This document shows positions 1-64,000 of a DNA stretch of 64,000 nucleotides, piece by piece. The position numbers and the translations under genes are program-made. This DNA comes from Nilaparvata lugens. Lineage: Eukaryota > Arthropoda > Insecta > Hemiptera > Delphacidae. The stretch covers positions 66,125,114 to 66,189,113 of the forward strand of contig NC_052504.1 in the NCBI RefSeq assembly GCF_014356525.2, read 5' to 3'. The stretch's first letter is position 1, and every line of letters begins with the position of its first letter. The notes beneath the pieces are model-generated. The model saw only the letters and a list, made by a program, of their open reading frames with translations, was not told where the DNA came from and ran no database searches.

Positions 1-466
1 AATAATATCACAACTTGTGATGTATGAAATCTGTCTCTGATCAACTACATATTGTAATAAATAGAAAAATTTAGCATAAGCTAAATAAAAATGGAATCAA
101 AGGAAAAAGTTAAATTTACAACCTACACTTACGAAATTCAGAGACAGAAATGGATCATCGAGCGTTGAAGACGGGGTAGCAAACAAGACAGTGACGTAAG
201 CAAAATGGAATAATCAAAATTAGACAAAGAAACTAGAGAGAAAGAGCAATGCAAACTCAAAGCTACCAACAAGGACAGAAAAAGGGAGAAAGAAAATAGC
301 AAAAAAGAACTGGAGAGAACAAGAAAGTAGATTATTTGAAGGGTACAGCTCGATCCCATAAGTGCATCTTTGTCTCACTGAGAAAAACAAGCTGATAATA
401 CAATCGAATTTAGAACCGAAATAACAGAAAAACAAGATAAAAATAATCATGTCCAAAATTGTTACA
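1..466 (-). repeat. 3' LTR of the gypsy element, partial
   Basis: Direct repeat of 7837-8302 at a constant offset with no indels and about six substitutions. On the minus strand the LTR begins with TGTAACAATTTTGG at 466. Similarity stops abruptly at 466, where the polypurine tract begins. The other end of this LTR lies left of the window. Confidence 0.9.
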
Positions 467-480
467 TACTCCCTCCACTC
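467..480 (-). promoter_or_regulatory. Polypurine tract, plus-strand primer of the gypsy element
   Basis: On the minus strand this reads GAGTGGAGGGAGTA and directly abuts the TG of the 3' LTR, the position where retroelements prime second-strand synthesis. It fixes the LTR boundary and the element's orientation. Confidence 0.8.
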
Positions 481-1636
481 AAGTGTGTGAAAGCTACATT
501 CTAAAAAAAAAATTTGAGCTAGCTAAGATAATTTTTAAGTTAATTAACATATATATAGAATTTATCAGAGAAGAATGCTTCATAAGAATTTGAGTTGAGA
601 AATATTCACTCTTAGAGTTGAATTATTCCAAGAAATAAATCATCTATTTGTAAAATTATTAATTCAAAACTCAACATCAAATAAAAACTCTTGATTACAA
701 ATTCAATGAAGATCAGAGGTGGAACCTACTCAATAGCTGAGTAACCATTGAAATAATTAAAAAAAATTTAGAATCTAACAACAGAAGAAACTAGACCACA
801 AATTAATGCAGGGATTGGCCACTCCCAACAAAAACTTGAAGTCTTTCAAACAAAGAAATATCTGAACATGCGTCCACACTCAGATTTCAAAAGAAAATTA
901 ATCAGTTCTCAGTCCCAAAGAATATATTCCATCTCTAATGATCATTTGCCTACCCCTTTTTTTATATATATATCTTTGATCCTTTTTTTTTATTCTAACA
1001 AAATTCATACACTCTTGATAAAATTTGAAAGATAAATCACTTGACATTATTTACATACAGAAACCAATATTTTTCTACTCTATTACCCAATTAAGTGATA
1101 ATAATATACATTTTCAAGTATTTTATCATTTATCAAAACTCTTCTTTTGATTCACTTTATTCCCTTACTTTATTTACAACAATCTGATGAAATAGAAACA
1201 CTGCTATTCACCACTATTCATCAAAATTCATTAACACTAAAGCAAAATTATAACTATAAACTATTTCAATAATCTATCTAATAAAATGATCTCAATAAAA
1301 TTTCTATCTATTTATAGGCTAAGATAGATTCTTTTGTACAATATTTTACACAATTCCATAAAGAAATTAAATAAGTGAGTAAAGTTAAAATTTCAATAGG
1401 TGGCGTGCTTCACCAAAGAAAACAACTCTTCAGAAACACCTAAACCAAAGGCAACACAATTTAACCAGAAGTGAAACGTTACAGAATAATAGTGAGTTTC
1501 CTACAAATAACCCAAAGAAGAAAGTATCAATGAGCCGTTCTCTCAGTAAGAAACAACAGAGACGGAAACCGTTACCCTTTACTTCAAAGATAAGAAGGAA
1601 GAATGAATACCAGGCTACGTTATCCAAAACAAGGAA
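481..1636 (-). other. Long 3' region between integrase and polypurine tract
   Basis: About 1.15 kb of AT-rich DNA between the pol stop and the polypurine tract. Some gypsy-group elements carry an env-like third ORF here. I see only a short open stretch (about 65 codons near 1430-1627) with no recognisable envelope features, so no env gene is called. Confidence 0.55.
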
Positions 1637-3370
1637 TTATGAATTATATTTCTTTAATTGTGAGACATGAGCCTTTTGAACAAAGCGATTAGTAATAGGG
1701 TCAACTAATTCAGCCGTAACATCAGATAACCACCTTTTTATTTTTAGCGGGCCACGATACCGGAAGCTTAATTTTGTACAAATTTGGTTGGCCTTATCAC
1801 TAAGAATATGTGTCCGGACCCATACAAGGTCATCTATAACAAAAGGAATAGGGACACGGTTCCTATCATAGCGAGTTTTTCTATAATTATGACTTTTCAT
1901 CAATTGCTCTTTAGCCTTTTGCCAAATTTCTACAGTGTTGTCATCGGCAGTATCAGGTAAAATTTCATTAATATTCCAGATATTCAAAAGAGGTTCTTTA
2001 GGTTTATAACGGAACATCAGAGAAAAAGGGGTGCACTTAATGCTATCATGTTCAGCAGTATTAAAAGCTAAAGCTAACCAATCATTTACAGTATCATCCC
2101 ATTTATTCTGTGAGTTTGCATGAAAAGCAATGAGAGAGCTATGCAAACTACGATGTAATCTTTCAACTATGTTTGCTTTAGGATAGAAAGGTGAAGTTGT
2201 ATTATGACGAATTCCTAATTGAAAACAGAAATTTTTAAACTTGATTGATTTAAAAATTGATGCATTATCACTAATAATTTGTTTAGGAGTAGAGAAATTC
2301 GCAAAAATACCTTTCAATGCTCTAATTACTGATTCAGAATTAGCTTTTCTCAAACATTTTAACCAACAGAATTTACTGAAAACGTCAATTGCACTAAAAA
2401 TAAAACAGTTATTCTGTGATGTGCGTACTAATGGACCAACTAAGTCAATATGTATCATCTCAAGAGGTTTTTCCTGTATTTTTGATGATAAAAAACCATA
2501 ATTGGTAGCCTGAGCTGGTTTACTTTTTGCACAAAGAGTACAAGATTCAACTAAATAAATTATATCTTTCCTCAAATCAACCCAGTGGAAATTCTCTTGA
2601 ATTTTTGAAATAGTTTTAGCAATGCCTAAATGAGCACCAATCATACTTTCATGATAATATTTGAAGATTAAAGGAACAAGAAGTTTGGGTATGACTATTT
2701 TTTGTTTTTCCTGGTTTCTTAGTTTTATAACTAATACTCCTTTAGACAAACTATAAGGAAACTGATCAATATTATTATTAATCTTTTCTATTATATCCGC
2801 TAAAATAGGATCATTCTCTTGGTGTTGTTTTATGTCAGTGAATACTAGTGGAAAATCGGTAATTTTTAGTGAGTTTATTAAGTTTAGACTATTTTCTACT
2901 TCTATATGTTCATCTTTGACATCAATTTCAGGCAATTCACTGTCATCATGGTACATTCTGGATAAAGCATCAGCTATGCAATTATCTTTTCCCGCTACAT
3001 GCTGTGTTGTGAACTGAAATGATAAAAGCCTAAGTATCCAACGACTAAGTCTACCAATTTGCTTGTCTTGTTTTAAAATCCATGCTAAAGCACTATTATC
3101 TGTTAACAACAAGAATTTAGTGTGTTGTAAGTACAGTTTAAATCTTTCCATGCCAAAAATTGCTGCATAGCATTCGATTTCATATGTAGAATATTTGCAT
3201 TCTTGTTGAGTGAGCTTTTTGGAAGCAAAACTAATAGGCTTTAGGATGCCATCAACATATTGAGAAAGGACCGCAGAAATTGATAAGGAGCTCCCATCAG
3301 TTTGCAACACAAACTGTTTATTAAAATCAGCTGTTATTAAGACAGGAGGGTTCATAATTGCATTTTTCAA
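1637..3370 (-). CDS. Gypsy pol: RNase H and integrase
   Basis: A 577-codon open frame. The first 150 residues or so are the RNase H domain, with TDGSS, the acidic YSTYEIECYA stretch, LLTDNSAL and the closing ADALSR motif. Then come a zinc-binding H2C2-type segment (HLGIAKTI ... CTLCAKSKPA) and the integrase core with D in HIDLVGP, D in ISDNAS and E in NIVERLHRSL, so a DD(35)E-like triad is visible. A chromodomain-like tail is not evident. RNase H removes template RNA and integrase inserts the cDNA into host DNA. It overlaps the upstream reverse-transcriptase frame by a few bases in another frame, so pol is interrupted. Confidence 0.92.
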   Translation of the reverse strand: MKNAIMNPPVLITADFNKQFVLQTDGSSLSISAVLSQYVDGILKPISFASKKLTQQECKYSTYEIECYAAIFGMERFKLYLQHTKFLLLTDNSALAWILKQDKQIGRLSRWILRLLSFQFTTQHVAGKDNCIADALSRMYHDDSELPEIDVKDEHIEVENSLNLINSLKITDFPLVFTDIKQHQENDPILADIIEKINNNIDQFPYSLSKGVLVIKLRNQEKQKIVIPKLLVPLIFKYYHESMIGAHLGIAKTISKIQENFHWVDLRKDIIYLVESCTLCAKSKPAQATNYGFLSSKIQEKPLEMIHIDLVGPLVRTSQNNCFIFSAIDVFSKFCWLKCLRKANSESVIRALKGIFANFSTPKQIISDNASIFKSIKFKNFCFQLGIRHNTTSPFYPKANIVERLHRSLHSSLIAFHANSQNKWDDTVNDWLALAFNTAEHDSIKCTPFSLMFRYKPKEPLLNIWNINEILPDTADDNTVEIWQKAKEQLMKSHNYRKTRYDRNRVPIPFVIDDLVWVRTHILSDKANQICTKLSFRYRGPLKIKRWLSDVTAELVDPITNRFVQKAHVSQLKKYNS

Positions 3371-4140
3371 TTTCTGAAAAGCTTTCTCGTGAACATCTTC
3401 CCAAATAAATTTTTATCCTTCTTTCTTAGTTCGTTGAGGGGTGAGGCGATTTCAGCGTAATTTTCAATGAATTTGTGAAAATATCCTACCATTCCTATGA
3501 ATCTGGAGATAGCCTTGACATTTTTTGGTCTAGGGTAATTACGAATTGAATTTGTCCGAGCTGGATCAATAGTAATACCATGTTCACTTACTAAATTACC
3601 TAGAAAGGAGATTTGTTTTTTTGCAAATTTAGCTTTCTCCTTTTTTACAGTAAACCCACCTTGTTTAAGTTTGGACAACACTATCTTAATGTGCTCAAGA
3701 TGTGACTCAAAATCTTAGAATAAATCACTATATCATCCAAATAATTTATTACAAATTTGAATTTTATCCCTTCAAATAAAATATTCAAAGCAGTAGATAA
3801 GGCTTGAGCACCTATTGATAAACCAAACGGTACACGAGTATAACAGTAAGTTTGAGTTGGAGTTGCAAAAGTAGTCAAGTGCTTAGAAGATGGAGATAAT
3901 TTCAATTGATAATAGCTTTCAGTAAGATCAAGAACAGTAAAGAACTTAGCACCGTTAAACCAATGGAATGTACTCTCAATGTTGGCAAAGGTGTAGCATC
4001 TAATGCAAATTTTTATTTAATGCTCTATAATCTACTACCACACGATGGCCACCATCTTTCTTAGGAACTAAGAAACAAGGGCTGGAATAATTAGAAGTTG
4101 ATTTCTCAATAATTCCATCATCTAACATTTTTTAAATTTT
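3367..4140 (-). pseudogene. Gypsy reverse transcriptase, frameshifted
   Basis: Reverse-transcriptase motifs are spread over three reading frames. The N-terminal PKKDGG and VVVDYRAL motifs lie near 4025-4120, FTVLDL near 3945, the catalytic YLDDIV box near 3735-3755, and the thumb/connection segment (FLGNLVSEHGI, RFIGMVGYFHKFI) at 3440-3620. At least two frame changes separate these blocks, near 4010 and near 3680-3720. The enzyme copies element RNA into DNA. The family is certain; whether the breaks are real mutations or assembly indels cannot be told from this copy. Confidence 0.88.
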
Positions 4141-4907
4141 TTATTTAAGATTTCCATTCTTATCGGATTTAACTGATAAGGAGCTTTCCTTACGGGCTGA
4201 TTGTCTATCAGACGAATTTCATATTCTATTACGTTCGATTTACCTAGTTTATGGGTAAGAACATCATCAAATTGATTTAATACTTTGTTTAATTCTACTT
4301 TCTGCGAAGAGCTTAAATCGTCCAATTCCACATCAGTACCAATTCTATTCATTTTCTTTAGTAATTCCAACCTGTGATTTTTTTCAAAAGAAAATTTGAA
4401 TTGCGGTTTAAATCCAAAGAAATACCTATTATTGAATAAATCAGGAACTAATTTGGAATAATGAATAAAATCACAACCTAAAACAATAGGAATTGACAAA
4501 TCATCATGAACAAAGAAACGAAATTTCCAACTGAAGTTTTCAATTTTTATTTTTAATAGAACTGACTCTTTCAACAGTAATTTACTTTTATTCGCAGTAA
4601 CACAATGCTGAATATCCTCTTGAATAAGCAGATTACCATTATCCCGTAATATTTCAGTAAAAACTTTCCTTGAAATGATACTATAATCAGAACCAGAATC
4701 AATCAATGCAATAGAACTGACACAGTTATTTCCTAACTCACATACTATTAAAGGAGTGATTTTATTAATCAAAGCTCTAGTCTTTAACTGATTAAATTTC
4801 TTTTGCTTTTTTCTTTTTATTTTATTTTTCATTTTCTGATTTTTGTCAGTATATTTTGATTGAATTGATTTCTTCTTACCATTAGAAAAAGTATCACTAC
4901 ATTTCAA
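4122..4907 (-). CDS. Gypsy protease and start of reverse transcriptase
   Basis: A 261-codon frame. A Lys-rich N-terminus leads into a retropepsin-like domain with the active-site LIDSGSDYSI, about 65 residues in, and a downstream VLGCDFI motif. The C-terminal part (RKAPYQLNPIRME) is the conserved entry into reverse transcriptase. The frame is lost at 4122, where the RT continues in a different frame. The protease releases the mature Gag and Pol parts. It lies about 95 bp downstream of the gag frame. Confidence 0.85.
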   Translation of the reverse strand: MKCSDTFSNGKKKSIQSKYTDKNQKMKNKIKRKKQKKFNQLKTRALINKITPLIVCELGNNCVSSIALIDSGSDYSIISRKVFTEILRDNGNLLIQEDIQHCVTANKSKLLLKESVLLKIKIENFSWKFRFFVHDDLSIPIVLGCDFIHYSKLVPDLFNNRYFFGFKPQFKFSFEKNHRLELLKKMNRIGTDVELDDLSSSQKVELNKVLNQFDDVLTHKLGKSNVIEYEIRLIDNQPVRKAPYQLNPIRMEILNKKFKKC

Positions 4908-5002
4908 GGTATTAATTCCGTTTTCTTTATTGAATTTTTGATTGTATTTGGTGTTTTGAAATTTTCTTTTACTGTATATTTTCTTTTTATACTGTTTCCC
5001 AG

Positions 5003-6642
5003 CTAGTCATGCTTTTTTATTTTCACCAGAGTTTGCATAATGTCCACTTTCATTACATTTAAATAACGTATTTTAGATAGATCTCTAGTGAAATTATTAT
5101 TAGATCTTTGGTGATTCTGATTATGATTTCTCGAATTACTGCTTGTACCTCTGAAATTTGAATTATTCATGTTGGATCTACATGACTGAGCTAGATGACC
5201 TACTTTGTTGCATTTGTCACAACGTCTTTGAGCTAATTCAACATTCATTGGAGATTTTTGATTATTTTTATTAGTATTAAAATTGTATTTATTTCTTTCT
5301 AAATCCCCATATTGAATATTTTGAGATACTACTGAGATGGAAGTTAAGTCATTAAAACTAGTTGGTTTGGATTGGAAAACTAGTCTATTTCTTTCCTCTG
5401 GATTCAACCCTGAGCAAATATTATTGACTATGTCATCCTCAGATTTTTCTAATCTCAGTAGTTTATTAGCGTCTTTGATTGACACAATGTAAGCAGACAA
5501 GGGTTCACCAGCCCTTTGTAAACGATAATAGTGGTCTCTTTCAATGATTGAAATCAATCTAGACGGAATAAAATGTTGCAGAATATCCTTATGAAATTCA
5601 TCAAAACTCTTATTTGTACTCATAGCTAAATTCAATCGATCGGCGAGAGGCCCTACAACAGAAGAGTGAATGATATGGAAAAGTTGCTGATCTAATAAGT
5701 TCGATCGTTCTTTTATTTTCAAACATATTTCAATGAATTTCAACAAACTATCAACATTCAATCCGTCAGTATTCGGAAGTTCCTTCATCAGACCTTCGAT
5801 AGGATTTGATAATTTATTATACAAATTACCAAATAAAGGTGAAGACAAGTTGGCTGCAAGGTTTACCCTATTAGTATTGAAATCACTACCGAATACAGTC
5901 CTACCCAAGTTTTCATTTATTGTAGCATGTACCTGTTCTACCATAGAGACAGTATTACTATTATTTATATTTTCAAAATCAGTAACTTGAATATCAGGAT
6001 TGGTAACATTTGTTTGTGAATACTGAGTAACATTTTGTTCCATATTACTTGTACTAGGAATTGGCACAATAAAGCGATTTACTGTATTAGTATGAAGTTT
6101 AGTATTCGAATCGTGTGTGGGATTATTCATTTTTGAATCAGGTGTACTAAGACTGCTTTGTTTTTCAAAATGAGGCAAACTAGATCTACTAAAGCATTCA
6201 CACAAGTCGATCAATTAGTAAAAGTAGCCTGAGCTAATACAATAGACTCATCAATACCCTTAATTAGATTTTGGTCATTTGCTTCTTTAGCATAAGTTAA
6301 TAATTGAACAATTCGATTGAGAATATGTAGAAAAATGGATAACGCTTTATGAATGTTTACCTTTTTATCAGGAATACTCATAGAAAGAATTCTCTCCAAG
6401 TATTCATCTTCCCCTGTCAATAAATCAAGGATTTTTTTTATAGCAATTTTACTAGACTCATCATCGTAAATAATTCGTGCAATTTTTGGGTCTGGATTGC
6501 TAACTAATGCTCGATACTTTCCCCTTAAAGTGTCTACATCATTGTCAATAACTGTATCTGTAGGTACTCCCAATGTTTCAAGTTCGAAAAGTAAATTCTC
6601 TTTAGTAACAAAATTAGGATTGAATTTTCTAATAGGAATCAA
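5003..6642 (-). pseudogene. Gypsy gag, in two frames
   Basis: Two adjoining open frames, 6211-6642 (143 codons) and 5003-6214 (403 codons). The second has a long capsid-like region, with IERDHYYRLQRAGEPLSAYI typical of retrotransposon Gag. It is followed by a nucleocapsid CCHC knuckle (CDKCNKVGHLAQSC) and an Asn/Arg-rich tail. The frames meet in a 4-base overlap at 6211-6214, and the second frame has no ATG at the join, so I read this as one gag split by a frame change. Gag would form the cytoplasmic virus-like particle and bind element RNA. Confidence 0.8.
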
Positions 6643-7836
6643 ATTGAAATTGAAGCACTCTTCAACTAATTTTTTAACATCCCAATAATTAATTATTTTA
6701 GATTACATAGATGCTACTTTATTCGGTGAACCCATATTATCATTTTCTTAAATAAATTATTAATATGATTATATAATACTTATAATTCGAGATCATTTAT
6801 GATGAATAATATTTGATTTTGTATTTTAATTTTAACCTGAATCCTCCCCACCATCAATGAAAGAAGAAAGGATAAGAACAGCCGAGACCATCACACATCA
6901 TTCAATATTATTGATAAATCAATGAAAGAGTTTGCAAGCAAACCTCGCAGAGTAAGGCGCAGTTGAAATGTTACCTCAGTTTACCGCAGTTGAAATTAAT
7001 CTTTGAGATGGGGAAGGAAATAATCCTCCGAATATTTAAATCAATTAATTGAATATATAGTTCAATATATTAACTAAAATATTCCATTTATTTAATTTCC
7101 AACCCCTTCTAAGTAGCAACATTTATAATTGAATGATATGACAGCTCAACAATTCAAGATTTACCCCATTCATTACTTGTCATTGATGATTGTTAGGCAT
7201 ATTCAATAATCAACAATAAGATTGTAATCATGTTTGCAATTTAATATACATAATAGATCAAATAAATAGAATTTCCAAAAAAATAAACAAAATTTAAATC
7301 AAGTAATTACAAATTATTTATTATCCTGTCCCATTTTTTTTTTGCGAAGTAGGTGCCTGTGAATTTTCCATAAATTAATATTGGTTGTTTCGTAAATACC
7401 TGGTGTATTGAAGTGAGGAGGCCTCCATACACTTTATTCAAATTTTTCACTGCACAAGAAGTTCTTGAAGTATCCTTTTTACGGCGAATTTAGATCTTTT
7501 CTGGAAATATTGGTTTCCTTGTGATGAGTTGGTCAGCAAGGATTCAGCTTCCATGGCCATAACTAAGACATCCTGTGATACTACGAGTCTATGAGTCTAC
7601 GAGTCTACAAGTCTATGACCGCTGTACAGCGGAAATTGTAGAAATTACTATGGCTACATATGTGATGAATGAGGTTTTCAACAAATATAAATAAATTGCC
7701 ATAACTTAGGCCAGCTAGAATGAATACTCAATTAAATTTTCGGATATGATTACTTTTCATTTTTTTTTTTTTTTTAATAACAAACAAGAAAATTTACATA
7801 TTTAAAAAGGAAATAAAAAAAAATAAAGAAAATAAT
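6643..7836 (-). other. Gypsy leader and unresolved part of the 5' LTR
   Basis: Noncoding, AT-rich. The inner edge of the right LTR cannot be fixed by alignment because its partner runs off the window. A weak primer-binding candidate lies near 6838-6855, where the minus strand reads TGGTGGGGAGGATTC after a CA. If correct, the LTR would be about 1.4 kb and the leader about 200 bp. I could not match it to a specific tRNA. A short imperfect tandem of the decamer-like unit GAGTCTA(C/T) lies at 7580-7620. Confidence 0.4.
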
Positions 7837-8302
7837 AATAATATCACAACTTGTGATGTATGAAATCTGTCTCTGATCAACTACATATTGTAATAAATAG
7901 AAAAATTTAGCATAAGCTAAATAAAAATGGAATCAAAGGAAAAAGTTAAATTTACAACCTCCACTCACGAAATTCAGAGACAGAAATGGATCATCGAGCA
8001 TTGAAGACGGGGTAGCAAACAAGACAGTGACGTAAGCAAAACGGAATAATCAAAATCAGACAAAGAAACTAGAGAGAAAGAGCAATGCAAACTCAAAGCT
8101 ACCAACAAGGACAGAAAAAGGGAGAAAGAAAATAGCAAAAAAGAACTGGAGAGAACAAGAAAGTAGATTATTTGAAGGGTACAGCTCGATCCCATAAGTG
8201 CATCTTTGTCTCACTGAGAAAAACAAGCTGATAATACAATCGAATTTAGAACCGAAATAACAGAAAAACAAGATAGAAATAATCATGTCCAAAATTGTTA
8301 CA
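7837..8302 (-). repeat. 5' LTR of the gypsy element, supported part
   Basis: Matches 1-466 base for base except for about six substitutions. The outer end is at 8302 (minus-strand TGTAAC start). Sequence beyond 8302 shares nothing with the bases beyond 466. The LTR may extend left to about 6858. Confidence 0.88.
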
Positions 8303-8428
8303 AACAAGAATGAGTTCAAAACTAAATGGAAGGAAGAATCACGACTAGTAAGTTATCAAAGTTAAACTTTGATTATCAATTCACAAGATAAGTTACTGCT
8401 GAAGACAAAACTATATGATTAGATAATG

Positions 8429-8528
8429 NNNNNNNNNNNNNNNNNNNNNNNNNNNNNNNNNNNNNNNNNNNNNNNNNNNNNNNNNNNNNNNNNNNNNNNN
8501 NNNNNNNNNNNNNNNNNNNNNNNNNNNN
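8429..8528. other. Assembly gap, 100 N
   Basis: A run of exactly 100 N, the usual placeholder for a scaffold join of unknown length. The 126 bases between the LTR and the gap (8303-8428) show nothing recognisable. Confidence 0.99.
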
Positions 8529-8559
8529 TCTCCATTTGAGGCAAGGAGAGTATATGGCT

Positions 8560-9362
8560 CCTGATGACTCTTCATCATCCTTATTCTCTTCTGAGGAGGG
8601 GGTTTTTGAGCTCATCTTGAGCAGTGTAAAACACTGCAAGTTAGATAATTTCTTAAAACAACCTCTAACATAGCCCTTCTGTTACATTGAGATTATCAAA
8701 AGCAATTCTGTACATCATTTTTTCTTCATCACCATCACAAGATAATGATATTTCAAGTGTTTTGCTTCTGAGGAGGCCAACTATCGCTGTCTAGATTTGA
8801 ACTCATGCTACAGATTCAAAAATTAATTCACGCTGTTTATATAAATCCTTATGACTTTCTGACTCTTTTTGTATTTATCTTTTTTCATGAGGTACATAAC
8901 TGTTACAGCTGTGATTGGGATTTTTTAAACATCGAGGTGGCTTCAATATCTAGCAGGTATTATTTTTCCTTATTCATCTTCTGAGGAGGGGGTTTTTGAC
9001 CTCTTTGATCAGATTGTAAAACACTGCAAGTAGATAATTTCTTAAAAGCACCTCTAACTAGGCCTTCTGTTACATTGAGAGTATCCAAAAATAAATTCTT
9101 GTACATCATTTTCTTCACACCATCACAAGATAATGAATATTTACAAGTGTTTTGACTTCTTGAGGATCCAACTATCGTCTGTCTAGATTTGGAACTCAAT
9201 GCTACATGATTCAAAATGAATTCACGCTGTTTATATAAATCCTTCAGATTTCTGAACTCTTTTTGTATTTATCTTTTTTCATGAGGTACATAACTGTTAC
9301 AGCTGTGATTGGGATTTTTTAAACATCGAGGTGGCTTCAATATCTAGCAGGTATTATTTTTC
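8560..9362. repeat. Roughly 400-bp tandem duplication beside the gap, probable assembly artefact
   Basis: 8560-8970 and 8971-9362 are two versions of the same sequence. Their right-hand 100 bases or so are identical. Toward the gap, the first version carries many small insertions and deletions relative to the second. That gradient of errors at a contig end is expected of uncorrected long-read sequence, not of biological divergence. Confidence 0.75.
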
Positions 9363-10765
9363 CTTTTCCAGTTTGATATTCTTCACCCTTGAGACGTTCA
9401 TTTGCTGTATTTCTCGTTTCCACTTTGTGGGATCAGATTTCTTTTTTTTTCGAGGTTGATTATTTTTTGTTATGATATTGGAATCATCTTCATCACTCGT
9501 AAGTAACTATGGCGCTCTGCTCTGGTTGAAGCTTTTTTCTTGCTGAAATTAGTGATGAAATTGACAAATGCGTTTTACTTTGTTTCTTGGTTGGAGTATC
9601 TGTTACAATGTCTTCATCAGTATCTGAAAAAAATGTTCCAGTATAAAGTATGAATTAATAACAGGAATTTTAAAAGGTAATTGTTAAGTTAATAGCCTAA
9701 ATTTTCCTGTTTTTAGTTGTGAGTTGAACCTTCTTGAAATGAGGATGACCTCAACCTTCTGATTGTTCAAAAACTTTTCTGTGAGAAGTTCAAGAACTCA
9801 TAATTATTATCTACAGTATAGCTGAATTTTATTGTTTTGCAAAATGAATCTCTTTTCTCACACCATGTGTTATAATTATATGAGCAAATTTGAGAATTAT
9901 TTATAACCATTCGAAGTTGTATGGTCTATCGCAACTGTAGGGTGAAAGTCAAGTCTCAGGGTGAAGAGCTTGACCCTATATTGAAATGAATTTGCCAAGT
10001 ATGATCAGATTGGATCATAGAGTTTTTTTTATCAAACCTGATACCTCTGACCCCCATATTTATGAACTAACCTAACCTACCCAATCAGAGTAGTAGAAGA
10101 AGATTTAATCTGGGGGAAAAACGTTCGTCTGGTGCCTATTTCTCTAAATAACAAATTTAATATTATAAGCTTAATATACCCTACCTGTAGAACTACTTGG
10201 TGCATTCACTGCCACTGTCTGCGGCAAATAAATCTTCTTCTTCATCATCGGTATCAACAAGATTTTTCTCATCTATAACATAAGTAATGTGAATTATAAG
10301 TAAATGATCAAGGTAGATAGTTATTATTATCAGGACAACACAATAATGGGTAATTTATTTGCTTTTAAATTAACAGCTAAAAATGCTTAGCTAAAAATAC
10401 CAAAATTATTTAGGCATAGCTGAAGCCATCAGCCAACAATATATTACAGTATATTTCCTTGACAATTAAGTATCAAGAAACCCAGTTTTATTTATTTTAA
10501 TTAAGGACTTGAAACATCAGAATGGTTTCTGGACTTTGAATTGTCATTATTCTCATTGCATACCGTAATTTTATTGTTGCTATTAGAATATACTTGAACT
10601 GGAATGGCCCACAAAAAGGTCTCACCAAACTTAATTTAATGTATAGTAAACCTTAAAGTATGAATGAAACTTACCTGCAATTTCTTGTTCTTTTTGATTG
10701 ATAGATTTTGATTCCTTAATCAACTCGTGAGTCCTGGGTCGAAATATTGTTCCTCACTAAATAAT
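8960..10765 (-). pseudogene. DQ-family transposase-like gene, fragment A (several exons)
   Basis: Minus-strand exons with good splice sites. One at about 10676-10760 ends at a GTAAGT donor. An acidic one at about 10190-10275 reads DTDDEEEDLF. Another at about 9490-9628 starts after an AG and reads DTDEDIVTDT. A Lys-rich segment at about 9365-9480 contains SDPTKWKREIQ. An exon at 8960-9270 contains DLYKQREFILNHV, then YKNLFLDTLNVTEGLVR. The acidic exons, the KW segment and the 'FL.TL..(S/T)E..VR' motif match the fuller copies at 37-40 kb and 56-59 kb. The catalytic half is missing, lost in or beyond the gap. Frame shifts are present. It is a decayed relative; what the live protein does is inferred only from its relatives. 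Confidence 0.6.
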
Positions 10766-12713
10766 GAAACTTGTTCTAGTTATTATATAATTATAATTAT
10801 TAATCATATAAATAATGAATAAATTCCTTCCATACTATGGTACACAATCTTCTGTGGTGGAAAATCAACTTGATCACTTTTTATTGAGAATTCATTTATA
10901 AAGTATAGGTTATGTTGAACAGATGTGCATAACTTGCATACAACAGTTTTTAACATGGAAATCAGCTAATCTCAGTAGCAAAGTTGCGTAACTGAAAGAT
11001 ATGCAACTTTGCCATGGTTGTTGAATGATTGTGTCAACCAACTAAATTTTCCCACAGTAAAAGTGCGTATTTAAAATAAACTTACTGTGGCAGAGCCCAG
11101 CTCTTGTACAGTTAGGTGATGTGCCTGACCTTTTTAAAAGATGATAAAGAAGATAATTTTGAATAAAATTTAAAATTTAGAAATAGGCAGACACATCTAG
11201 AAAATACCTGAGTCTATACCTAATTCATGCTGCAGGTGAACTGGCTAGAGTCAAGAAAACTTCAATAATCTTGCCATGCCTGATTTAATAGGTTTATACT
11301 ATAGAATAACACTACAATTTGAAATAATTGAAAAATACAAACAGCTTCAATAAACATTGGCAACTAAAAGCGAACAACAGAAACAACAATTTCATGTTAC
11401 TTTGTTGACATTCTTCATCTGATTTGGGGGCGCATTACTATCCTTCATTTAGATAGCAATACATCACAACACCAAACAATATCAGTCATAAAATAACATA
11501 TTAATTTCAACATGAAATTACTCAAGAAGAAAGCCGTTGAACCCAAATTTCGTTGATAGTAACTCATATAACCATTTCATAATTTTTGAATCCCCACTTT
11601 TGATTGACATTCTCGAATGAACCTTGTTTTCACTACACTGCACTTTCGTTGGTCTGTACGTTGCTTTATCGTCGGGGTTACAGTACCTTGTTTTTTGCGG
11701 TGAACTTTTACCGGTTTGAATTGTTGACTGACGTGACGTCCTCTTACGTCCCTAGCCTGTCATCTGAACGGGTGTCTTGAAGCGGTGTTACATAAAGTTG
11801 CGGAACCAAAGGGTGGTACATGAAGTTGGTTTGGGGACACACATGAACCGCTGTAAATAATGTATTACAGCATTAATTTCTAACTCTTCCTACAATTCAT
11901 CAAAAGCTAAAACAGGAGTTTATTCTGTTATTTATTTAGATTTTATCTTGACGTTCTGATTTCATTCTCAAAATTTAACAGATTGAATTAAAACGAATTT
12001 ACTTGCCAGAGTGTCATTATAACAATGCAACATTTATGAAAACACCCGTAATAAATTAATATAATGCTTTTAGAAAATGAATACTTCATTAATTATGATG
12101 TTAACTTTTATATAAATTGATAGGCCTATAATACTCTTAGAAAAGGAATAATTCAGATTGAAATGATGCTAACTTATATGATATTTTTTGTTTGGTTTTC
12201 GAAATCAAATATAATTTTTCATATAGTAGCTCGGCTAGTATTGTTGGAAACTTGTGTGCTAGCCAACATTTATTTTATTTATTATTTATGAACTATAGGA
12301 CGCAATCCAAGTGTAAACAACGGGCATTCGCCCAAAACTGCTCAGAACCTTAATTTAAAATGAACAGTCCAGAGTTTATGATTTGATTCACCTACAAATA
12401 CAAGTCCAAAAACGAGTATCAACTAGAATTAATTATGAATTTATCACAAAACAAAACAAGACACTTTATAACACAATAAAAGAAAAAATATTGAAAATTT
12501 CACTTTAAGGTAAAAATAATGTTTGCCCTATAAGATTCATCTTGTAGATAGTTTTACCTTTATTAAATAAAATTAGTAGACACATAGAAATATTCAAATT
12601 GTATTAAAATTTGAACATTCATTAATATTAATTTCATGGAAAAGAGAAACTTTCTTCTTCGTCTATCAAGATTTCTATCATAAAAAATTTACTAAATCAT
12701 TCGAAAGCCTTAA
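10766..12713. other. No recognisable gene
   Basis: AT-rich DNA with no open frame of interest and no clear terminal repeats. A somewhat GC-richer patch at 11630-11860, holding a TGACGT core near 11732, may be promoter-proximal DNA of the minus-strand gene to the left, but nothing proves it. Confidence 0.4.
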
Positions 12714-12846
12714 CCCTTAACTTGGCAGACCTACACATATCGTGATGGGATGATTTTTTTTTTCTTTAAATAATCTATTATAGATGTCCTTGATGAGATA
12801 AAACTATTTTTTTGAAAAAAAATCATAAGAAAAAAAGTTATGATAT

Positions 12847-12926
12847 GTATCGTATGTGATACAATGCCAAGTACCTTGTACCTCAACTTATAGTTTGTAT
12901 GTATTACATGTGATACATTACCAAGT
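12847..12926. repeat. Left subterminal repeats of the piggyBac element
   Basis: Two copies of a 25-bp motif close to GTATYACATGTGATACANT followed by CCAAG, at 12847-12871 and 12901-12926. The first 16 bases form an imperfect palindrome (GTATCA..TGTGATAC). Related copies lie in the right subterminal region, so these are candidate transposase-binding sites. Confidence 0.7.
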
Positions 12927-13713
12927 ATGCAGCATCTAAGGTTCTAATGCTTATGTATAATTCTTGATACTCTCTCTACCTGGTCATCAAATTCATAAAC
13001 TTTTTGAAATAGTTATCTTAATTTTTCATGAATATTGTTCTACAATAATCATGATTTTCTTATCAATTCCTTGGGCCTGTTTCATAAAAATTACAAACCA
13101 AATAATTACATTAGTATTCCATAGACAAACATAATAATACCTAATACTAAATACTAGTATTATACCATAGTAACTTGGTTTATGGTTATAATTCTGATAA
13201 TGCAGAGATATTTTTATACTATCTTCTAATAACAAATAATTTTTATATGTGAATTTCCAAAAATTCAAGTTGCAAGCTACGATATACAGGGTATTGGAAA
13301 AATAATATGCAATTAGAAATCAAAATATACTTTAATTGCTAGCATATACTAAGTGGTAATGCTGTGAATTATTTAGTAAAATAGTAATGAAGAAATATAA
13401 AATTATAGACACTTGTAGAATTATTTACTCAGCTTAGAAGTATGTAATCAAAGTCTTATAGTGTTATCTAATCTAATTCTTTTATTTTTCATATTACTGT
13501 GCTCACCTTGCACACTCTCACATTAATTTATTTTGTATCTCCCCCTCTTATTATGCCATTGAAAAATCAAGATACATTTATTGGGTAACAGTCTATAGTG
13601 AACTAAGTGCTAATGATGTAAATACATAGTAATAGTAATGAAAAAAATAAAAATGTTTATAGAATTATTTACATACTAAGTAAGCAAAGCCTTATAATCT
13701 AAAACCTTATAAT

Positions 13714-15871
13714 CTAGTAGTCTACTATTTTAGCACCAAAACCAAGTTGCTGCACCTCATCTGTGAACACATTATTCCTAAATGTATCATCCCCACCATA
13801 TATAATAAAGTCATGTATTATACCAGAGATGCCGGCTCTGACATACAATTTGAATCCCCACTTTGTTGGCTTATTTTTCATGTACTGGCGTCTAGAGCCA
13901 GCATGGGTACCCTTATAGGGGATCATCATTTCATCAATAGAGTTTTTTTTCTCCTGCTCTAATGAAACGCATTTTTGTCTTATGTGCTCTAGTACAGGTC
14001 TAATCTTGTAATAACGATCATCATTCATGTGTTCATTATTAGAAAAATGTAAAAACCTCCTAATACTTTGGTATCGTTTCAATGGCATTATATTGGCTAT
14101 TTTATCAAATCTGAGATTACCTGACCAGTAATCGGTATAGCTGGGCATTTGGACAACCCCCATAAGTAACTCTATGGCCAGAAAATCCATTATATCATAC
14201 TTATTTATACCTAGACATTTACCGGACTCTTGTGTAGAGTATAAATTAGTATTCTCTACTATCAAATCAATAAGAGCATCATCAAAGAAATATTTAAAAT
14301 ATTGATACGGTGTCTCATGTCTCTCAGGATGTGTGAACTCAGGATCAGTAATGGCGGCTTCACCTTCAAAGTGTGTTTTTTTCCACCTGAAATGAACAGT
14401 AAATTTCCCAAATTAATCCAATTTGTTTTATTAGTAAAATTCTCAGAAAAAACAATAATATTATACACATGAACAATAACTTGTATTGCAGAAATATTAT
14501 TGATTGTTCTTTTTATTAGTCAAACAAGGCTGCTTCTACATTACAAGTGACTGGCCAAGTATATAATAGTACAATATTATTGTTTCCACTGCAGTTCAAA
14601 AAAAAAAATATATATATATATATCAACAGCAAAGAAAATAATGTTGAGTGTTGTATTGATAATTCTTTTTTTGTACTCACTTGAATTGTTTTTGAGTCAG
14701 TTTCTTTGCTGTCTTTGGATGAGATATCCTTTTCTGCAAATGTGTCCTTCCCTCCTTGGAAGTCCTTCCAATGGATGATGCACGTGTTGTTCTGGAAGGC
14801 GGAGTCGTGATTCTGGACACTCCAGGTTGTTGTTCGTCTCTATCAACAGATGGTGATGGTTGCTCACTTTTATTACTGGACTGTTGTTCATCTGTGACAA
14901 CAGATAATGGTGATTGTACTGTTGTAGCAGGTGAATTGCAGGATACTCCAGGAAGCGCACTATGCATCATTTCAGCAGTTGGAGATGAGCCTGTACCTGA
15001 TTGATTCACATCGAATGTCCATATCTCCATAGGAGCATCTGAAATGTCTTCAAATATGAGCTGTTCATCAACTGGGTCAAGGATGGTGAGACTACTGTGC
15101 TCTTCTAAATTCTTTTGTGGACCATCAGCCAATGTTGTTTCATCATCAGATGATTCTTCTGCCTCTGAATCAGCAAATGCTTTTGGAACAAGAGACATTA
15201 TATAGTCTACTCTCCTTTCTGGAATCTGGAACAAAAAAAATGGATTTTATTAGGCTAATTTCTATTATAAAACAATATTAATTGAGTCTATTCTATCCAT
15301 ACTGTATCAACAATGTATTGCCATTCATGGAAATTATTATGCAAAATGTCAATACAATAAGACTAAACTAACTAGGATTGGGTGGCTCAGCTCGTAACAG
15401 TGTCTATCTAGAATAAATCATCGTCAGCAACATCTAGAATAAATTATAACATAAATGAACACGTTATGATATTATAATTGAGTGAATTCTAATACAGTTA
15501 TAATTTATTTTGGTTGTAGATTAGTTTTCCTTTAAATATTCAAGCTATATAGAACTGAGCAATGTATTATCAGTGATACATAGCAATAAGAAAGTGATCA
15601 TCTATGAGTCGAGCAGTGTATCAAATGTGATACTATGCTTGAAGGAGTTATGTCTCTCATCACTTGGCAATGTATTACTGGTGATACGATAATTTCAATC
15701 TTCAAAAAATGATACTAAAATCAATTGAAGTTTTTATTTAAACATATGTATACAATCTCTGTCATTTTTAGATCAAATTCTGATCAATTAAACTTGAAAT
15801 AAAACGTGTAACTAATGAAATTTGAAATAATTTACCTTGTCACGCAACACGTTTTTCCGCTTGGCAGACAT
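13714..15871 (-). CDS. piggyBac transposase, three exons, C-terminal third missing
   Basis: Exons 15871-15836, 15225-14681 and 14386-13714 join in frame through GT-AG introns (donors GTAAAT and GTGAGT) to give about 417 aa; full piggyBac transposases are usually 550-600 aa. Start: MSAKRKNVL. Residues 13 to about 190 are acidic, then Ser/Thr/Pro-rich linker. From about 200 comes the transposase domain: RYQSIRRFLHFSNN, then the first catalytic Asp in SIDEMMIPYKG, then KPTKWGFKLYVRA. The frame stops right after GFGAKIVDY, before the segments with the second and third catalytic Asp and the C-terminal Cys-rich domain. I found no exon for these further left. So it is a family member, probably catalytically dead; a repressor or DNA-binding role is possible but unproven. 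Confidence 0.85.
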
Positions 15872-16052
15872 CTTTGTTGACACTGAAGCTTCCAGCAAGC
15901 TCTGTTGTTTATAACAAACACTAACAGATGGCAGCACTATCCCACTGAGTAGAGAAACGTATTACATATGATACTGTGCCAGCTCCCAAATGAAATACCA
16001 TACAGAAAAAAAATAAAAAAAAATATTGAAAGCAATGTAATATATTTGATAC
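15559..16052. repeat. Right subterminal repeats of the piggyBac element
   Basis: Five related motifs at 15559-15579, 15618-15641, 15661-15687, 15959-15982 and 16032-16052, some inverted, with the palindromic GTATCA...TGATAC core and usually an adjacent TGCCAAG-like box that resembles the TIR sequence CTTGGCA. The outermost one runs into the TIR. Copies at 15618-15687 flank the first intron. Confidence 0.65.
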
Positions 16053-16068
16053 GTTGTCAAGTTAAGGG

Positions 16069-18690
16069 TAATGACATAAGAAAACAGAGTCTGAAAAATA
16101 TAAATTATAAAATGTCATAAACTCAATATGAACATAATCTTAAAAATTTCATTCCAATTTAAAGGCTATCTTCCTGACTTTCAGCAATACTCTACGATAA
16201 TATATTTCCAGAAACAATAACTCAAATGTAATGTAACTGAAAACTTTCTATACTTCTTTAGAAAAAAAAATTATAATTATCTTCCATCATTAATAAAATC
16301 AAAAGGATTATTCTCAATCAATATTATTAACTTGAAAAATAACAGGCTTTGTTAATACAATACTCTTATGGAAGTTTCAATCAATTAAATTCCCTAAATT
16401 ATATTTTAACCTTATTTTACGTACCTTAGCGGTTATTTGAAGAAACAATTATTTGTACATGATGAAGAAACACAATTAAACCTTTCAGGACATGGCACTA
16501 CTAGAAAATTTAAACTTTAATAAAAATAAAACTAGCTCCCACATTAACTAATGATATAAACTTGCCCAAAAACGGCGAAACATAATGACTACATCTTTAC
16601 TCTTGTAGTGCTCCTAGCAAAGTGTCCTCTGAAACGTAATCTGGTCTCGTGGCTGGGGAATCACCCCACTACTGTATTTAGAAACAGGTCTCCTATTGGG
16701 CGAAGGGAATCAATTTGACCAATCGTCGCGTGGCTTCTAGAGCCTTTGGACCAAATAGTAACTGCAAAATCGGTAGTTTGTTATAATTTCATTGCTTGCT
16801 GTTATCCAGCTTATCGCACTCCATGTTGCGACAGGAAGGCTACGTTTTAGAGATAATTCCATTATATACATTCCTCAACGACTCGGAGCCACAATTTTTA
16901 AATATTGTAACATATTGTAATTCGGATGGATAAATAAGAAGCGTAGCTGAAAATTTATAGGTCTAAGTGAAGTAATTGGCTAATATCGCCAAAGAGATAA
17001 CATAAAGATTAGATAATATCAGATTGTCCTGGCTAAACTGTACAACAGCCTAAGAGGAATTGAAATAATTTTTTGCTAATATATAATATTATATAAAATA
17101 TTGAAGGTTGAGGTTGGGCATAAACATTTAGTGATCGGCGACCTAACGATCGACCGAGCCATGCAACGTAGAATCTGACCAAACACCTTGGCAGAAATTT
17201 ATTGTGGCAAAACAGTATGCAATTTGAGGAACTAAAGGTCTCACGTGGCTAATTATTATGATGCATGAAACAAATAATAACATATAAAAAATTAACTAGC
17301 ATGTAGAGATCATATTTAAAAAACCCAATAAAAATAATTAAATGTATCAAGGAAATAGGAGGTTACCAGGCGCATGAATACTGTAACAATTTGCATGCAC
17401 CAATCATATAATGGCAATTGATAGGCGGCAATAGTGAGCCGATTCAAAAATATTTGTATATATTTCTACAAATAAATAGAATTTGTATAAAATAGTTGTA
17501 TAATCTATGTTTTGGATATGGCCCGAAGGCAAAGAAATTATTAAATATATGACATAAGTAATAATTTAATATTTTAGTACGGTCTATTTGAACCTTGAAT
17601 GGCGGAGGACTAAGATATTCAAATTTTATGTAAATTTAGAAATCGGAAATGAGAATTGTAAAATTGAGAAAGGAGAACCAACACTTGCCTGCCAAATGCC
17701 ACCATGAGAGGTAACTAAAAATTATAGAGTGTAATACCTTGCTGTATCTTGTAATAATTTAAAGTTAAATTGAATTACTAAATTTCTTATAAGACTTTGT
17801 GATGCTCTTATAAAGCAAAAGTCATTTTTTTTTTTTAAATAATTTTGTAACCCCTTGGAAGAGACGACTCCGGCTACAATAGTCCAGGACCACCAGGAGT
17901 TGGATCAACATCAGCAGCTCATAAGAAAATTTCGACACGTGAGTGAGAAATATTGAAATAGTGATAGGGCGCCCTCAGTGCTTCGAAAATAAAATAAGAA
18001 TCAAAGCTAACTCGTTGAAAGGGTTTCTAATAAATTAAGAATTTGGTAAAAAATACTTGCGCAAGTAAATGTAGTATTAAAGGTATTTTATTAGAAAAAT
18101 AATGAATAAAACCACATATCAGAAGTTCTATAAATCAAAGAAGTATAAAATCTAGGCTGTTAATACATATTCATATGATCTTTAATTTCTGCAATATAAT
18201 TTGCAATAGTTTGTTGTAGCTCTGATTCACTAGATGAATTGCTCTATTTATTCCGTCAGGTGCCGAATCTTGCACCCTGAGATAAAATATATATTCATTA
18301 CAAAGAAATCTATTAGGTAACATTGAATTTAATATATATATTTGGATTATTGGTTGTCAATTTATCAAGCTGATTTTAAGAAATCTATTTTTAATGGAAT
18401 TGTCCAAGTCGACAAGTATTAGCAAGCTGATATCGCAGCTACATGCAAATAGATGCATATGATCATAAAATAAAAGCACATGGTAACGTTTCGTGCTGTA
18501 GAATTTAGAGAATAGTATTTAGCCTGTGATATTTTATTGATTTCGATTATTGTTCTATTTTTTATATTATATATTTTTTATCGCTGTATATATTTTTTGC
18601 TCTGATTTCTTTTTTGCAATATTTGTTAATATATGTATCAAATTGTTTATGGTGTGCGATTTATTTTAATTCCTCAATACTATAGGATAA
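16069..18690. other. No recognisable gene
   Basis: AT-rich, with scattered short ORFs and no domain, TIR or splice pattern I can support. The more GC-rich patches at 16600-16760 and 17110-17190 show no coding signal. Confidence 0.45.
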
Positions 18691-18693
18691 GTA

Positions 18694-18719
18694 TTTTATA
18701 TATATATATATATATTATA

Positions 18720-18753
<34 letters not shown>

Positions 18754-18756
18754 TTT
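18694..18756. repeat. (TA)n microsatellite followed by poly(T)
   Basis: About 40 bp of alternating TA then about 20 T. An 87-codon open frame right after it (18755-19018, plus strand) has no recognisable domain and is not called as a gene. Confidence 0.9.
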
Positions 18757-19141
18757 GTTTAATGAATTATCAGAATTATTGTGGAAGCTCATATCTGGGC
18801 CTATAAAGATTTTTATGAGACTGTATCCTATTAAAAACCACGACCTAATTTTTATAATTATTAAAATATTTCATGCTCTACCGACTGATGCCAAGCAGGA
18901 GGCTAATCGTTATTTAAATATAAAAAATAACGTGACAATATCTATCATGGGACACTCGAAGTCATGGCCGTTCATAATAGAGAGAGAGAAAATAATTTAT
19001 TTCGCTAACTCACAATAATGGCTCTAGTCTATTGCGTATTAAATTTACTATTATAACTTGGGAAAAGGCCTGAATTAAAAATAGTGCTCGGCACAGTGAA
19101 AAAACAAACAGCTGTATCTAGGTAAAGAGATACACTTATGT

Positions 19142-19272
19142 AAATTTCGTCAATTTTGACTTAAGTGCTTAAACTATTCTTGTATCATCAACGCATGTTG
19201 TGGTAAAGTTCCACAACATGCTTTGATGATACAAGAATAGTTTAAGCACTTAAGTCAAAATTGACGAAATTT
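19142..19272. repeat. 131-bp near-perfect hairpin
   Basis: Two arms of about 62 bp match with one mismatch (CAACGC against GCTTTG near the tip) around a 7-base loop at about 19204-19210. The outer edges read AAATTTCGTC and GACGAAATTT. It ends eight bases before the pogo/Tigger MITE. It could be a palindromic MITE remnant or a small-RNA hairpin. Confidence 0.85.
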
Positions 19273-19279
19273 TCATATA

Positions 19280-19685
19280 CAGTAGCCTCTCTCTTATCCG
19301 GACTCATCGGGACTGAGGCCAGTCCGGATAACGTTTTTTCCGGTTAAACCGACGTTCCCTAAAAGTCGTTAAATTGGTACGCATATTTTGTAGTTTATAA
19401 GCCAATAATGACTTTTACGTAAAAATAATAAAACTAGACGCTTTATTATGATATCTGTGAACACAAAACACAAGAAAATAGTTAGTTGCTAAGCCTTTTT
19501 ACATTTGAAATATTTAAAACCAAACAGCCATTATGATTCGTGGCAGGTGCAGAAGTACTGTACAGTCCGGTTGAACCGATGTGCTGATGATTATTTTCTG
19601 GTTAAAGAGATGTCACTTCCGTGGAGTGTAGTCCGGTTAAACCGATGTCCGGTTAAAAGGTGTCCGGTTAAGAGAGAGGCTACTG
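19280..19685. mobile_element. pogo/Tigger-type MITE with TA target duplication
   Basis: Left TIR CAGTAGCCTCTCTCTTATCC; right TIR read inward CAGTAGCCTCTCTCTTAACC. Both sides are flanked by TA (19278-19279 and 19686-19687). Length 406 bp with no transposase. Internal CCGGTTAA repeats resemble Tigger-type ends. Mobilisation would need a pogo-group transposase elsewhere. Confidence 0.9.
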
Positions 19686-19950
19686 TACGCAACTTTACCA
19701 TTGGAACAACGTTATGACATGAATTTACCATAAAATCTTTTTCATATGACAATACAATACTGACAATAGAATGACTGACACTTTTCAATTACTGACATTA
19801 CTGAAAAATCGTTTTCACAAGACACTATCAATCTGACAAAACATTTCTCATAATAAGTCATTGTTTCATAAAATCATGTAAATCAATAAATAAGTAAATA
19901 AATGAATAATAATAATAATAAAGTCTCAATAACAATATAAGTGGATGCAT

Positions 19951-19996
19951 GGAGAAAAATCTGGTATGGCGCACTCACACAACTTTCCTTGCTGTT
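19951..19996 (-). repeat. Dispersed repeat scrap, related to repeat B
   Basis: On the minus strand it contains AGTTGTGTGAGTGCGCCA then ACCAGATTTTTC, almost the same as segments at 55065-55100 and 62367-62405. A shorter relative lies near 48230. Confidence 0.6.
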
Positions 19997-20229
19997 ATGA
20001 TATAATTCAAAATTGAAGAAATCAATCCTGTTATCTCTTCCAGTAAATGATTTGATAGAATCATCAGTTGCCTCTTTCATGAACTTTGCATTTGAATGAT
20101 CACATTTTCTCGAATTTCGAGCTTATTTTCAATCATGTGGAATTGTTACTGGACATTAATTGTAGAGATTCTCATGCTCAATCTTTTCCACTTGAAATTT
20201 TTCGTTCAAATAGTATCTGAAGACTGATA

Positions 20230-21930
20230 ATTGGAAATCTAAAATTAAACTTTGCATAGATGGGCCAAATCGTCTGAATATTTCAGCTTCCAAACCTTTT
20301 TAAGGTTTTCATAGATTCAGTTGTCTTGAAGTTTATCAGGTGTTTGGTGAGGCAATTCACTATAGAGATAAACTTGGAGATTGTAACAGATTGGAGATTC
20401 CCCACCAGATTCAATTTGTAGCAAATTCAAATGGTTCCAGGAGTTTTTCAAGGTGCCGAATTTCAGTAATTTCTTTTGCTGTAGGCATATCAGGGCTGGT
20501 GTTGTCTGTTTTCAATATCTGACTTATAACAGGTAAGAGTTCCAAAAATCCTTGTACCATATAAAAAGTAAAATTCCAGCAGGTCTTAAAATAAAGAACA
20601 ACTCTCTTCATTTGACCATCAGATATGTTTGTGTCCAACTGAATTTTTCTAAGCTTATCAGAACTATTTACATCATTTTTAATGAACAACTTCTTGAACT
20701 CCAGAAATTGTACCTTTAATACAAGGCAAGGATAAGGCTGCATTTGTTACCAAGTTCAATGTGTGATCAAAGCTAGGGATCTGCTTGTTAGGAACTACTA
20801 TTTAGCTGCTGCTACAATATTTGCTTCATTGAAAGTCTGTGAAAACTTTCTCTATGTCTTGGCTCAGATACTCATCTGTATGTTTTGAGTCCAATTCCTT
20901 GCATGATAAATAAACTGAAACAATAGAAGTCCCCTCTAAAAATTGTGCAGTTATACCTAAATATAACTTTTCGGCCATTGTCTTTGTCCATACATCAGAA
21001 GAAAGGCAAATATGTTCAGCTTTTCTCAGCCTATCTGTCATTATTGTTGAGATAGCTTGATACTCCATCAAAAGTTTCTGTTGACTCATTGACTGAGGGA
21101 ACCTTGAATGTAGGGGCCAATAAGCCAGCTCAAAGCCTTTGAAAACGTGTTGGAAGATGGAGGCTATGTTGGGCAAAGCAATGCCACTTAGAACAATGTA
21201 AGTCAAATGTGAGGCAGCTGGACTTGAGTCAGATGACTGTAACCTGACATACGGGCTTTCTGACAGTATGTTTTGGTCTATCACATTTATTGTCAGAGTA
21301 TCTTATATTGAAATAATATTCAACTTGTTTATTTGACTCCCAAATGCAACAAAAAATTATGAACAGATTTTGCTATCTTCAGAACCACATTGATTAGACA
21401 TACAATCTTTTGACACTTGATTAGTGCTAAAAATTGGGAATCTTAACTCAGAATTGGCAAATTTGTAGTTACGGTTCTTTGAAACTTAGCCCTTGATCGA
21501 GAGTTTAGAGTCAAAGAATTGTACCTACAAAATTGGCATTTTTCAGGAATCGAGAAAGTATGGATCCCACTCACAAAAACAAGTTGATATTACTCTAATC
21601 AGTCATATCAAGCAAATAACTTGTAGTATCTCTCTAATTATTTGTTAGAAAATGATAACTATGTTGTGGCATCTGGTGCGAGAGGGCCGTGTTTGAGATG
21701 TGTCTGACCAAACAGTTGGGTTAGGCTCATCATTACCAAAATAAAGATTGCTACCAGTAATAGTTCTAGTTCGAACTGTTTGATTATCCAAAGAGGGTTC
21801 AATATTTGCAGGGATGATATGTTCTTCTTCCAGTTTTTCACCAAAACGTTCATCAGATGCACTTTTTTTCACATTGCTAGTGTTGGAAATGTCATCACCA
21901 AGTTCACTTGAAGCATCATCCAACACACTT
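20230..21930 (-). pseudogene. hAT transposase, BED-zinc-finger type, decayed
   Basis: Fragments in order on the minus strand. 21645-21926 is an acidic linker-like ORF with VWSDTSQ. 20826-21284 has the conserved hAT core HICLSSDVWTKTMAEKLYLG, with the first catalytic Asp. 20411-20743 contains EITEIRHLEKLLEPFEFATN, the usual block downstream. The frames are interrupted between blocks and the dimerisation domain is not seen. The live enzyme would cut and paste DNA with 8-bp target duplications. Terminal repeats were not located. Confidence 0.75.
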
Positions 21931-22036
21931 TACAACATATTCCTGATTCGTTCCTGTTCTTGTCTGCAATCCATTGCTCTCTAACCACAATTCAATCAAA
22001 ACTTCCAAGAACACTTTTTGTGAATAAAAGACAATA

Positions 22037-23640
22037 CAGTCAGTCCTCCCTATAAACTTCCCTCAGACCACCACCAATGGTTTCTGAGAAAAATGGTCGT
22101 TTTGGGAGGTGGTCTTTTTATAGAGTTCTACATAACTCTATATGATTTGTGATTCTGTCCACGAATAAATAAATAACCAAATTTGAAATTGAGACTCCCC
22201 AGAAAGAAGCTTATAATTTGAAATTTGCTCTGCAAATAAGTACACTACAGTGCAAAACATTTCAGCAGGGATAGTCTGCTTCATTTTTGCAATTAGTCAG
22301 TTTTTACATTTCATTACATTCAACACAATAAACAACACTTTAACACTTCTAGTGATATTTCATTTTTACAGTTAGTCGGTTTTTACATTTACTGTAATTA
22401 CATCATACACAATAAACAACACTCCTATCGATAATTCAAAAAATATTCACGTAACTGATGTAAATGTTAATTTTGAGAAAAAAGTTGGTAATTTTTGCTT
22501 GATGTAACTTACAGCCAGTCTTTTCTTCAATATAGCATTTTCCAGTCTGCACTCAGCTTTCTCAAATAAATCAAGCAATACTCCATCGTTCAATTCAGTT
22601 GCCAACTTCTTCAAGCCACAAATAATTTTGAAGCTATTGTAGATGGGAACCAGTGGAATATCGTTACCTGCTACAGAATCCACGTCGTCGTTCTCTTCAT
22701 TATCAGTGTCACCATTTTCCGTTGGTTCATTTACCAATTGAATCAAATTTTCTTCCCAGTTATAGTCCTGGTCATCATTGATTGGAATATCAACATCATC
22801 TGTTAATTAAGTTTGTAGTGTTAATGTTGATGTTGTGGAACTTTTCCATAATTGAATAGACTTAGAACGTTGTCAAAAATCCACTTTAATCAAATAAAAA
22901 TTAATATTTTTTACATGGGCATGCTCTCGTGTGTGCTCACACATCATCAGCTGTAAGTTACAGTAAAGTTACAGGAAGTAGAAAGATTCCAACTTAACAA
23001 AAACAAAAGCAAGAGTTACTTGATCATTCTGACTAATTATCATTCCTATTTTTGATTCATATTTTAATTTTAATTCTAATTTATATTCTTAATTCTAACA
23101 AAATTATTAGAAATTATATGATTTCGGCCTACTTTTTATGAAAAACTTTTTACTTATTATAAAACTAACAAAAAGAAAAGCAAGAGCCACTTGATCATTG
23201 TAATTGATTGTTAATTCTAATTTTCTTAATTCCAACAAATTATTTGAAATTACATGAATATTTCATATGAAAAGAAATTATAATAAAAATAAATAGGTGT
23301 AAGGCAGTAAAATAAACATATCTTATAGGAATCTTTCTACTTGCTGTAACTTTACTGTAACTTACAGCTGATGATGTGTGAGCACACACGAAATCATGCT
23401 CCTCTAAAAAATATTAATTTTTAATTTTTATTTAATTAAAGTGGATTTTTGACAACGTTCTAAGTCTATTCAATCATCTGTTAAGACATTGACAGCAATT
23501 TCCCGACCAAGGTGTCTCAAGTCTTCTATTTCTTCAGCAAAATCCTCGTTCACAGGTTCGATTGGAGTAGAGTTTTCATTACACTTATTGAAACATTTTG
23601 AAATCGTACTCTCCCGCACGTCGACTCCCAAGATGTTCTA
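22037..23640 (-). pseudogene. pogo/Tigger transposase C-terminal part, split by an insertion
   Basis: Acidic C-terminal tail typical of Tigger/CENP-B-like transposases: EEIEDLRHLGREI near 23500-23560 and then, after an inserted element, VPIYNSFKIICGLKKLA at 22600-22670 and AECRLENAILKKRL. The two halves meet at a duplicated target, and the reading frame is continuous if the insertion is removed. A probable element end lies at 22037 (TA then CAGTCAGTCCTCCC), the CAGT start seen in pogo elements. The catalytic DDE part is not visible to the right. Confidence 0.65.
22807..23484. mobile_element. Fold-back MITE inserted in the Tigger fragment
   Basis: Inverted arms of about 140 bp, 22851-22990 and 23330-23474, flank an AT-rich centre holding two similar direct blocks (about 23000-23125 and 23165-23260). 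The 12-mer ATCATCTGTTAA is present on both sides (22795-22806 and 23473-23484) and is probably the target duplication or part of it. About 44 bp on the left lie outside the inverted arm. No coding sequence. Confidence 0.75.
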
Positions 23641-23925
23641 ATCTACATTAGAGCATCAGCTATATAGTAGCGCAAGATTCTTAGTAAAAATTTGTTGAAG
23701 AATTTTTTTCACAATGTAGTCTGCTGTCCTCCATCATTATATCAAATATACAAAATTTATCCTCCTTCATTAATTGATTTTTCTACTTTTCCTTGTTCAG
23801 TGGTTCCTGTTTCTTGGTTTACACCAGATAACGCATCCTCAGCTGATGTCTGATGTATCCACCGAATTGTTTTTTCACTCACTGAATTGTTCATTAAATT
23901 ATTTTCTACTTCTTTCACTTGATCA

Positions 23926-23951
23926 TCATCATCATCATCATCATCATCATT
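23926..23951. repeat. (ATC)n microsatellite
   Basis: Nine ATC units; read on the minus strand they give an Asp run inside a 78-codon frame (23757-23993). That frame has no domain I recognise and could be part of the neighbouring transposon remains. Confidence 0.8.
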
Positions 23952-23993
23952 TTTTCCAAAGAAAACTCTGCTCCACTTACATCTAAAATACAT

Positions 23994-24620
23994 TCCTGAT
24001 TGGACAATATTTCTTCACATAGTTTATCATCGTTTCTTTTATCTAATCTTGTTTTCCTTGTACTCTTTCCTTGTACAAGCATCTTGTACTAGGCTACACA
24101 GGTGATCTCGTGGATGCTAACTCTAGATGCGGCACAGATGTAGACTTTTAATATTTTTCGACTGATAGATTTGCTGATAGTCTATTTCTAGAATTTCGTT
24201 CATAATCATCCTCCTCGAAATGTTTGGAACAAACACGTGCATTTATTATATCAAATTTGTTGATTCTCTTACAAGCTTCGATCCAACTACATAATATTAC
24301 AGGATTTTCAGAAAATCTATGATAGTATACGATTCCTGGATCTTTTTTGTGTTACTCGAACATCCAACCACTGAACAACACACCATGATGACACATCACA
24401 ATAAAAAATTTAATACTTATCCGAATTTGCTTTAAATCAATAATTTTTATAAATTGCAAACAGAATAGACCAACCATTTCTATGGTTACAGTAAACAATA
24501 CAAGTGAAAGAAGATTGAAAAAACAGATTTTGGAAATTTGGTCATTCTTTCTAAAGCCAGCATTGTCTCAACGTTAACTTCAAGCACATGAACTAGAAAT
24601 TAAAGCTTGAAATATAGCGA
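23994..24620. other. No recognisable gene
   Basis: AT-rich intergenic or decayed transposon DNA. I see no terminal repeats or domain. Confidence 0.4.
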
Positions 24621-25444
24621 CAGTGGCGGATCATGGAGGAAAATTTAGGGGAAGCCCAAATAACAAGAAAAATTGAATATGACATTGGCTATCAAGTATG
24701 GGATTTGAAAGATGCATTCCTTATTATTCACAATTCCGTTTGGTATAGGAAATGAGTCATTTGAGAAGAATATAGAAAAAAATAAAACTATACTTGAAGC
24801 ATGCCTGAAAGTTTATTCAAAGGAGGTTACTCACATTGAATTCCAATAATTTATTTCTTGAAGATAAGGTCGATTCTCTATTCTTTAGCGCAGCAAATCA
24901 GTGGACTATGTCCTCATGAAATTGAGTATTCTGCAAAAGTTCATTGACCATGTGTTTTTTCATCTGGAATTGTTGCAAGCTCATTTAATCTCTCTTGGTT
25001 GATGGTATTTCTTAAATATGTTTTATTCTTTTGAGTGCCAAGAAAATTCTCTCTGCTGAACAGCTTGTTGACGGTATGGTTAAAATCAACGAGAACAATT
25101 TGTATGCTTCTTGGAACACTTCTTTCAAACATGAGACACAGAATCTTCTCCAGGCTGATGTTGTTGAAATGTTGATCTTCATAGATATACTGGAGCTCGT
25201 TTTTCAATCTATTTCAATCAAAGTAGACACCATAGGAAGCTATCAAATTATCTAACAGTTCACCTGGGATTTTTTTCGAAAAACTTTTAAATTGCTTACA
25301 GTTGCCCAGAGCAATGAACTTAATTCTTTTAACGCTGTGGCTACAGTTACAGTAACCCAGGGGTGCCCAGCCCCCCCAAGGGCAATGGCGCATGCCCCCC
25401 CCCCAATCCAAGTGTAATGCCCCCCAAAGTACCCCAATTCCCAA
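24621..25444 (-). pseudogene. hAT transposase C-terminal (dimerisation) fragment
   Basis: The minus strand encodes KKIPGELLDNLIASYGVYFD at 25220-25290, then YIYEDQHFNNISLEK, and KNKTYLRNTINQERLNELA near 24970-25030, the hallmark C-terminal dimerisation segment of hAT transposases. A hAT-like end CAGTGGCGGATC lies at 24621-24632. A second hAT-like end, CAGGGGTGCCCAGCC, lies at about 25358, suggesting another hAT-group insertion that cut off the N-terminal part. The conserved SFS block is degenerate here, so the copy is dead. Confidence 0.75.
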
Positions 25445-25932
25445 CCCTTAAGTTTTTAACATTAGTCAGTGTATGACAATAAAATTCACATCTTACATTC
25501 TAATCTTCCAAAGGACATTATTTACCTTGGGTCTTGTGAGGAATTTTTTCTGTTTTCATAATATTGTAAAAATATGTACCATCGTTTCTTATCTCTTTCA
25601 AAATAGAATTATCTCTTTCAAAATAAAGTATTTTTTGATATTATTTATTATACTAGCAGTGCACCCGTTTTTGTCCGGGAGGACTAGAAAGTACTACATT
25701 ACATCAGGAAAACTACATGACAAATATTTTAATAGGATATTAAAAGATAAGTAAGGGAGGCTTTGCTTTTTAAATGTTAAGGCTACTTATAAGAAGTTGA
25801 ATAATAATATCATTGATAATTCTTTATTGCAAAAGAATATTGCATAGAAATGTTGGTACCTAAACATTCACACAAATTTGGAACGATTTTATTCATACAA
25901 TATATAATGTCGGCAAGTTTAAGTATTCTAAA
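25445..25932. other. No gene; one Helitron-like 3' end
   Basis: At 25656-25700 the sequence starts TACTAGCAGTGCACCCG. Read on the minus strand it ends in ...GCTAGTA, resembling the CTAG terminus of Helitron-like elements, as at 27475. The rest is AT-rich with nothing recognisable. Confidence 0.4.
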
Positions 25933-26240
25933 TCCTATACTATTAAACGAGCAATTTCTGTTTTTATGTTTAGATGTTAATATGTTTGTATTTCACCAGA
26001 TCTAGAAAACAGCTCTAACGATTCTCACGAAATTCAGAACATAGTAGGTTTATAATATAAAAATTCGATTGCACTAGGTCTCATCCCTGGGGAAACTCGC
26101 TGAAGGTCATTAAAAGAATTTATCCATCCTTGTAAAAACAGCTGATAATTTCGTCGTCTGTTGATGATGGAAGTGAGTGAGCGAGTGCATGTGTGTGGGA
26201 CTGAGACAAAATTATGACTCAGCTGTTGAACTTTTGTACC
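25933..26240 (+). repeat. Helitron-like repeat, 5' portion
   Basis: Begins TCCTATACTATTAAACGAGC and runs through a block shared with 27250-27472 (inverted) and 63640-63860 (direct), including CGATTGCACTAGGTCTCATC. The TC start and TATACTATTAAA resemble Helitron 5' ends. Noncoding. Confidence 0.5.
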
Positions 26241-26270
26241 TAATTCAATCAGGTACTTAGTGGCAGTTGT

Positions 26271-26453
26271 ACAAAAGCCGGTTAAATTTTAACCCTGATT
26301 AATTCCAGTACAACCAATCAGATAAGCTATCTGTTTGAGATGGTCATCTGTGATTTGGTTCACGTGAACCAAATTTTAATCAGTTTTAAGAAAGTCAGTT
26401 TTAATCAAATTTCAAGAAAGTTTAATCAGGATTAAATTTTAACATGCTTTTGT
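26271..26453. mobile_element. Small palindromic MITE
   Basis: The ends ACAAAAGCCGGTTAAATTTT and, read inward from the right, ACAAAAGCATGTTAAAATTT are inverted repeats of about 30 bp, with the CTGATTAA block also inverted. A perfect 18-bp palindrome TTGGTTCACGTGAACCAA lies in the middle. 183 bp, no coding capacity. Confidence 0.65.
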
Positions 26454-26784
26454 GAGAGAAATTTTTGCATTCCTCTGGGAATTAAGCTCAATCCACTGTG
26501 ATTAGATAGAACCTTTCTGTATGAACTATGAATATTCATTATAATTTCTTCTTTCGTAATAATTTTTATATCCTTTTGTAGGTACTCCAGAGCGGAGCTC
26601 AGTGCCCCGATATTTATCATAAATTGGAACAGGTTGTCACTGATGTGTTGTTGGTAGTATTTACTTTTTAACATTACAGGAGTAAATAACACAAGTATAA
26701 CAAAATGTATCTTTGAATGGTTTGGTTTTTGGAATAAAGATATCATCTGAACAAGTACATTTTGTAAATTCTATCTATTAATAT

Positions 26785-27472
26785 CAAATATCGGGGCACC
26801 GAGCTTTGCTCGTTATTTATTCATTTGATAAACAGAACTCAATTCTTTAAAATGATTGGGGAAGGACTAACAGGCACAGCCCAAAACTGTTTCTTCCCCC
26901 AATTTTGATTTATACACTATAAAATTTATAGTTGGAATATTCCAAAAAGTAGGTATGTTTCATACACTTGAATTCAAGTGAAATTTTCAGTCCAAATATT
27001 TGAAAACATAAAACTTCTAATTTAGATTGTTTATATACAAAATTGAATGACAAAATAACACTCACTAATCACTTAGAACTGTAAAATAATGATTAACTTT
27101 GAATATTATGATATATACCATTTCATGTCAACAAATCAGATTACTGTATTTTGATTGAGTCAATTAAAATTTCTAGATTTCTCGTGAGATACGGTAAGCT
27201 AATTGATTACACAGCTGATCTCCCACACAGGCACACGCATCTTCTGTTATCGACAGACGACGAAATCATCATCTGTTTTTCCAAGGATGATTTATCCCTT
27301 TCATGTCCTTCAGGAATTTTTCTCAGGGATGAGACCTAGTGCAATCGAATTTTGATATCATATACCTACTACATCCCGAATTTCGTGAAAATCGTTAGAG
27401 CCATTTCAGAGATCCGTTGAACATAAATAACCATATAACCAGATAGAAATAACCAGATATAAAAATAGAAAA
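26785..27472 (-). repeat. Helitron-like repeat, inverted copy
   Basis: On the minus strand, a block matching 25960-26180 and 63650-63860 starts at 27472. At about 26800 there is the 3' hairpin CGAGCAAAGCTCG followed by GTGCCCCGATA, which recurs at the end of the window. A 3' hairpin near the terminus is typical of Helitron-like elements. Another CTAG-type end begins at 27475 (TACTAGCAAGAACCCGTGC). A 104-codon minus-strand frame at 26432-26746, left of this repeat, has no domain. Confidence 0.5.
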
Positions 27473-27938
27473 ATACTAGCAAGAACCCGTGCTTCGCAAG
27501 GATCTATTTTAGAACTTGACAAAATGAAAATTTGACGTAATGGAATTTTGAAGAATTGAGAATAGGCCTATAACCATCCTTGGTTAATTAAGAATCTATA
27601 AGCAGAATTTCAAGTTAATTAGTCCAGTATTTCAGACGTGATGATGCTTCAAACATAATTTTCCTATTCCGTACGTGCATAAGCCAGCTCTTTACTTTAT
27701 ATAATTATTATAGATATAGTTAACGACTGCAAGAGATAGGACTGTGGAACAGAATAGTGGTGAAACTATGATAGCGCCAGAAGTGTCTCAAACACAATAG
27801 TAGGTACTACATGAACTTTTTGAAAGTGATTTGAAAAAATGTTAAAACAACAGAACTGAATCCTTATCATTCTACCTTCATTTAGAGAGGCTTTTGTTTG
27901 AGCCGAATGGAGTAGTGAGAAAAGGATGGTTGATTGAC

Positions 27939-28200
27939 ATCAACTCAGTTGATGGAACAACTCAGGAGTACTATCAAATCGGTTGATGGATCATCTCAGG
28001 AGTACTATCAACTCAGTTGATGGATCAACTCAGGAGTACTATCAAATCGGTTGAACTATCATTCCACCAGTACTAGGTAGGTTCTAGAACATCAATTCAC
28101 TTGAACCAACAAATAGAAAGAAGCTTGCATGCTTTGAAAGTAGGTTCAACTCACTTGAATGATCAACAAGAATGAACCTTGCATCGTTTGAAAGTAAGTA
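27939..28200 (+). repeat. Left repeat arm of the cluster
   Basis: Contains several copies of ACTCAGGAGTACTATCAA and of the near-palindrome ATCAACTCAGTTGAT. Then come CATCAATTCACTTGAACCAA, AAATAGAAAGAAGCTTGCAT and AGGTTCAACTCACTTGAATG. The same blocks appear in the right arm in reverse order and orientation. Confidence 0.85.
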
Positions 28201-28242
28201 TGTGTCAAGAATAGCATGCAATCATTCGGCTGTTCAACATTA

Positions 28243-28397
28243 ACGAGCTGTTACATAAGTCGTGCAAATAGAAGACCCATTATAGTTATGCAACTTTGAA
28301 TGCACTTTTATACTGAACAACATCATTATTTAACGAGCACTTACGTAAGGCCCATTACTATAGTGCAGTTTATCATGCAATCTTCAATGCACTTTTC
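28243..28397 (+). repeat. Imperfect direct repeat upstream of the TATA box
   Basis: 28243-28310 and 28332-28397 share TAACGAGC..TTAC, GCCCATTA-like, TTATGCA and CAATGCACTTTT blocks at about 89-bp spacing. The segment lies in a roughly 450-bp insert present only in the left arm and just upstream of the promoter, so a regulatory role is possible. Confidence 0.6.
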
Positions 28398-28506
28398 CCA
28401 AGCTAATAATGGAAAGTTTCACATAATTATTTGATAGAGCAAGAAAGAATAAGGATAAGAAAGAGATGTGATGCTTCCCCCATTTATCTCCACCAGCCAA
28501 TTTTAG

Positions 28507-28514
28507 TATAAAAG
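28507..28514 (+). promoter_or_regulatory. TATA box of the left-side gene
   Basis: TATAAAAG, about 270 bp before the start codon. A 5' exon seems to end at a GTAAGT donor at 28622 (exon end ACAAA). Candidate acceptors are the AGs at 28659 and 28718, so the intron lies in the 5' untranslated region. Confidence 0.65.
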
Positions 28515-28658
28515 CAAGTATCAGTTAACATCTACTATATAGCCACTATCATCTTCTGTTGACACCAAGACTGCCTACTCTGCTACTATTTGCCAGCACT
28601 ATCACACAATATCCTAACAAAGTAAGTTTATTTTTTATATTTTCTCTGTCTGAAAACA

Positions 28659-28717
28659 GCAATTTCTGCTGGATTTGACCAGTTTCAAGAACAATGAAAC
28701 CATTTTATGTAGATACA
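28659..28717. repeat. Second inverted-repeat block, left copy
   Basis: Begins CAGCAATTTCTGCTGGATTT and ends GTAGATAC. It is the inverse of 31823-31884, where the block lies directly next to the repeat arm; here it is separated from its arm by the promoter-bearing insert. Confidence 0.85.
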
Positions 28718-28780
28718 GAGAAACTGTATCTGTACAAGTATATACTTGTTAACTCTTGAGATAACATTTTCACGCAAACT

Positions 28781-29350
28781 ATGAAGAGTATCAAGGATAA
28801 TATCAACAAGAGGGCAATGCATCATTGCCCACCGGGACTTGCAATGAAATCCACTGTCATGTTTGATGACACTTGCATACTGCTAAAATCTTTCTTCAAG
28901 TTGGATAAGGGTAGAATGGCTGCTATTGTTAATCTTGAGAAGGTACCCAACTGGAGGGATAAGGATGTGAAGATTGTGTTGAGTGTTCTCAATCAAGACC
29001 AATACTACAAGTGTGATTTTATATGTGGACAACAATCTAAATGTCTACTGGGACTGGGTCAAAAGGAGATTAAATTTGCAGGATTTACAAAAATTGAGAG
29101 TACAGGACATGTGAAACGATTCAGGCTGGAGGATGGAACATCTGGTGATTCAGCTTTTGAGATTAGCATCTACAAGGCTATACGCAGACCTATGCCACTG
29201 CCATCTACTGGGGGATATGATGAAGTTGATGGACCATGCATTGTTCGTGAAAGGAATAAGCCATCAGTTGAGCGTTATGTCACCAACAATGATTATAGCC
29301 GAGGAGAAAGACTTCTTCAGCTGTATATTCTGTTCAATACTGAAGATTAA
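28781..29350 (+). CDS. Unidentified intact 189-aa protein of the cluster
   Basis: I do not recognise this protein. It starts at the first ATG after the presumed 5'-UTR intron and is uninterrupted for 189 codons. It is mixed alpha/beta in character, with no signal peptide or membrane segment, basic at the N-terminus (MKSIKDNINKRAMHHC). It has scattered cysteines, including a CDFICGQQSKC cluster near residues 79-89, and a Gly/Pro-rich segment (PMPLPSTGGYDEVDG) near 150. The Lys/Arg-rich first half followed by a compact domain would suit a nucleic-acid-binding or structural protein, but that is a guess. It has its own TATA box and a poly(A) signal 14 bp after the stop, and is the only plus-strand gene of the cluster. 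Confidence 0.75.
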   Translation: MKSIKDNINKRAMHHCPPGLAMKSTVMFDDTCILLKSFFKLDKGRMAAIVNLEKVPNWRDKDVKIVLSVLNQDQYYKCDFICGQQSKCLLGLGQKEIKFAGFTKIESTGHVKRFRLEDGTSGDSAFEISIYKAIRRPMPLPSTGGYDEVDGPCIVRERNKPSVERYVTNNDYSRGERLLQLYILFNTED

Positions 29351-29363
29351 TTATATGTTTGTC

Positions 29364-29369
29364 AATAAA
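29364..29369 (+). terminator. Poly(A) signal of the 189-aa gene
   Basis: AATAAA 13-14 bp after the stop codon, followed by T/G-rich sequence. Confidence 0.7.
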
Positions 29370-29496
29370 TACTATGTATAATGAGCCATTTGTTATTATT
29401 GACCATCCTACTTCCTCATTTTCAGTCACTTTTCAGTCACTGTTCACTTACAGCTCATATAGGTAAGAAATCACCTTACTATACTTTCAACGAAGT

Positions 29497-29636
29497 ACTG
29501 GTGAAATGATAGTTCAACCGATTTGATAGTACTCCTGAGTTGATCCATCAACCGAGTTGATCCAAGCTTCTTTCTATTTGTTGGTTCAAGTGAATTGATA
29601 GTTCAACCGATTTGATAGTACTCCTGAGTTGGAGGC
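29497..29636 (-). repeat. Internal copy of the cluster's repeat unit
   Basis: Same blocks and orientation as the right arm (AGTACTGGTGAAATGATAGT, TTGATAGTACTCCTGAGTTG twice). It lies between the 3' ends of the plus- and minus-strand genes, so it separates the two transcription units. Confidence 0.85.
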
Positions 29637-29846
29637 AACAAGTTCATCAGATCATGATGTTGGCGGAAGTCATGATTAACCAACTTCCTGCATAAAGATA
29701 AGTTTATCAGAGTAGGATGATTCCTATTGTATTGAATGACTAACAGTATAGGATGTAATTTATGCTTTATCTCACACCTTGTGCTTACTCTAGAAGTTGA
29801 AGGTTGTATGGAATAAAATGTGCAACAATTGTGGTATTACTTGATG

Positions 29847-29852
29847 TTTATT
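29847..29852 (-). terminator. Poly(A) signal of the minus-strand genes
   Basis: AATAAA on the minus strand, about 50 bp beyond the stop of the 29900 gene. Confidence 0.65.
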
Positions 29853-29899
29853 TACAGTGTATGCATGAAAATATATATATAGTGCACAAAGATAATATT

Positions 29900-30181
29900 T
29901 CAGTCCAATATATCAAGAACTATCCAGTGATACAAATCTCCTAGTCGATTGCTTATTTCACAAAATCCTCTGCCAAACATGAATTTCAAGATGACTGCTC
30001 CCTCGCATAGATCGGTGCAGCAGCTTGATACTTCAGCATCGTGGAAGATGTATGTCAATGTCTTCAAGAAGTTTTGAGCCGTTCCAAACGGTTCAGGCAG
30101 GTCCTTATCTCCAAAGTTTAGGAATGGTTGTATGATCCATTGGTTGCTGGTTACTAGTAGACAGTCTCCACACTCACGCAT
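29900..30181 (-). CDS. Unidentified small Cys-containing protein, paralogue of the 31500 gene
   Basis: Starting at the ATG at 30181 the frame gives 93 aa (MRECGDCLLV...). It shares a pattern with the 31500-31754 product: C.C near the N-terminus, a Trp, then EPF....NFL..(L/M)T.IF..A, a Cys and VIL.F....C.E. The identity of the family is unknown. Its ATG overlaps the stop of the upstream mucin-like gene (ATGCGTGA), which could allow reinitiation on one mRNA. Alternatively, an AG at about 30197 (TGCAG) could start it as a separate exon. It is followed by the poly(A) signal at 29847. Confidence 0.65.
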   Translation of the reverse strand: MRECGDCLLVTSNQWIIQPFLNFGDKDLPEPFGTAQNFLKTLTYIFHDAEVSSCCTDLCEGAVILKFMFGRGFCEISNRLGDLYHWIVLDILD

Positions 30182-30785
30182 GTCTACTTGCTCCACTGCA
30201 GGCTGATGTTGTTACTGGGTCTGGCACAGTGGTAGGAGTTGTAGTAGCAGCAGTACTAGTTGGAGTAGTACTAGCGGGAGTTGTAGTGCTAGCAGGAGTT
30301 GTAGTACTAGCTTGAGTAGTTGTGATGATAGCAGCAAGAGTTGTTGTAGCAGTTGCAGTACTCACTGGAGTAGTAATAACAATGGATGCTTGTTCTTCAC
30401 AGTACGGTGCACAGACCTCAACTGACCTTACAACAACCACTTCCAGAAAGTCCAACAATGTGAATGTAGGGTGAAGACAGGTGTGCAGATTGTATACACA
30501 GTGGACTCGTTTGCAGAGAGATCCCACCACAGCTCGTTCCCCAGCCATATTCATGTACCAGTCTCTGATATCGATGTACATTTGATCGATTGCTGACTGA
30601 TTACCACATAGAGCAGGAATCCCTGATGTTAGCAGGCACTGTTGCATATGACGGATGTTTGATGTATCCAGTCCGTGTTCCCTTGAAGTGAGAAATTCCT
30701 GTGTCCTGTACTTTGGATCCAATGCACTAGCACTGAGTACTAGCACAAGGTAGAGCGCTGCTTGGTACATGCTTGTAGCCACCAT
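30174..30785 (-). CDS. Secreted mucin-like protein with Cys-rich ectodomain
   Basis: 203 aa if it starts at the ATG at 30785. An earlier in-frame ATG at 30839 lies upstream of a good splice acceptor (TTTCAG near 30812) and is probably intronic. Residues 1-21 form a signal peptide (MVATSMYQAALYLVLVLSAS). A domain with about ten cysteines follows, including SLCKRVHCVYNLHTC and VEVCAPYCEEQ. From about residue 135 there is a Thr/Ala/Pro-rich stalk of roughly 55 residues (repeated TTTPAST), the kind that carries O-glycans. There is no C-terminal membrane anchor. It is likely secreted or virion/peritrophic-surface-like; I recognise no family. Confidence 0.7.
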   Translation of the reverse strand: MVATSMYQAALYLVLVLSASALDPKYRTQEFLTSREHGLDTSNIRHMQQCLLTSGIPALCGNQSAIDQMYIDIRDWYMNMAGERAVVGSLCKRVHCVYNLHTCLHPTFTLLDFLEVVVVRSVEVCAPYCEEQASIVITTPVSTATATTTLAAIITTTQASTTTPASTTTPASTTPTSTAATTTPTTVPDPVTTSACSGASRHA

Positions 30786-30879
30786 GATTGAAGAATGATG
30801 ATCGATAGCTGAAACATGAAAACTTTCATGTTGAATCATATTTCAACAAAAGATGGTTTACAAACAATTACACCTACAC

Positions 30880-31031
30880 TCTACCTACCTACCTACCTAC
30901 ATTCCTTAACCAAACATCTTACATCCCCATATATACAAAGAAGATTTGAACCCAAGTCCTTATGAATAATTCAAACCCGAGTCCTCTAGAATGGAAAGCA
31001 GAAGTGCTAACCACTACACCACGGTGGATAT
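30880..31031 (-). mobile_element. tRNA-derived SINE
   Basis: On the minus strand it starts near 31030 with a pol III A-box-like ACCGTGGTGTAGTGGTTAGC, followed by B-box-like GGGTTTGAATT and, in a partial duplication, GGGTTCAAATC. It ends in a (GTAG)n tail at 30882-30901. It lies in the presumed intron between the 31500 gene and the mucin-like gene. Confidence 0.75.
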
Positions 31032-31096
31032 CTATTTACTTGTTGTTTATTATGTATACTTTAACAACTATATCCAAGCTCATTGCAGCTTCTAGT

Positions 31097-31131
31097 GAGC
31101 TGTAAGTGAACAGTGACTGAACAGTGACTGA
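31097..31131. repeat. Third inverted-repeat block, right copy
   Basis: GTAAGTGAACAGTGACTGAA and flanking bases are the inverse of 29422-29457. The block contains a tandem AGTGACTGA. The two copies enclose the mucin-like and 29900 genes. Confidence 0.7.
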
Positions 31132-31272
31132 TCAGTAATTGAACTGACTGACTGACCACTGAGTGGACAACCCCCAACCATGCTCCTGCATGACCAACTT
31201 GAGCTAGAAAGATAGGTCCCCCATTGATGCCTCTAATGCTGGTGGGCGTGGCCATTATTCTCATTTAGGATA

Positions 31273-31460
31273 ATGATGAGGAGACATCTTACTTAAAGTC
31301 TCCCACACAAAATATTCATCAAAAATAGGTCTTTTAAAATTCTAAATAATATTTATTCTGTCTCAAACTGAATGATCAACATGATGTGTGAGGAGACATC
31401 TTAAAGTCCCCCACACAAAGTATTCATCAAAATGGATCTTTTAAAATAATAACCAACAAT
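31273..31460. repeat. Tandem repeat of about 115 bp in the minus-strand intron
   Basis: GAGGAGACATCTTA, CCCACACAAA, TATTCATCAAAA and GATCTTTTAAAAT/GGTCTTTTAAAAT-type blocks occur twice, about 115 bp apart. Noncoding. Confidence 0.65.
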
Positions 31461-31499
31461 AATAATAAACAATATAGATTGTACTTACTTTGCTATTCA

Positions 31500-31754
31500 C
31501 TAAAAACTGCACTGCACTGCCATTTCACAGTAACATTGGCTGTATGGAAAAGTCAGAATAACCATTTGATCATTGTTGCAGAGGTAAATTGAAGCATGTG
31601 GGAAAATCAAAGTCATTGAATCAAGAAAGTTCTCCAAAGATTTGAATGGTTCACAATTTTCTTTTCTATACTCAAACAGTAACTCCACAGTCCACCTGGT
31701 GCTCATGGTAAAGATGCAGGAACATGAAGATTCAGAGTTATCTGCTGGCTCCAT
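31500..31754 (-). CDS. Unidentified 84-aa protein, paralogue of the 29900 gene
   Basis: Intact 84 codons starting MEPADNSESSC, with CSC near residue 11, EPFKSLENFL, LIFPHASIYLC, VILTFPY and CYCEMA. These align position by position with the 29900-30181 product, so the cluster contains a duplicated gene. No signal peptide. A GTAAGT donor (exon end AGCAAA) lies a few bases after the stop, matching the exon end ACAAA of the left gene, so this ORF may be the first cistron of a spliced minus-strand transcript leading to the mucin-like gene. Confidence 0.65.
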   Translation of the reverse strand: MEPADNSESSCSCIFTMSTRWTVELLFEYRKENCEPFKSLENFLDSMTLIFPHASIYLCNNDQMVILTFPYSQCYCEMAVQCSF

Positions 31755-31822
31755 TGCAAATGGGTGGTACTATTGATGAATGAATATCTGTTTCAATGTT
31801 ACTGGTATCCAACACTGGAATT

Positions 31823-31884
31823 AATGTATCTACATAAAATGGTTTCATTGTTCTTGAAACTGGTCAAATCCAGCAGAAATTGCT
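31823..31884. repeat. Second inverted-repeat block, right copy
   Basis: Inverse of 28659-28717, directly next to the right arm. It lies just upstream of the 31500 gene, where the right-side promoter should be; I see no convincing TATA box. Confidence 0.8.
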
Positions 31885-31892
31885 GGTTGTTC

Positions 31893-32291
31893 ATTCTTGT
31901 TGTTCATTCAAGTGAGTTGAACCTACTTTCGAAAAATGCAAGCTTCTTTCTATTTGCTGGTTCAAGTAAATTGATAGTTCAACCGATTTGATAGTACTCC
32001 TGAGTTGATCCATCAACTGAGTTGATCCAAGCTTCTTTCTATTTGTTGATTCAAGTGAATTGATGTTCTAGAACCTACCTTGAAGTACTGGTGAAATGAT
32101 AGTTCAACCAATTTGATAGTACTCCTGATTTGATCCATCAACTGAGTTGATCCAAGCTTCTTTCTATTTGTTGGTTCAAGTAAATTGATGTTCTAGAACC
32201 TACCTTAAAGTACTGGTGGAATGATAGTTCAACCGATTTGATAGTACTCCTGAGTTGATCCATCAACTGAGTTGAAAGTACTCCTGAGTTG
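31893..32291 (-). repeat. Right repeat arm of the cluster
   Basis: Three consecutive units beginning AAGCTTCTTTCTATTTG at 31939, 32029 and 32154. The middle one is 125 bp; the first is 90 bp because a 35-bp block containing GTTCTAGAACCTACC is missing. Each contains CATCAACTGAGTTGAT and GATAGTACTCCTGAGTTGAT. Read on the minus strand the blocks match the left arm. Confidence 0.88.
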
Positions 32292-32300
32292 GGCCATTCC

Positions 32301-32954
32301 TCAGGTGCAAAATAAATATTAGTTTTACAGAAGAAAGCAGTCAGAATAATAAGCAATGCAGATTACCTAGATCATTGTAAACCTCTATTCAAGGAAAATT
32401 CAATATTAACAGTCTTCAATGAATTTTTGTATCAGTGCTTGAAAGAGATAAAATTGAGGGAAAATGTACTGACGGTTGCCAGTGACATTCACAATTATCT
32501 GACTAGGGCCAGTGGAGATCTGCATGTACGTAGGTGCAGACTCAGCAAATCTCTTTCGAGTTTTCCAATAGTGGGGATAAAATTTTTCAACCTTTTACCA
32601 GCCTCCTTCTGTACCCTTCCCCTTCCTGTATTCCTCAGACACGTAAGAAAATGGCTCATAGACAATCCATTCTACTCTTTAGAGGAATTCAGGACAGTGG
32701 TAGGTAGAATAAATTATTAATGTCAACTATTACATGAAATAGTTAATTATAACGTAGCCCTATTATGGGTGAACTATTGAATGCTATTAATTGATATTGT
32801 TGTCGTTACTCATTTTAAGGATTTTTTATTATGTATTTTGACCTAATTATGATTTTATTATGTATCGTAATTTTATAAAATATTTTGTGACGTAGCCTTG
32901 TGTACTACTGTATCGCCAGGCTAAATAAATTGATTGATTGATTGATTGATTGAA
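32301..32954 (+). mobile_element. 5'-truncated non-LTR retrotransposon, 3' end
   Basis: An open frame at 32427-32720 (about 97 codons) has the usual C-terminal signature of insect jockey/CR1-type reverse transcriptases: GIKFFNLLPAS, then FLRHVRKWLIDNPFYSLEEF. It is followed by a short 3' UTR and the tandem tail (ATTG)n at about 32929-32954, as in elements ending in short tandem repeats. The 5' truncation point abuts the right arm of the 28-32 kb cluster. Confidence 0.8.
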
Positions 32955-32984
32955 CTTTAGAAGTGATACTTTTAGAACCCGTTT

Positions 32985-34062
32985 CATCAACGTTGGTCAA
33001 GGCATTTGAACATGGTTAAAGTCTATCAGCTGGTCAAATCAGAAATAATTCGTTCCACAAACACCTGTTACGTTTAACCACGGTCAAACCAATGGTTAAT
33101 TTTGACTGCTGCCGATCGGGCGATCAAATTATTTGAACACGGTTAAAAGACCGTGATCAATTTTCTTGCTTGTTTGTAAGTTACCATACGTTTTTGACGC
33201 AATGAAAAATTTCAAAGTTTTTAGTGCGATTGAATTTAGTTGTAGTAAGTTATTTATTAGGTTTGTTCTCAGAATCTTTTAATTATTATAGTATAGAAAA
33301 TAAAGGAAGATTTTGAAAAAGATTTGCTTTACTCTTCTATTACACAGTAGGCCTATGCTATTCAATCCTTACATCAACCAATGTATCTCATTAGAATTGG
33401 AATGTTCTTTTGTTCATAAAAAAATTGTCATAAATGATGGTGATTTGTAAATTCTTTGTACGAAAGTATTCAATTCATATTTAAAATATTATTATAAATT
33501 AATGTAGATGTGTGATTATACAAAACGTCTGTGCCAGGGGGGTATATAAGAAGATGGCCCAGGGGGCCTGCCCCGAAATAATGAATATGAAGAAAAACTA
33601 GTACAGTAATTACAAAAAAAGTACAGTAAATGTACTTATGAATTTTTGACGGCCTGACGGTAAAGTAAAAAGAGCATTCAGCGCAAATTTCCCTCTGAAT
33701 ATGAGCAGCGAAACTGATATTGAGTATCATGGGGTGTATTATATTCACTATATTACAGAATTAAATTTGGATTTTCGTTTAATAATAATTATTATTAATT
33801 CATTAGCATTTGAAAAATTGCAATATCTCAGTAATTTCTATCCATAAAAATCAGATGTAGCCAATAGCAAGCCAGCAAACATGTTGGCCAACTTCAGAAA
33901 AGTATAGCTACAAGAGTTGACCATGTTCAAATTTGATCGACGGAGTTTTGATCAATCCCGAGGTTGGTGGAACAGTTGTATGTTTGAACGAGTGATCAAA
34001 TTTTGACTATAGTCTAATTGACCATGGCTAGGCCCTTTGATCGAGGTTGGTGAAGCCGAGCA
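32985..34062. mobile_element. Nonautonomous element with inverted ends
   Basis: The left end, CCCGTTTCATCAACGTTGGT, resembles the inverse of the right end (CTCGGCTTCACCAACCTCGA read inward). Subterminal GATCAAATT/GTTCAAATT and ACCATGGTTAA-like blocks are shared in inverted order. No transposase; the 92-codon frame at 33470-33748 has no domain. Superfamily not determined. Confidence 0.55.
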
Positions 34063-34239
34063 TCAGTGTCAGCTTTCAGTGTTCAATTTTCACTGTTCAC
34101 ATTCACCTGAATTTTCAATCATCTGCTCTAATATAATTATGCTTCATTCAGATAAGCTACACCATACATAGTATGTTTATTTCAGAAGTAGCAATAACCT
34201 TCTTTTTCAACAATATTATAAATTGTGAAATTAAAACAA

Positions 34240-37217
34240 TTCAACTTCCGCTTATAATAAAATACAGAGACATCTCCGCATGGTGCTTGTAGAACTGCTT
34301 GCAAATCATAGCAAGCTACAATTGCATTATTAGCGCCTGCATTTTCAACATCAGTTTCCTTCTATTTCCTTGATAAATTTTTATTTGTCATGTGACGTGA
34401 AAATGTCTCACACAAAGAGCACTGGTCTTTCTTTGGAGTGAAAAATGACAAATTGAATTCGGAATTGAATATCTGTCTATAAACTTATTGGTGGTATGTA
34501 GTGTGGATCTTGTTTTTCTTCTTGTTGCTCTTTAACATACAACCTGAACATCTCCTTCAGGCTGAGACCTCCATCTAAGAATTCCCTCTTTGTCTGATTT
34601 CTCAGATAATGCGATTCAATCCTAGGAAATTTCTTAATGTGCTCCCTTACTGAATTCTTATCTTCTTCACTTGAAGCATGCTTTCTGTGAAGACCTTGTT
34701 TTGATTTTTTCAACGTGCCTGTCTCATCATCTAATCTCTTATAACAATTTCTCACAACCTTTTCAGATAGATCCAAAGTTTTAAGAAAAAATCTTTGCAG
34801 ACTTTTATCTTATCTGGTGTTAAGTAGTAAGCAATATTGAAAGCTCTTGGTTTCTTTGCATTAACTAGCCTTGTTTTAACTTCCATTTTCTGTGTGTAGC
34901 AAATGATGAAATTGTGCTGCAGATGTCTTTCACCCAATTCCCAATATGATTTATTAATATCTTCCTGTTTAATAGTAGAGATTTGGTCTGAACACTTGAG
35001 ACGACATTTTTGACTGCAAGTGCCTCTCACAGAGCGAGCTTTCACAATTTTGTTGCTGCTAGTTGTGTATTGCTACCCACTGTTCACTTTTGATTTTTAA
35101 TAACAGCTTTCCATCCCTGCCTATTACAGGCTCTTTTCCTTGACTTTTTAGGACTCTCACCTGGCTCCTCCAGTGTAGTTCCAACAGTTTGAAACTGTAG
35201 ACAATTCCGAAGTAGTGTTGAATTCATCAGGTGTACAATCCAAATTTGGGCTATCATCTTGATTGTCTGAGCTTGAAGATGAATGATCCTGATAGTTGTT
35301 CTGCTCCTCATTCTCTGAAAGATAATCAGGGCCATAGTCTGCCCCAGTTTGGTATTGTTCACCCTGCAACAAGTACAAAAAATCGAAGTTGAATACATGA
35401 AGCTAGAGTTATTAGAGCTCACAATATCCAAGTTCAAATTATTCAGTCATTACTAACTACTCAAGTCAGTGTTCACAATAAAAATGTTATACATACACAA
35501 AATCATTAAAACCAATTCAAATAAAATATTGTTGGAATACAAATAATTATTTGAATGTGGTGTTGACAGTGAGAAAAAAACGATATAGTTTTCAATCATA
35601 GCCTACATGCAAGAATATTGCCTGACACTACCAAATGTATTACAGCTATGTAACTCAGAATTATTAGTTTCAAATGAGTCAATTGTGCAAGCTGCAAATT
35701 GTAAATCATTTACAATAATGAAGAGGATACTGTATTAATGTTTTTCTCATCATCAATTAAAATATATTGATTAAACGTCCTATGCCTATAATGCTGTGAA
35801 ATAATGAAAGCACAGATGCAACTTACTTCAGGTGAAACATCTTCTTGATCATCAACGTCTTGCGTCAATCTGCTTTCATTAATATCAGACTCAACTCCAT
35901 TATCATTCATCTTTTTTGAACATGGTTAGATAGTTTGATCGCAGTTTGTCTCCTAGAAAAACATAAATAAGATAATTCATGAGAAATTTAATTTTTCAAC
36001 TTTTATTAGGAGTGGAAACTATTCCTATTCAATCCCAAATTATCAATTTTCCGTAGCTCTCAGTATGACTTTTATGGTGTATATCTTAATGAATTTATAC
36101 AAATTTAATATAAAATGAATTAAGAAATGAATAAGAAAATATTCAATCTGAAACTGTATTGGATACCTGATAACTATGATTTTTTTTCATGAATGTTATT
36201 AAAACTAGTCTCAGAGACTAACCATCAACTTCCAGTTCACTTTTTATCTACAGTAAACTAAAAGAAAGAAGTTCAATTTCTTGATCTTTGAAGAGCTGCT
36301 GTGTAACTTTCACTGGGATTAATCACCAACAGTCACTTATTTTTACAGAGAGAAAACTTCAATGAGTCAATTCATACAGTTTTGTCTCTGTAAAAATAAT
36401 TGACTGCATGTCGGTGATCCCCAGTGAAACTAAAAAATAGAAAAGTATCAATATAAATATAGCTACCTGAGCTTCTTGAGCAGGAACATCCGCGACTAAT
36501 GGACTGTTATCTATGGCAAACTCAACTCCATTATCATTTTCCACATCGTCTGAGTATGTCAACAAATCTTGGTTGCAGTTTGTCACCTGGAGAATAAAAA
36601 CCATATCATATAACTTGAACACAAAAATAAAGTAGTAGCCTAATAATGGATGGAGTCAATTGAGGGAAAAAATCAAATTCAACTATATGGGTGACTTTTT
36701 GGGGGAAGTAATAATGCTCCAGTCTGGTAAACAACAGGACCAAAGTTCGATTCTTGACGGGGAACAATTCTTTGACCAAAGCACAATCACATAAATACGT
36801 CCACCCTGTCTTTCAGAGCAGACTGTAAGTCGTCGGTCCCGACTTCCTAAAAAGTACGAGTTATCTCTTATTACACAACCCCTTTCATTACCCACGCACA
36901 GGCCTAGGAGCCCATCTGGGCATCAACCTCGGAAAAATATTGGGAAGTAGATTCATGAAGATTACGACAAGAGTTAGTAGAGTTGATAACATAAATTCTT
37001 AGTTAACTTATTTCTATTTGAATGAAAAGCAAGTAGATTTAATATCTGCCGGAAAAATAGAGTAGCCTACTAAATATCACAGACTAATTACCTGTATTTC
37101 AACATTTTCCATGATTGTGTAGGTTTCTCCATCAAGCAGCATTAAATCATCACCTATAACTTCTAATTGTGAATCAACTGCAATCGGCCTGTTATCAATT
37201 TCTTGTTCGGTTGGGAC
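34240..37217 (-). pseudogene. DQ-family gene, copy 1, N-terminal half and first catalytic motif
   Basis: Minus-strand exons bordered by GT-AG. 37217-37092 is acidic (VPTEQEIDNRPIAV). 36590-36466 has NDNGVEFAIDNSPLV. The exon near 35910-35828 has NDNGVESDINESRL. 35365-35090 is acidic, then basic. The large exon from 35040 down has a Cys motif (GTCSQKCRLKC), FLK.LDLSEKVVRNCYKRLD and KKFPRIESHYLRN. Near 34300-34440 come KKDQCSLCETF and the acidic YDLQAVLQAP motif. Two lesions disrupt it: an A-run one base short at 34786-34791 shifts the frame, and a TAG sits at 34362-34364. The family is common in insects; I infer a DDE-type transposase from the motif set. Confidence 0.65.
36690..36935 (+). repeat. 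SINE-like insertion in an intron (copy 1)
   Basis: Contains a B-box-like AAAGTTCGATTCTTG near 36743 and a GTAAGTCGTCGGTCCCGACT block near 36825, features I associate with insect tRNA-derived SINEs. The same insertion lies at the equivalent place in copy 2. Confidence 0.5.
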
Positions 37218-37257
37218 CTGAAATAAAAGTAATGATGAAACTATAATGACAGTATTT

Positions 37258-37357
37258 NNNNNNNNNNNNNNNNNNNNNNNNNNNNNNNNNNNNNNNNNNN
37301 NNNNNNNNNNNNNNNNNNNNNNNNNNNNNNNNNNNNNNNNNNNNNNNNNNNNNNNNN
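37258..37357. other. Assembly gap, 100 N
   Basis: Exactly 100 N. The left flank (…AGTATTT) ends at the same base as the end of similarity at 40716, and the right flank begins at the base equivalent to 33898. Confidence 0.99.
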
Positions 37358-37641
37358 AAAAGTATAGCTACAAGAGTTGACCATGTTCAAATTTGATCGA
37401 CGGAGTTTTGATCAATCCCGAGGTTGGTGGAACAGTTGTATGTTTGAACGAGTGATCAAATTTTGACTATAGTCTAATTGACCATGGCTAGGCCCTTTGA
37501 TCGAGGTTGGTGAAGCCGAGCATCAGTGTCAGCTTTCAGTGTTCAATTTTCACTGTTCACATTCACCTGAATTTTCAATCATCTGCTCTAATATAATTAT
37601 GCTTCATTCAGATAAGCTACACCATACATAGTATGTTTATT

Positions 37642-40600
37642 TCAGAAGTAGCAATAACCTTCTTTTTCAACAATATTATAAATTGTGAAATTAAAACAAT
37701 TCAACTTCCGCTTATAATAAAATACAGAGACATCTCCGCATGGTGCTTGTAGAACTGCTTGCAAATCATAGCAAGCTACAATTGCATTATTAGCGCCTGC
37801 ATTTTCAACATCAGTTTCCTTCTCTTTCCTTGATAAATTTTTATTTGTCATGTGACGTGAAAATGTCTCACACAAAGAGCACTGGTCTTTCTTTGGAGTG
37901 AAAAATGACAAATTGAATTCGGAATTGAATATCTGTCTATAAACTTATTGGTGGTATGTAGTGTGGATCTTGTTTTTCTTCTTGTTGCTCTTTAACATAC
38001 AACCTGAACATCTCCTTCAGGCTGAGACCTCCATCTAAGAATTCCCTCTTTGTCTGATTTCTCAGATAATGCGATTCAATCCTAGGAAATTTCTTAATGT
38101 GCTCCCTTACTGAATTCTTATCTTCTTCACTTGAAGCATGCTTTCTGTGAAGACCTTGTTTTGATTTTTTCAACGTGCCTGTCTCATCATCTAATCTCTT
38201 ATAACAATTTCTCACAACCTTTTCAGATAGATCCAAAGTTTTAAGAAAAAAATCTTTGCAGACTTTTATCTTATCTGGTGTTAAGTAGTAAGCAATATTG
38301 AAAGCTCTTGGTTTCTTTGCATTAACTAGCCTTGTTTTAACTTCCATTTTCTGTGTGTAGCAAATGATGAAATTGTGCTGCAGATGTCTTTCACCCAATT
38401 CCCAATATGATTTATTAATATCTTCCTGTTTAATAGTAGAGATTTGGTCTGAACACTTGAGACGACATTTTTGACTGCAAGTGCCTCTCACAGAGCGAGC
38501 TTTCACAATTTTGTTGCTGCTAGTTGTGTATTGCTACCCACTGTTCACTTTTGATTTTTTAATAACAGCTTTCCATCCCTGCCTATTACAGGCTCTTTTC
38601 CTTGACTTTTTAGGACTCTCACCTGGCTCCTCCAGTGTAGTTCCAACAGTTTGAAACTGTAGACAATTCCGAAGTAGTGTTGAATTCATCAGGTGTACAA
38701 TCCAAATTTGGGCTATCATCTTGATTGTCTGAGCTTGAAGATGAATGATCCTGATAGTTGTTCTGCTCCTCATTCTCTGAAAGATAATCAGGGCCATAGT
38801 CTGCCCCAGTTTGGTATTGTTCACCCTGCAACAAGTACAAAAAATCGAAGTTGAATACATGAAGCTAGAGTTATTAGAGCTCACAATATCCAAGTTCAAA
38901 TTATTCAGTCATTACTAACTACTCAAGTCAGTGTTCACAATAAAAATGTTATACATACACAAAATCATTAAAACCAATTCAAATAAAATATTGTTGGAAT
39001 ACAAATAATTATTTGAATGTGGTGTTGACAGTGAGAAAAAAACGATATAGTTTTCAATCATAGCCTACATGCAAGAATATTGCCTGACACTACCAAATGT
39101 ATTACAGCTATGTAACTCAGAATTATTAGTTTCAAATGAGTCAATTGTGCAAGCTGCAAATTGTAAATCATTTACAATAATGAAGAGGATACTGTATTAA
39201 TGTTTTTCTCATCATCAATTAAAATATATTGATTAAACGTCCTATGCCTATAATGCTGTGAAATAATGAAAGCACAGATGCAACTTACTTCAGGTGAAAC
39301 ATCTTCTTGATCATCAACGTCTTGCGTCAATCTGCTTTCATTAATATCAGACTCAACTCCATTATCATTCATCTTTTTTGAACATGGTTAGATAGTTTGA
39401 TCGCAGTTTGTCTCCTAGAAAAACATAAATAAGATAATTCATGAGAAATTTAATTTTTCAACTTTTATTAGGAGTGGAAACTATTCCTATTCAATCCCAA
39501 ATTATCAATTTTCCGTAGCTCTCAGTATGACTTTTATGGTGTATATCTTAATGAATTTATACAAATTTAATATAAAATGAATTAAGAAATGAATAAGAAA
39601 ATATTCAATCTGAAACTGTATTGGATACCTGATAACTATGATTTTTTTCATGAATGTTATTAAAACTAGTCTCAGAGACTAACCATCAACTTCCAGTTCA
39701 CTTTTTATCTACAGTAAACTAAAAGAAAGAAGTTCAATTTCTTGATCTTTGAAGAGCTGCTGTGTAACTTTCACTGGGATTAATCACCAACAGTCACTTA
39801 TTTTTACAGAGAGAAAACTTCAATGAGTCAATTCATACAGTTTTGTCTCTGTAAAAATAATTGACTGCATGTCGGTGATCCCCAGTGAAACTAAAAAATA
39901 GAAAAGTATCAATATAAATATAGCTACCTGAGCTTCTTGAGCAGGAACATCCGCGACTAATGGACTGTTATCTATGGCAAACTCAACTCCATTATCATTT
40001 TCCACATCGTCTGAGTATGTCAACAAATCTTGGTTGCAGTTTGTCACCTGGAGAATAAAAACCATATCATATAACTTGAACACAAAAATAAAGTAGTAGC
40101 CTAATAATGGATGGAGTCAATTGAGGGAAAAAATCAAATTCAACTATATGGTGACTTTTTGGGGGAAGTAATAATGCTCCAGTCTGGTAAACAACAGGAC
40201 CAAAGTTCGATTCTTGACGGGGAACAATTCTTTGACCAAAGCACAATCACATAAATACGTCCACCCTGTCTTTCAGAGCAGACTGTAAGTCGTCGGTCCC
40301 GACTTCCTAAAAAGTACGAGTTATCTCTTATTACACAACCCCTTTCATTACCCACGCACAGGCCTAGGAGCCCATCTGGGCATCAACCTCGGAAAAATAT
40401 TGGGAAGTAGATTCATGAAGATTACGACAAGAGTTAGTAGAGTTGATAACATAAATTCTTAGTTAACTTATTTCTATTTGAATGAAAAGCAAGTAGATTT
40501 AATATCTGCCGGAAAAATAGAGTAGCCTACTAAATATCACAGACTAATTACCTGTATTTCAACATTTTCATGATTGTGTAGGTTTCTCCATCAAGCAGCA

Positions 40601-40677
40601 TTAAATCATCACCTATAACTTCTAATTGTGAATCAACTGCAATCGGCCTGTTATCAATTTCTTGTTCGGTTGGGACC
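37642..40677 (-). pseudogene. DQ-family gene, copy 2
   Basis: Near-identical to copy 1 at a constant offset of about 3460. Here the large exon is open for 189 codons (37937-38506), because the A-run at 38246 has seven As, and the TAG of copy 1 is GAG, so the YDLQAVLQAP segment (37642-37911) is open. In turn this copy lacks one C at about 40570 in the first acidic exon. Domains in order: four acidic exons, Cys motif, helix-rich 'FFLKTLDLSEKVVR' block, KKFPRIESHY block, KKDQCSLC motif, first catalytic Asp. The C-terminal half with the other catalytic residues is absent from both copies. Confidence 0.65.
40145..40395 (+). repeat. SINE-like insertion in an intron (copy 2)
   Basis: The same insertion at the same intronic position as 36690-36935; a shared insertion shows that the two blocks descend from one locus. 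Confidence 0.5.
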
Positions 40678-40716
40678 TGAAATAAAAGTAATGATGAAAC
40701 TATAATGACAGTATTT

Positions 40717-43079
40717 GACAGTAATGATGAAAAATAACAGAAATAGAACTAATGAAAAGACTTGAATGATGACAGTATTTGAATACCGGCAGCTAAAGAT
40801 AGATTAGGCTGTACTCTACTCAAGCTATGAACAATGAGCATTTAAATCTACTTCAGCTTTGCACATACAGTAGCGTTAACTTAGTTGGTATCCATAATTA
40901 TTCAGCAATCAATAAGAATATTATTTAATTTGAGAATCTTCAGGAACTCAACAAACAAAGATCTGAAGCATCCTGTGTTTGTAAGAAAGCCTAATTATTT
41001 CATCAATAAAACAACATAACAGCATTGATGGGGAAACTATTATTGTCAGATCACGGCCGTGTCAATAATATTTATAAAAAAATATAGATATAAAATTCCA
41101 AGCACATTCATTATTGAACATTTGATGCAATAGAAATATTGCATGTTGAATTTCATCTAGAATTATCACTCACTACTGAGATTGAAATTTTATAGAATGT
41201 AGAGTTAGTATAGAATACGGTAATAATTTATTAGGTATTGGCTTACCACTCTATTTTGATGTAGCAAATTTCTTATTAAATCCGCTCTTGATAAAAATAT
41301 GGAGGCCTCTTCTTCCTCAGACATTTCAAAACTTGTTGGAGATACAAATCAAATAGATAATATTCGAATTTTATCAATATCAAAAACGTGGTCGATTCTT
41401 TGTAACAAATTGGTTACTATGGATTGTAGGTTAGGATACCACATTACCACGAGTTACGCCAAACAAAATAGCTTCACTGCCTTCTAGTGTGGTCGAAAGA
41501 AGCCATGACTCAAGTTGTGTCGATGCTAAGAATAAGAAAGTTGGGAGTAATAAAGCCATGTCTATACTTGTGGCAGTTATGCGCTCTCTATATTGTGAAC
41601 TGTTCTGTGTTATAAGGTATTCAGAGAACTTGTGTCTGACTCATGGAAAAATTTATCACTTCACGGATTTGAAAAGCCATAGCTTGACTTGAGACTGTAT
41701 TATAGTTATAGCATTGGTCATTTTCAGACTTACGTCAACTAAACCATATGATTTTAATGATTATTATTCCACACAGAGTTATGGCCTTATTACTGTGAGA
41801 AAGAGCAAGAAATTCTGATTCCAACGATACCCATAACTCAATTTCGACTTTTTTTGACTTGTGACCGTATTACTTTGACAGTGCGATATATGCACTAAGC
41901 TTACCTTCTCTAAATACAGCATTGTAATGTGAATATGTTTAAAAACATCGATGTTTCAACATCAAACATTGATGTTTTTTCACTTATCGATGGTTTTACC
42001 TAGACATAGGTCATCCGATGCTTTTCCCAACTAGAAAGTAAAAACTATTCTAATTTTTTAATTTGATTCAAGTTTTTTTTTGTTTTGTTTTTTTTTTGAA
42101 GAGGATTATCTTGAGAGCTTATAGTAACAATATAATCATTATCTTTCTCATATTTAGTGTAGTATTCTGTTTAGTGTTTTTCGTGAATATAGATCACTCT
42201 TGTGAAAGATCTCGCATAAGTTTTGACTTCCTGCTGATTGTTTTTTTTTCGATCAGGCTCTATGTATTTTCATGTGAGACTGTTGGATACTCTTGAAGAT
42301 TTACATTACTTCTGTGGCCCGTGTCAAGGTTAGATACTTATTTAGAATTGAATAAGAGGTCGGATTCTAAGTTTCTTAGGAAGAAAGAGTTTTTTTTTTT
42401 TTTCTTATTACAATTATATATTTCCTCAACATGCGTTTAACACTAATTAATCTAGCTCTGGAAAAGAGGTCCTCGTATTGTAAGGAGTGCAGATATCCAT
42501 ATAAAAAAAAACTTAATCCATTTTCATTTTCTAAAAAATCTATCAGGTATGAATACTATATGAGTATCAATGATGGTTAAAATTAGCTTAGGGTGAAATT
42601 ACAAGACCGAATCTTCGAGGATATCCCAAGAGGTTTCTGACTAAACTATGAAGATGACAAATCTTGTGAACTAGAGTTGATGTATCTTTCTAGTCACAAC
42701 CTGACTTCAATTATTCGAATGACTGTTACTTGAATACCTTAAGTCCAAAATTGTAGTCACTTTAGAAGCTCTTTTTGTATTTCGAAATTTATGAAAAATA
42801 CATACCAATAACTCAATCAGCTTCCGAAATGATTGAGTTCCAATCTAAACCAAAATAATAATTTTTTTCTACTCTATAAGCTTATTAACAGAAGTGATGT
42901 GGGTTCAATGGAATTGATTCCACCCTGTTTTATCATTTTCAAAATGATAAACAGTTGAACACTTGAAAAACACTTAAAAAACAATATGATCTAAAAATAA
43001 AAAATTGAAACCTTGGATAACTACTGGACTTGTGAGATCAATTAGATACAGGGATAGTTTGAGTAAACAGCTAAAAAAC
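40717..43079. other. No recognisable gene
   Basis: AT-rich. A short fold-back lies at 41945-41985 (AAACATCGATGTTT, then CATCAAACATTGATGTTT), perhaps a transposon end. Poly(T) tracts lie at 42072-42100 and 42389-42403. Short ORFs at 41299-41487, 41489-41692 and 42063-42296 show no domain. Confidence 0.45.
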
Positions 43080-43262
43080 ACCCTCTAGACCACCATTTAA
43101 AAGCTACTTTTAGAGCATACAGAAATACGTTATCCCAAGCAATAAAAGAAGCAAGAATAAATTATTATCGAGATAGAATACTTGAAGTAAGAAATGATCC
43201 TAAGAAACTCTGGAGAAATATAGCCGATATGACAGGGACTAGAAAAATCAAGCAACGATAAC
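43080..43262 (+). pseudogene. Non-LTR retrotransposon fragment, linker before RT
   Basis: The plus strand encodes FRAYRNTLSQAIKEAR, INYYRDRILEVRNDPKKLWR and IADMTGTRK, the conserved segment between the endonuclease and RT domains of jockey/RTE-type elements. Everything downstream is missing. Confidence 0.65.
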
Positions 43263-43528
43263 TGGAGCAACGATCAATCAAATTATAAATTACATTGTCA
43301 GGAGGCATTTTGAGCTGAGCAACGGCTACAGCTTAATAATGTTTTAATTCAGGTGGGTTTTCTATGACCTCAAGGTCAGACCTATGGGCCACTGACTTTC
43401 ACTCATGGACAACCAGGTGGGTCCTGTTCACCACAATTTATGATCAATAAGAGCTTGTGGAGTTAAGCCCCGGGACAAACAATCAGCCGGATTTTCGGCA
43501 CCAGCTACATGCATCCAACGATCAATCA

Positions 43529-44806
43529 TCAATGATGATGGCTAATGGTGAGGAATGCATCCACTGAAAAATCTTGAATCTTAGAAACATGGTTAGCAAC
43601 AAACGTCTGCCACCTAGATGGAGAAGCACCAATCCAGTGTAGGACTATAATGGAGTCGGAAAAAGCCAACACTTGATTGATCTCACAACGCTCTCGAATA
43701 ATGGAAATGGTTGAGTTAAGGAGGTCACACAAAAGTACTGCTGCACATAGTTCCAGACGAGGGATGCTGACAGTCTGAGATGGCGCCACCTTTGATTTAC
43801 CACATAGCAATGAAATTTGATGAGGACACTCACCATTTTGAGTTCTCAAATAGATGAAAGCTCCATACCCTACCTCTGAGGCATCACAGAAACCAATTAG
43901 GGTGATTACAGAATCAGGAGACAATCCAACATATCTAGGGATCGACAATTCAGATAGAAGCGCAAATTCTTTCTGACAATTTTCCCACAAGATCCGAATT
44001 TCAATAGGAGCCACATCGTCCCATTCCAACTTCAAACTCCATAATCGCTTAATTAGGCATTTCAAAAAAAATATTACAGGAGCCAGGAGACCAAGAAGAT
44101 TGAATATTCTCACTACCATTGAAAGTATATTACGTTTAGTAGCCTCTTTCTGCTCTTGATGTACAATAAACCGAAAAATATCAGCACTAGGTTTCCACTC
44201 AAGACCCAAAACAGCCAATGAGTTACCAGTTTCAAAGTCTTTTCTCAATGAGGATTTTTCATCATCAGAAAATTGAGTCAATAATTCGGGTGAATTTGAC
44301 ATCCATTTAGTCAATTTAAAACTATTCTCTCCAAATAATTCTTTGGACTGACTATAAAGCTGACTAGCTTCTTGTAATGATGGAACAGAAGTAACTAAGT
44401 CATCCATGTACATATGAACCGGGAGATGCTTTTGTGCTACTGGAAAATTCCTACCTTCCTCCTGTACCAACTGACGAACAGTTCGAAGTGCCAAATAAGG
44501 CGAAGAGGTAATGCCAAACACTACACAATTCAATTCATAGATTTCAATTGGGTCAACTGGCGAAAATCTCCATAATATTCTTTGATATTTCCGACAAATT
44601 TCTTCAACCATTATCATTCGATACATTTTTGAAATATCTGCCACCAAAGTGTAGAAAAATAATCTGAAATTCACCAGTAATATGAAAATATCAGTCTGCA
44701 ATTTCGGACCAACATGCAGGATATCATTGAGTGAAGAATCACTACTGGTTTTTGCGCTAGCATCGAAAACTATTCTCACAGGAGTGCTAGAGCTACGAGA
44801 TTTCAC
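43529..44806 (-). CDS. BEL/Pao reverse transcriptase and RNase H
   Basis: A 425-codon frame. It starts with STPVRIVFDASAKTSS, the Pao RT entry, then LVADISKMYRMI, the region around VVFGITSSPYLA, and the catalytic box HMYMDDLVTSV near residue 155. LNLLGLLAPV-like connection sequence and an RNase H region follow (GFCDASEVGYGAF, SIPRLELCAAV, FSDSIIVLHWI). RNase H continues past the stop in another frame at 43430-43520 (NPADCLSRGL). Family: Pao RT with the fused RNase H. It is cut off from its upstream part by a one-base frame change at about 44810-44830. Confidence 0.9.
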   Translation of the reverse strand: MKSRSSSTPVRIVFDASAKTSSDSSLNDILHVGPKLQTDIFILLVNFRLFFYTLVADISKMYRMIMVEEICRKYQRILWRFSPVDPIEIYELNCVVFGITSSPYLALRTVRQLVQEEGRNFPVAQKHLPVHMYMDDLVTSVPSLQEASQLYSQSKELFGENSFKLTKWMSNSPELLTQFSDDEKSSLRKDFETGNSLAVLGLEWKPSADIFRFIVHQEQKEATKRNILSMVVRIFNLLGLLAPVIFFLKCLIKRLWSLKLEWDDVAPIEIRILWENCQKEFALLSELSIPRYVGLSPDSVITLIGFCDASEVGYGAFIYLRTQNGECPHQISLLCGKSKVAPSQTVSIPRLELCAAVLLCDLLNSTISIIRERCEINQVLAFSDSIIVLHWIGASPSRWQTFVANHVSKIQDFSVDAFLTISHHH

Positions 44807-45660
44807 TATAGCATGATGAGGTGTATATAGTAACCTTGTCTATCATTCTGATTTTTTATCAATGACATGTGGCCTTGACGCAAATAATCGAGCATAATTC
44901 CATTATATGAAATTCGGGCATCTTCTGAACAAGCTAGACGTTTTTCCAAATTCAACAATCTCTTTTTTGCCATGAAAAACAAGTCACCAAGACAATCTGG
45001 TGAATTTACAAATGGTAAGGCAACAACAAAACGACCAGAGTCCAAACGGCAAACTGAGGATTTAAACTGGTCTTCACAATAAATTTCTTTTAGAGTGGGC
45101 AAACTCCCCAATTTGGGACACTCCTCAAGTTCCCAGAACCGACTGATCAAACTATCCAACGGTGCAGAAGCTAGTAGACAATTATTGTCTTCAGAATTAG
45201 AATCAGAAATTTTTGAAAGTGGGGCTCGACCCATCAGAATTGCTCCCAAGACGCTATGTACAATTTTAACTGAACCTACTCCTTCTTCGAATTGACTAGG
45301 TCTCAACAAAATAGGTATTATTTCAGCTCCCAGTATGCCATCAACATTAGCAGGTATGTGGAATTTATCATCAGCCAGTTTCAATTTTTTCAAGTGAGAT
45401 AATTGAGAAATATCCACTTTATTTGAAGACAATTTATCGATAATACGATCAACAACTAGTGACTGAACTGAGAACGACTTGTTTTGTTCAGTCCTTGATG
45501 AAAACTTAAATGCTGTTTGACCACGCACAACAGTTGTACCACCCCCAAAGCCAGTAACTGAAGCTTGCAAACGACTAACAGGCAAACCCAAACGACGACA
45601 AACTCAAGTTGTTATAAAATGATGCTGACTTCCAGTGTCAAGAGAAATGCAAATTACACT
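44806..45660 (-). pseudogene. BEL/Pao aspartic protease (A17-type) and RT N-terminus
   Basis: LDTGSQHHFIT, with the active-site DTG, lies at about 45620-45650 and is separated by a TGA at about 45605 from the long frame 44806-45591. That frame has the protease body and linker (HIPANVDGILGAEIIP, HSVLGAILMGR) and the SRFWELEE block that always precedes Pao RT. It ends where RT continues in another frame. Confidence 0.85.
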
Positions 45661-45803
45661 GCTTACCTCTATGAACGACAGTGACTACAGCAGTGGACAA
45701 TAAAACAGTAGATCCCTTGGGTTGATTATTACCACTCATCATGCTGGAACAACAGCTAAGGATCGGTTCTTCAGTATTTCCAGTTGTATCACTTGCTTCA
45801 GAT

Positions 45804-46075
45804 TTATTTTTTTCTAAAATCAAAATGTAAAAGTGAGTTGTGTGGTTTATTACATTGATTGTAATTCAATGAGCTACGACAATCACTCACAGCGTGATTT
45901 TTCAACAAACATCTAAAACAATAGGATTTAGCCTTCACAAAACTGAATCGCTCCCACGGCGATAATTTCAGGAACGATCGACAATCAGTCAACTTATGCG
46001 ATCCTGAATTGCATTTCAAACAACGGTCATTTGATTTTTTATTTTTATCAAATGAATGAACTGTAAAAGTCTTAG
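45804..46075 (-). pseudogene. BEL/Pao gag remnant with two zinc knuckles
   Basis: CLKCNSGSHKLTDC and CFRCLLKNHAVSDC are two CCHC knuckles 23 residues apart, as in Pao Gag. The upstream part is replaced by the MITE at 46078. A frame change near 45810-45823 separates it from the protease. Confidence 0.8.
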
Positions 46076-46077
46076 AA

Positions 46078-46345
46078 TTGGACGAATTTTTCGTAGGGTC
46101 CCAATTGACAGAATCCCAAACGACTGAAACGCTGTATTTTTTCAAACGGCCGAAAACTACTTTTTTCCCAATTGGCAGAACGCTTTCTGTCATTTGCGAC
46201 AAACTAGAGAAACTTTCTGTCGTTTGGGAAACCTATCACTTTCGGCCATTAGGGACTCTCAACACTTTCGGCTCAATGCAACAAACAACGTTTTCTGTCA
46301 ATTGGGAAAATTCGTAAAGTTTTCTATTATTTGGGATTCGGCTGG
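46078..46345. mobile_element. MITE inserted in BEL/Pao gag
   Basis: The end sequences GACGAATTTTTCGTAGGG / CCCAATTGACAGAA and TTCTGTCAATTGGGAAAATT are inverted. Inside, CGTTTGGGA/TCCCAAACG and CTTTCGGCC/CGGCCGAAA blocks recur in both orientations. About 260 bp, no coding capacity of its own. Confidence 0.6.
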
Positions 46346-46910
46346 ATGAGAACGTTCCAGTTTCAATATTTCATTAATTCGATCGAATGAGAAAAAATAG
46401 AATACTTCTAAATCTGCAACTTGATATACAAACTTGTAGTGCGTGTTGCCTATCTCTAAATGAATAGGCGAACTTGTTTTTGAGACCTCAACTCCTCCGT
46501 GGTTTCTCGACCAATTTTGTTAGTTCAAGTCTCATTATGAAAGAACTCATCGATTCTTACATTTTGAAAAACATCATCGTGGACAAGATGAATGAACGAG
46601 GAAAGTTTCAATTTGTGACTGCTATGATAGAGGATATGATAAAGAGGAAGATTAGGTTAGATTTCTTTATTTATGTATGTTACAATATTTACTGGCTTAT
46701 ACACTAATTTACAATGACGATAATGCTAGTTATTCAACGAACTCCACAAAGTATAAATAATTAATCAATGAGAATAAATAGAAATGCAATTAGAATGACG
46801 ATAATATAATAATTTGATGTAACTTCATAAATCGGCGGTGTTTCAACAAATAATTGTCGATTCTTTTAGAAGGATATAAAATATCTTTCCCATTAACACA
46901 CGACCGGGAA
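46346..46910. other. No recognisable gene
   Basis: A 77-codon plus-strand frame at 46474-46707 has no recognisable domain. The remainder is AT-rich. Confidence 0.4.
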
Positions 46911-47085
46911 GAGAGAGAGAGTGAGAAGAAGAAGAAGAAGGCGAAGAAGAAAGAGGAGGAACAGGAGAAGATTAAGAAGACGAAGGAGAAGAAGAAAGAC
47001 AAAAAGAAAATATGAAAGGAGAAAAAGAAAGACAAAAATAAAAAATGAAATAATAAGAAGAAGAAGAAGAAGAAGAAAAACTTTT
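46911..47085 (+). repeat. Purine-rich (AAG/AGG)n tract
   Basis: About 170 bp of nearly pure A/G, including GAGAGAGAGTGAG and (AAG)n runs, interrupted by short A/T. Any reading frame across it gives low-complexity Arg/Lys or Ser/Phe runs and is not a gene. Confidence 0.9.
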
Positions 47086-47399
47086 TATAATTTCCAAACA
47101 GTACGTTAATTTTTTTAAATATTTAATTGTTAAACAGTTATTTGAAAACATGACCGGCTGCTTTGACTTTCTCGGTTACTGAGCAATCTGGCAGCACTGT
47201 AACCCTTAAGAACAGTCTAACCCTTGAGAACGTGCAGTCTAAGGCATGCACGGACTATAGATCCTTCCAAAGTAATGCATTAATGGAGTTCGTATGTTGT
47301 GGTTTATTAATTATTGTGACTAGTGTCCAATTTTGATTGATATTTTGAACTGTACTTATAGTCCGGGCGCAAATGTCATGAAAATTGAATCATGAAAAT

Positions 47400-48010
47400 G
47401 TCATGATTTCTCATTCCCTCACCAACTCTTTCCCATACCAATTTCATTTTTCTTCCACATCCATCTTCCTCTTCACCTGTCACCTCCGCCCTTGATCTTC
47501 GTCAATCCGCCTCTACTTCCTCTCAACCTTCTTTCTTCTCTCTTTTTCTCTATTCATTTTTCGTTTTAATTCTTTGTCATCCCTCACCTTTGTACGTATA
47601 TCCGACTATCCATGCATGTATCTTATTTCTCTCCTTTTATCTAAATATATATTCTTTCCAGCACACTTCTTCCTTTATTCTCCCAGTTCCTTCACTCTTT
47701 CCTTCATTAACTCTTTTTACTCTTCTCTCAATTATTCTCCTTCGTTCCCCACTTTTCACCCTGAACCCTTTTCTCAACCCGAGACTCGAAAGCACCCGAA
47801 ATTGCAAACCTTCTGAAGGTATTCTACATCTTCCACCACTGGTCATAAAAAGTGCTCACCGAAATCCCTCTGTGTATTACATCATAATCCCACCCTTTAC
47901 TAAACTCTTTCGTCTCTTCCTTTCAATACCTTCCTTCCTCATATTTCGTCCCTCCTTTTGATTTCCACTTCATTCTTCCACTCACACCTCCCTTTTCTAC
48001 ACTGGCAGCT
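47400..48010 (+). other. Pyrimidine-rich tract of about 600 bp
   Basis: Strongly C/T-biased on the plus strand (TCTTCC, CTCTTTCC, TTCCTTCC words) but not a simple repeat. The open frames here (for example 47590-47961) follow from the lack of purine stop codons; they are Ser/Leu/Pro/Phe-rich and show no domain. Confidence 0.65.
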
Positions 48011-48464
48011 AATTTTACATTTCAGTTTCTAACTTGGCAACAAGGTTGAAGATTTATTGCTGCTATACTAAAATTCAATTTCTGTCAGCATTCCTCATAA
48101 ATATCATAATTGAAGTCTCATTCAATTAATTCTGTCAGTTTTGCGTGGATCCCGCTACAGTTCTGTCCCAATATCAATCAGCGTTATTGTACTTTGTACG
48201 CATATTTTAATTTTTCAAAATGGCAAGGAAAGTTGTGTGAGTGTGAGTACTTTCAAGTGGTCAGGTGTGGAGCTATATTATTTGATAGTCGTTAAGTGCC
48301 TGTTTCTTTGTGATTTGTAGAATTAGTATGACTGTACATCGGATTTCTAAGTTTGTGCCTACATATTGTATTCAAGCTATGGAAGCTATTAGAATCATAC
48401 TTATTCGAATTAAATACTTGATTCATACTTATTCAATAAAAATAGGTACAGCTAAGGATCTAAG
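48011..48464. other. No recognisable gene
   Basis: AT-rich. A short GGAAAGTTGTGTGAGTGTGA stretch near 48228 is a scrap related to repeat B. Confidence 0.4.
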
Positions 48465-48835
48465 AGTTGGAGGTGATGCAATGGGATAAATATAAATACC
48501 TGGGCAACGTGATATCATCAGAGAGCAATTCCAAAAGAGAAATCACGAGTAGAATTGGACAGGCCAGGCAGGCAACACAAACATTGAATTACATATTTTG
48601 GTCCAAAAATATTACAAAACTTACACCAATATTAGAATTTATCATTCCATTGTACAGAGTATATTGCTCTAAGACTCTGAAACTTGGGAATCAACAAAAC
48701 GAGACTCTCAAAGAATAAATGCTGTGGAAATGGATTTCTTGCGCCGAAGTTGTTGTGTTTCAAGGATGAATCGAGTGAGGAATACAGAGATAAGGAGATA
48801 AGAAGGAGAGGTAGACCGCCTGAAATGTGAAACAA
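48465..48835 (+). pseudogene. Endonuclease/RT retrotransposon C-terminal fragment
   Basis: The plus strand encodes KYKYLGNVISSESNSKREI, RIGQARQATQTLNYIFWSKN and, in a shifted frame, VEMDFLRRSCCVSRMNRVRN. These are the conserved 'YLG..I...G....EI..RI..A' and 'L R....R' parts that follow the polymerase domain in RTE/L2-like non-LTR elements common in insects. Frameshifted near 48680-48720 and truncated on both sides. Confidence 0.75.
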
Positions 48836-48954
48836 ACAGGTGTATACTTGTATGATGAATAGAAATCCGGTCCAGGGAGGCTGGAATAATCTGAATAAAT
48901 AGCAGATGGGATGCGAAAAATGGCTGGAGCTGAAGAATAAACTCGTATATATGT

Positions 48955-51548
48955 ATATATAGAATAAATTTTATTTTTAGTATTGGAACACCCTGCAGTA
49001 TCCCGTCAAGGGGCCTCCTACATACGGGGCAAATAATGGTTTGCGGCAGAACACCCCTGTAGTTGACTGTGCGGCGAGGAACCAGCACACAGGTGCCACA
49101 CAGTTCAAAATGCCCACAAGGCTGCGTCATATAGGAGCGCTTGTGGACCGCGCAGACGACGCATATCAAGTCGCCTTCGCCTGCGACAGCATAATCTGTG
49201 TTAACTGCTACTCTAGCCAGGTACGCCATCTGCCTCTGGCTCAGTTGTTCGGCCTCGGCTTGCTGCAAACATATTTGACGGTAAAGCAAATGACATTTAA
49301 TTAGGTTAGCATAATTTCAATCAAACTCTAATAAGTGATAAAACATCTATTCACTGGACTCCATTTGTATTCTTTAAATGCAACATATATTATGATCGTA
49401 AAGAGATAGACTATGCCACAAATATTTTGTAATTGCATGATAGAATCAAAATTCAAATCTTGAAATATAATTTTTAATCTAATCACAAATATAATTTGGG
49501 CTTTCTATTTGAAAGTCAATTAACAAAACTGAAATGAAATAAAAACACATTAATCTTACTCGCAATCTTCACTAGAGTTCCGTTCGGTATTCTACAATCT
49601 ATACGCGAGTATTATATATCTGGTTGCTTATATTTTATTGTTACTAGAGAATAGTACACTCACGTCTGCGGCCATGGGTTGTTTATGAAATCAAGGTTTC
49701 CTCCTCCACCTCTCTCCCCAATTGCTCTACCTCCTCTTCCTCGTCCTTCACCACTCCTTGCACCACCTCTTCCTCTTCTTGGCTAGCAACAGATAAATAT
49801 ATTATTATAAAACGAAAATCCAAATTGAATGCAATTCAAACGTAGATCACCCCGAAGACTTCTGCAACTGCAAATATTGACAACAGGGTAAATAGTCGTC
49901 GGGGTGATTTACAGCATTTAATTTGGAATTCATTTAATAATAAATATCTCAGTAATTTTCATCTGTAGCAACAACATCTTGAATATTGATTGTATAAGTA
50001 TCTCGTGCTCTAGACAAGAGTATCATTCATTTTATAATGGAATATTATGTATTCATCAAAAGTAATACCGGTGATTTATGCAATGTAAATGCATAAACAG
50101 CAGCTATAATAGCAGCTAATGCATAATAACAGCAATTGATGACTATGATCGACATAATAGTTGGTACTAGTGACAGTAGTGACTGTGTTATTACAATTTA
50201 AAAAAAAAAAACTAAAAGATAACCTTATTTTGGACTATGTTACCTATTTATCAAAATTTGTGAGAGAAACACTTTTGGGCTGAGCCTGTTGTTTCTCTCA
50301 ATTTCAAAATAATTAGGCGACTGGAAAAATATTTTCGACATAATGTAATTGAATGATTCCACAATAAGCCATTATGGAAATGATTTGGGGCCATGACCAT
50401 TGTGGAAATATTAGTGCGAAGTATTTTCTGTTAACAAAGATTGATCACAGATATTATACTATAATTTTTTATATTATCACTTTATATAGTTTTTATTTGA
50501 ATTTACCTTCTGGAATTCATATTTTCAGAACTTCGATCATGAAATTGTGATCATGTGTATTAGTTGTTTAACCCTCAATAACAGTAATCTATGAACAAGA
50601 GAATAAATAAATGAACAATAATTATCATTGCCTTACTTGATTTTGAGGGACAACAGCAGGAAAGTTGTTGTTCTGATGAATCTGCAAATGTCAAAATATT
50701 CATTAAAATTTCTTCTTATTGGAATGCTAAGTACTAAATTACAATCAATCTTCTCAACTTGAGTTATATAAGATAAGCGTATTCTTCATTATATCATAAC
50801 ATCGTATTTTATATTCTAAAATAGCTGAGTACAAAGGTTTGCTGTGCAAGGGATATTCAAATGCCATAAACGACAAAAAAGCACAGAAGTGGCGGAAGTG
50901 GCAGAAGTGGAAAAAGTGGTTGCTGCAATCCGGCGTATAACTACCTATTCAGTTTAAGCAGAACATCGTCTTCATCCATCAAAACTGCGAATAAATAGTT
51001 TCCTCTACTTCGTTTGTGATAAAATTTTTCTAAACAAATTAAAAAAATGTTTAATGGTACCGTATTTAAATATTCAGATACTATTTGTACGTTTTGTACA
51101 AACCGAGCACTATCAATAGAAAAATGAACAATGTTATAATTTTAGTTTCTCTCCCGTACATGTGGAGAAGGGTTAGGGTAAGCAACATGAAATATCGTGA
51201 TCATTCAATCAACCGTAATGTACCTGTTCTGGTTGAGGCATAATGGGCTCTGCTGCCATTACTTCAGCCGGTTGGTCCGCCTGGGGCTGCTCCACCATGC
51301 AGCCGACCATTCAGTTCACTCGTTAGGTGAGATACTCGGCTGAGGAACTCGGCAACAGTATATTGTTGTTGCCTGAGATGAATAGTCGCCTCAAAAATTA
51401 CAGCATTCTGACGACGATATGCCCTTGATAGCGGCCGTACGTGCTGTACGCCACCCACCATGCGGCTATACTCAAGCCACTGTGACATCTCAATGTCTCT
51501 GAGATGATCTGGGAAACCATCAATCTTCATTGAATTCAACCTCATATC
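48955..51548 (-). pseudogene. RING-finger gene, several exons, frame not fully continuous
   Basis: Exon-like blocks on the minus strand. 51548-51224 has YRRQNAVIFEATIHLRQQQY and EFLSRVSHL, then an EQPQADQPAEV Gln/Glu-rich end in another frame, and ends at CAG before GTACAT. 50681-50637 is 15 codons (IHQNNNFPAVVPQNQ). 49782-49664 is RGG-rich (PRRGRGGARSGEGRGRGG). 49262 to about 48955 contains a RING finger: C-x2-C-x11-C-x-H-x3-C-x2-C...CPVC. RING domains recruit E2 enzymes for ubiquitin transfer. The exon 2 to 3 phase fits, but the first exon needs one frame change and the RING exon is out of phase with the RGG exon as I splice it. It is therefore either decayed or mis-assembled, or my junctions are wrong. 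Confidence 0.6.
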
Positions 51549-51681
51549 AGCTTCCTAACATATCCTAACTTTGAATTTGTCACATTGGAATGACAGGGGC
51601 AAGGTACATTGATTTTATTTATTTTTTTTTAATAATACTCTTTTTATACTTTATACAATACTTCACATGTACTTCACAAAA

Positions 51682-51793
51682 CTGTGCGGCGATGAACCAG
51701 CACACAGGTGCCGCACAGTACAAAATGCCCACAAGGCCCACAATGCCTGCGACGGCATCATCCGTGTTAACTGCTAGGTACGCTATCTGCCTA
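51682..51793 (-). pseudogene. Duplicated scrap of the RING exon
   Basis: Shares CAGCACACAGGTGCC, AAAATGCCCACAAGG and GTGTTAACTGCTA with the RING exon at 49066-49235, in the same orientation, but lacks an internal block of about 60 bp. It lies just upstream of the gene's first visible exon. Confidence 0.8.
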
Positions 51794-52474
51794 ATTTTTC
51801 TATTTAATAATTCTTCCCATTCTAATAAAAATAATTTTTTATCACATTCTCAATTGTATGTACTATTTCAGCTAACTTCGATGAATGAAATAACTACAAC
51901 AGTCAATAACTACAACCAATAGTTGTCAATGTAACTGTAAAATGAATTAATAGTGTGATTATAATAGTTTCTATTATTATGCTGTCACTACAGCAATAAT
52001 AGTATAATTTTGTTTACAAACTTGACGCAAGAACAGTAGTTCCTGAGAAACGGTAAGAAATAGAAAAACGCTAACTTTGTGGGCGTACTTGTGTACCGAA
52101 TTTCAACATTTTTGGTCGCAGTTTCCGAGAAATGATGATAAGTGATTGAGTGAATGAACGATTCATTTATCTCATGGCAAGGTAAGTTGGTTCCCTCTTT
52201 CACATGATTAGGCCAACACAATCTCATAATTTCTCTGTCCTCTACTACATGCACATCATTATTACTTCACCACATTATATTAACAAGCATTATTCAAAAC
52301 AATCAACTAACATGAAGAGCAATCAATGAATGTTTGACACCGGAATAGGCCTACTGAAAATTTCCAAATTAACTTAGTACTGGTTGTTAATTCATTGTAA
52401 TGGCCGAAAAAGAGAAAACAACATACATTGTACATTGACTACAATTTGACATTATACACATTTGCCATTAGGAC

Positions 52475-52699
52475 TTAATCAAAAACATCTCGAAATTCTT
52501 CTTCTATATTGTTCTCCTGAACATACAGCTTCACGACACCTACACTGTCAGCGATTTTTTCAGCAGGCAAAAGAGGCAGGGCCATGATCATATGGCCTGC
52601 CTTTGAGGCTTCTGCGTTTTGCTGCATAACTGCAGTCGTGTGAAGCTGTACCAGCTTTCGGTACACCGCCTGCGAACATTTACAGCAAATACAATACAA
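52475..52699 (-). pseudogene. MULE-type transposase-like fragment
   Basis: About 74 codons with CSQAVYRKLVQLHTTA, then MALPLLPAEKIADSV, a pattern I associate with the C-terminal half of MULE/FLYWCH transposase-like proteins (HF.QA..R......, then 'ALPLLP...I'). It stops after FRDVFD without a clear donor. It may be an upstream exon of the RING gene, because the 51.5-kb exon resembles the segment that normally follows, but the link is an inference. Confidence 0.45.
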
Positions 52700-53092
52700 T
52701 CCTTCATTTCCTATAGTCTTTAAGGTTTTTGCTAACAGGTTTTATATAATTTATAGTAGGCCTACTGATAATTATACACTATTGAGAAGGTTTTATACGA
52801 GAAAATTATTCAGTGTAAACGTTTCTGTGAAATATGTACGGTAGATAATTAGTTCTTTCAAAATTGTATTTACAATAGCCACAACATGAATCTATCATGA
52901 AATTAAATTTTTATCCAGTTTTATATTTCTGTAAATATTCAACTTGAAATGAGTGAAAAATAACTTGTCCTAGAATTTTCTTGACATTTGGCACTTTTAC
53001 TCAATGCACCTTAACTTATATAAATCAGAAATTGAGTTAATGGAAGACTTTCCTCAAACCACAATTATGACTTATGTACCACATGTTGACTT
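52700..53092. other. No recognisable gene
   Basis: AT-rich DNA up to the edge of the DQ-family block at 53093. Confidence 0.4.
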
Positions 53093-54366
53093 ATGTCAGA
53101 GCCGCTACATCATTAAGACATATCAAAAAAGTTTAATTAAAATTAAAAATTTTTGAAAGTTTGAAAAAAATTTGTGCTCTCAAAAATATTAATCACTTAT
53201 TCAAGTTCTTCTACTTCTGAGTGTCTTCTGAATCAGCGACAAGATCAAGGTAGAACTGATGATGAATCTTTGGAATGTAATCAAGTAGTTTCATGATGTC
53301 ATCAATTTTTTTCTTCTGAATTTTCCTTACTCCATTATACTTTGTTTCCAGAGCCATTTTTGATGTGTTTCCTTTTTTCTTGTGCAAATTTCTTCGAATT
53401 CTTGATTCACTCGTGACTTTACTTTAATAATCCAAGGATTAGTCACTTCAAATTTGAAACATATTATGTTTGAAAACTTGAATTCCAAGCCACTGATGCA
53501 CTACTTTTTTTTACTTGAATTCAGTATTCAAGATTTGAGCTGTGCCAGATCAAAAAATTCATCTTGCATCATTTCACTCACAATAAATTTCTTATTTCAT
53601 CCACATTTCAAGATTAAATCTGTCCATCCTGCTGGGTCATATACATGGGGGTGGTTTCTTTGAAATTTTTCGATTTTTGCAAAATCCCTATCTGACGGTA
53701 AAAACGTGTGTCCCAATATCAAAAACCAGTGTTCGATCTCTTCAAACTGTTTGGTTTGGATCAGATATGAACATAGTGCCATAATATTCCAATTTTTATT
53801 CTGTCCGCCACAGTTGTCAGTGAACAGAACAAAGTTTCTTGGCATTTATTGCATTTACTTTCAAATATTTCAAAATGCAGCTTCCTACTTCATCACTTCT
53901 TCCTGCTATTTTTTCGTTCCAGAGAAACATGAATCCTAAATCTTTACCACAATCATGTTCCCCACTTGTATGTCCATAATTTACGTAAATAGACGAAAGC
54001 TGAGGAGCATGCGAGCTTGGGTCTAAGCTTGAGCTAAGGTCTGCTGCAAATCTACAGAGATAACGTGGACTGAAGGATCTTTTTTCGCCAATTCACTATA
54101 GTCAGACAGAATCTTCCTTGTTGCTTCAGCCTGTCGAAGATGCAGCTCTTTTTCTCTTTTGGAAGAATGTATTTCCTCTTGTGTACCGTTTTCGATTTTC
54201 ACTTTTAGAGAATCACAAGTCCTACATGTGTCTGAGGCAGGAAACTTGAAGCCAATATTATACTTCTCATTGAATATTCGTCTGTATTTGTCTTCCAAAA
54301 CTGTTTGAAGATTGTTCTCTGCCGCAAACTCTAAATACTTCTCATACAATATTTTAAAAAAATAAA
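53093..54366 (-). pseudogene. DQ-family element, 3' half (copy A)
   Basis: On the minus strand: YLEFAAENNLQTVLEDKYRR and FPASDTCRTCDSLK at 54180-54330, VHVISVDLQQTLAQA at about 54025-54075, then FVLFTDNCGGQNKNWN, IEHWFLILGHTFLPSDRDF and AKIEKFQRNHPHVYDPAGWT at 53610-53840. The three acidic motifs (VDLQQ, TDNCGGQN, DRDFAKIE) have the spacing expected of an RNase-H-fold DDE-type nuclease. A TGA at 53597-53599 ends the frame where the second copy has CGA. The 5' half is absent and replaced by repeat B. Confidence 0.7.
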
Positions 54367-54370
54367 GGTA

Positions 54371-56257
54371 CCCCAATTTCTAAATTTCTATACGTTTCAA
54401 GGTCCCCTGAGTCCAAAAAAGTGGTTTTTGGGTATTGGTCTGTGTGTGTGTGTGTGCATGAGTGTGCGTTTGTATACACGATATCTCATCTCCCAATTAA
54501 CGGAATGACTTGAAATTTGGAACTCAAGGTCCTTACACTATAAGGATCCGACACGAACAATTTCAACCAAATGCGATTCAAGATGGCGGCTAAAATGGCG
54601 AAAATGTTGTCAAAAACAGGGTTTTTGATCAAATTCATACCTAAAATAGTCATTGATAAGCTATATCAACTGCCACAAGTCCCATATCTGTAAAAATTTC
54701 AGGAGCTCCGCCCCATCTATGGAAAGTTTGATTTTAGATTCCCAATTATCAGGCTTCAGATACAATTTAAACGAAAACTTTTGAGTGAAAAAGATTGAGC
54801 ATGAAAATCTCTACAATTAATGTCCAGTAACATTTTCACCTAAAATTTAAAATAAGCTTGAAATTTGATTTAAGAAAATGTGATTATTCAATTGCAAACT
54901 GTTGGCAATTGTTGATTATATTAAATCATTCACTATGAAGAGATAGCAGACCTACCTCGTGTGTCTCCAGCGTTATTGTCCTGTCACCAGCTGGCTCAGA
55001 TCTTTGAATAGTAGACTTGAGATGTGCGAGAACACTAGCGTCAGGTGATCAATTCTCATAATGACGAGGAAAGTTGTATGAGTGCGCCACACCAGATTTT
55101 TCTTGCAGGGAAAATGATAGGTCCATGTATGTGTATTGTGGAAATTTACAGCACCAGTTCTTGTGAACGTACTTTTATCTCTGATTTGTCATTAAAATGT
55201 TTGAAACACAATTTTGTGCTAAGTTCCAACGGCAAAATTGCATCCTTGAAACAGTATCGGGTTCATTCAACTCTTGAACTGGGTATCATGAAATGGTCGA
55301 AAGTTATTCTTCTTCGATATTCTTTGAACTATTCTTGAAACATCCAACATCCCAGCTGCCCACCGGATACTGGATCGAGGATTTTGCTCGAAATACTTTA
55401 GAATAAGATTCTCAAAAGCTTCAGAAATTAAAATGGACTTCTTGTACCTTGAAACTGATCCTAGACCCTTACCATCTTGACATCTGTCAATCTTAAAAAC
55501 GTGTCATGAGATGGGTGTTTTCGGTCAGGAAAACGTCTCCTGTATACTATCTCTACCTCTCTTGAATCGCATCCACACTCTCATACACCAATAACATGTT
55601 CAAGTACTCAATCAAGATAAATTCATGATAATGAACGCGAACACTTCTCTACTAGACAAAGTTGATACAAATCATGCCAATTAACTGGAAAGCACACTGA
55701 AAACTATACTGAAAATAGGCTGAAACGTACACTTATTGTTATTTTATTCAGGATTTATGGTACGGGAAATAATGTTATTGAAAAAGTCATATCATTGTAG
55801 AATGTTGGAATGTTGATTAAAACTTGTGAATATTGTCAGAGATAAATCAGGTGACTTCACCCCTTTAGGATAAACACTTGATATAAATATATGCTGTTTG
55901 TGAATGTCCTCATTTTGAAGGTGTTCATTACAAATATTAGCAGTTTTGAACACTTTATCATGGAACTTACCTTTTCGAATTTATACTCATTCGAAATCTT
56001 ATGAAATGGAGAAGTTTTTGAAATATTGAAACCACTATAATCACCCGGAGAAAAATCTGTTTGAAATTTGACTTTGAATTTGAAGAATGGCTTTTTCCAA
56101 GTTTATGCCCTAATAAAAAAACTACAAAATTTCTTACAACAGATAAAATTACACTAATCTTGTTTGAAATGTTTTTCTCTTTCCAACAATTCCCTTGAAA
56201 TTGAAATTCGACCAGTAGTTTTAGAGTTATTGAGTATTTAATGACCGGAAGTGGGCA
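54371..56257 (+). repeat. Dispersed repeat B, first copy
   Basis: Starts with a segment holding a (GT)n tract (54440-54463) and AACGGAATGACTTGAAATTT. From 54640 to 56250 it matches 61964-63550 at high identity. Its right end (55847-56246) is also found inverted at 60090-60490. A 97-codon frame at 55045-55338 exists in both copies but looks like a noncoding repeat with no domain. Confidence 0.8.
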
Positions 56258-59214
56258 TATGTCAGAGCCGCTACATCATTAAGACATATCAAAAAAGTTT
56301 AATTAAAATTAAAAAGTTTTGAAAGTGATAGAAAATTGAAAAAAAAAATTTGTGCTCTCAAAAATATTAATCACTTATTCAAGTTCTTCTACTTCTGAGT
56401 GCCTTCTGAATCAGCGACAAGATCAAGGTAGAACTGATGATGAATCTTTGGAATGTAATCAAGTAGTTTCATGATGTCATCAATTTTTTTCTTCTGAATT
56501 TTCCTTACTCCATTATACTTTGTTTCCAGAGCCATTTTTGATGTGTTTCCTTTTTTCTTGTGCAAATTTCTTCGAATTCTTGATTCACTCGTGACTTTAC
56601 TTTAATAATCTAAGGATTAGTCACTTCAAATTTGAAACATATTATGTTTGAAAACTTGAATTCCAAGCCACTGATGCATTTTTTTTACTTGAATTCAGTA
56701 TTCAAGATTTGAGCTGTGCCAGATCAAAAAATTCATCTTGCATCATTTCACTCACAATAAATTTCTTATTTCGTCCACATTTCAAGATTAAATCTGTCCA
56801 TCCTGCTGGGTCATATACATGGGGGTGGTTTCTTTGAAATTTTTCGATTTTTGCAAAATCCCTATCTGACGGTAAAAACGTGTGTCCCAATATCAAAAAC
56901 CAGTGTTCGATCTCTTCAAACTGTTTGGTTTGGATCAGATATGAACATAGTGCCATAATATTCCAAATTTTATTCTGTCCGCCACAGTTGTCAGTGAACA
57001 GAACAAAGTTTCTTGGCATTTATTGCATTTACTTTCAAATATTTCAAAATGCAGCTTCCTACTTCATCACTTCCCCTTCCTGCTATTTTTTCGTTCCAGA
57101 GAAACATGAATCCTAAATCTTTACCACAATCATGTATCCCCACTTGTATGTCCATAATTTACGTAAATAGAAAGCTGAGGAGCATGCGAGCTTGGGTCTA
57201 AGCTTGAGCTAAGGTCTGCTGCAAATCTACAGAGATAACGTGGACTGAAGGATCTTTTTTCGCCAATTCACTATAGTCAGACAGAATCTTCCTTGTTGCT
57301 TCAGCCTGTCGAAGATGCAGCTCTTTTTCTCTTTTGGAAGAATGTATTTCCTCTTGTGTACCGTTTTCGATTTTCACTTTTAGAGAATCACAAAGTCCTA
57401 CATGTGTCTGAGGCAGGAAACTTGAAGCCAATATTATACTTCTCATTGAATATTCGTCTGTATTTGTCTTCCGAAACTGTTTGAAGATTGTTCTCTGCCG
57501 CAAACTCTAAATACTTCTCATACAATATTTTAATATTCACATCACTCCCCAGGTACACTCGATCAGGATTAACAATACGACTATAATGCGATTGGTACTT
57601 GGGGAAACGTTTAATGTGTTCATGAACACCGTCTACAATTTCTTTGGAAATTCGATTGAATCTGTTATCATGTTTTCCTCTCCTATCAGTGGGTGGAGTA
57701 ACGTTGGTTTTTATGTTTTTTATGATATTATTCACTCTCCCCCTATGATTTTGTAAGCCATGAACACTCATGAACGTTCTTTTGCATACACGACGGGATT
57801 GTCCGTTGACTCGATCTTTGTAACTAAAAGTATTTTGTTTGTAGACTGCCTCATCTCCAGGCTTTTTATATCTCCTTTCAATAGGGATGGCTTCAACACA
57901 TCCGAAAAGGTAACCATTCTGCTTATCAAAATCACTCATGTCCCAGAAACCACTAAAAATTGATGTAATGTCTTCTTTTTTTATTTCGAAGCACTTGAGT
58001 GGACACTTACACAGATCGCCAATCTTCGCTGCTGCAACTGGATTCCCTGTTTTGAAAGATGTATAGGCTACGGTCGTCCTTCATTTCTTCTTTTTTTATT
58101 TAGCTCTTTCTTCTTTATGTTTCTCCTCTTCTTCCTACCCTTGAACGATTTTTCGGGGGTTGGTAGAGGAATTCTTGTTGATTGGTTGTTGTTGCTGGTG
58201 TCACTCTGTAAAGAATGAAAAGACTGGGTCAAGATAATGCCAAGCAACAATGCTGAACAAATAGGAAGAATAAAGTGCCAAGCCACAAATTCGTTTTTGT
58301 TTTATAACTGGACTGAAATAATATGAAGCCTACTTATTCGAATTTATTCATAGTATGAAACAGTGTACCTTGAAATAGAACCTATGAAATAGCATTAAAT
58401 TTTGATTTTCAACACATGTTATTGAATGATAACCTCAATGTACACTGAACTATTATTTATTGTGATCAAAATAGTGCTGAGCAACACTCACCTCAAATTC
58501 GGTTTCAGGAGGTATTTCATTGTTTACTGGTTGAGTGTAGTCTGGATCTTCATCCGAATGTGTAGAAACTCATCTGAATCCTCGGTATCACGTCCAAACA
58601 CAAGCTTTCTTTTGCACGTCATGCTGCTTTCTGAACGGATCTGTTGCTTGACACTGTCTTGACTCAAATCTCGAGTTTAAATATTGTTGTGGGCAATAAC
58701 ATAACTTATCAACAGAGCACTCTTGTGTTATATTTTAGAAGCATTTGCATCATGCACTTATAGTTCAGCATATTGTTTAACAGATGGCAGCAGTAGTTGA
58801 TTTTTTCAGAAAATGTTGCTTGGCACTATTTCGCCCCGACCCCTTCAAATAGTTCAGTCATCTTCAAAACTTTCAATGTCATCTTCAGATCCAGAAGTGT
58901 CAGGTAGGTCCAAGTACTCCAATATGGCATTTTCTCCCAGCTGCTGGTCCATCTACAATGACGAAGAGAAGTCATGTGGTGGAGATTCTCCCAAAAAACC
59001 TGTCTGTAATCGGGCAGTGCCATAATATATTCTGCCACCAAGTTAGGGTGGGCAGTGGCAAGTATATTGCCACCTAAAAGAAACAGGGATCTGGATGATG
59101 CAAAACACATTTCAATTTTACGATAGAACATGATCATAGTATAAACACACTCAATATATCAATAAATATTCAATAATTACTTACATTTGAAAGAAAATAA
59201 TCCACTTATGGTTG
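56258..59214 (-). pseudogene. DQ-family element, most complete copy
   Basis: Reads 3' to 5' on the plus strand. From 58952 an acidic exon starts MDQQLGENAILEYLDLPDTS. The next (about 58560-58625) contains TCKRKLVFGRDTEDSDEFL. A basic exon (58080-58210) follows with GRKKRRNIKKKELNKK, then a Cys motif near 58000 (CKCPLKCFEI). The large exon has VNGQSRRVCKRTFMSVHGLQ and HEHIKRFPKYQSHYSR, then KYLEFAAENNLQTVSEDKYR, SVDLQQTLAQA, TDNCGGQNKIW and GHTFLPSDRDFAKIE. An extra base near 57393 and other small indels break the frame. It corresponds to copy A over 56258-57540 and to 60655-61963 over 57919-59208. Confidence 0.75.
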
Positions 59215-59258
59215 TCAAAATAGCAGTACAGTCTCGTGGACGCCGAACTACATAACCT

Positions 59259-59903
59259 CAGAATTAAGGTTGTGCAAAGGTTAAAAATAAACTGTCTACT
59301 CGTGATATTTTTCAAATTTTCTCTATTTGTATATCATCAAGCTATCAAATTGAAAAAGTTTTCTCAGGAAAACATTTTTTTCCGATCATTACTTTTTGAG
59401 ATAGGAGCGACTGAAGTTTGAATTTTTGGGACAACATTTCATATTGGTATGATATAAATCAATGAGATTCAGAGGATGGATTGATTCTTCATGGTATTGT
59501 TGATCTATTAAAACAAAAATTTTCTAAAAATATAAATTTTTGGGAAAGTTATTCAATTTACAAAAAATAACTCAACTAATAGTTATTTTTGGCTTTTTTT
59601 AGTAAATTGAATAACTATCTTAAAAATTGATATTTTCAGAAAATTTTTGTTTTACTAGATCAACAATACCATGAAGAATCAATCCTCTGAATCTCATGGA
59701 TTTATCTCTTACCGAATTTGAAATGTTCTGTCCCAAAAATTTAAACTTTAGGCGCTCATATCTCAAAAAGTAATGATCTGAAAAAATGTTTTCCTGAGAA
59801 ACCTTTTTCATTATGATAGCTTGATGATATACAAATCAAAAAACTTCATGAAAAATATCACGAGTAAAAAGTTTATTTTTAGCCTTTGCACAGCCTTAGA
59901 TTC
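59259..59903. repeat. 645-bp imperfect palindrome
   Basis: Arms of about 310 bp centred near 59580. TGTGCAAAGGTTAAAAATAA on the left faces TTATTTTTAGCCTTTGCACA on the right, and the centre holds TTATTCAATTTACAAAAAAT facing AGTAAATTGAATAACT. Arm divergence is moderate (small indels). Confidence 0.85.
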
Positions 59904-60012
59904 ACTGCACACAGCTGATCAAAAACGGTGGGTAACACTCCATATTCAGAGTGTCCAACCAAGGTTGTAACAGCCGTTGACAATAGATTCTACTCGGCAT
60001 TTCTGACAGAAA

Positions 60013-60490
60013 ATGTTCAGTAAACTGTTCTCCCATCGACCTTAGTTTTCGAGATATATCAATCTTTCGATATTTTCAGAATTTATGCCTTCTTCCAGTC
60101 ATTAAATACTCAATAACTCGAAAACTACTGGTCGAATTTCAATTTCAAGGGTATTGTTGGAAAGAGAAAAACATTTCAAACAAGATTAGTGTAATTTTAT
60201 TTGTTGTAAGATATTTTGTAGTTTTTTATTAGGGCTTGAACTCGGAAAAATGCCATTCTTCAAATTTAAAGTCAAATTTCATACAGATTTTTCTCCGGGT
60301 AATTATAGTGGTTTCAATATTTCAAAAACTTCTCTATTTCATAAGTTTTCGAATGAATATAAATTCAAAAAGGTAAGATCCATGATAAAGTGTTCAGAAC
60401 TACTACTATCTGGAATAAACACCTTCAAAAAGAGGAAATTCACAAACAGCATACATCAAGTGGTGATCCTAAAAGGGTGAAATCACCTGA
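60013..60490 (-). repeat. Inverted copy of the right end of repeat B
   Basis: Reverse complement of 63150-63634, including ACTACTGGTCGAATTTCAAT, AACATTTCAAACAAGATTAG and TTTTCTCCGGGTAATTATAG. It shows that the B unit extends beyond the 56257 border of the first copy. Confidence 0.85.
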
Positions 60491-60654
60491 TTATTGCATT
60501 ATTTTCTTTAGTACATAGCCTAAATCCCATATAAAATATCATTCATACAATTTTACAAGATCCAACAAAATTTATCCATAGAATAATAATTCAAAGTAAA
60601 TGAATGACAGAAATAAAAAAAACTGATGCCAATCATTAAGATGGTAATCAATCT

Positions 60655-61963
60655 GCTTATCAAAATCACTCATGTCCCAGAAACCACTAAAAATTGATGT
60701 AATGTCTTCTTTTTTTATTTCGAAGCACTTGAGTGGACACTTACACAGATCGCCAATCTTCGCTGCTGCAACTGGATTCCCTGTTTTGAAAGATGTATAG
60801 GCTACGGTCGTCCTTCATTTCTTCTTTTTTTATTTAGCTCTTTCTTCTTTATGTTTCTCCTCTTCTTCCTACCCTTGAAGGATTTTTCGGGGGTTGGTAG
60901 AGGAATTCTTGTTGATTGGTTGTTGTTGCTGGTGTCACTCTGTAAAGAATGAAAAGACTGGGTCAAGATAATGCCAAGCAACAATGCTGAACAAATAGGA
61001 AGAATAAAGTGCCAAGCCACAAATTAGTTCTTGTTTTATAACTGGACTGAAATAATATGAAGCCTACTTATTCGAATTTATTCATAGTATGAAACAGTGT
61101 ACCTTGAAATAGAACCTATGAAATAGCATTAAATTTTGATTTTCAACACATGATATTGAATGATAACCTCAATGTACACTGAACTATTATTTATTGTGAT
61201 CAAAATAGTGCTGATCAACACTCACCTCAAATTCGGTTTCAGGAGGTATTTCATTGTTTACTGGTTGAGTGTAGTCTGGATCTTCATCCGAATTGTGTAG
61301 AAACTCATCTGAATCCTCGGTATCACGTCCAAACACAAGCTTTCTTTTGCACGTCATGCTGCTTTCTGAACGGATCTGTTGCTTGACACTGTCTTGACTC
61401 AAATCTCGAGTTTAAATTATTGTTGTGGGCAATAACATAACTTATCAACAGAGCACTCTTGTGTTATATTTTAGAAGCATTTGCATCATGCACTTATAGT
61501 TCAGCATATTGTTTAACAGATGGCAGCAGTAGTTGATTTTTTCAGAAAATGTTGCTTGGCACTATTTCGCCCCGACCCCTTCAAATAGTTCAGTCATCTT
61601 CAAAACTTTCAATGTCATCTTCAGATCCAGAAGTGTCAGGTAGGTCCAAGTACTCCAATATGGCATTTTCTCCCAGCTGCTGGTCCATCTACAATGACGA
61701 AGAGAAGTCATGTGGTGGAGATTCTCCCAAAAAACCTGTCTGTAATCGGGCAGTGCCATAATATATTCTCTGCCACCAAGTTAGGGTGGGCAGTGGCAAG
61801 TATATTGCCACCTAAAAGAAACAGGGATCTGGATGATGCAAAACACATTTCAATTTTACGATAGAACATGATCATAGTATAAACACACTCAATATATCAA
61901 TAAATATTCAATAATTACTTACATTTGAAAGAAAATAATCCACTTATGGTTGTCAAAATAGCA
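60655..61963 (-). pseudogene. DQ-family element, 5' half (copy C)
   Basis: Near-identical to 57919-59208: acidic first exon near 61690, GRDTEDSDEFLHNSDED exon at 61187-61402 (one base longer than its twin, restoring its frame), basic KKKELNKKRRNE exon at 60802-60930. Similarity ends abruptly at 61963, where repeat B starts, and at 60655. Confidence 0.7.
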
Positions 61964-63634
61964 TACCTAAAATAGTCATTGATAAGCTATATCAACTGCC
62001 ACAAGTCCCATATCTGTAAAAATTTCAGGAGCTCCACCCCATCTATGCAAAGTTTGATTTTAGATTCCCAATTATCAGGCTTCAGATACAATTTAAACGA
62101 AAACTTTTGAGTGGAAAAGATTGAGCATGAAAATCTCTACAATTAATGTCCAGTAACATTTTCACCTAAAATTTAAAATAAGCTTGAAATTTGATTTAAG
62201 AAAATGTGATTGGCAATTGTTGATTATATTAAATCATTCACTATGAAGAGATAGCAGACCTCGTGTGTCTCCAGCGTTATTGTCCTGTCACCAGCTGGCT
62301 CAGATCTTTGAATAGTAGACTTGAGATGTGTGAGAACACTAGCGTCAGGTGATCAATTCTCATAACGACGAGGAAAGTTGTATGAGTGCGCCACACCATA
62401 TTTTTCTTGCAGGGAAAATGATAGGTCCATGTATGTGTATTGTGGAAATTTACAGCACCAGTTCTTGTGAACGTACTTTTATCTCTGATTTGTCATTAAA
62501 ATGTTTGAAACACAATTTTGTGCTAAGTTCCAACGGCAAAATTGCATCCTTGAAACAATATCGGGTTCATTCAACTCTTGAACTGGGTATCATGAAATGG
62601 TCGAAAGTTATTCTTCTCGATATTCTTTGAACTATTCTTGAAACATCCAACATCCCAGCTGCCCACCGGATACTGGATCGAGGATTTTGCTCGAAATACT
62701 TTAGAATAAGATTCTCAAAAGCTTCAGAAATTAAGATGGACTTCTTGTACCTTGAAACTGATCCTAGACCCTTACCATCTTGACATCTGTCAATCTTAAA
62801 AACGTGTCATGAGATGGGTGTTTTCGGTCAGGAAAACGTCTCCTGTATACTATCTCTACCTCTCTTGAATCGCATCCACACTCTCATACACCAATAACAT
62901 GTTCAAGTACTCAATCAAGATAAATTTCATGATAATGAACGCGAACACTTCTATACTAGACAAAGTTGATACAAATCATGCCAATTAACTGGAAAGCACA
63001 CTGAAAACTATACTGAAAATAGGCTGAAACATACACTTATTGTTATTTTATTCAGGATTTATGGGACGGGAAATAATGTTATTGGAAAAGTCATATCATT
63101 GTAGAATGTTGGAATGTTGATTAAAAGTTGTGAATATTGTCAGAGATAAATCAGGTGACTTCACCCCTTTAGGATAAACACTTGATATAAATATATGCTG
63201 TTTGTGAATGTCCTCATTTTGAAGGTGTTCATTCCAAATATTAGCAGTTTTGAACACTTTATCATGGAACTTACCTTTTCGAATTTATACTCATTCGAAA
63301 TCTTATGAAATGGAGAAGTTTTTGAAATATTGAAACCACTATAATCACCCGGAGAAAAATCTGTTTGAAATTTGACTTTGAATTTGAAGAATGGCTTTTT
63401 CCAAGTTTATGCCCTAATAAAAAAACTACAAAATTTCTTACAACAGATAAAATTACACTAATCTTGTTTGAAATGTTTTTCTCTTTCCAACAATTCCCTT
63501 GAAATTGAAATTCGACCAGTAGTTTTAGAGTTATTGAGTATTTAATGACCGGAAGTGGGCATATTCTGTAAATAAATATCGAAAAATCGAAGTATCTCGA
63601 AATCTAAGGTCGATAGGAGAAAAGTTTACTGAAC
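61964..63634 (+). repeat. Dispersed repeat B, second copy
   Basis: Matches 54640-56250 with a few indels, for example a missing block near 62213, and continues about 80 bp further (TCTAAGGTCGATAGGAGAAA), which is also in the inverted copy at 60013. Confidence 0.85.
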
Positions 63635-63639
63635 ATATT

Positions 63640-64000
63640 ATAGCAATTTCTGTATTTTTATATATTCATATCTGGTTATTTAGGTTCATCGGATCTCAAA
63701 AACGTCTCTAACGAATTTCACAAAATTTGGAACATAGTAGGTTTATGATATAAAAATTCGATTGCACTAGGTCTCATCCTTGGGAAAACTCGCTGAACGA
63801 CATTAAAAAGGATAATTCATCCTTGGCTAAAACAGCTGTGGATAGTAAAAAAGTGAGTGAGCGAGTATGTGAAAAATCAAAATATTGCATACCCGAAATT
63901 CATAAGATGACATTTATTCAGCTGTGAAATATAAACACGATCATTTTAGAGAATTGTGTTCTGTATATCAATAAATAAAAATAATGAACAAAGCTCGGTG
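63640..64000 (+). repeat. Helitron-like repeat, continuing past the window
   Basis: Same family as 25933-26240 and, inverted, 26785-27472: GCAATTTCTGTATTTTTATA, then CGATTGCACTAGGTCTCATC, and at the very end GAACAAAGCTCGGTG, equivalent to the 3' hairpin at about 26800. Confidence 0.6.

Follow-up and report, generated by a model that had tools for sequence, protein, structure and literature searches.

The window, a stretch of 64,000 nucleotides of the Nilaparvata lugens genome, contains a compact module with one open reading frame on the plus strand (28781–29350) and three on the minus strand (29900–30181, 30174–30839 and 31500–31754), enclosed by inverted repeats (Table 1). The first-pass annotation had described it as a set of intact genes between opposed repeat arrays, one reading in from the left and three from the right. 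The opposed arrays at the edges and two further nested pairs were confirmed: the arms pair at 27986–28074/32209–32297 (89 nt, 96%), 28091–28177/31889–31975 (93%) and 28654–28717/31825–31888 (98%), they are composed of 17-, 34- and 125-bp subrepeats, and an extra arm unit lies inside the module. The arms are real, but the borders given for them shift: the left end is at 27911, not 27939, and the right arm stops about 29 bases short of the complete right end seen in a related locus (L013). A direct duplication was looked for around 27939/32297 and not found; these positions were not the true borders, and the window copy has no demonstrable target duplication because its right end is missing. All four frames are present, but the module is not intact as claimed, since ORF1 keeps only about 193 of 301 codons and the right terminus is gone.

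Table 1. Features of the module (positions in the window)
Feature	Position	Strand	Remarks
Left terminal arm	27911–28177	+	Starts AGTAGTGAGAAAAGG; holds 34-bp repeat array; same start in nine fetched loci
Promoter-like and first-exon-like block	28178–28653	+	In this copy, left arm only
Leader	28654–28766	+	Common to left ends of larger elements; partly inverted at 31825–31888
ORF1 remnant	28767–29350	+	Deletion joint 28766/28767
Internal arm unit	29494–29631		Between ORF1 and ORF3; also in L012 and L013
ORF3, 93 aa	29900–30181	-	Overlaps ORF2 end
ORF2, 203 aa	30174–30785	-	Open frame 30174–30839
SINE-like stretch	30860–31044	-	By eye, motifs resembling tRNA A and B boxes
ORF4, 84 aa	31500–31754	-	ORF3 paralogue
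Inverted copy of left leader	31825–31888	-	In front of ORF4
Right arm with 125-bp repeats	31889–32297	-	About 29 terminal bases absent

The promoter-like and first-exon-like block carries, by eye, TATAAAAG at 28507–28514 and a GTAAGT near 28622; relatives of this block occur elsewhere, in some cases at the left end of a larger element. AATAAA-type signals are likewise visible by eye in the module. Rfam (gathering threshold) and tRNA scans were empty, and ARAGORN found no tRNA, the SINE-like stretch included. Ten flanking frames were scanned: some gave LTR-retrotransposon, BEL/Pao and transposase fragments, one was a RING-finger frame, and for five nothing matched at E 0.01.

The module had been proposed to be undescribed, which holds in part: none of the six module frames scanned has a Pfam family match above the cut-off. 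AcMNPV_Orf17 came up on the module frames at E 0.051, below the cut-off. PHROGs gave nothing at E 1 for four module frames, and sequence searches against solved structures yielded nothing useful (best E 0.05). No relative emerged from a phage search with ORF1 or from one prokaryote-genome scan, and none was confirmed in viral contigs scanned with ORF1, P0002, A2, P0011, the capsid protein and a polymerase-like fragment.

In the relatives, ORF1 is a stop-to-stop frame of 301 codons, of which the window retains the last 193 or so (189 from the ATG at 28781). DUF3587 matches the 301-aa frame at E 3.6e-4 (20.5 bits, below the cut-off of 25), and the predicted structure of ORF1 was unusable (pLDDT 39.5). 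The window's own genome holds at least 154 ORF1 matches, a lower bound with 150 of 417 candidates scored. About 70 of those listed (hand count) cover residues 1–189 at 93% identity or more, most with a frame of about 301 aa (196 in the window on this count) and some with one stop, stops being read through and counted in these lengths. Against 14 close copies (L009–L022) pN/pS was 0.13–0.80, uncorrected and with few changes each. ORF1 belongs to a cassette of 998 bp that begins at a TATA-like motif, is 96.8% identical between L009 and L012, and lies in other loci beside a double-jelly-roll capsid gene.

ORF2 has a signal-peptide-like start (by eye), a helical domain and a Thr-rich tail. Near-identical copies (94–97%) stand on three contigs (68.8, 23.2 and 46.5 Mb), more distant paralogues share about 50% identity, and Laodelphax also has relatives. 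Two of four close copies contain stop codons (L010 and L012), pN/pS among close copies is 0.27–0.74 (uncorrected), and the structure model (pLDDT 63.4) had no PDB or viral fold match with E ≤ 0.001. In one Laodelphax predicted protein an ORF2-like domain is joined to a stretch resembling a chromodomain (PF00385, 20.3 bits against a cut-off of 25.1), which is similar to the tail of a Maverick integrase. ORF3 has no internal stop in any of four close relatives, and pN/pS is 0.13–0.26 in all four close copies (uncorrected; few changes each). Its start precedes the stop of ORF2 by a few bases in the window and in L010, L012, L013 and L015; an ATG stands at the aligned place near the end of the ORF2-like frame in the diverged loci L009, L011 and L014 and is changed in L017 and L021. 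A dicistronic or alternatively spliced transcript of ORF2 and ORF3 is likely, with splicing and reinitiation as the two alternatives; a +1 frameshift joining the two was considered and not adopted. ORF4 is a paralogue of ORF3, with 21 of 72 residues identical, and is preceded by a leader that duplicates left-arm sequence; its pN/pS was 0.47, 1.00 and 1.42 in three close copies and undefined in the fourth, L010 carries a stop, and we see no clear constraint. Three minus-strand frames are present as described, but they make up at most two related gene units, since ORF3 begins within the last few bases of ORF2. ORF2 and ORF3 look like accessory viral proteins, ORF2 with a secreted helical domain carried by a Thr-rich stalk, perhaps at the particle surface.

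Since ORF1 and ORF2 are multi-copy in the genome, genes and arms are dispersed repeats, which contradicts a single-copy host gene family. Close ORF2 copies are annotated as ‘integumentary mucin C.1-like’ proteins, as would suit a host cluster of secreted mucin-like genes into which repeats had inserted by chance. However, the spread of these copies over three contigs and the number of ORF1 matches speak against it, as does the position of both genes between duplicated target sites in two relatives (L012 and an element on C10), and we consider such a cluster very improbable.

The left block (28180–28780) has relatives at many places, several of which are the left ends of larger elements; it was found at no fewer than 22 other places over at least 258 query bases each (hand count; 40 of 58 candidates scored). 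At C7:541–557 kb, C4:41.097–41.122 Mb and C10:46.0 Mb it is paired with ORF1 and a right arm, so that arms and genes occur together, and the arm block stands at the ends of larger gene-bearing elements rather than occurring as an ordinary repeat without the genes. The proposal of a virus-derived or transposon-borne gene module is borne out by this co-occurrence in other copies. In nine of ten fetched left-block loci similarity begins sharply at the equivalent of window position 27911, always with AGTAGT, and the left end of the window copy is the same (AGT)2 motif. These nine loci represent eight places with seven different flanks, as L032 and L039 are one place and L035 and L036 share a flank; in the tenth, L037, similarity begins later and an AGTAGT motif stands nearby. 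All three relatives read at both ends are whole insertions flanked by perfect 6-bp target duplications: L012 (6,988 bp, TCCTCA), L009/L042 (C3:48705654–48713945; 8,292 bp, ACCGCT) and the C10 element (45999342–46013064; 13,723 bp, GGTAAG). L012 and the C10 element have (AGT)2 // (ACT)2 at both ends. Seven capsid-type loci gave right ends with AGTAGT (five) or AGTAGA (two) in a motif scan that presupposes AGTAG; within the short pieces fetched, the left end was not found in six of the seven.

These ends bear on the idea of a fold-back transposon of FB/NOF-like or Mutator-like type, in which arms of tandem subrepeats would surround captured host genes and be moved by a foreign transposase. Drosophila FB elements have arms of subrepeats, as the module does, and target duplications of 9 bp. 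The three bounded insertions have 6 bp each, their ends read AGTAGT, and a double-jelly-roll capsid gene is present in relatives; a fold-back origin is a slim prospect. For vertebrate Mavericks, an (AGT)2-type end motif and 6-bp target duplications are described (PMC8097293).

The gene content of the relatives points in the same direction. L009 carries, in order, frames of 201, 404 and 342 aa, ORF1 and an ORF2-like gene on the opposite strand. The 404-aa frame is a double-jelly-roll capsid protein (PF21738, E 1.4e-78); it was matched in 11 of 11 capsid-type loci, is full length without stops in five of them (L009, L011, L019, L020 and L021) and is absent from the window. Directly upstream lies the 201-aa penton-like frame, which has no Pfam match. 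In a second type of element, ORF1 is preceded by a dUTPase (E 1.5e-29), by a frame of 270 aa and by polymerase-like fragments, and followed by ORF2, ORF3 and ORF4, and in the larger relatives the left block precedes these genes. The dUTPase itself was matched in L039, L040 and L041 only, which adjoin or hold such replication-type elements. N-terminal and exonuclease-like fragments occur in L010, L013, L015, L039 and L041 and are presumably polymerase; Endonuclease_7 (E 6.2e-7, in a polymerase-like frame) was the sole Pfam match above cut-off. Stops interrupt the fragments of L010, L013 and L039, none of the four elements (L010; L040 with L013; L041 with L015; L039) has an uninterrupted polymerase frame as far as read, and no catalytic domain was read in the fragments. 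Among the frames listed for the relatives we noticed no integrase, ATPase or protease.

A small ambisense virus such as a densovirus or bidnavirus, whose remnant the module had been suggested to be, would account for genes that face inward between inverted repeats, and the two-segment genome of bidnaviruses encodes a protein-primed polymerase. Yet the six module frames gave no Pfam match to a parvovirus-type NS1 helicase or capsid, and the relatives, which also encode a dUTPase, have ends, 6-bp duplications and a capsid gene of the Maverick/Polinton kind, which leaves such a remnant with very little in its favour.

We conclude with high confidence that the module is an internally deleted, non-autonomous relic of a Maverick/Polinton-type provirus. 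It is neither isolated nor intact but a member of a high-copy Nilaparvata lugens family, and the copy in the window derives by deletion from an element of the replication (dUTPase/polymerase-like) type. Window 27911–28766 is continuous with L039 262–1115 at 90%, and from 28767 on it continues as the ORF1 of L012 and others, with 95.7–97.6% identity to L010, L012, L013 and L015 over 28767–31893. As read from these alignments, the segment from dUTPase to polymerase is missing at the joint 28766/28767, together with about 108 of the 301 codons of ORF1. Such elements would spread through linear DNA that a protein-primed polymerase copies and an integrase inserts; a deletion would have fused the left leader to ORF1 at about codon 108, with loss of the replication genes. 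The right terminus would also have been lost, and the window copy is therefore probably immobile.

With Maverick/Polinton elements, including adintovirus-like animal proviruses, the family shares (AGT)2 ends, terminal inverted repeats and 6-bp duplications, and its relatives, though not the window copy, share the double-jelly-roll capsid gene and polymerase-like gene fragments. The three bounded relatives (7.0, 8.3 and 13.7 kb) differ from the 15–20 kb given for Maverick/Polinton elements in PMC4028283. Further differences are that capsid and replication genes were not seen within one element, that a dUTPase is present and no integrase was noticed, and that capsid and replication genes are both absent from the window copy. 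Like non-autonomous deletion derivatives of DNA transposons, it retains its ends, lacks internal genes and has multiple copies; unlike them, it keeps coding frames with low pN/pS. The phrase non-autonomous Polinton/Maverick had no match in the open-licence literature searched.

The distribution of the genes was compiled for 20 fetched loci, the pieces L039, L040, L041 and L049 and the window (L050 and L051 left out). The loci comprise 11 of capsid type (L009, L011, L014, L016–L022 and L027), three with replication-type genes (L010, L013 and L015), one deletion derivative (L012) and five distant loci at about 50% identity, of which L023 and L026 have penton-like and capsid matches and L024, L025 and L028 have neither, L024 with a homologue of the 342-aa frame. 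Penton-like and capsid matches were found in 11/11 capsid-type loci and in 0/4 of the other close loci (L010, L012, L013 and L015), dUTPase, 270-aa and polymerase-like frames in 0/11 capsid-type loci apart from a weak partial hit in L018 to a polymerase-like fragment (43% over 29%), which speaks against a clean split. With this exception, capsid and replication genes were not found together in the 15 close loci, and beyond the ORF1 cassette the two types have only short or diverged sequence in common. ORF1 served to select the loci, each just 9.9 kb wide, with one complete insertion of each type bounded, so that a longer element with both gene sets could escape.

This pattern suggests a split Maverick. 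Possibly, though we hold this only tentatively, planthopper Mavericks have a divided genome, with capsid-type and replication-type elements spreading as partners and near-identical ORF1 in both. One type would carry the penton-like, capsid and 342-aa genes and the other the dUTPase, the 270-aa gene and the polymerase, with separate (AGT)2 termini and target duplications for each and an ORF2-like gene in both; as both keep ORF1, it would serve a function that both need, for example packaging or co-mobilisation. That each type is represented by one complete insertion favours the view that the two parts move independently. Alternatively, the types may be two families of deletion derivatives from two different full Mavericks that exchanged ORF1. 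A divided genome would share with bidnaviruses the two parts, the protein-primed polymerase and the terminal repeats; the planthopper elements differ in their double-jelly-roll capsid and their integration with 6-bp duplications, and their two types have an internal gene in common instead of the termini.

Taken by itself, the locus in the window is an ordinary relic. Several planthopper proteins annotated as ‘uncharacterized’ or ‘mucin-like’ would be explained as accessory genes of a virus-like element, not host genes. Should the split hold across the genome, the planthopper would harbour a Maverick lineage whose capsid genes and replication genes sit on different integrating elements, an intermediate between transposon, satellite and multipartite virus.

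ORF4, a minus-strand open frame of the proviral relic and a paralogue of its ORF3, probably represents what is left of the end of an ORF2/ORF3 copy that has shrunk, because the leader frame ahead of it carries the motifs LDTSNI (within the frame) and NGASR (at its end), both of which recur in ORF2-like proteins. Upstream of ORF1, tandem repeats of ~384 bp were found in two relatives, at 1529-2538 in the deletion derivative L012 and at 968-2714 in L015, a locus with replication-type genes (coordinates counted with ORF1 turned to plus). A tandem repeat was also observed in the window, with two copies of a 394-bp unit that are 90% alike.

Features of the window
Feature	Coordinates	Strand	Basis
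ORF4 leader frame	31738-31848	-	
LINE-like frame	32316-32717	+	
LTR retrotransposon, piggyBac-like transposase, BEL/Pao fragments	1640-6702, 13717-14412, 43532-46232 (-)		Pfam
RING finger frame	48711-49316	-	PF13920, 29.7 bits (cut-off 27)
Tandem repeat	8578-9365		

The frame right of the module, followed by a TTGA repeat tail, resembles the C-terminal end of a LINE-type reverse transcriptase; it gave no Pfam match. The Pfam scan identified RNase H and integrase domains in the LTR retrotransposon fragments and DDE_Tnp_1_7 in the piggyBac-like fragment, and parts of the tabulated transposon ranges were without match. By eye, BEL/Pao-like frames were also seen in the relatives on contigs C7 and C4 (L039 2663-6586, L049 3654-8000). 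The RING finger frame may be an E3 ligase gene, either the host's own or one that was captured.
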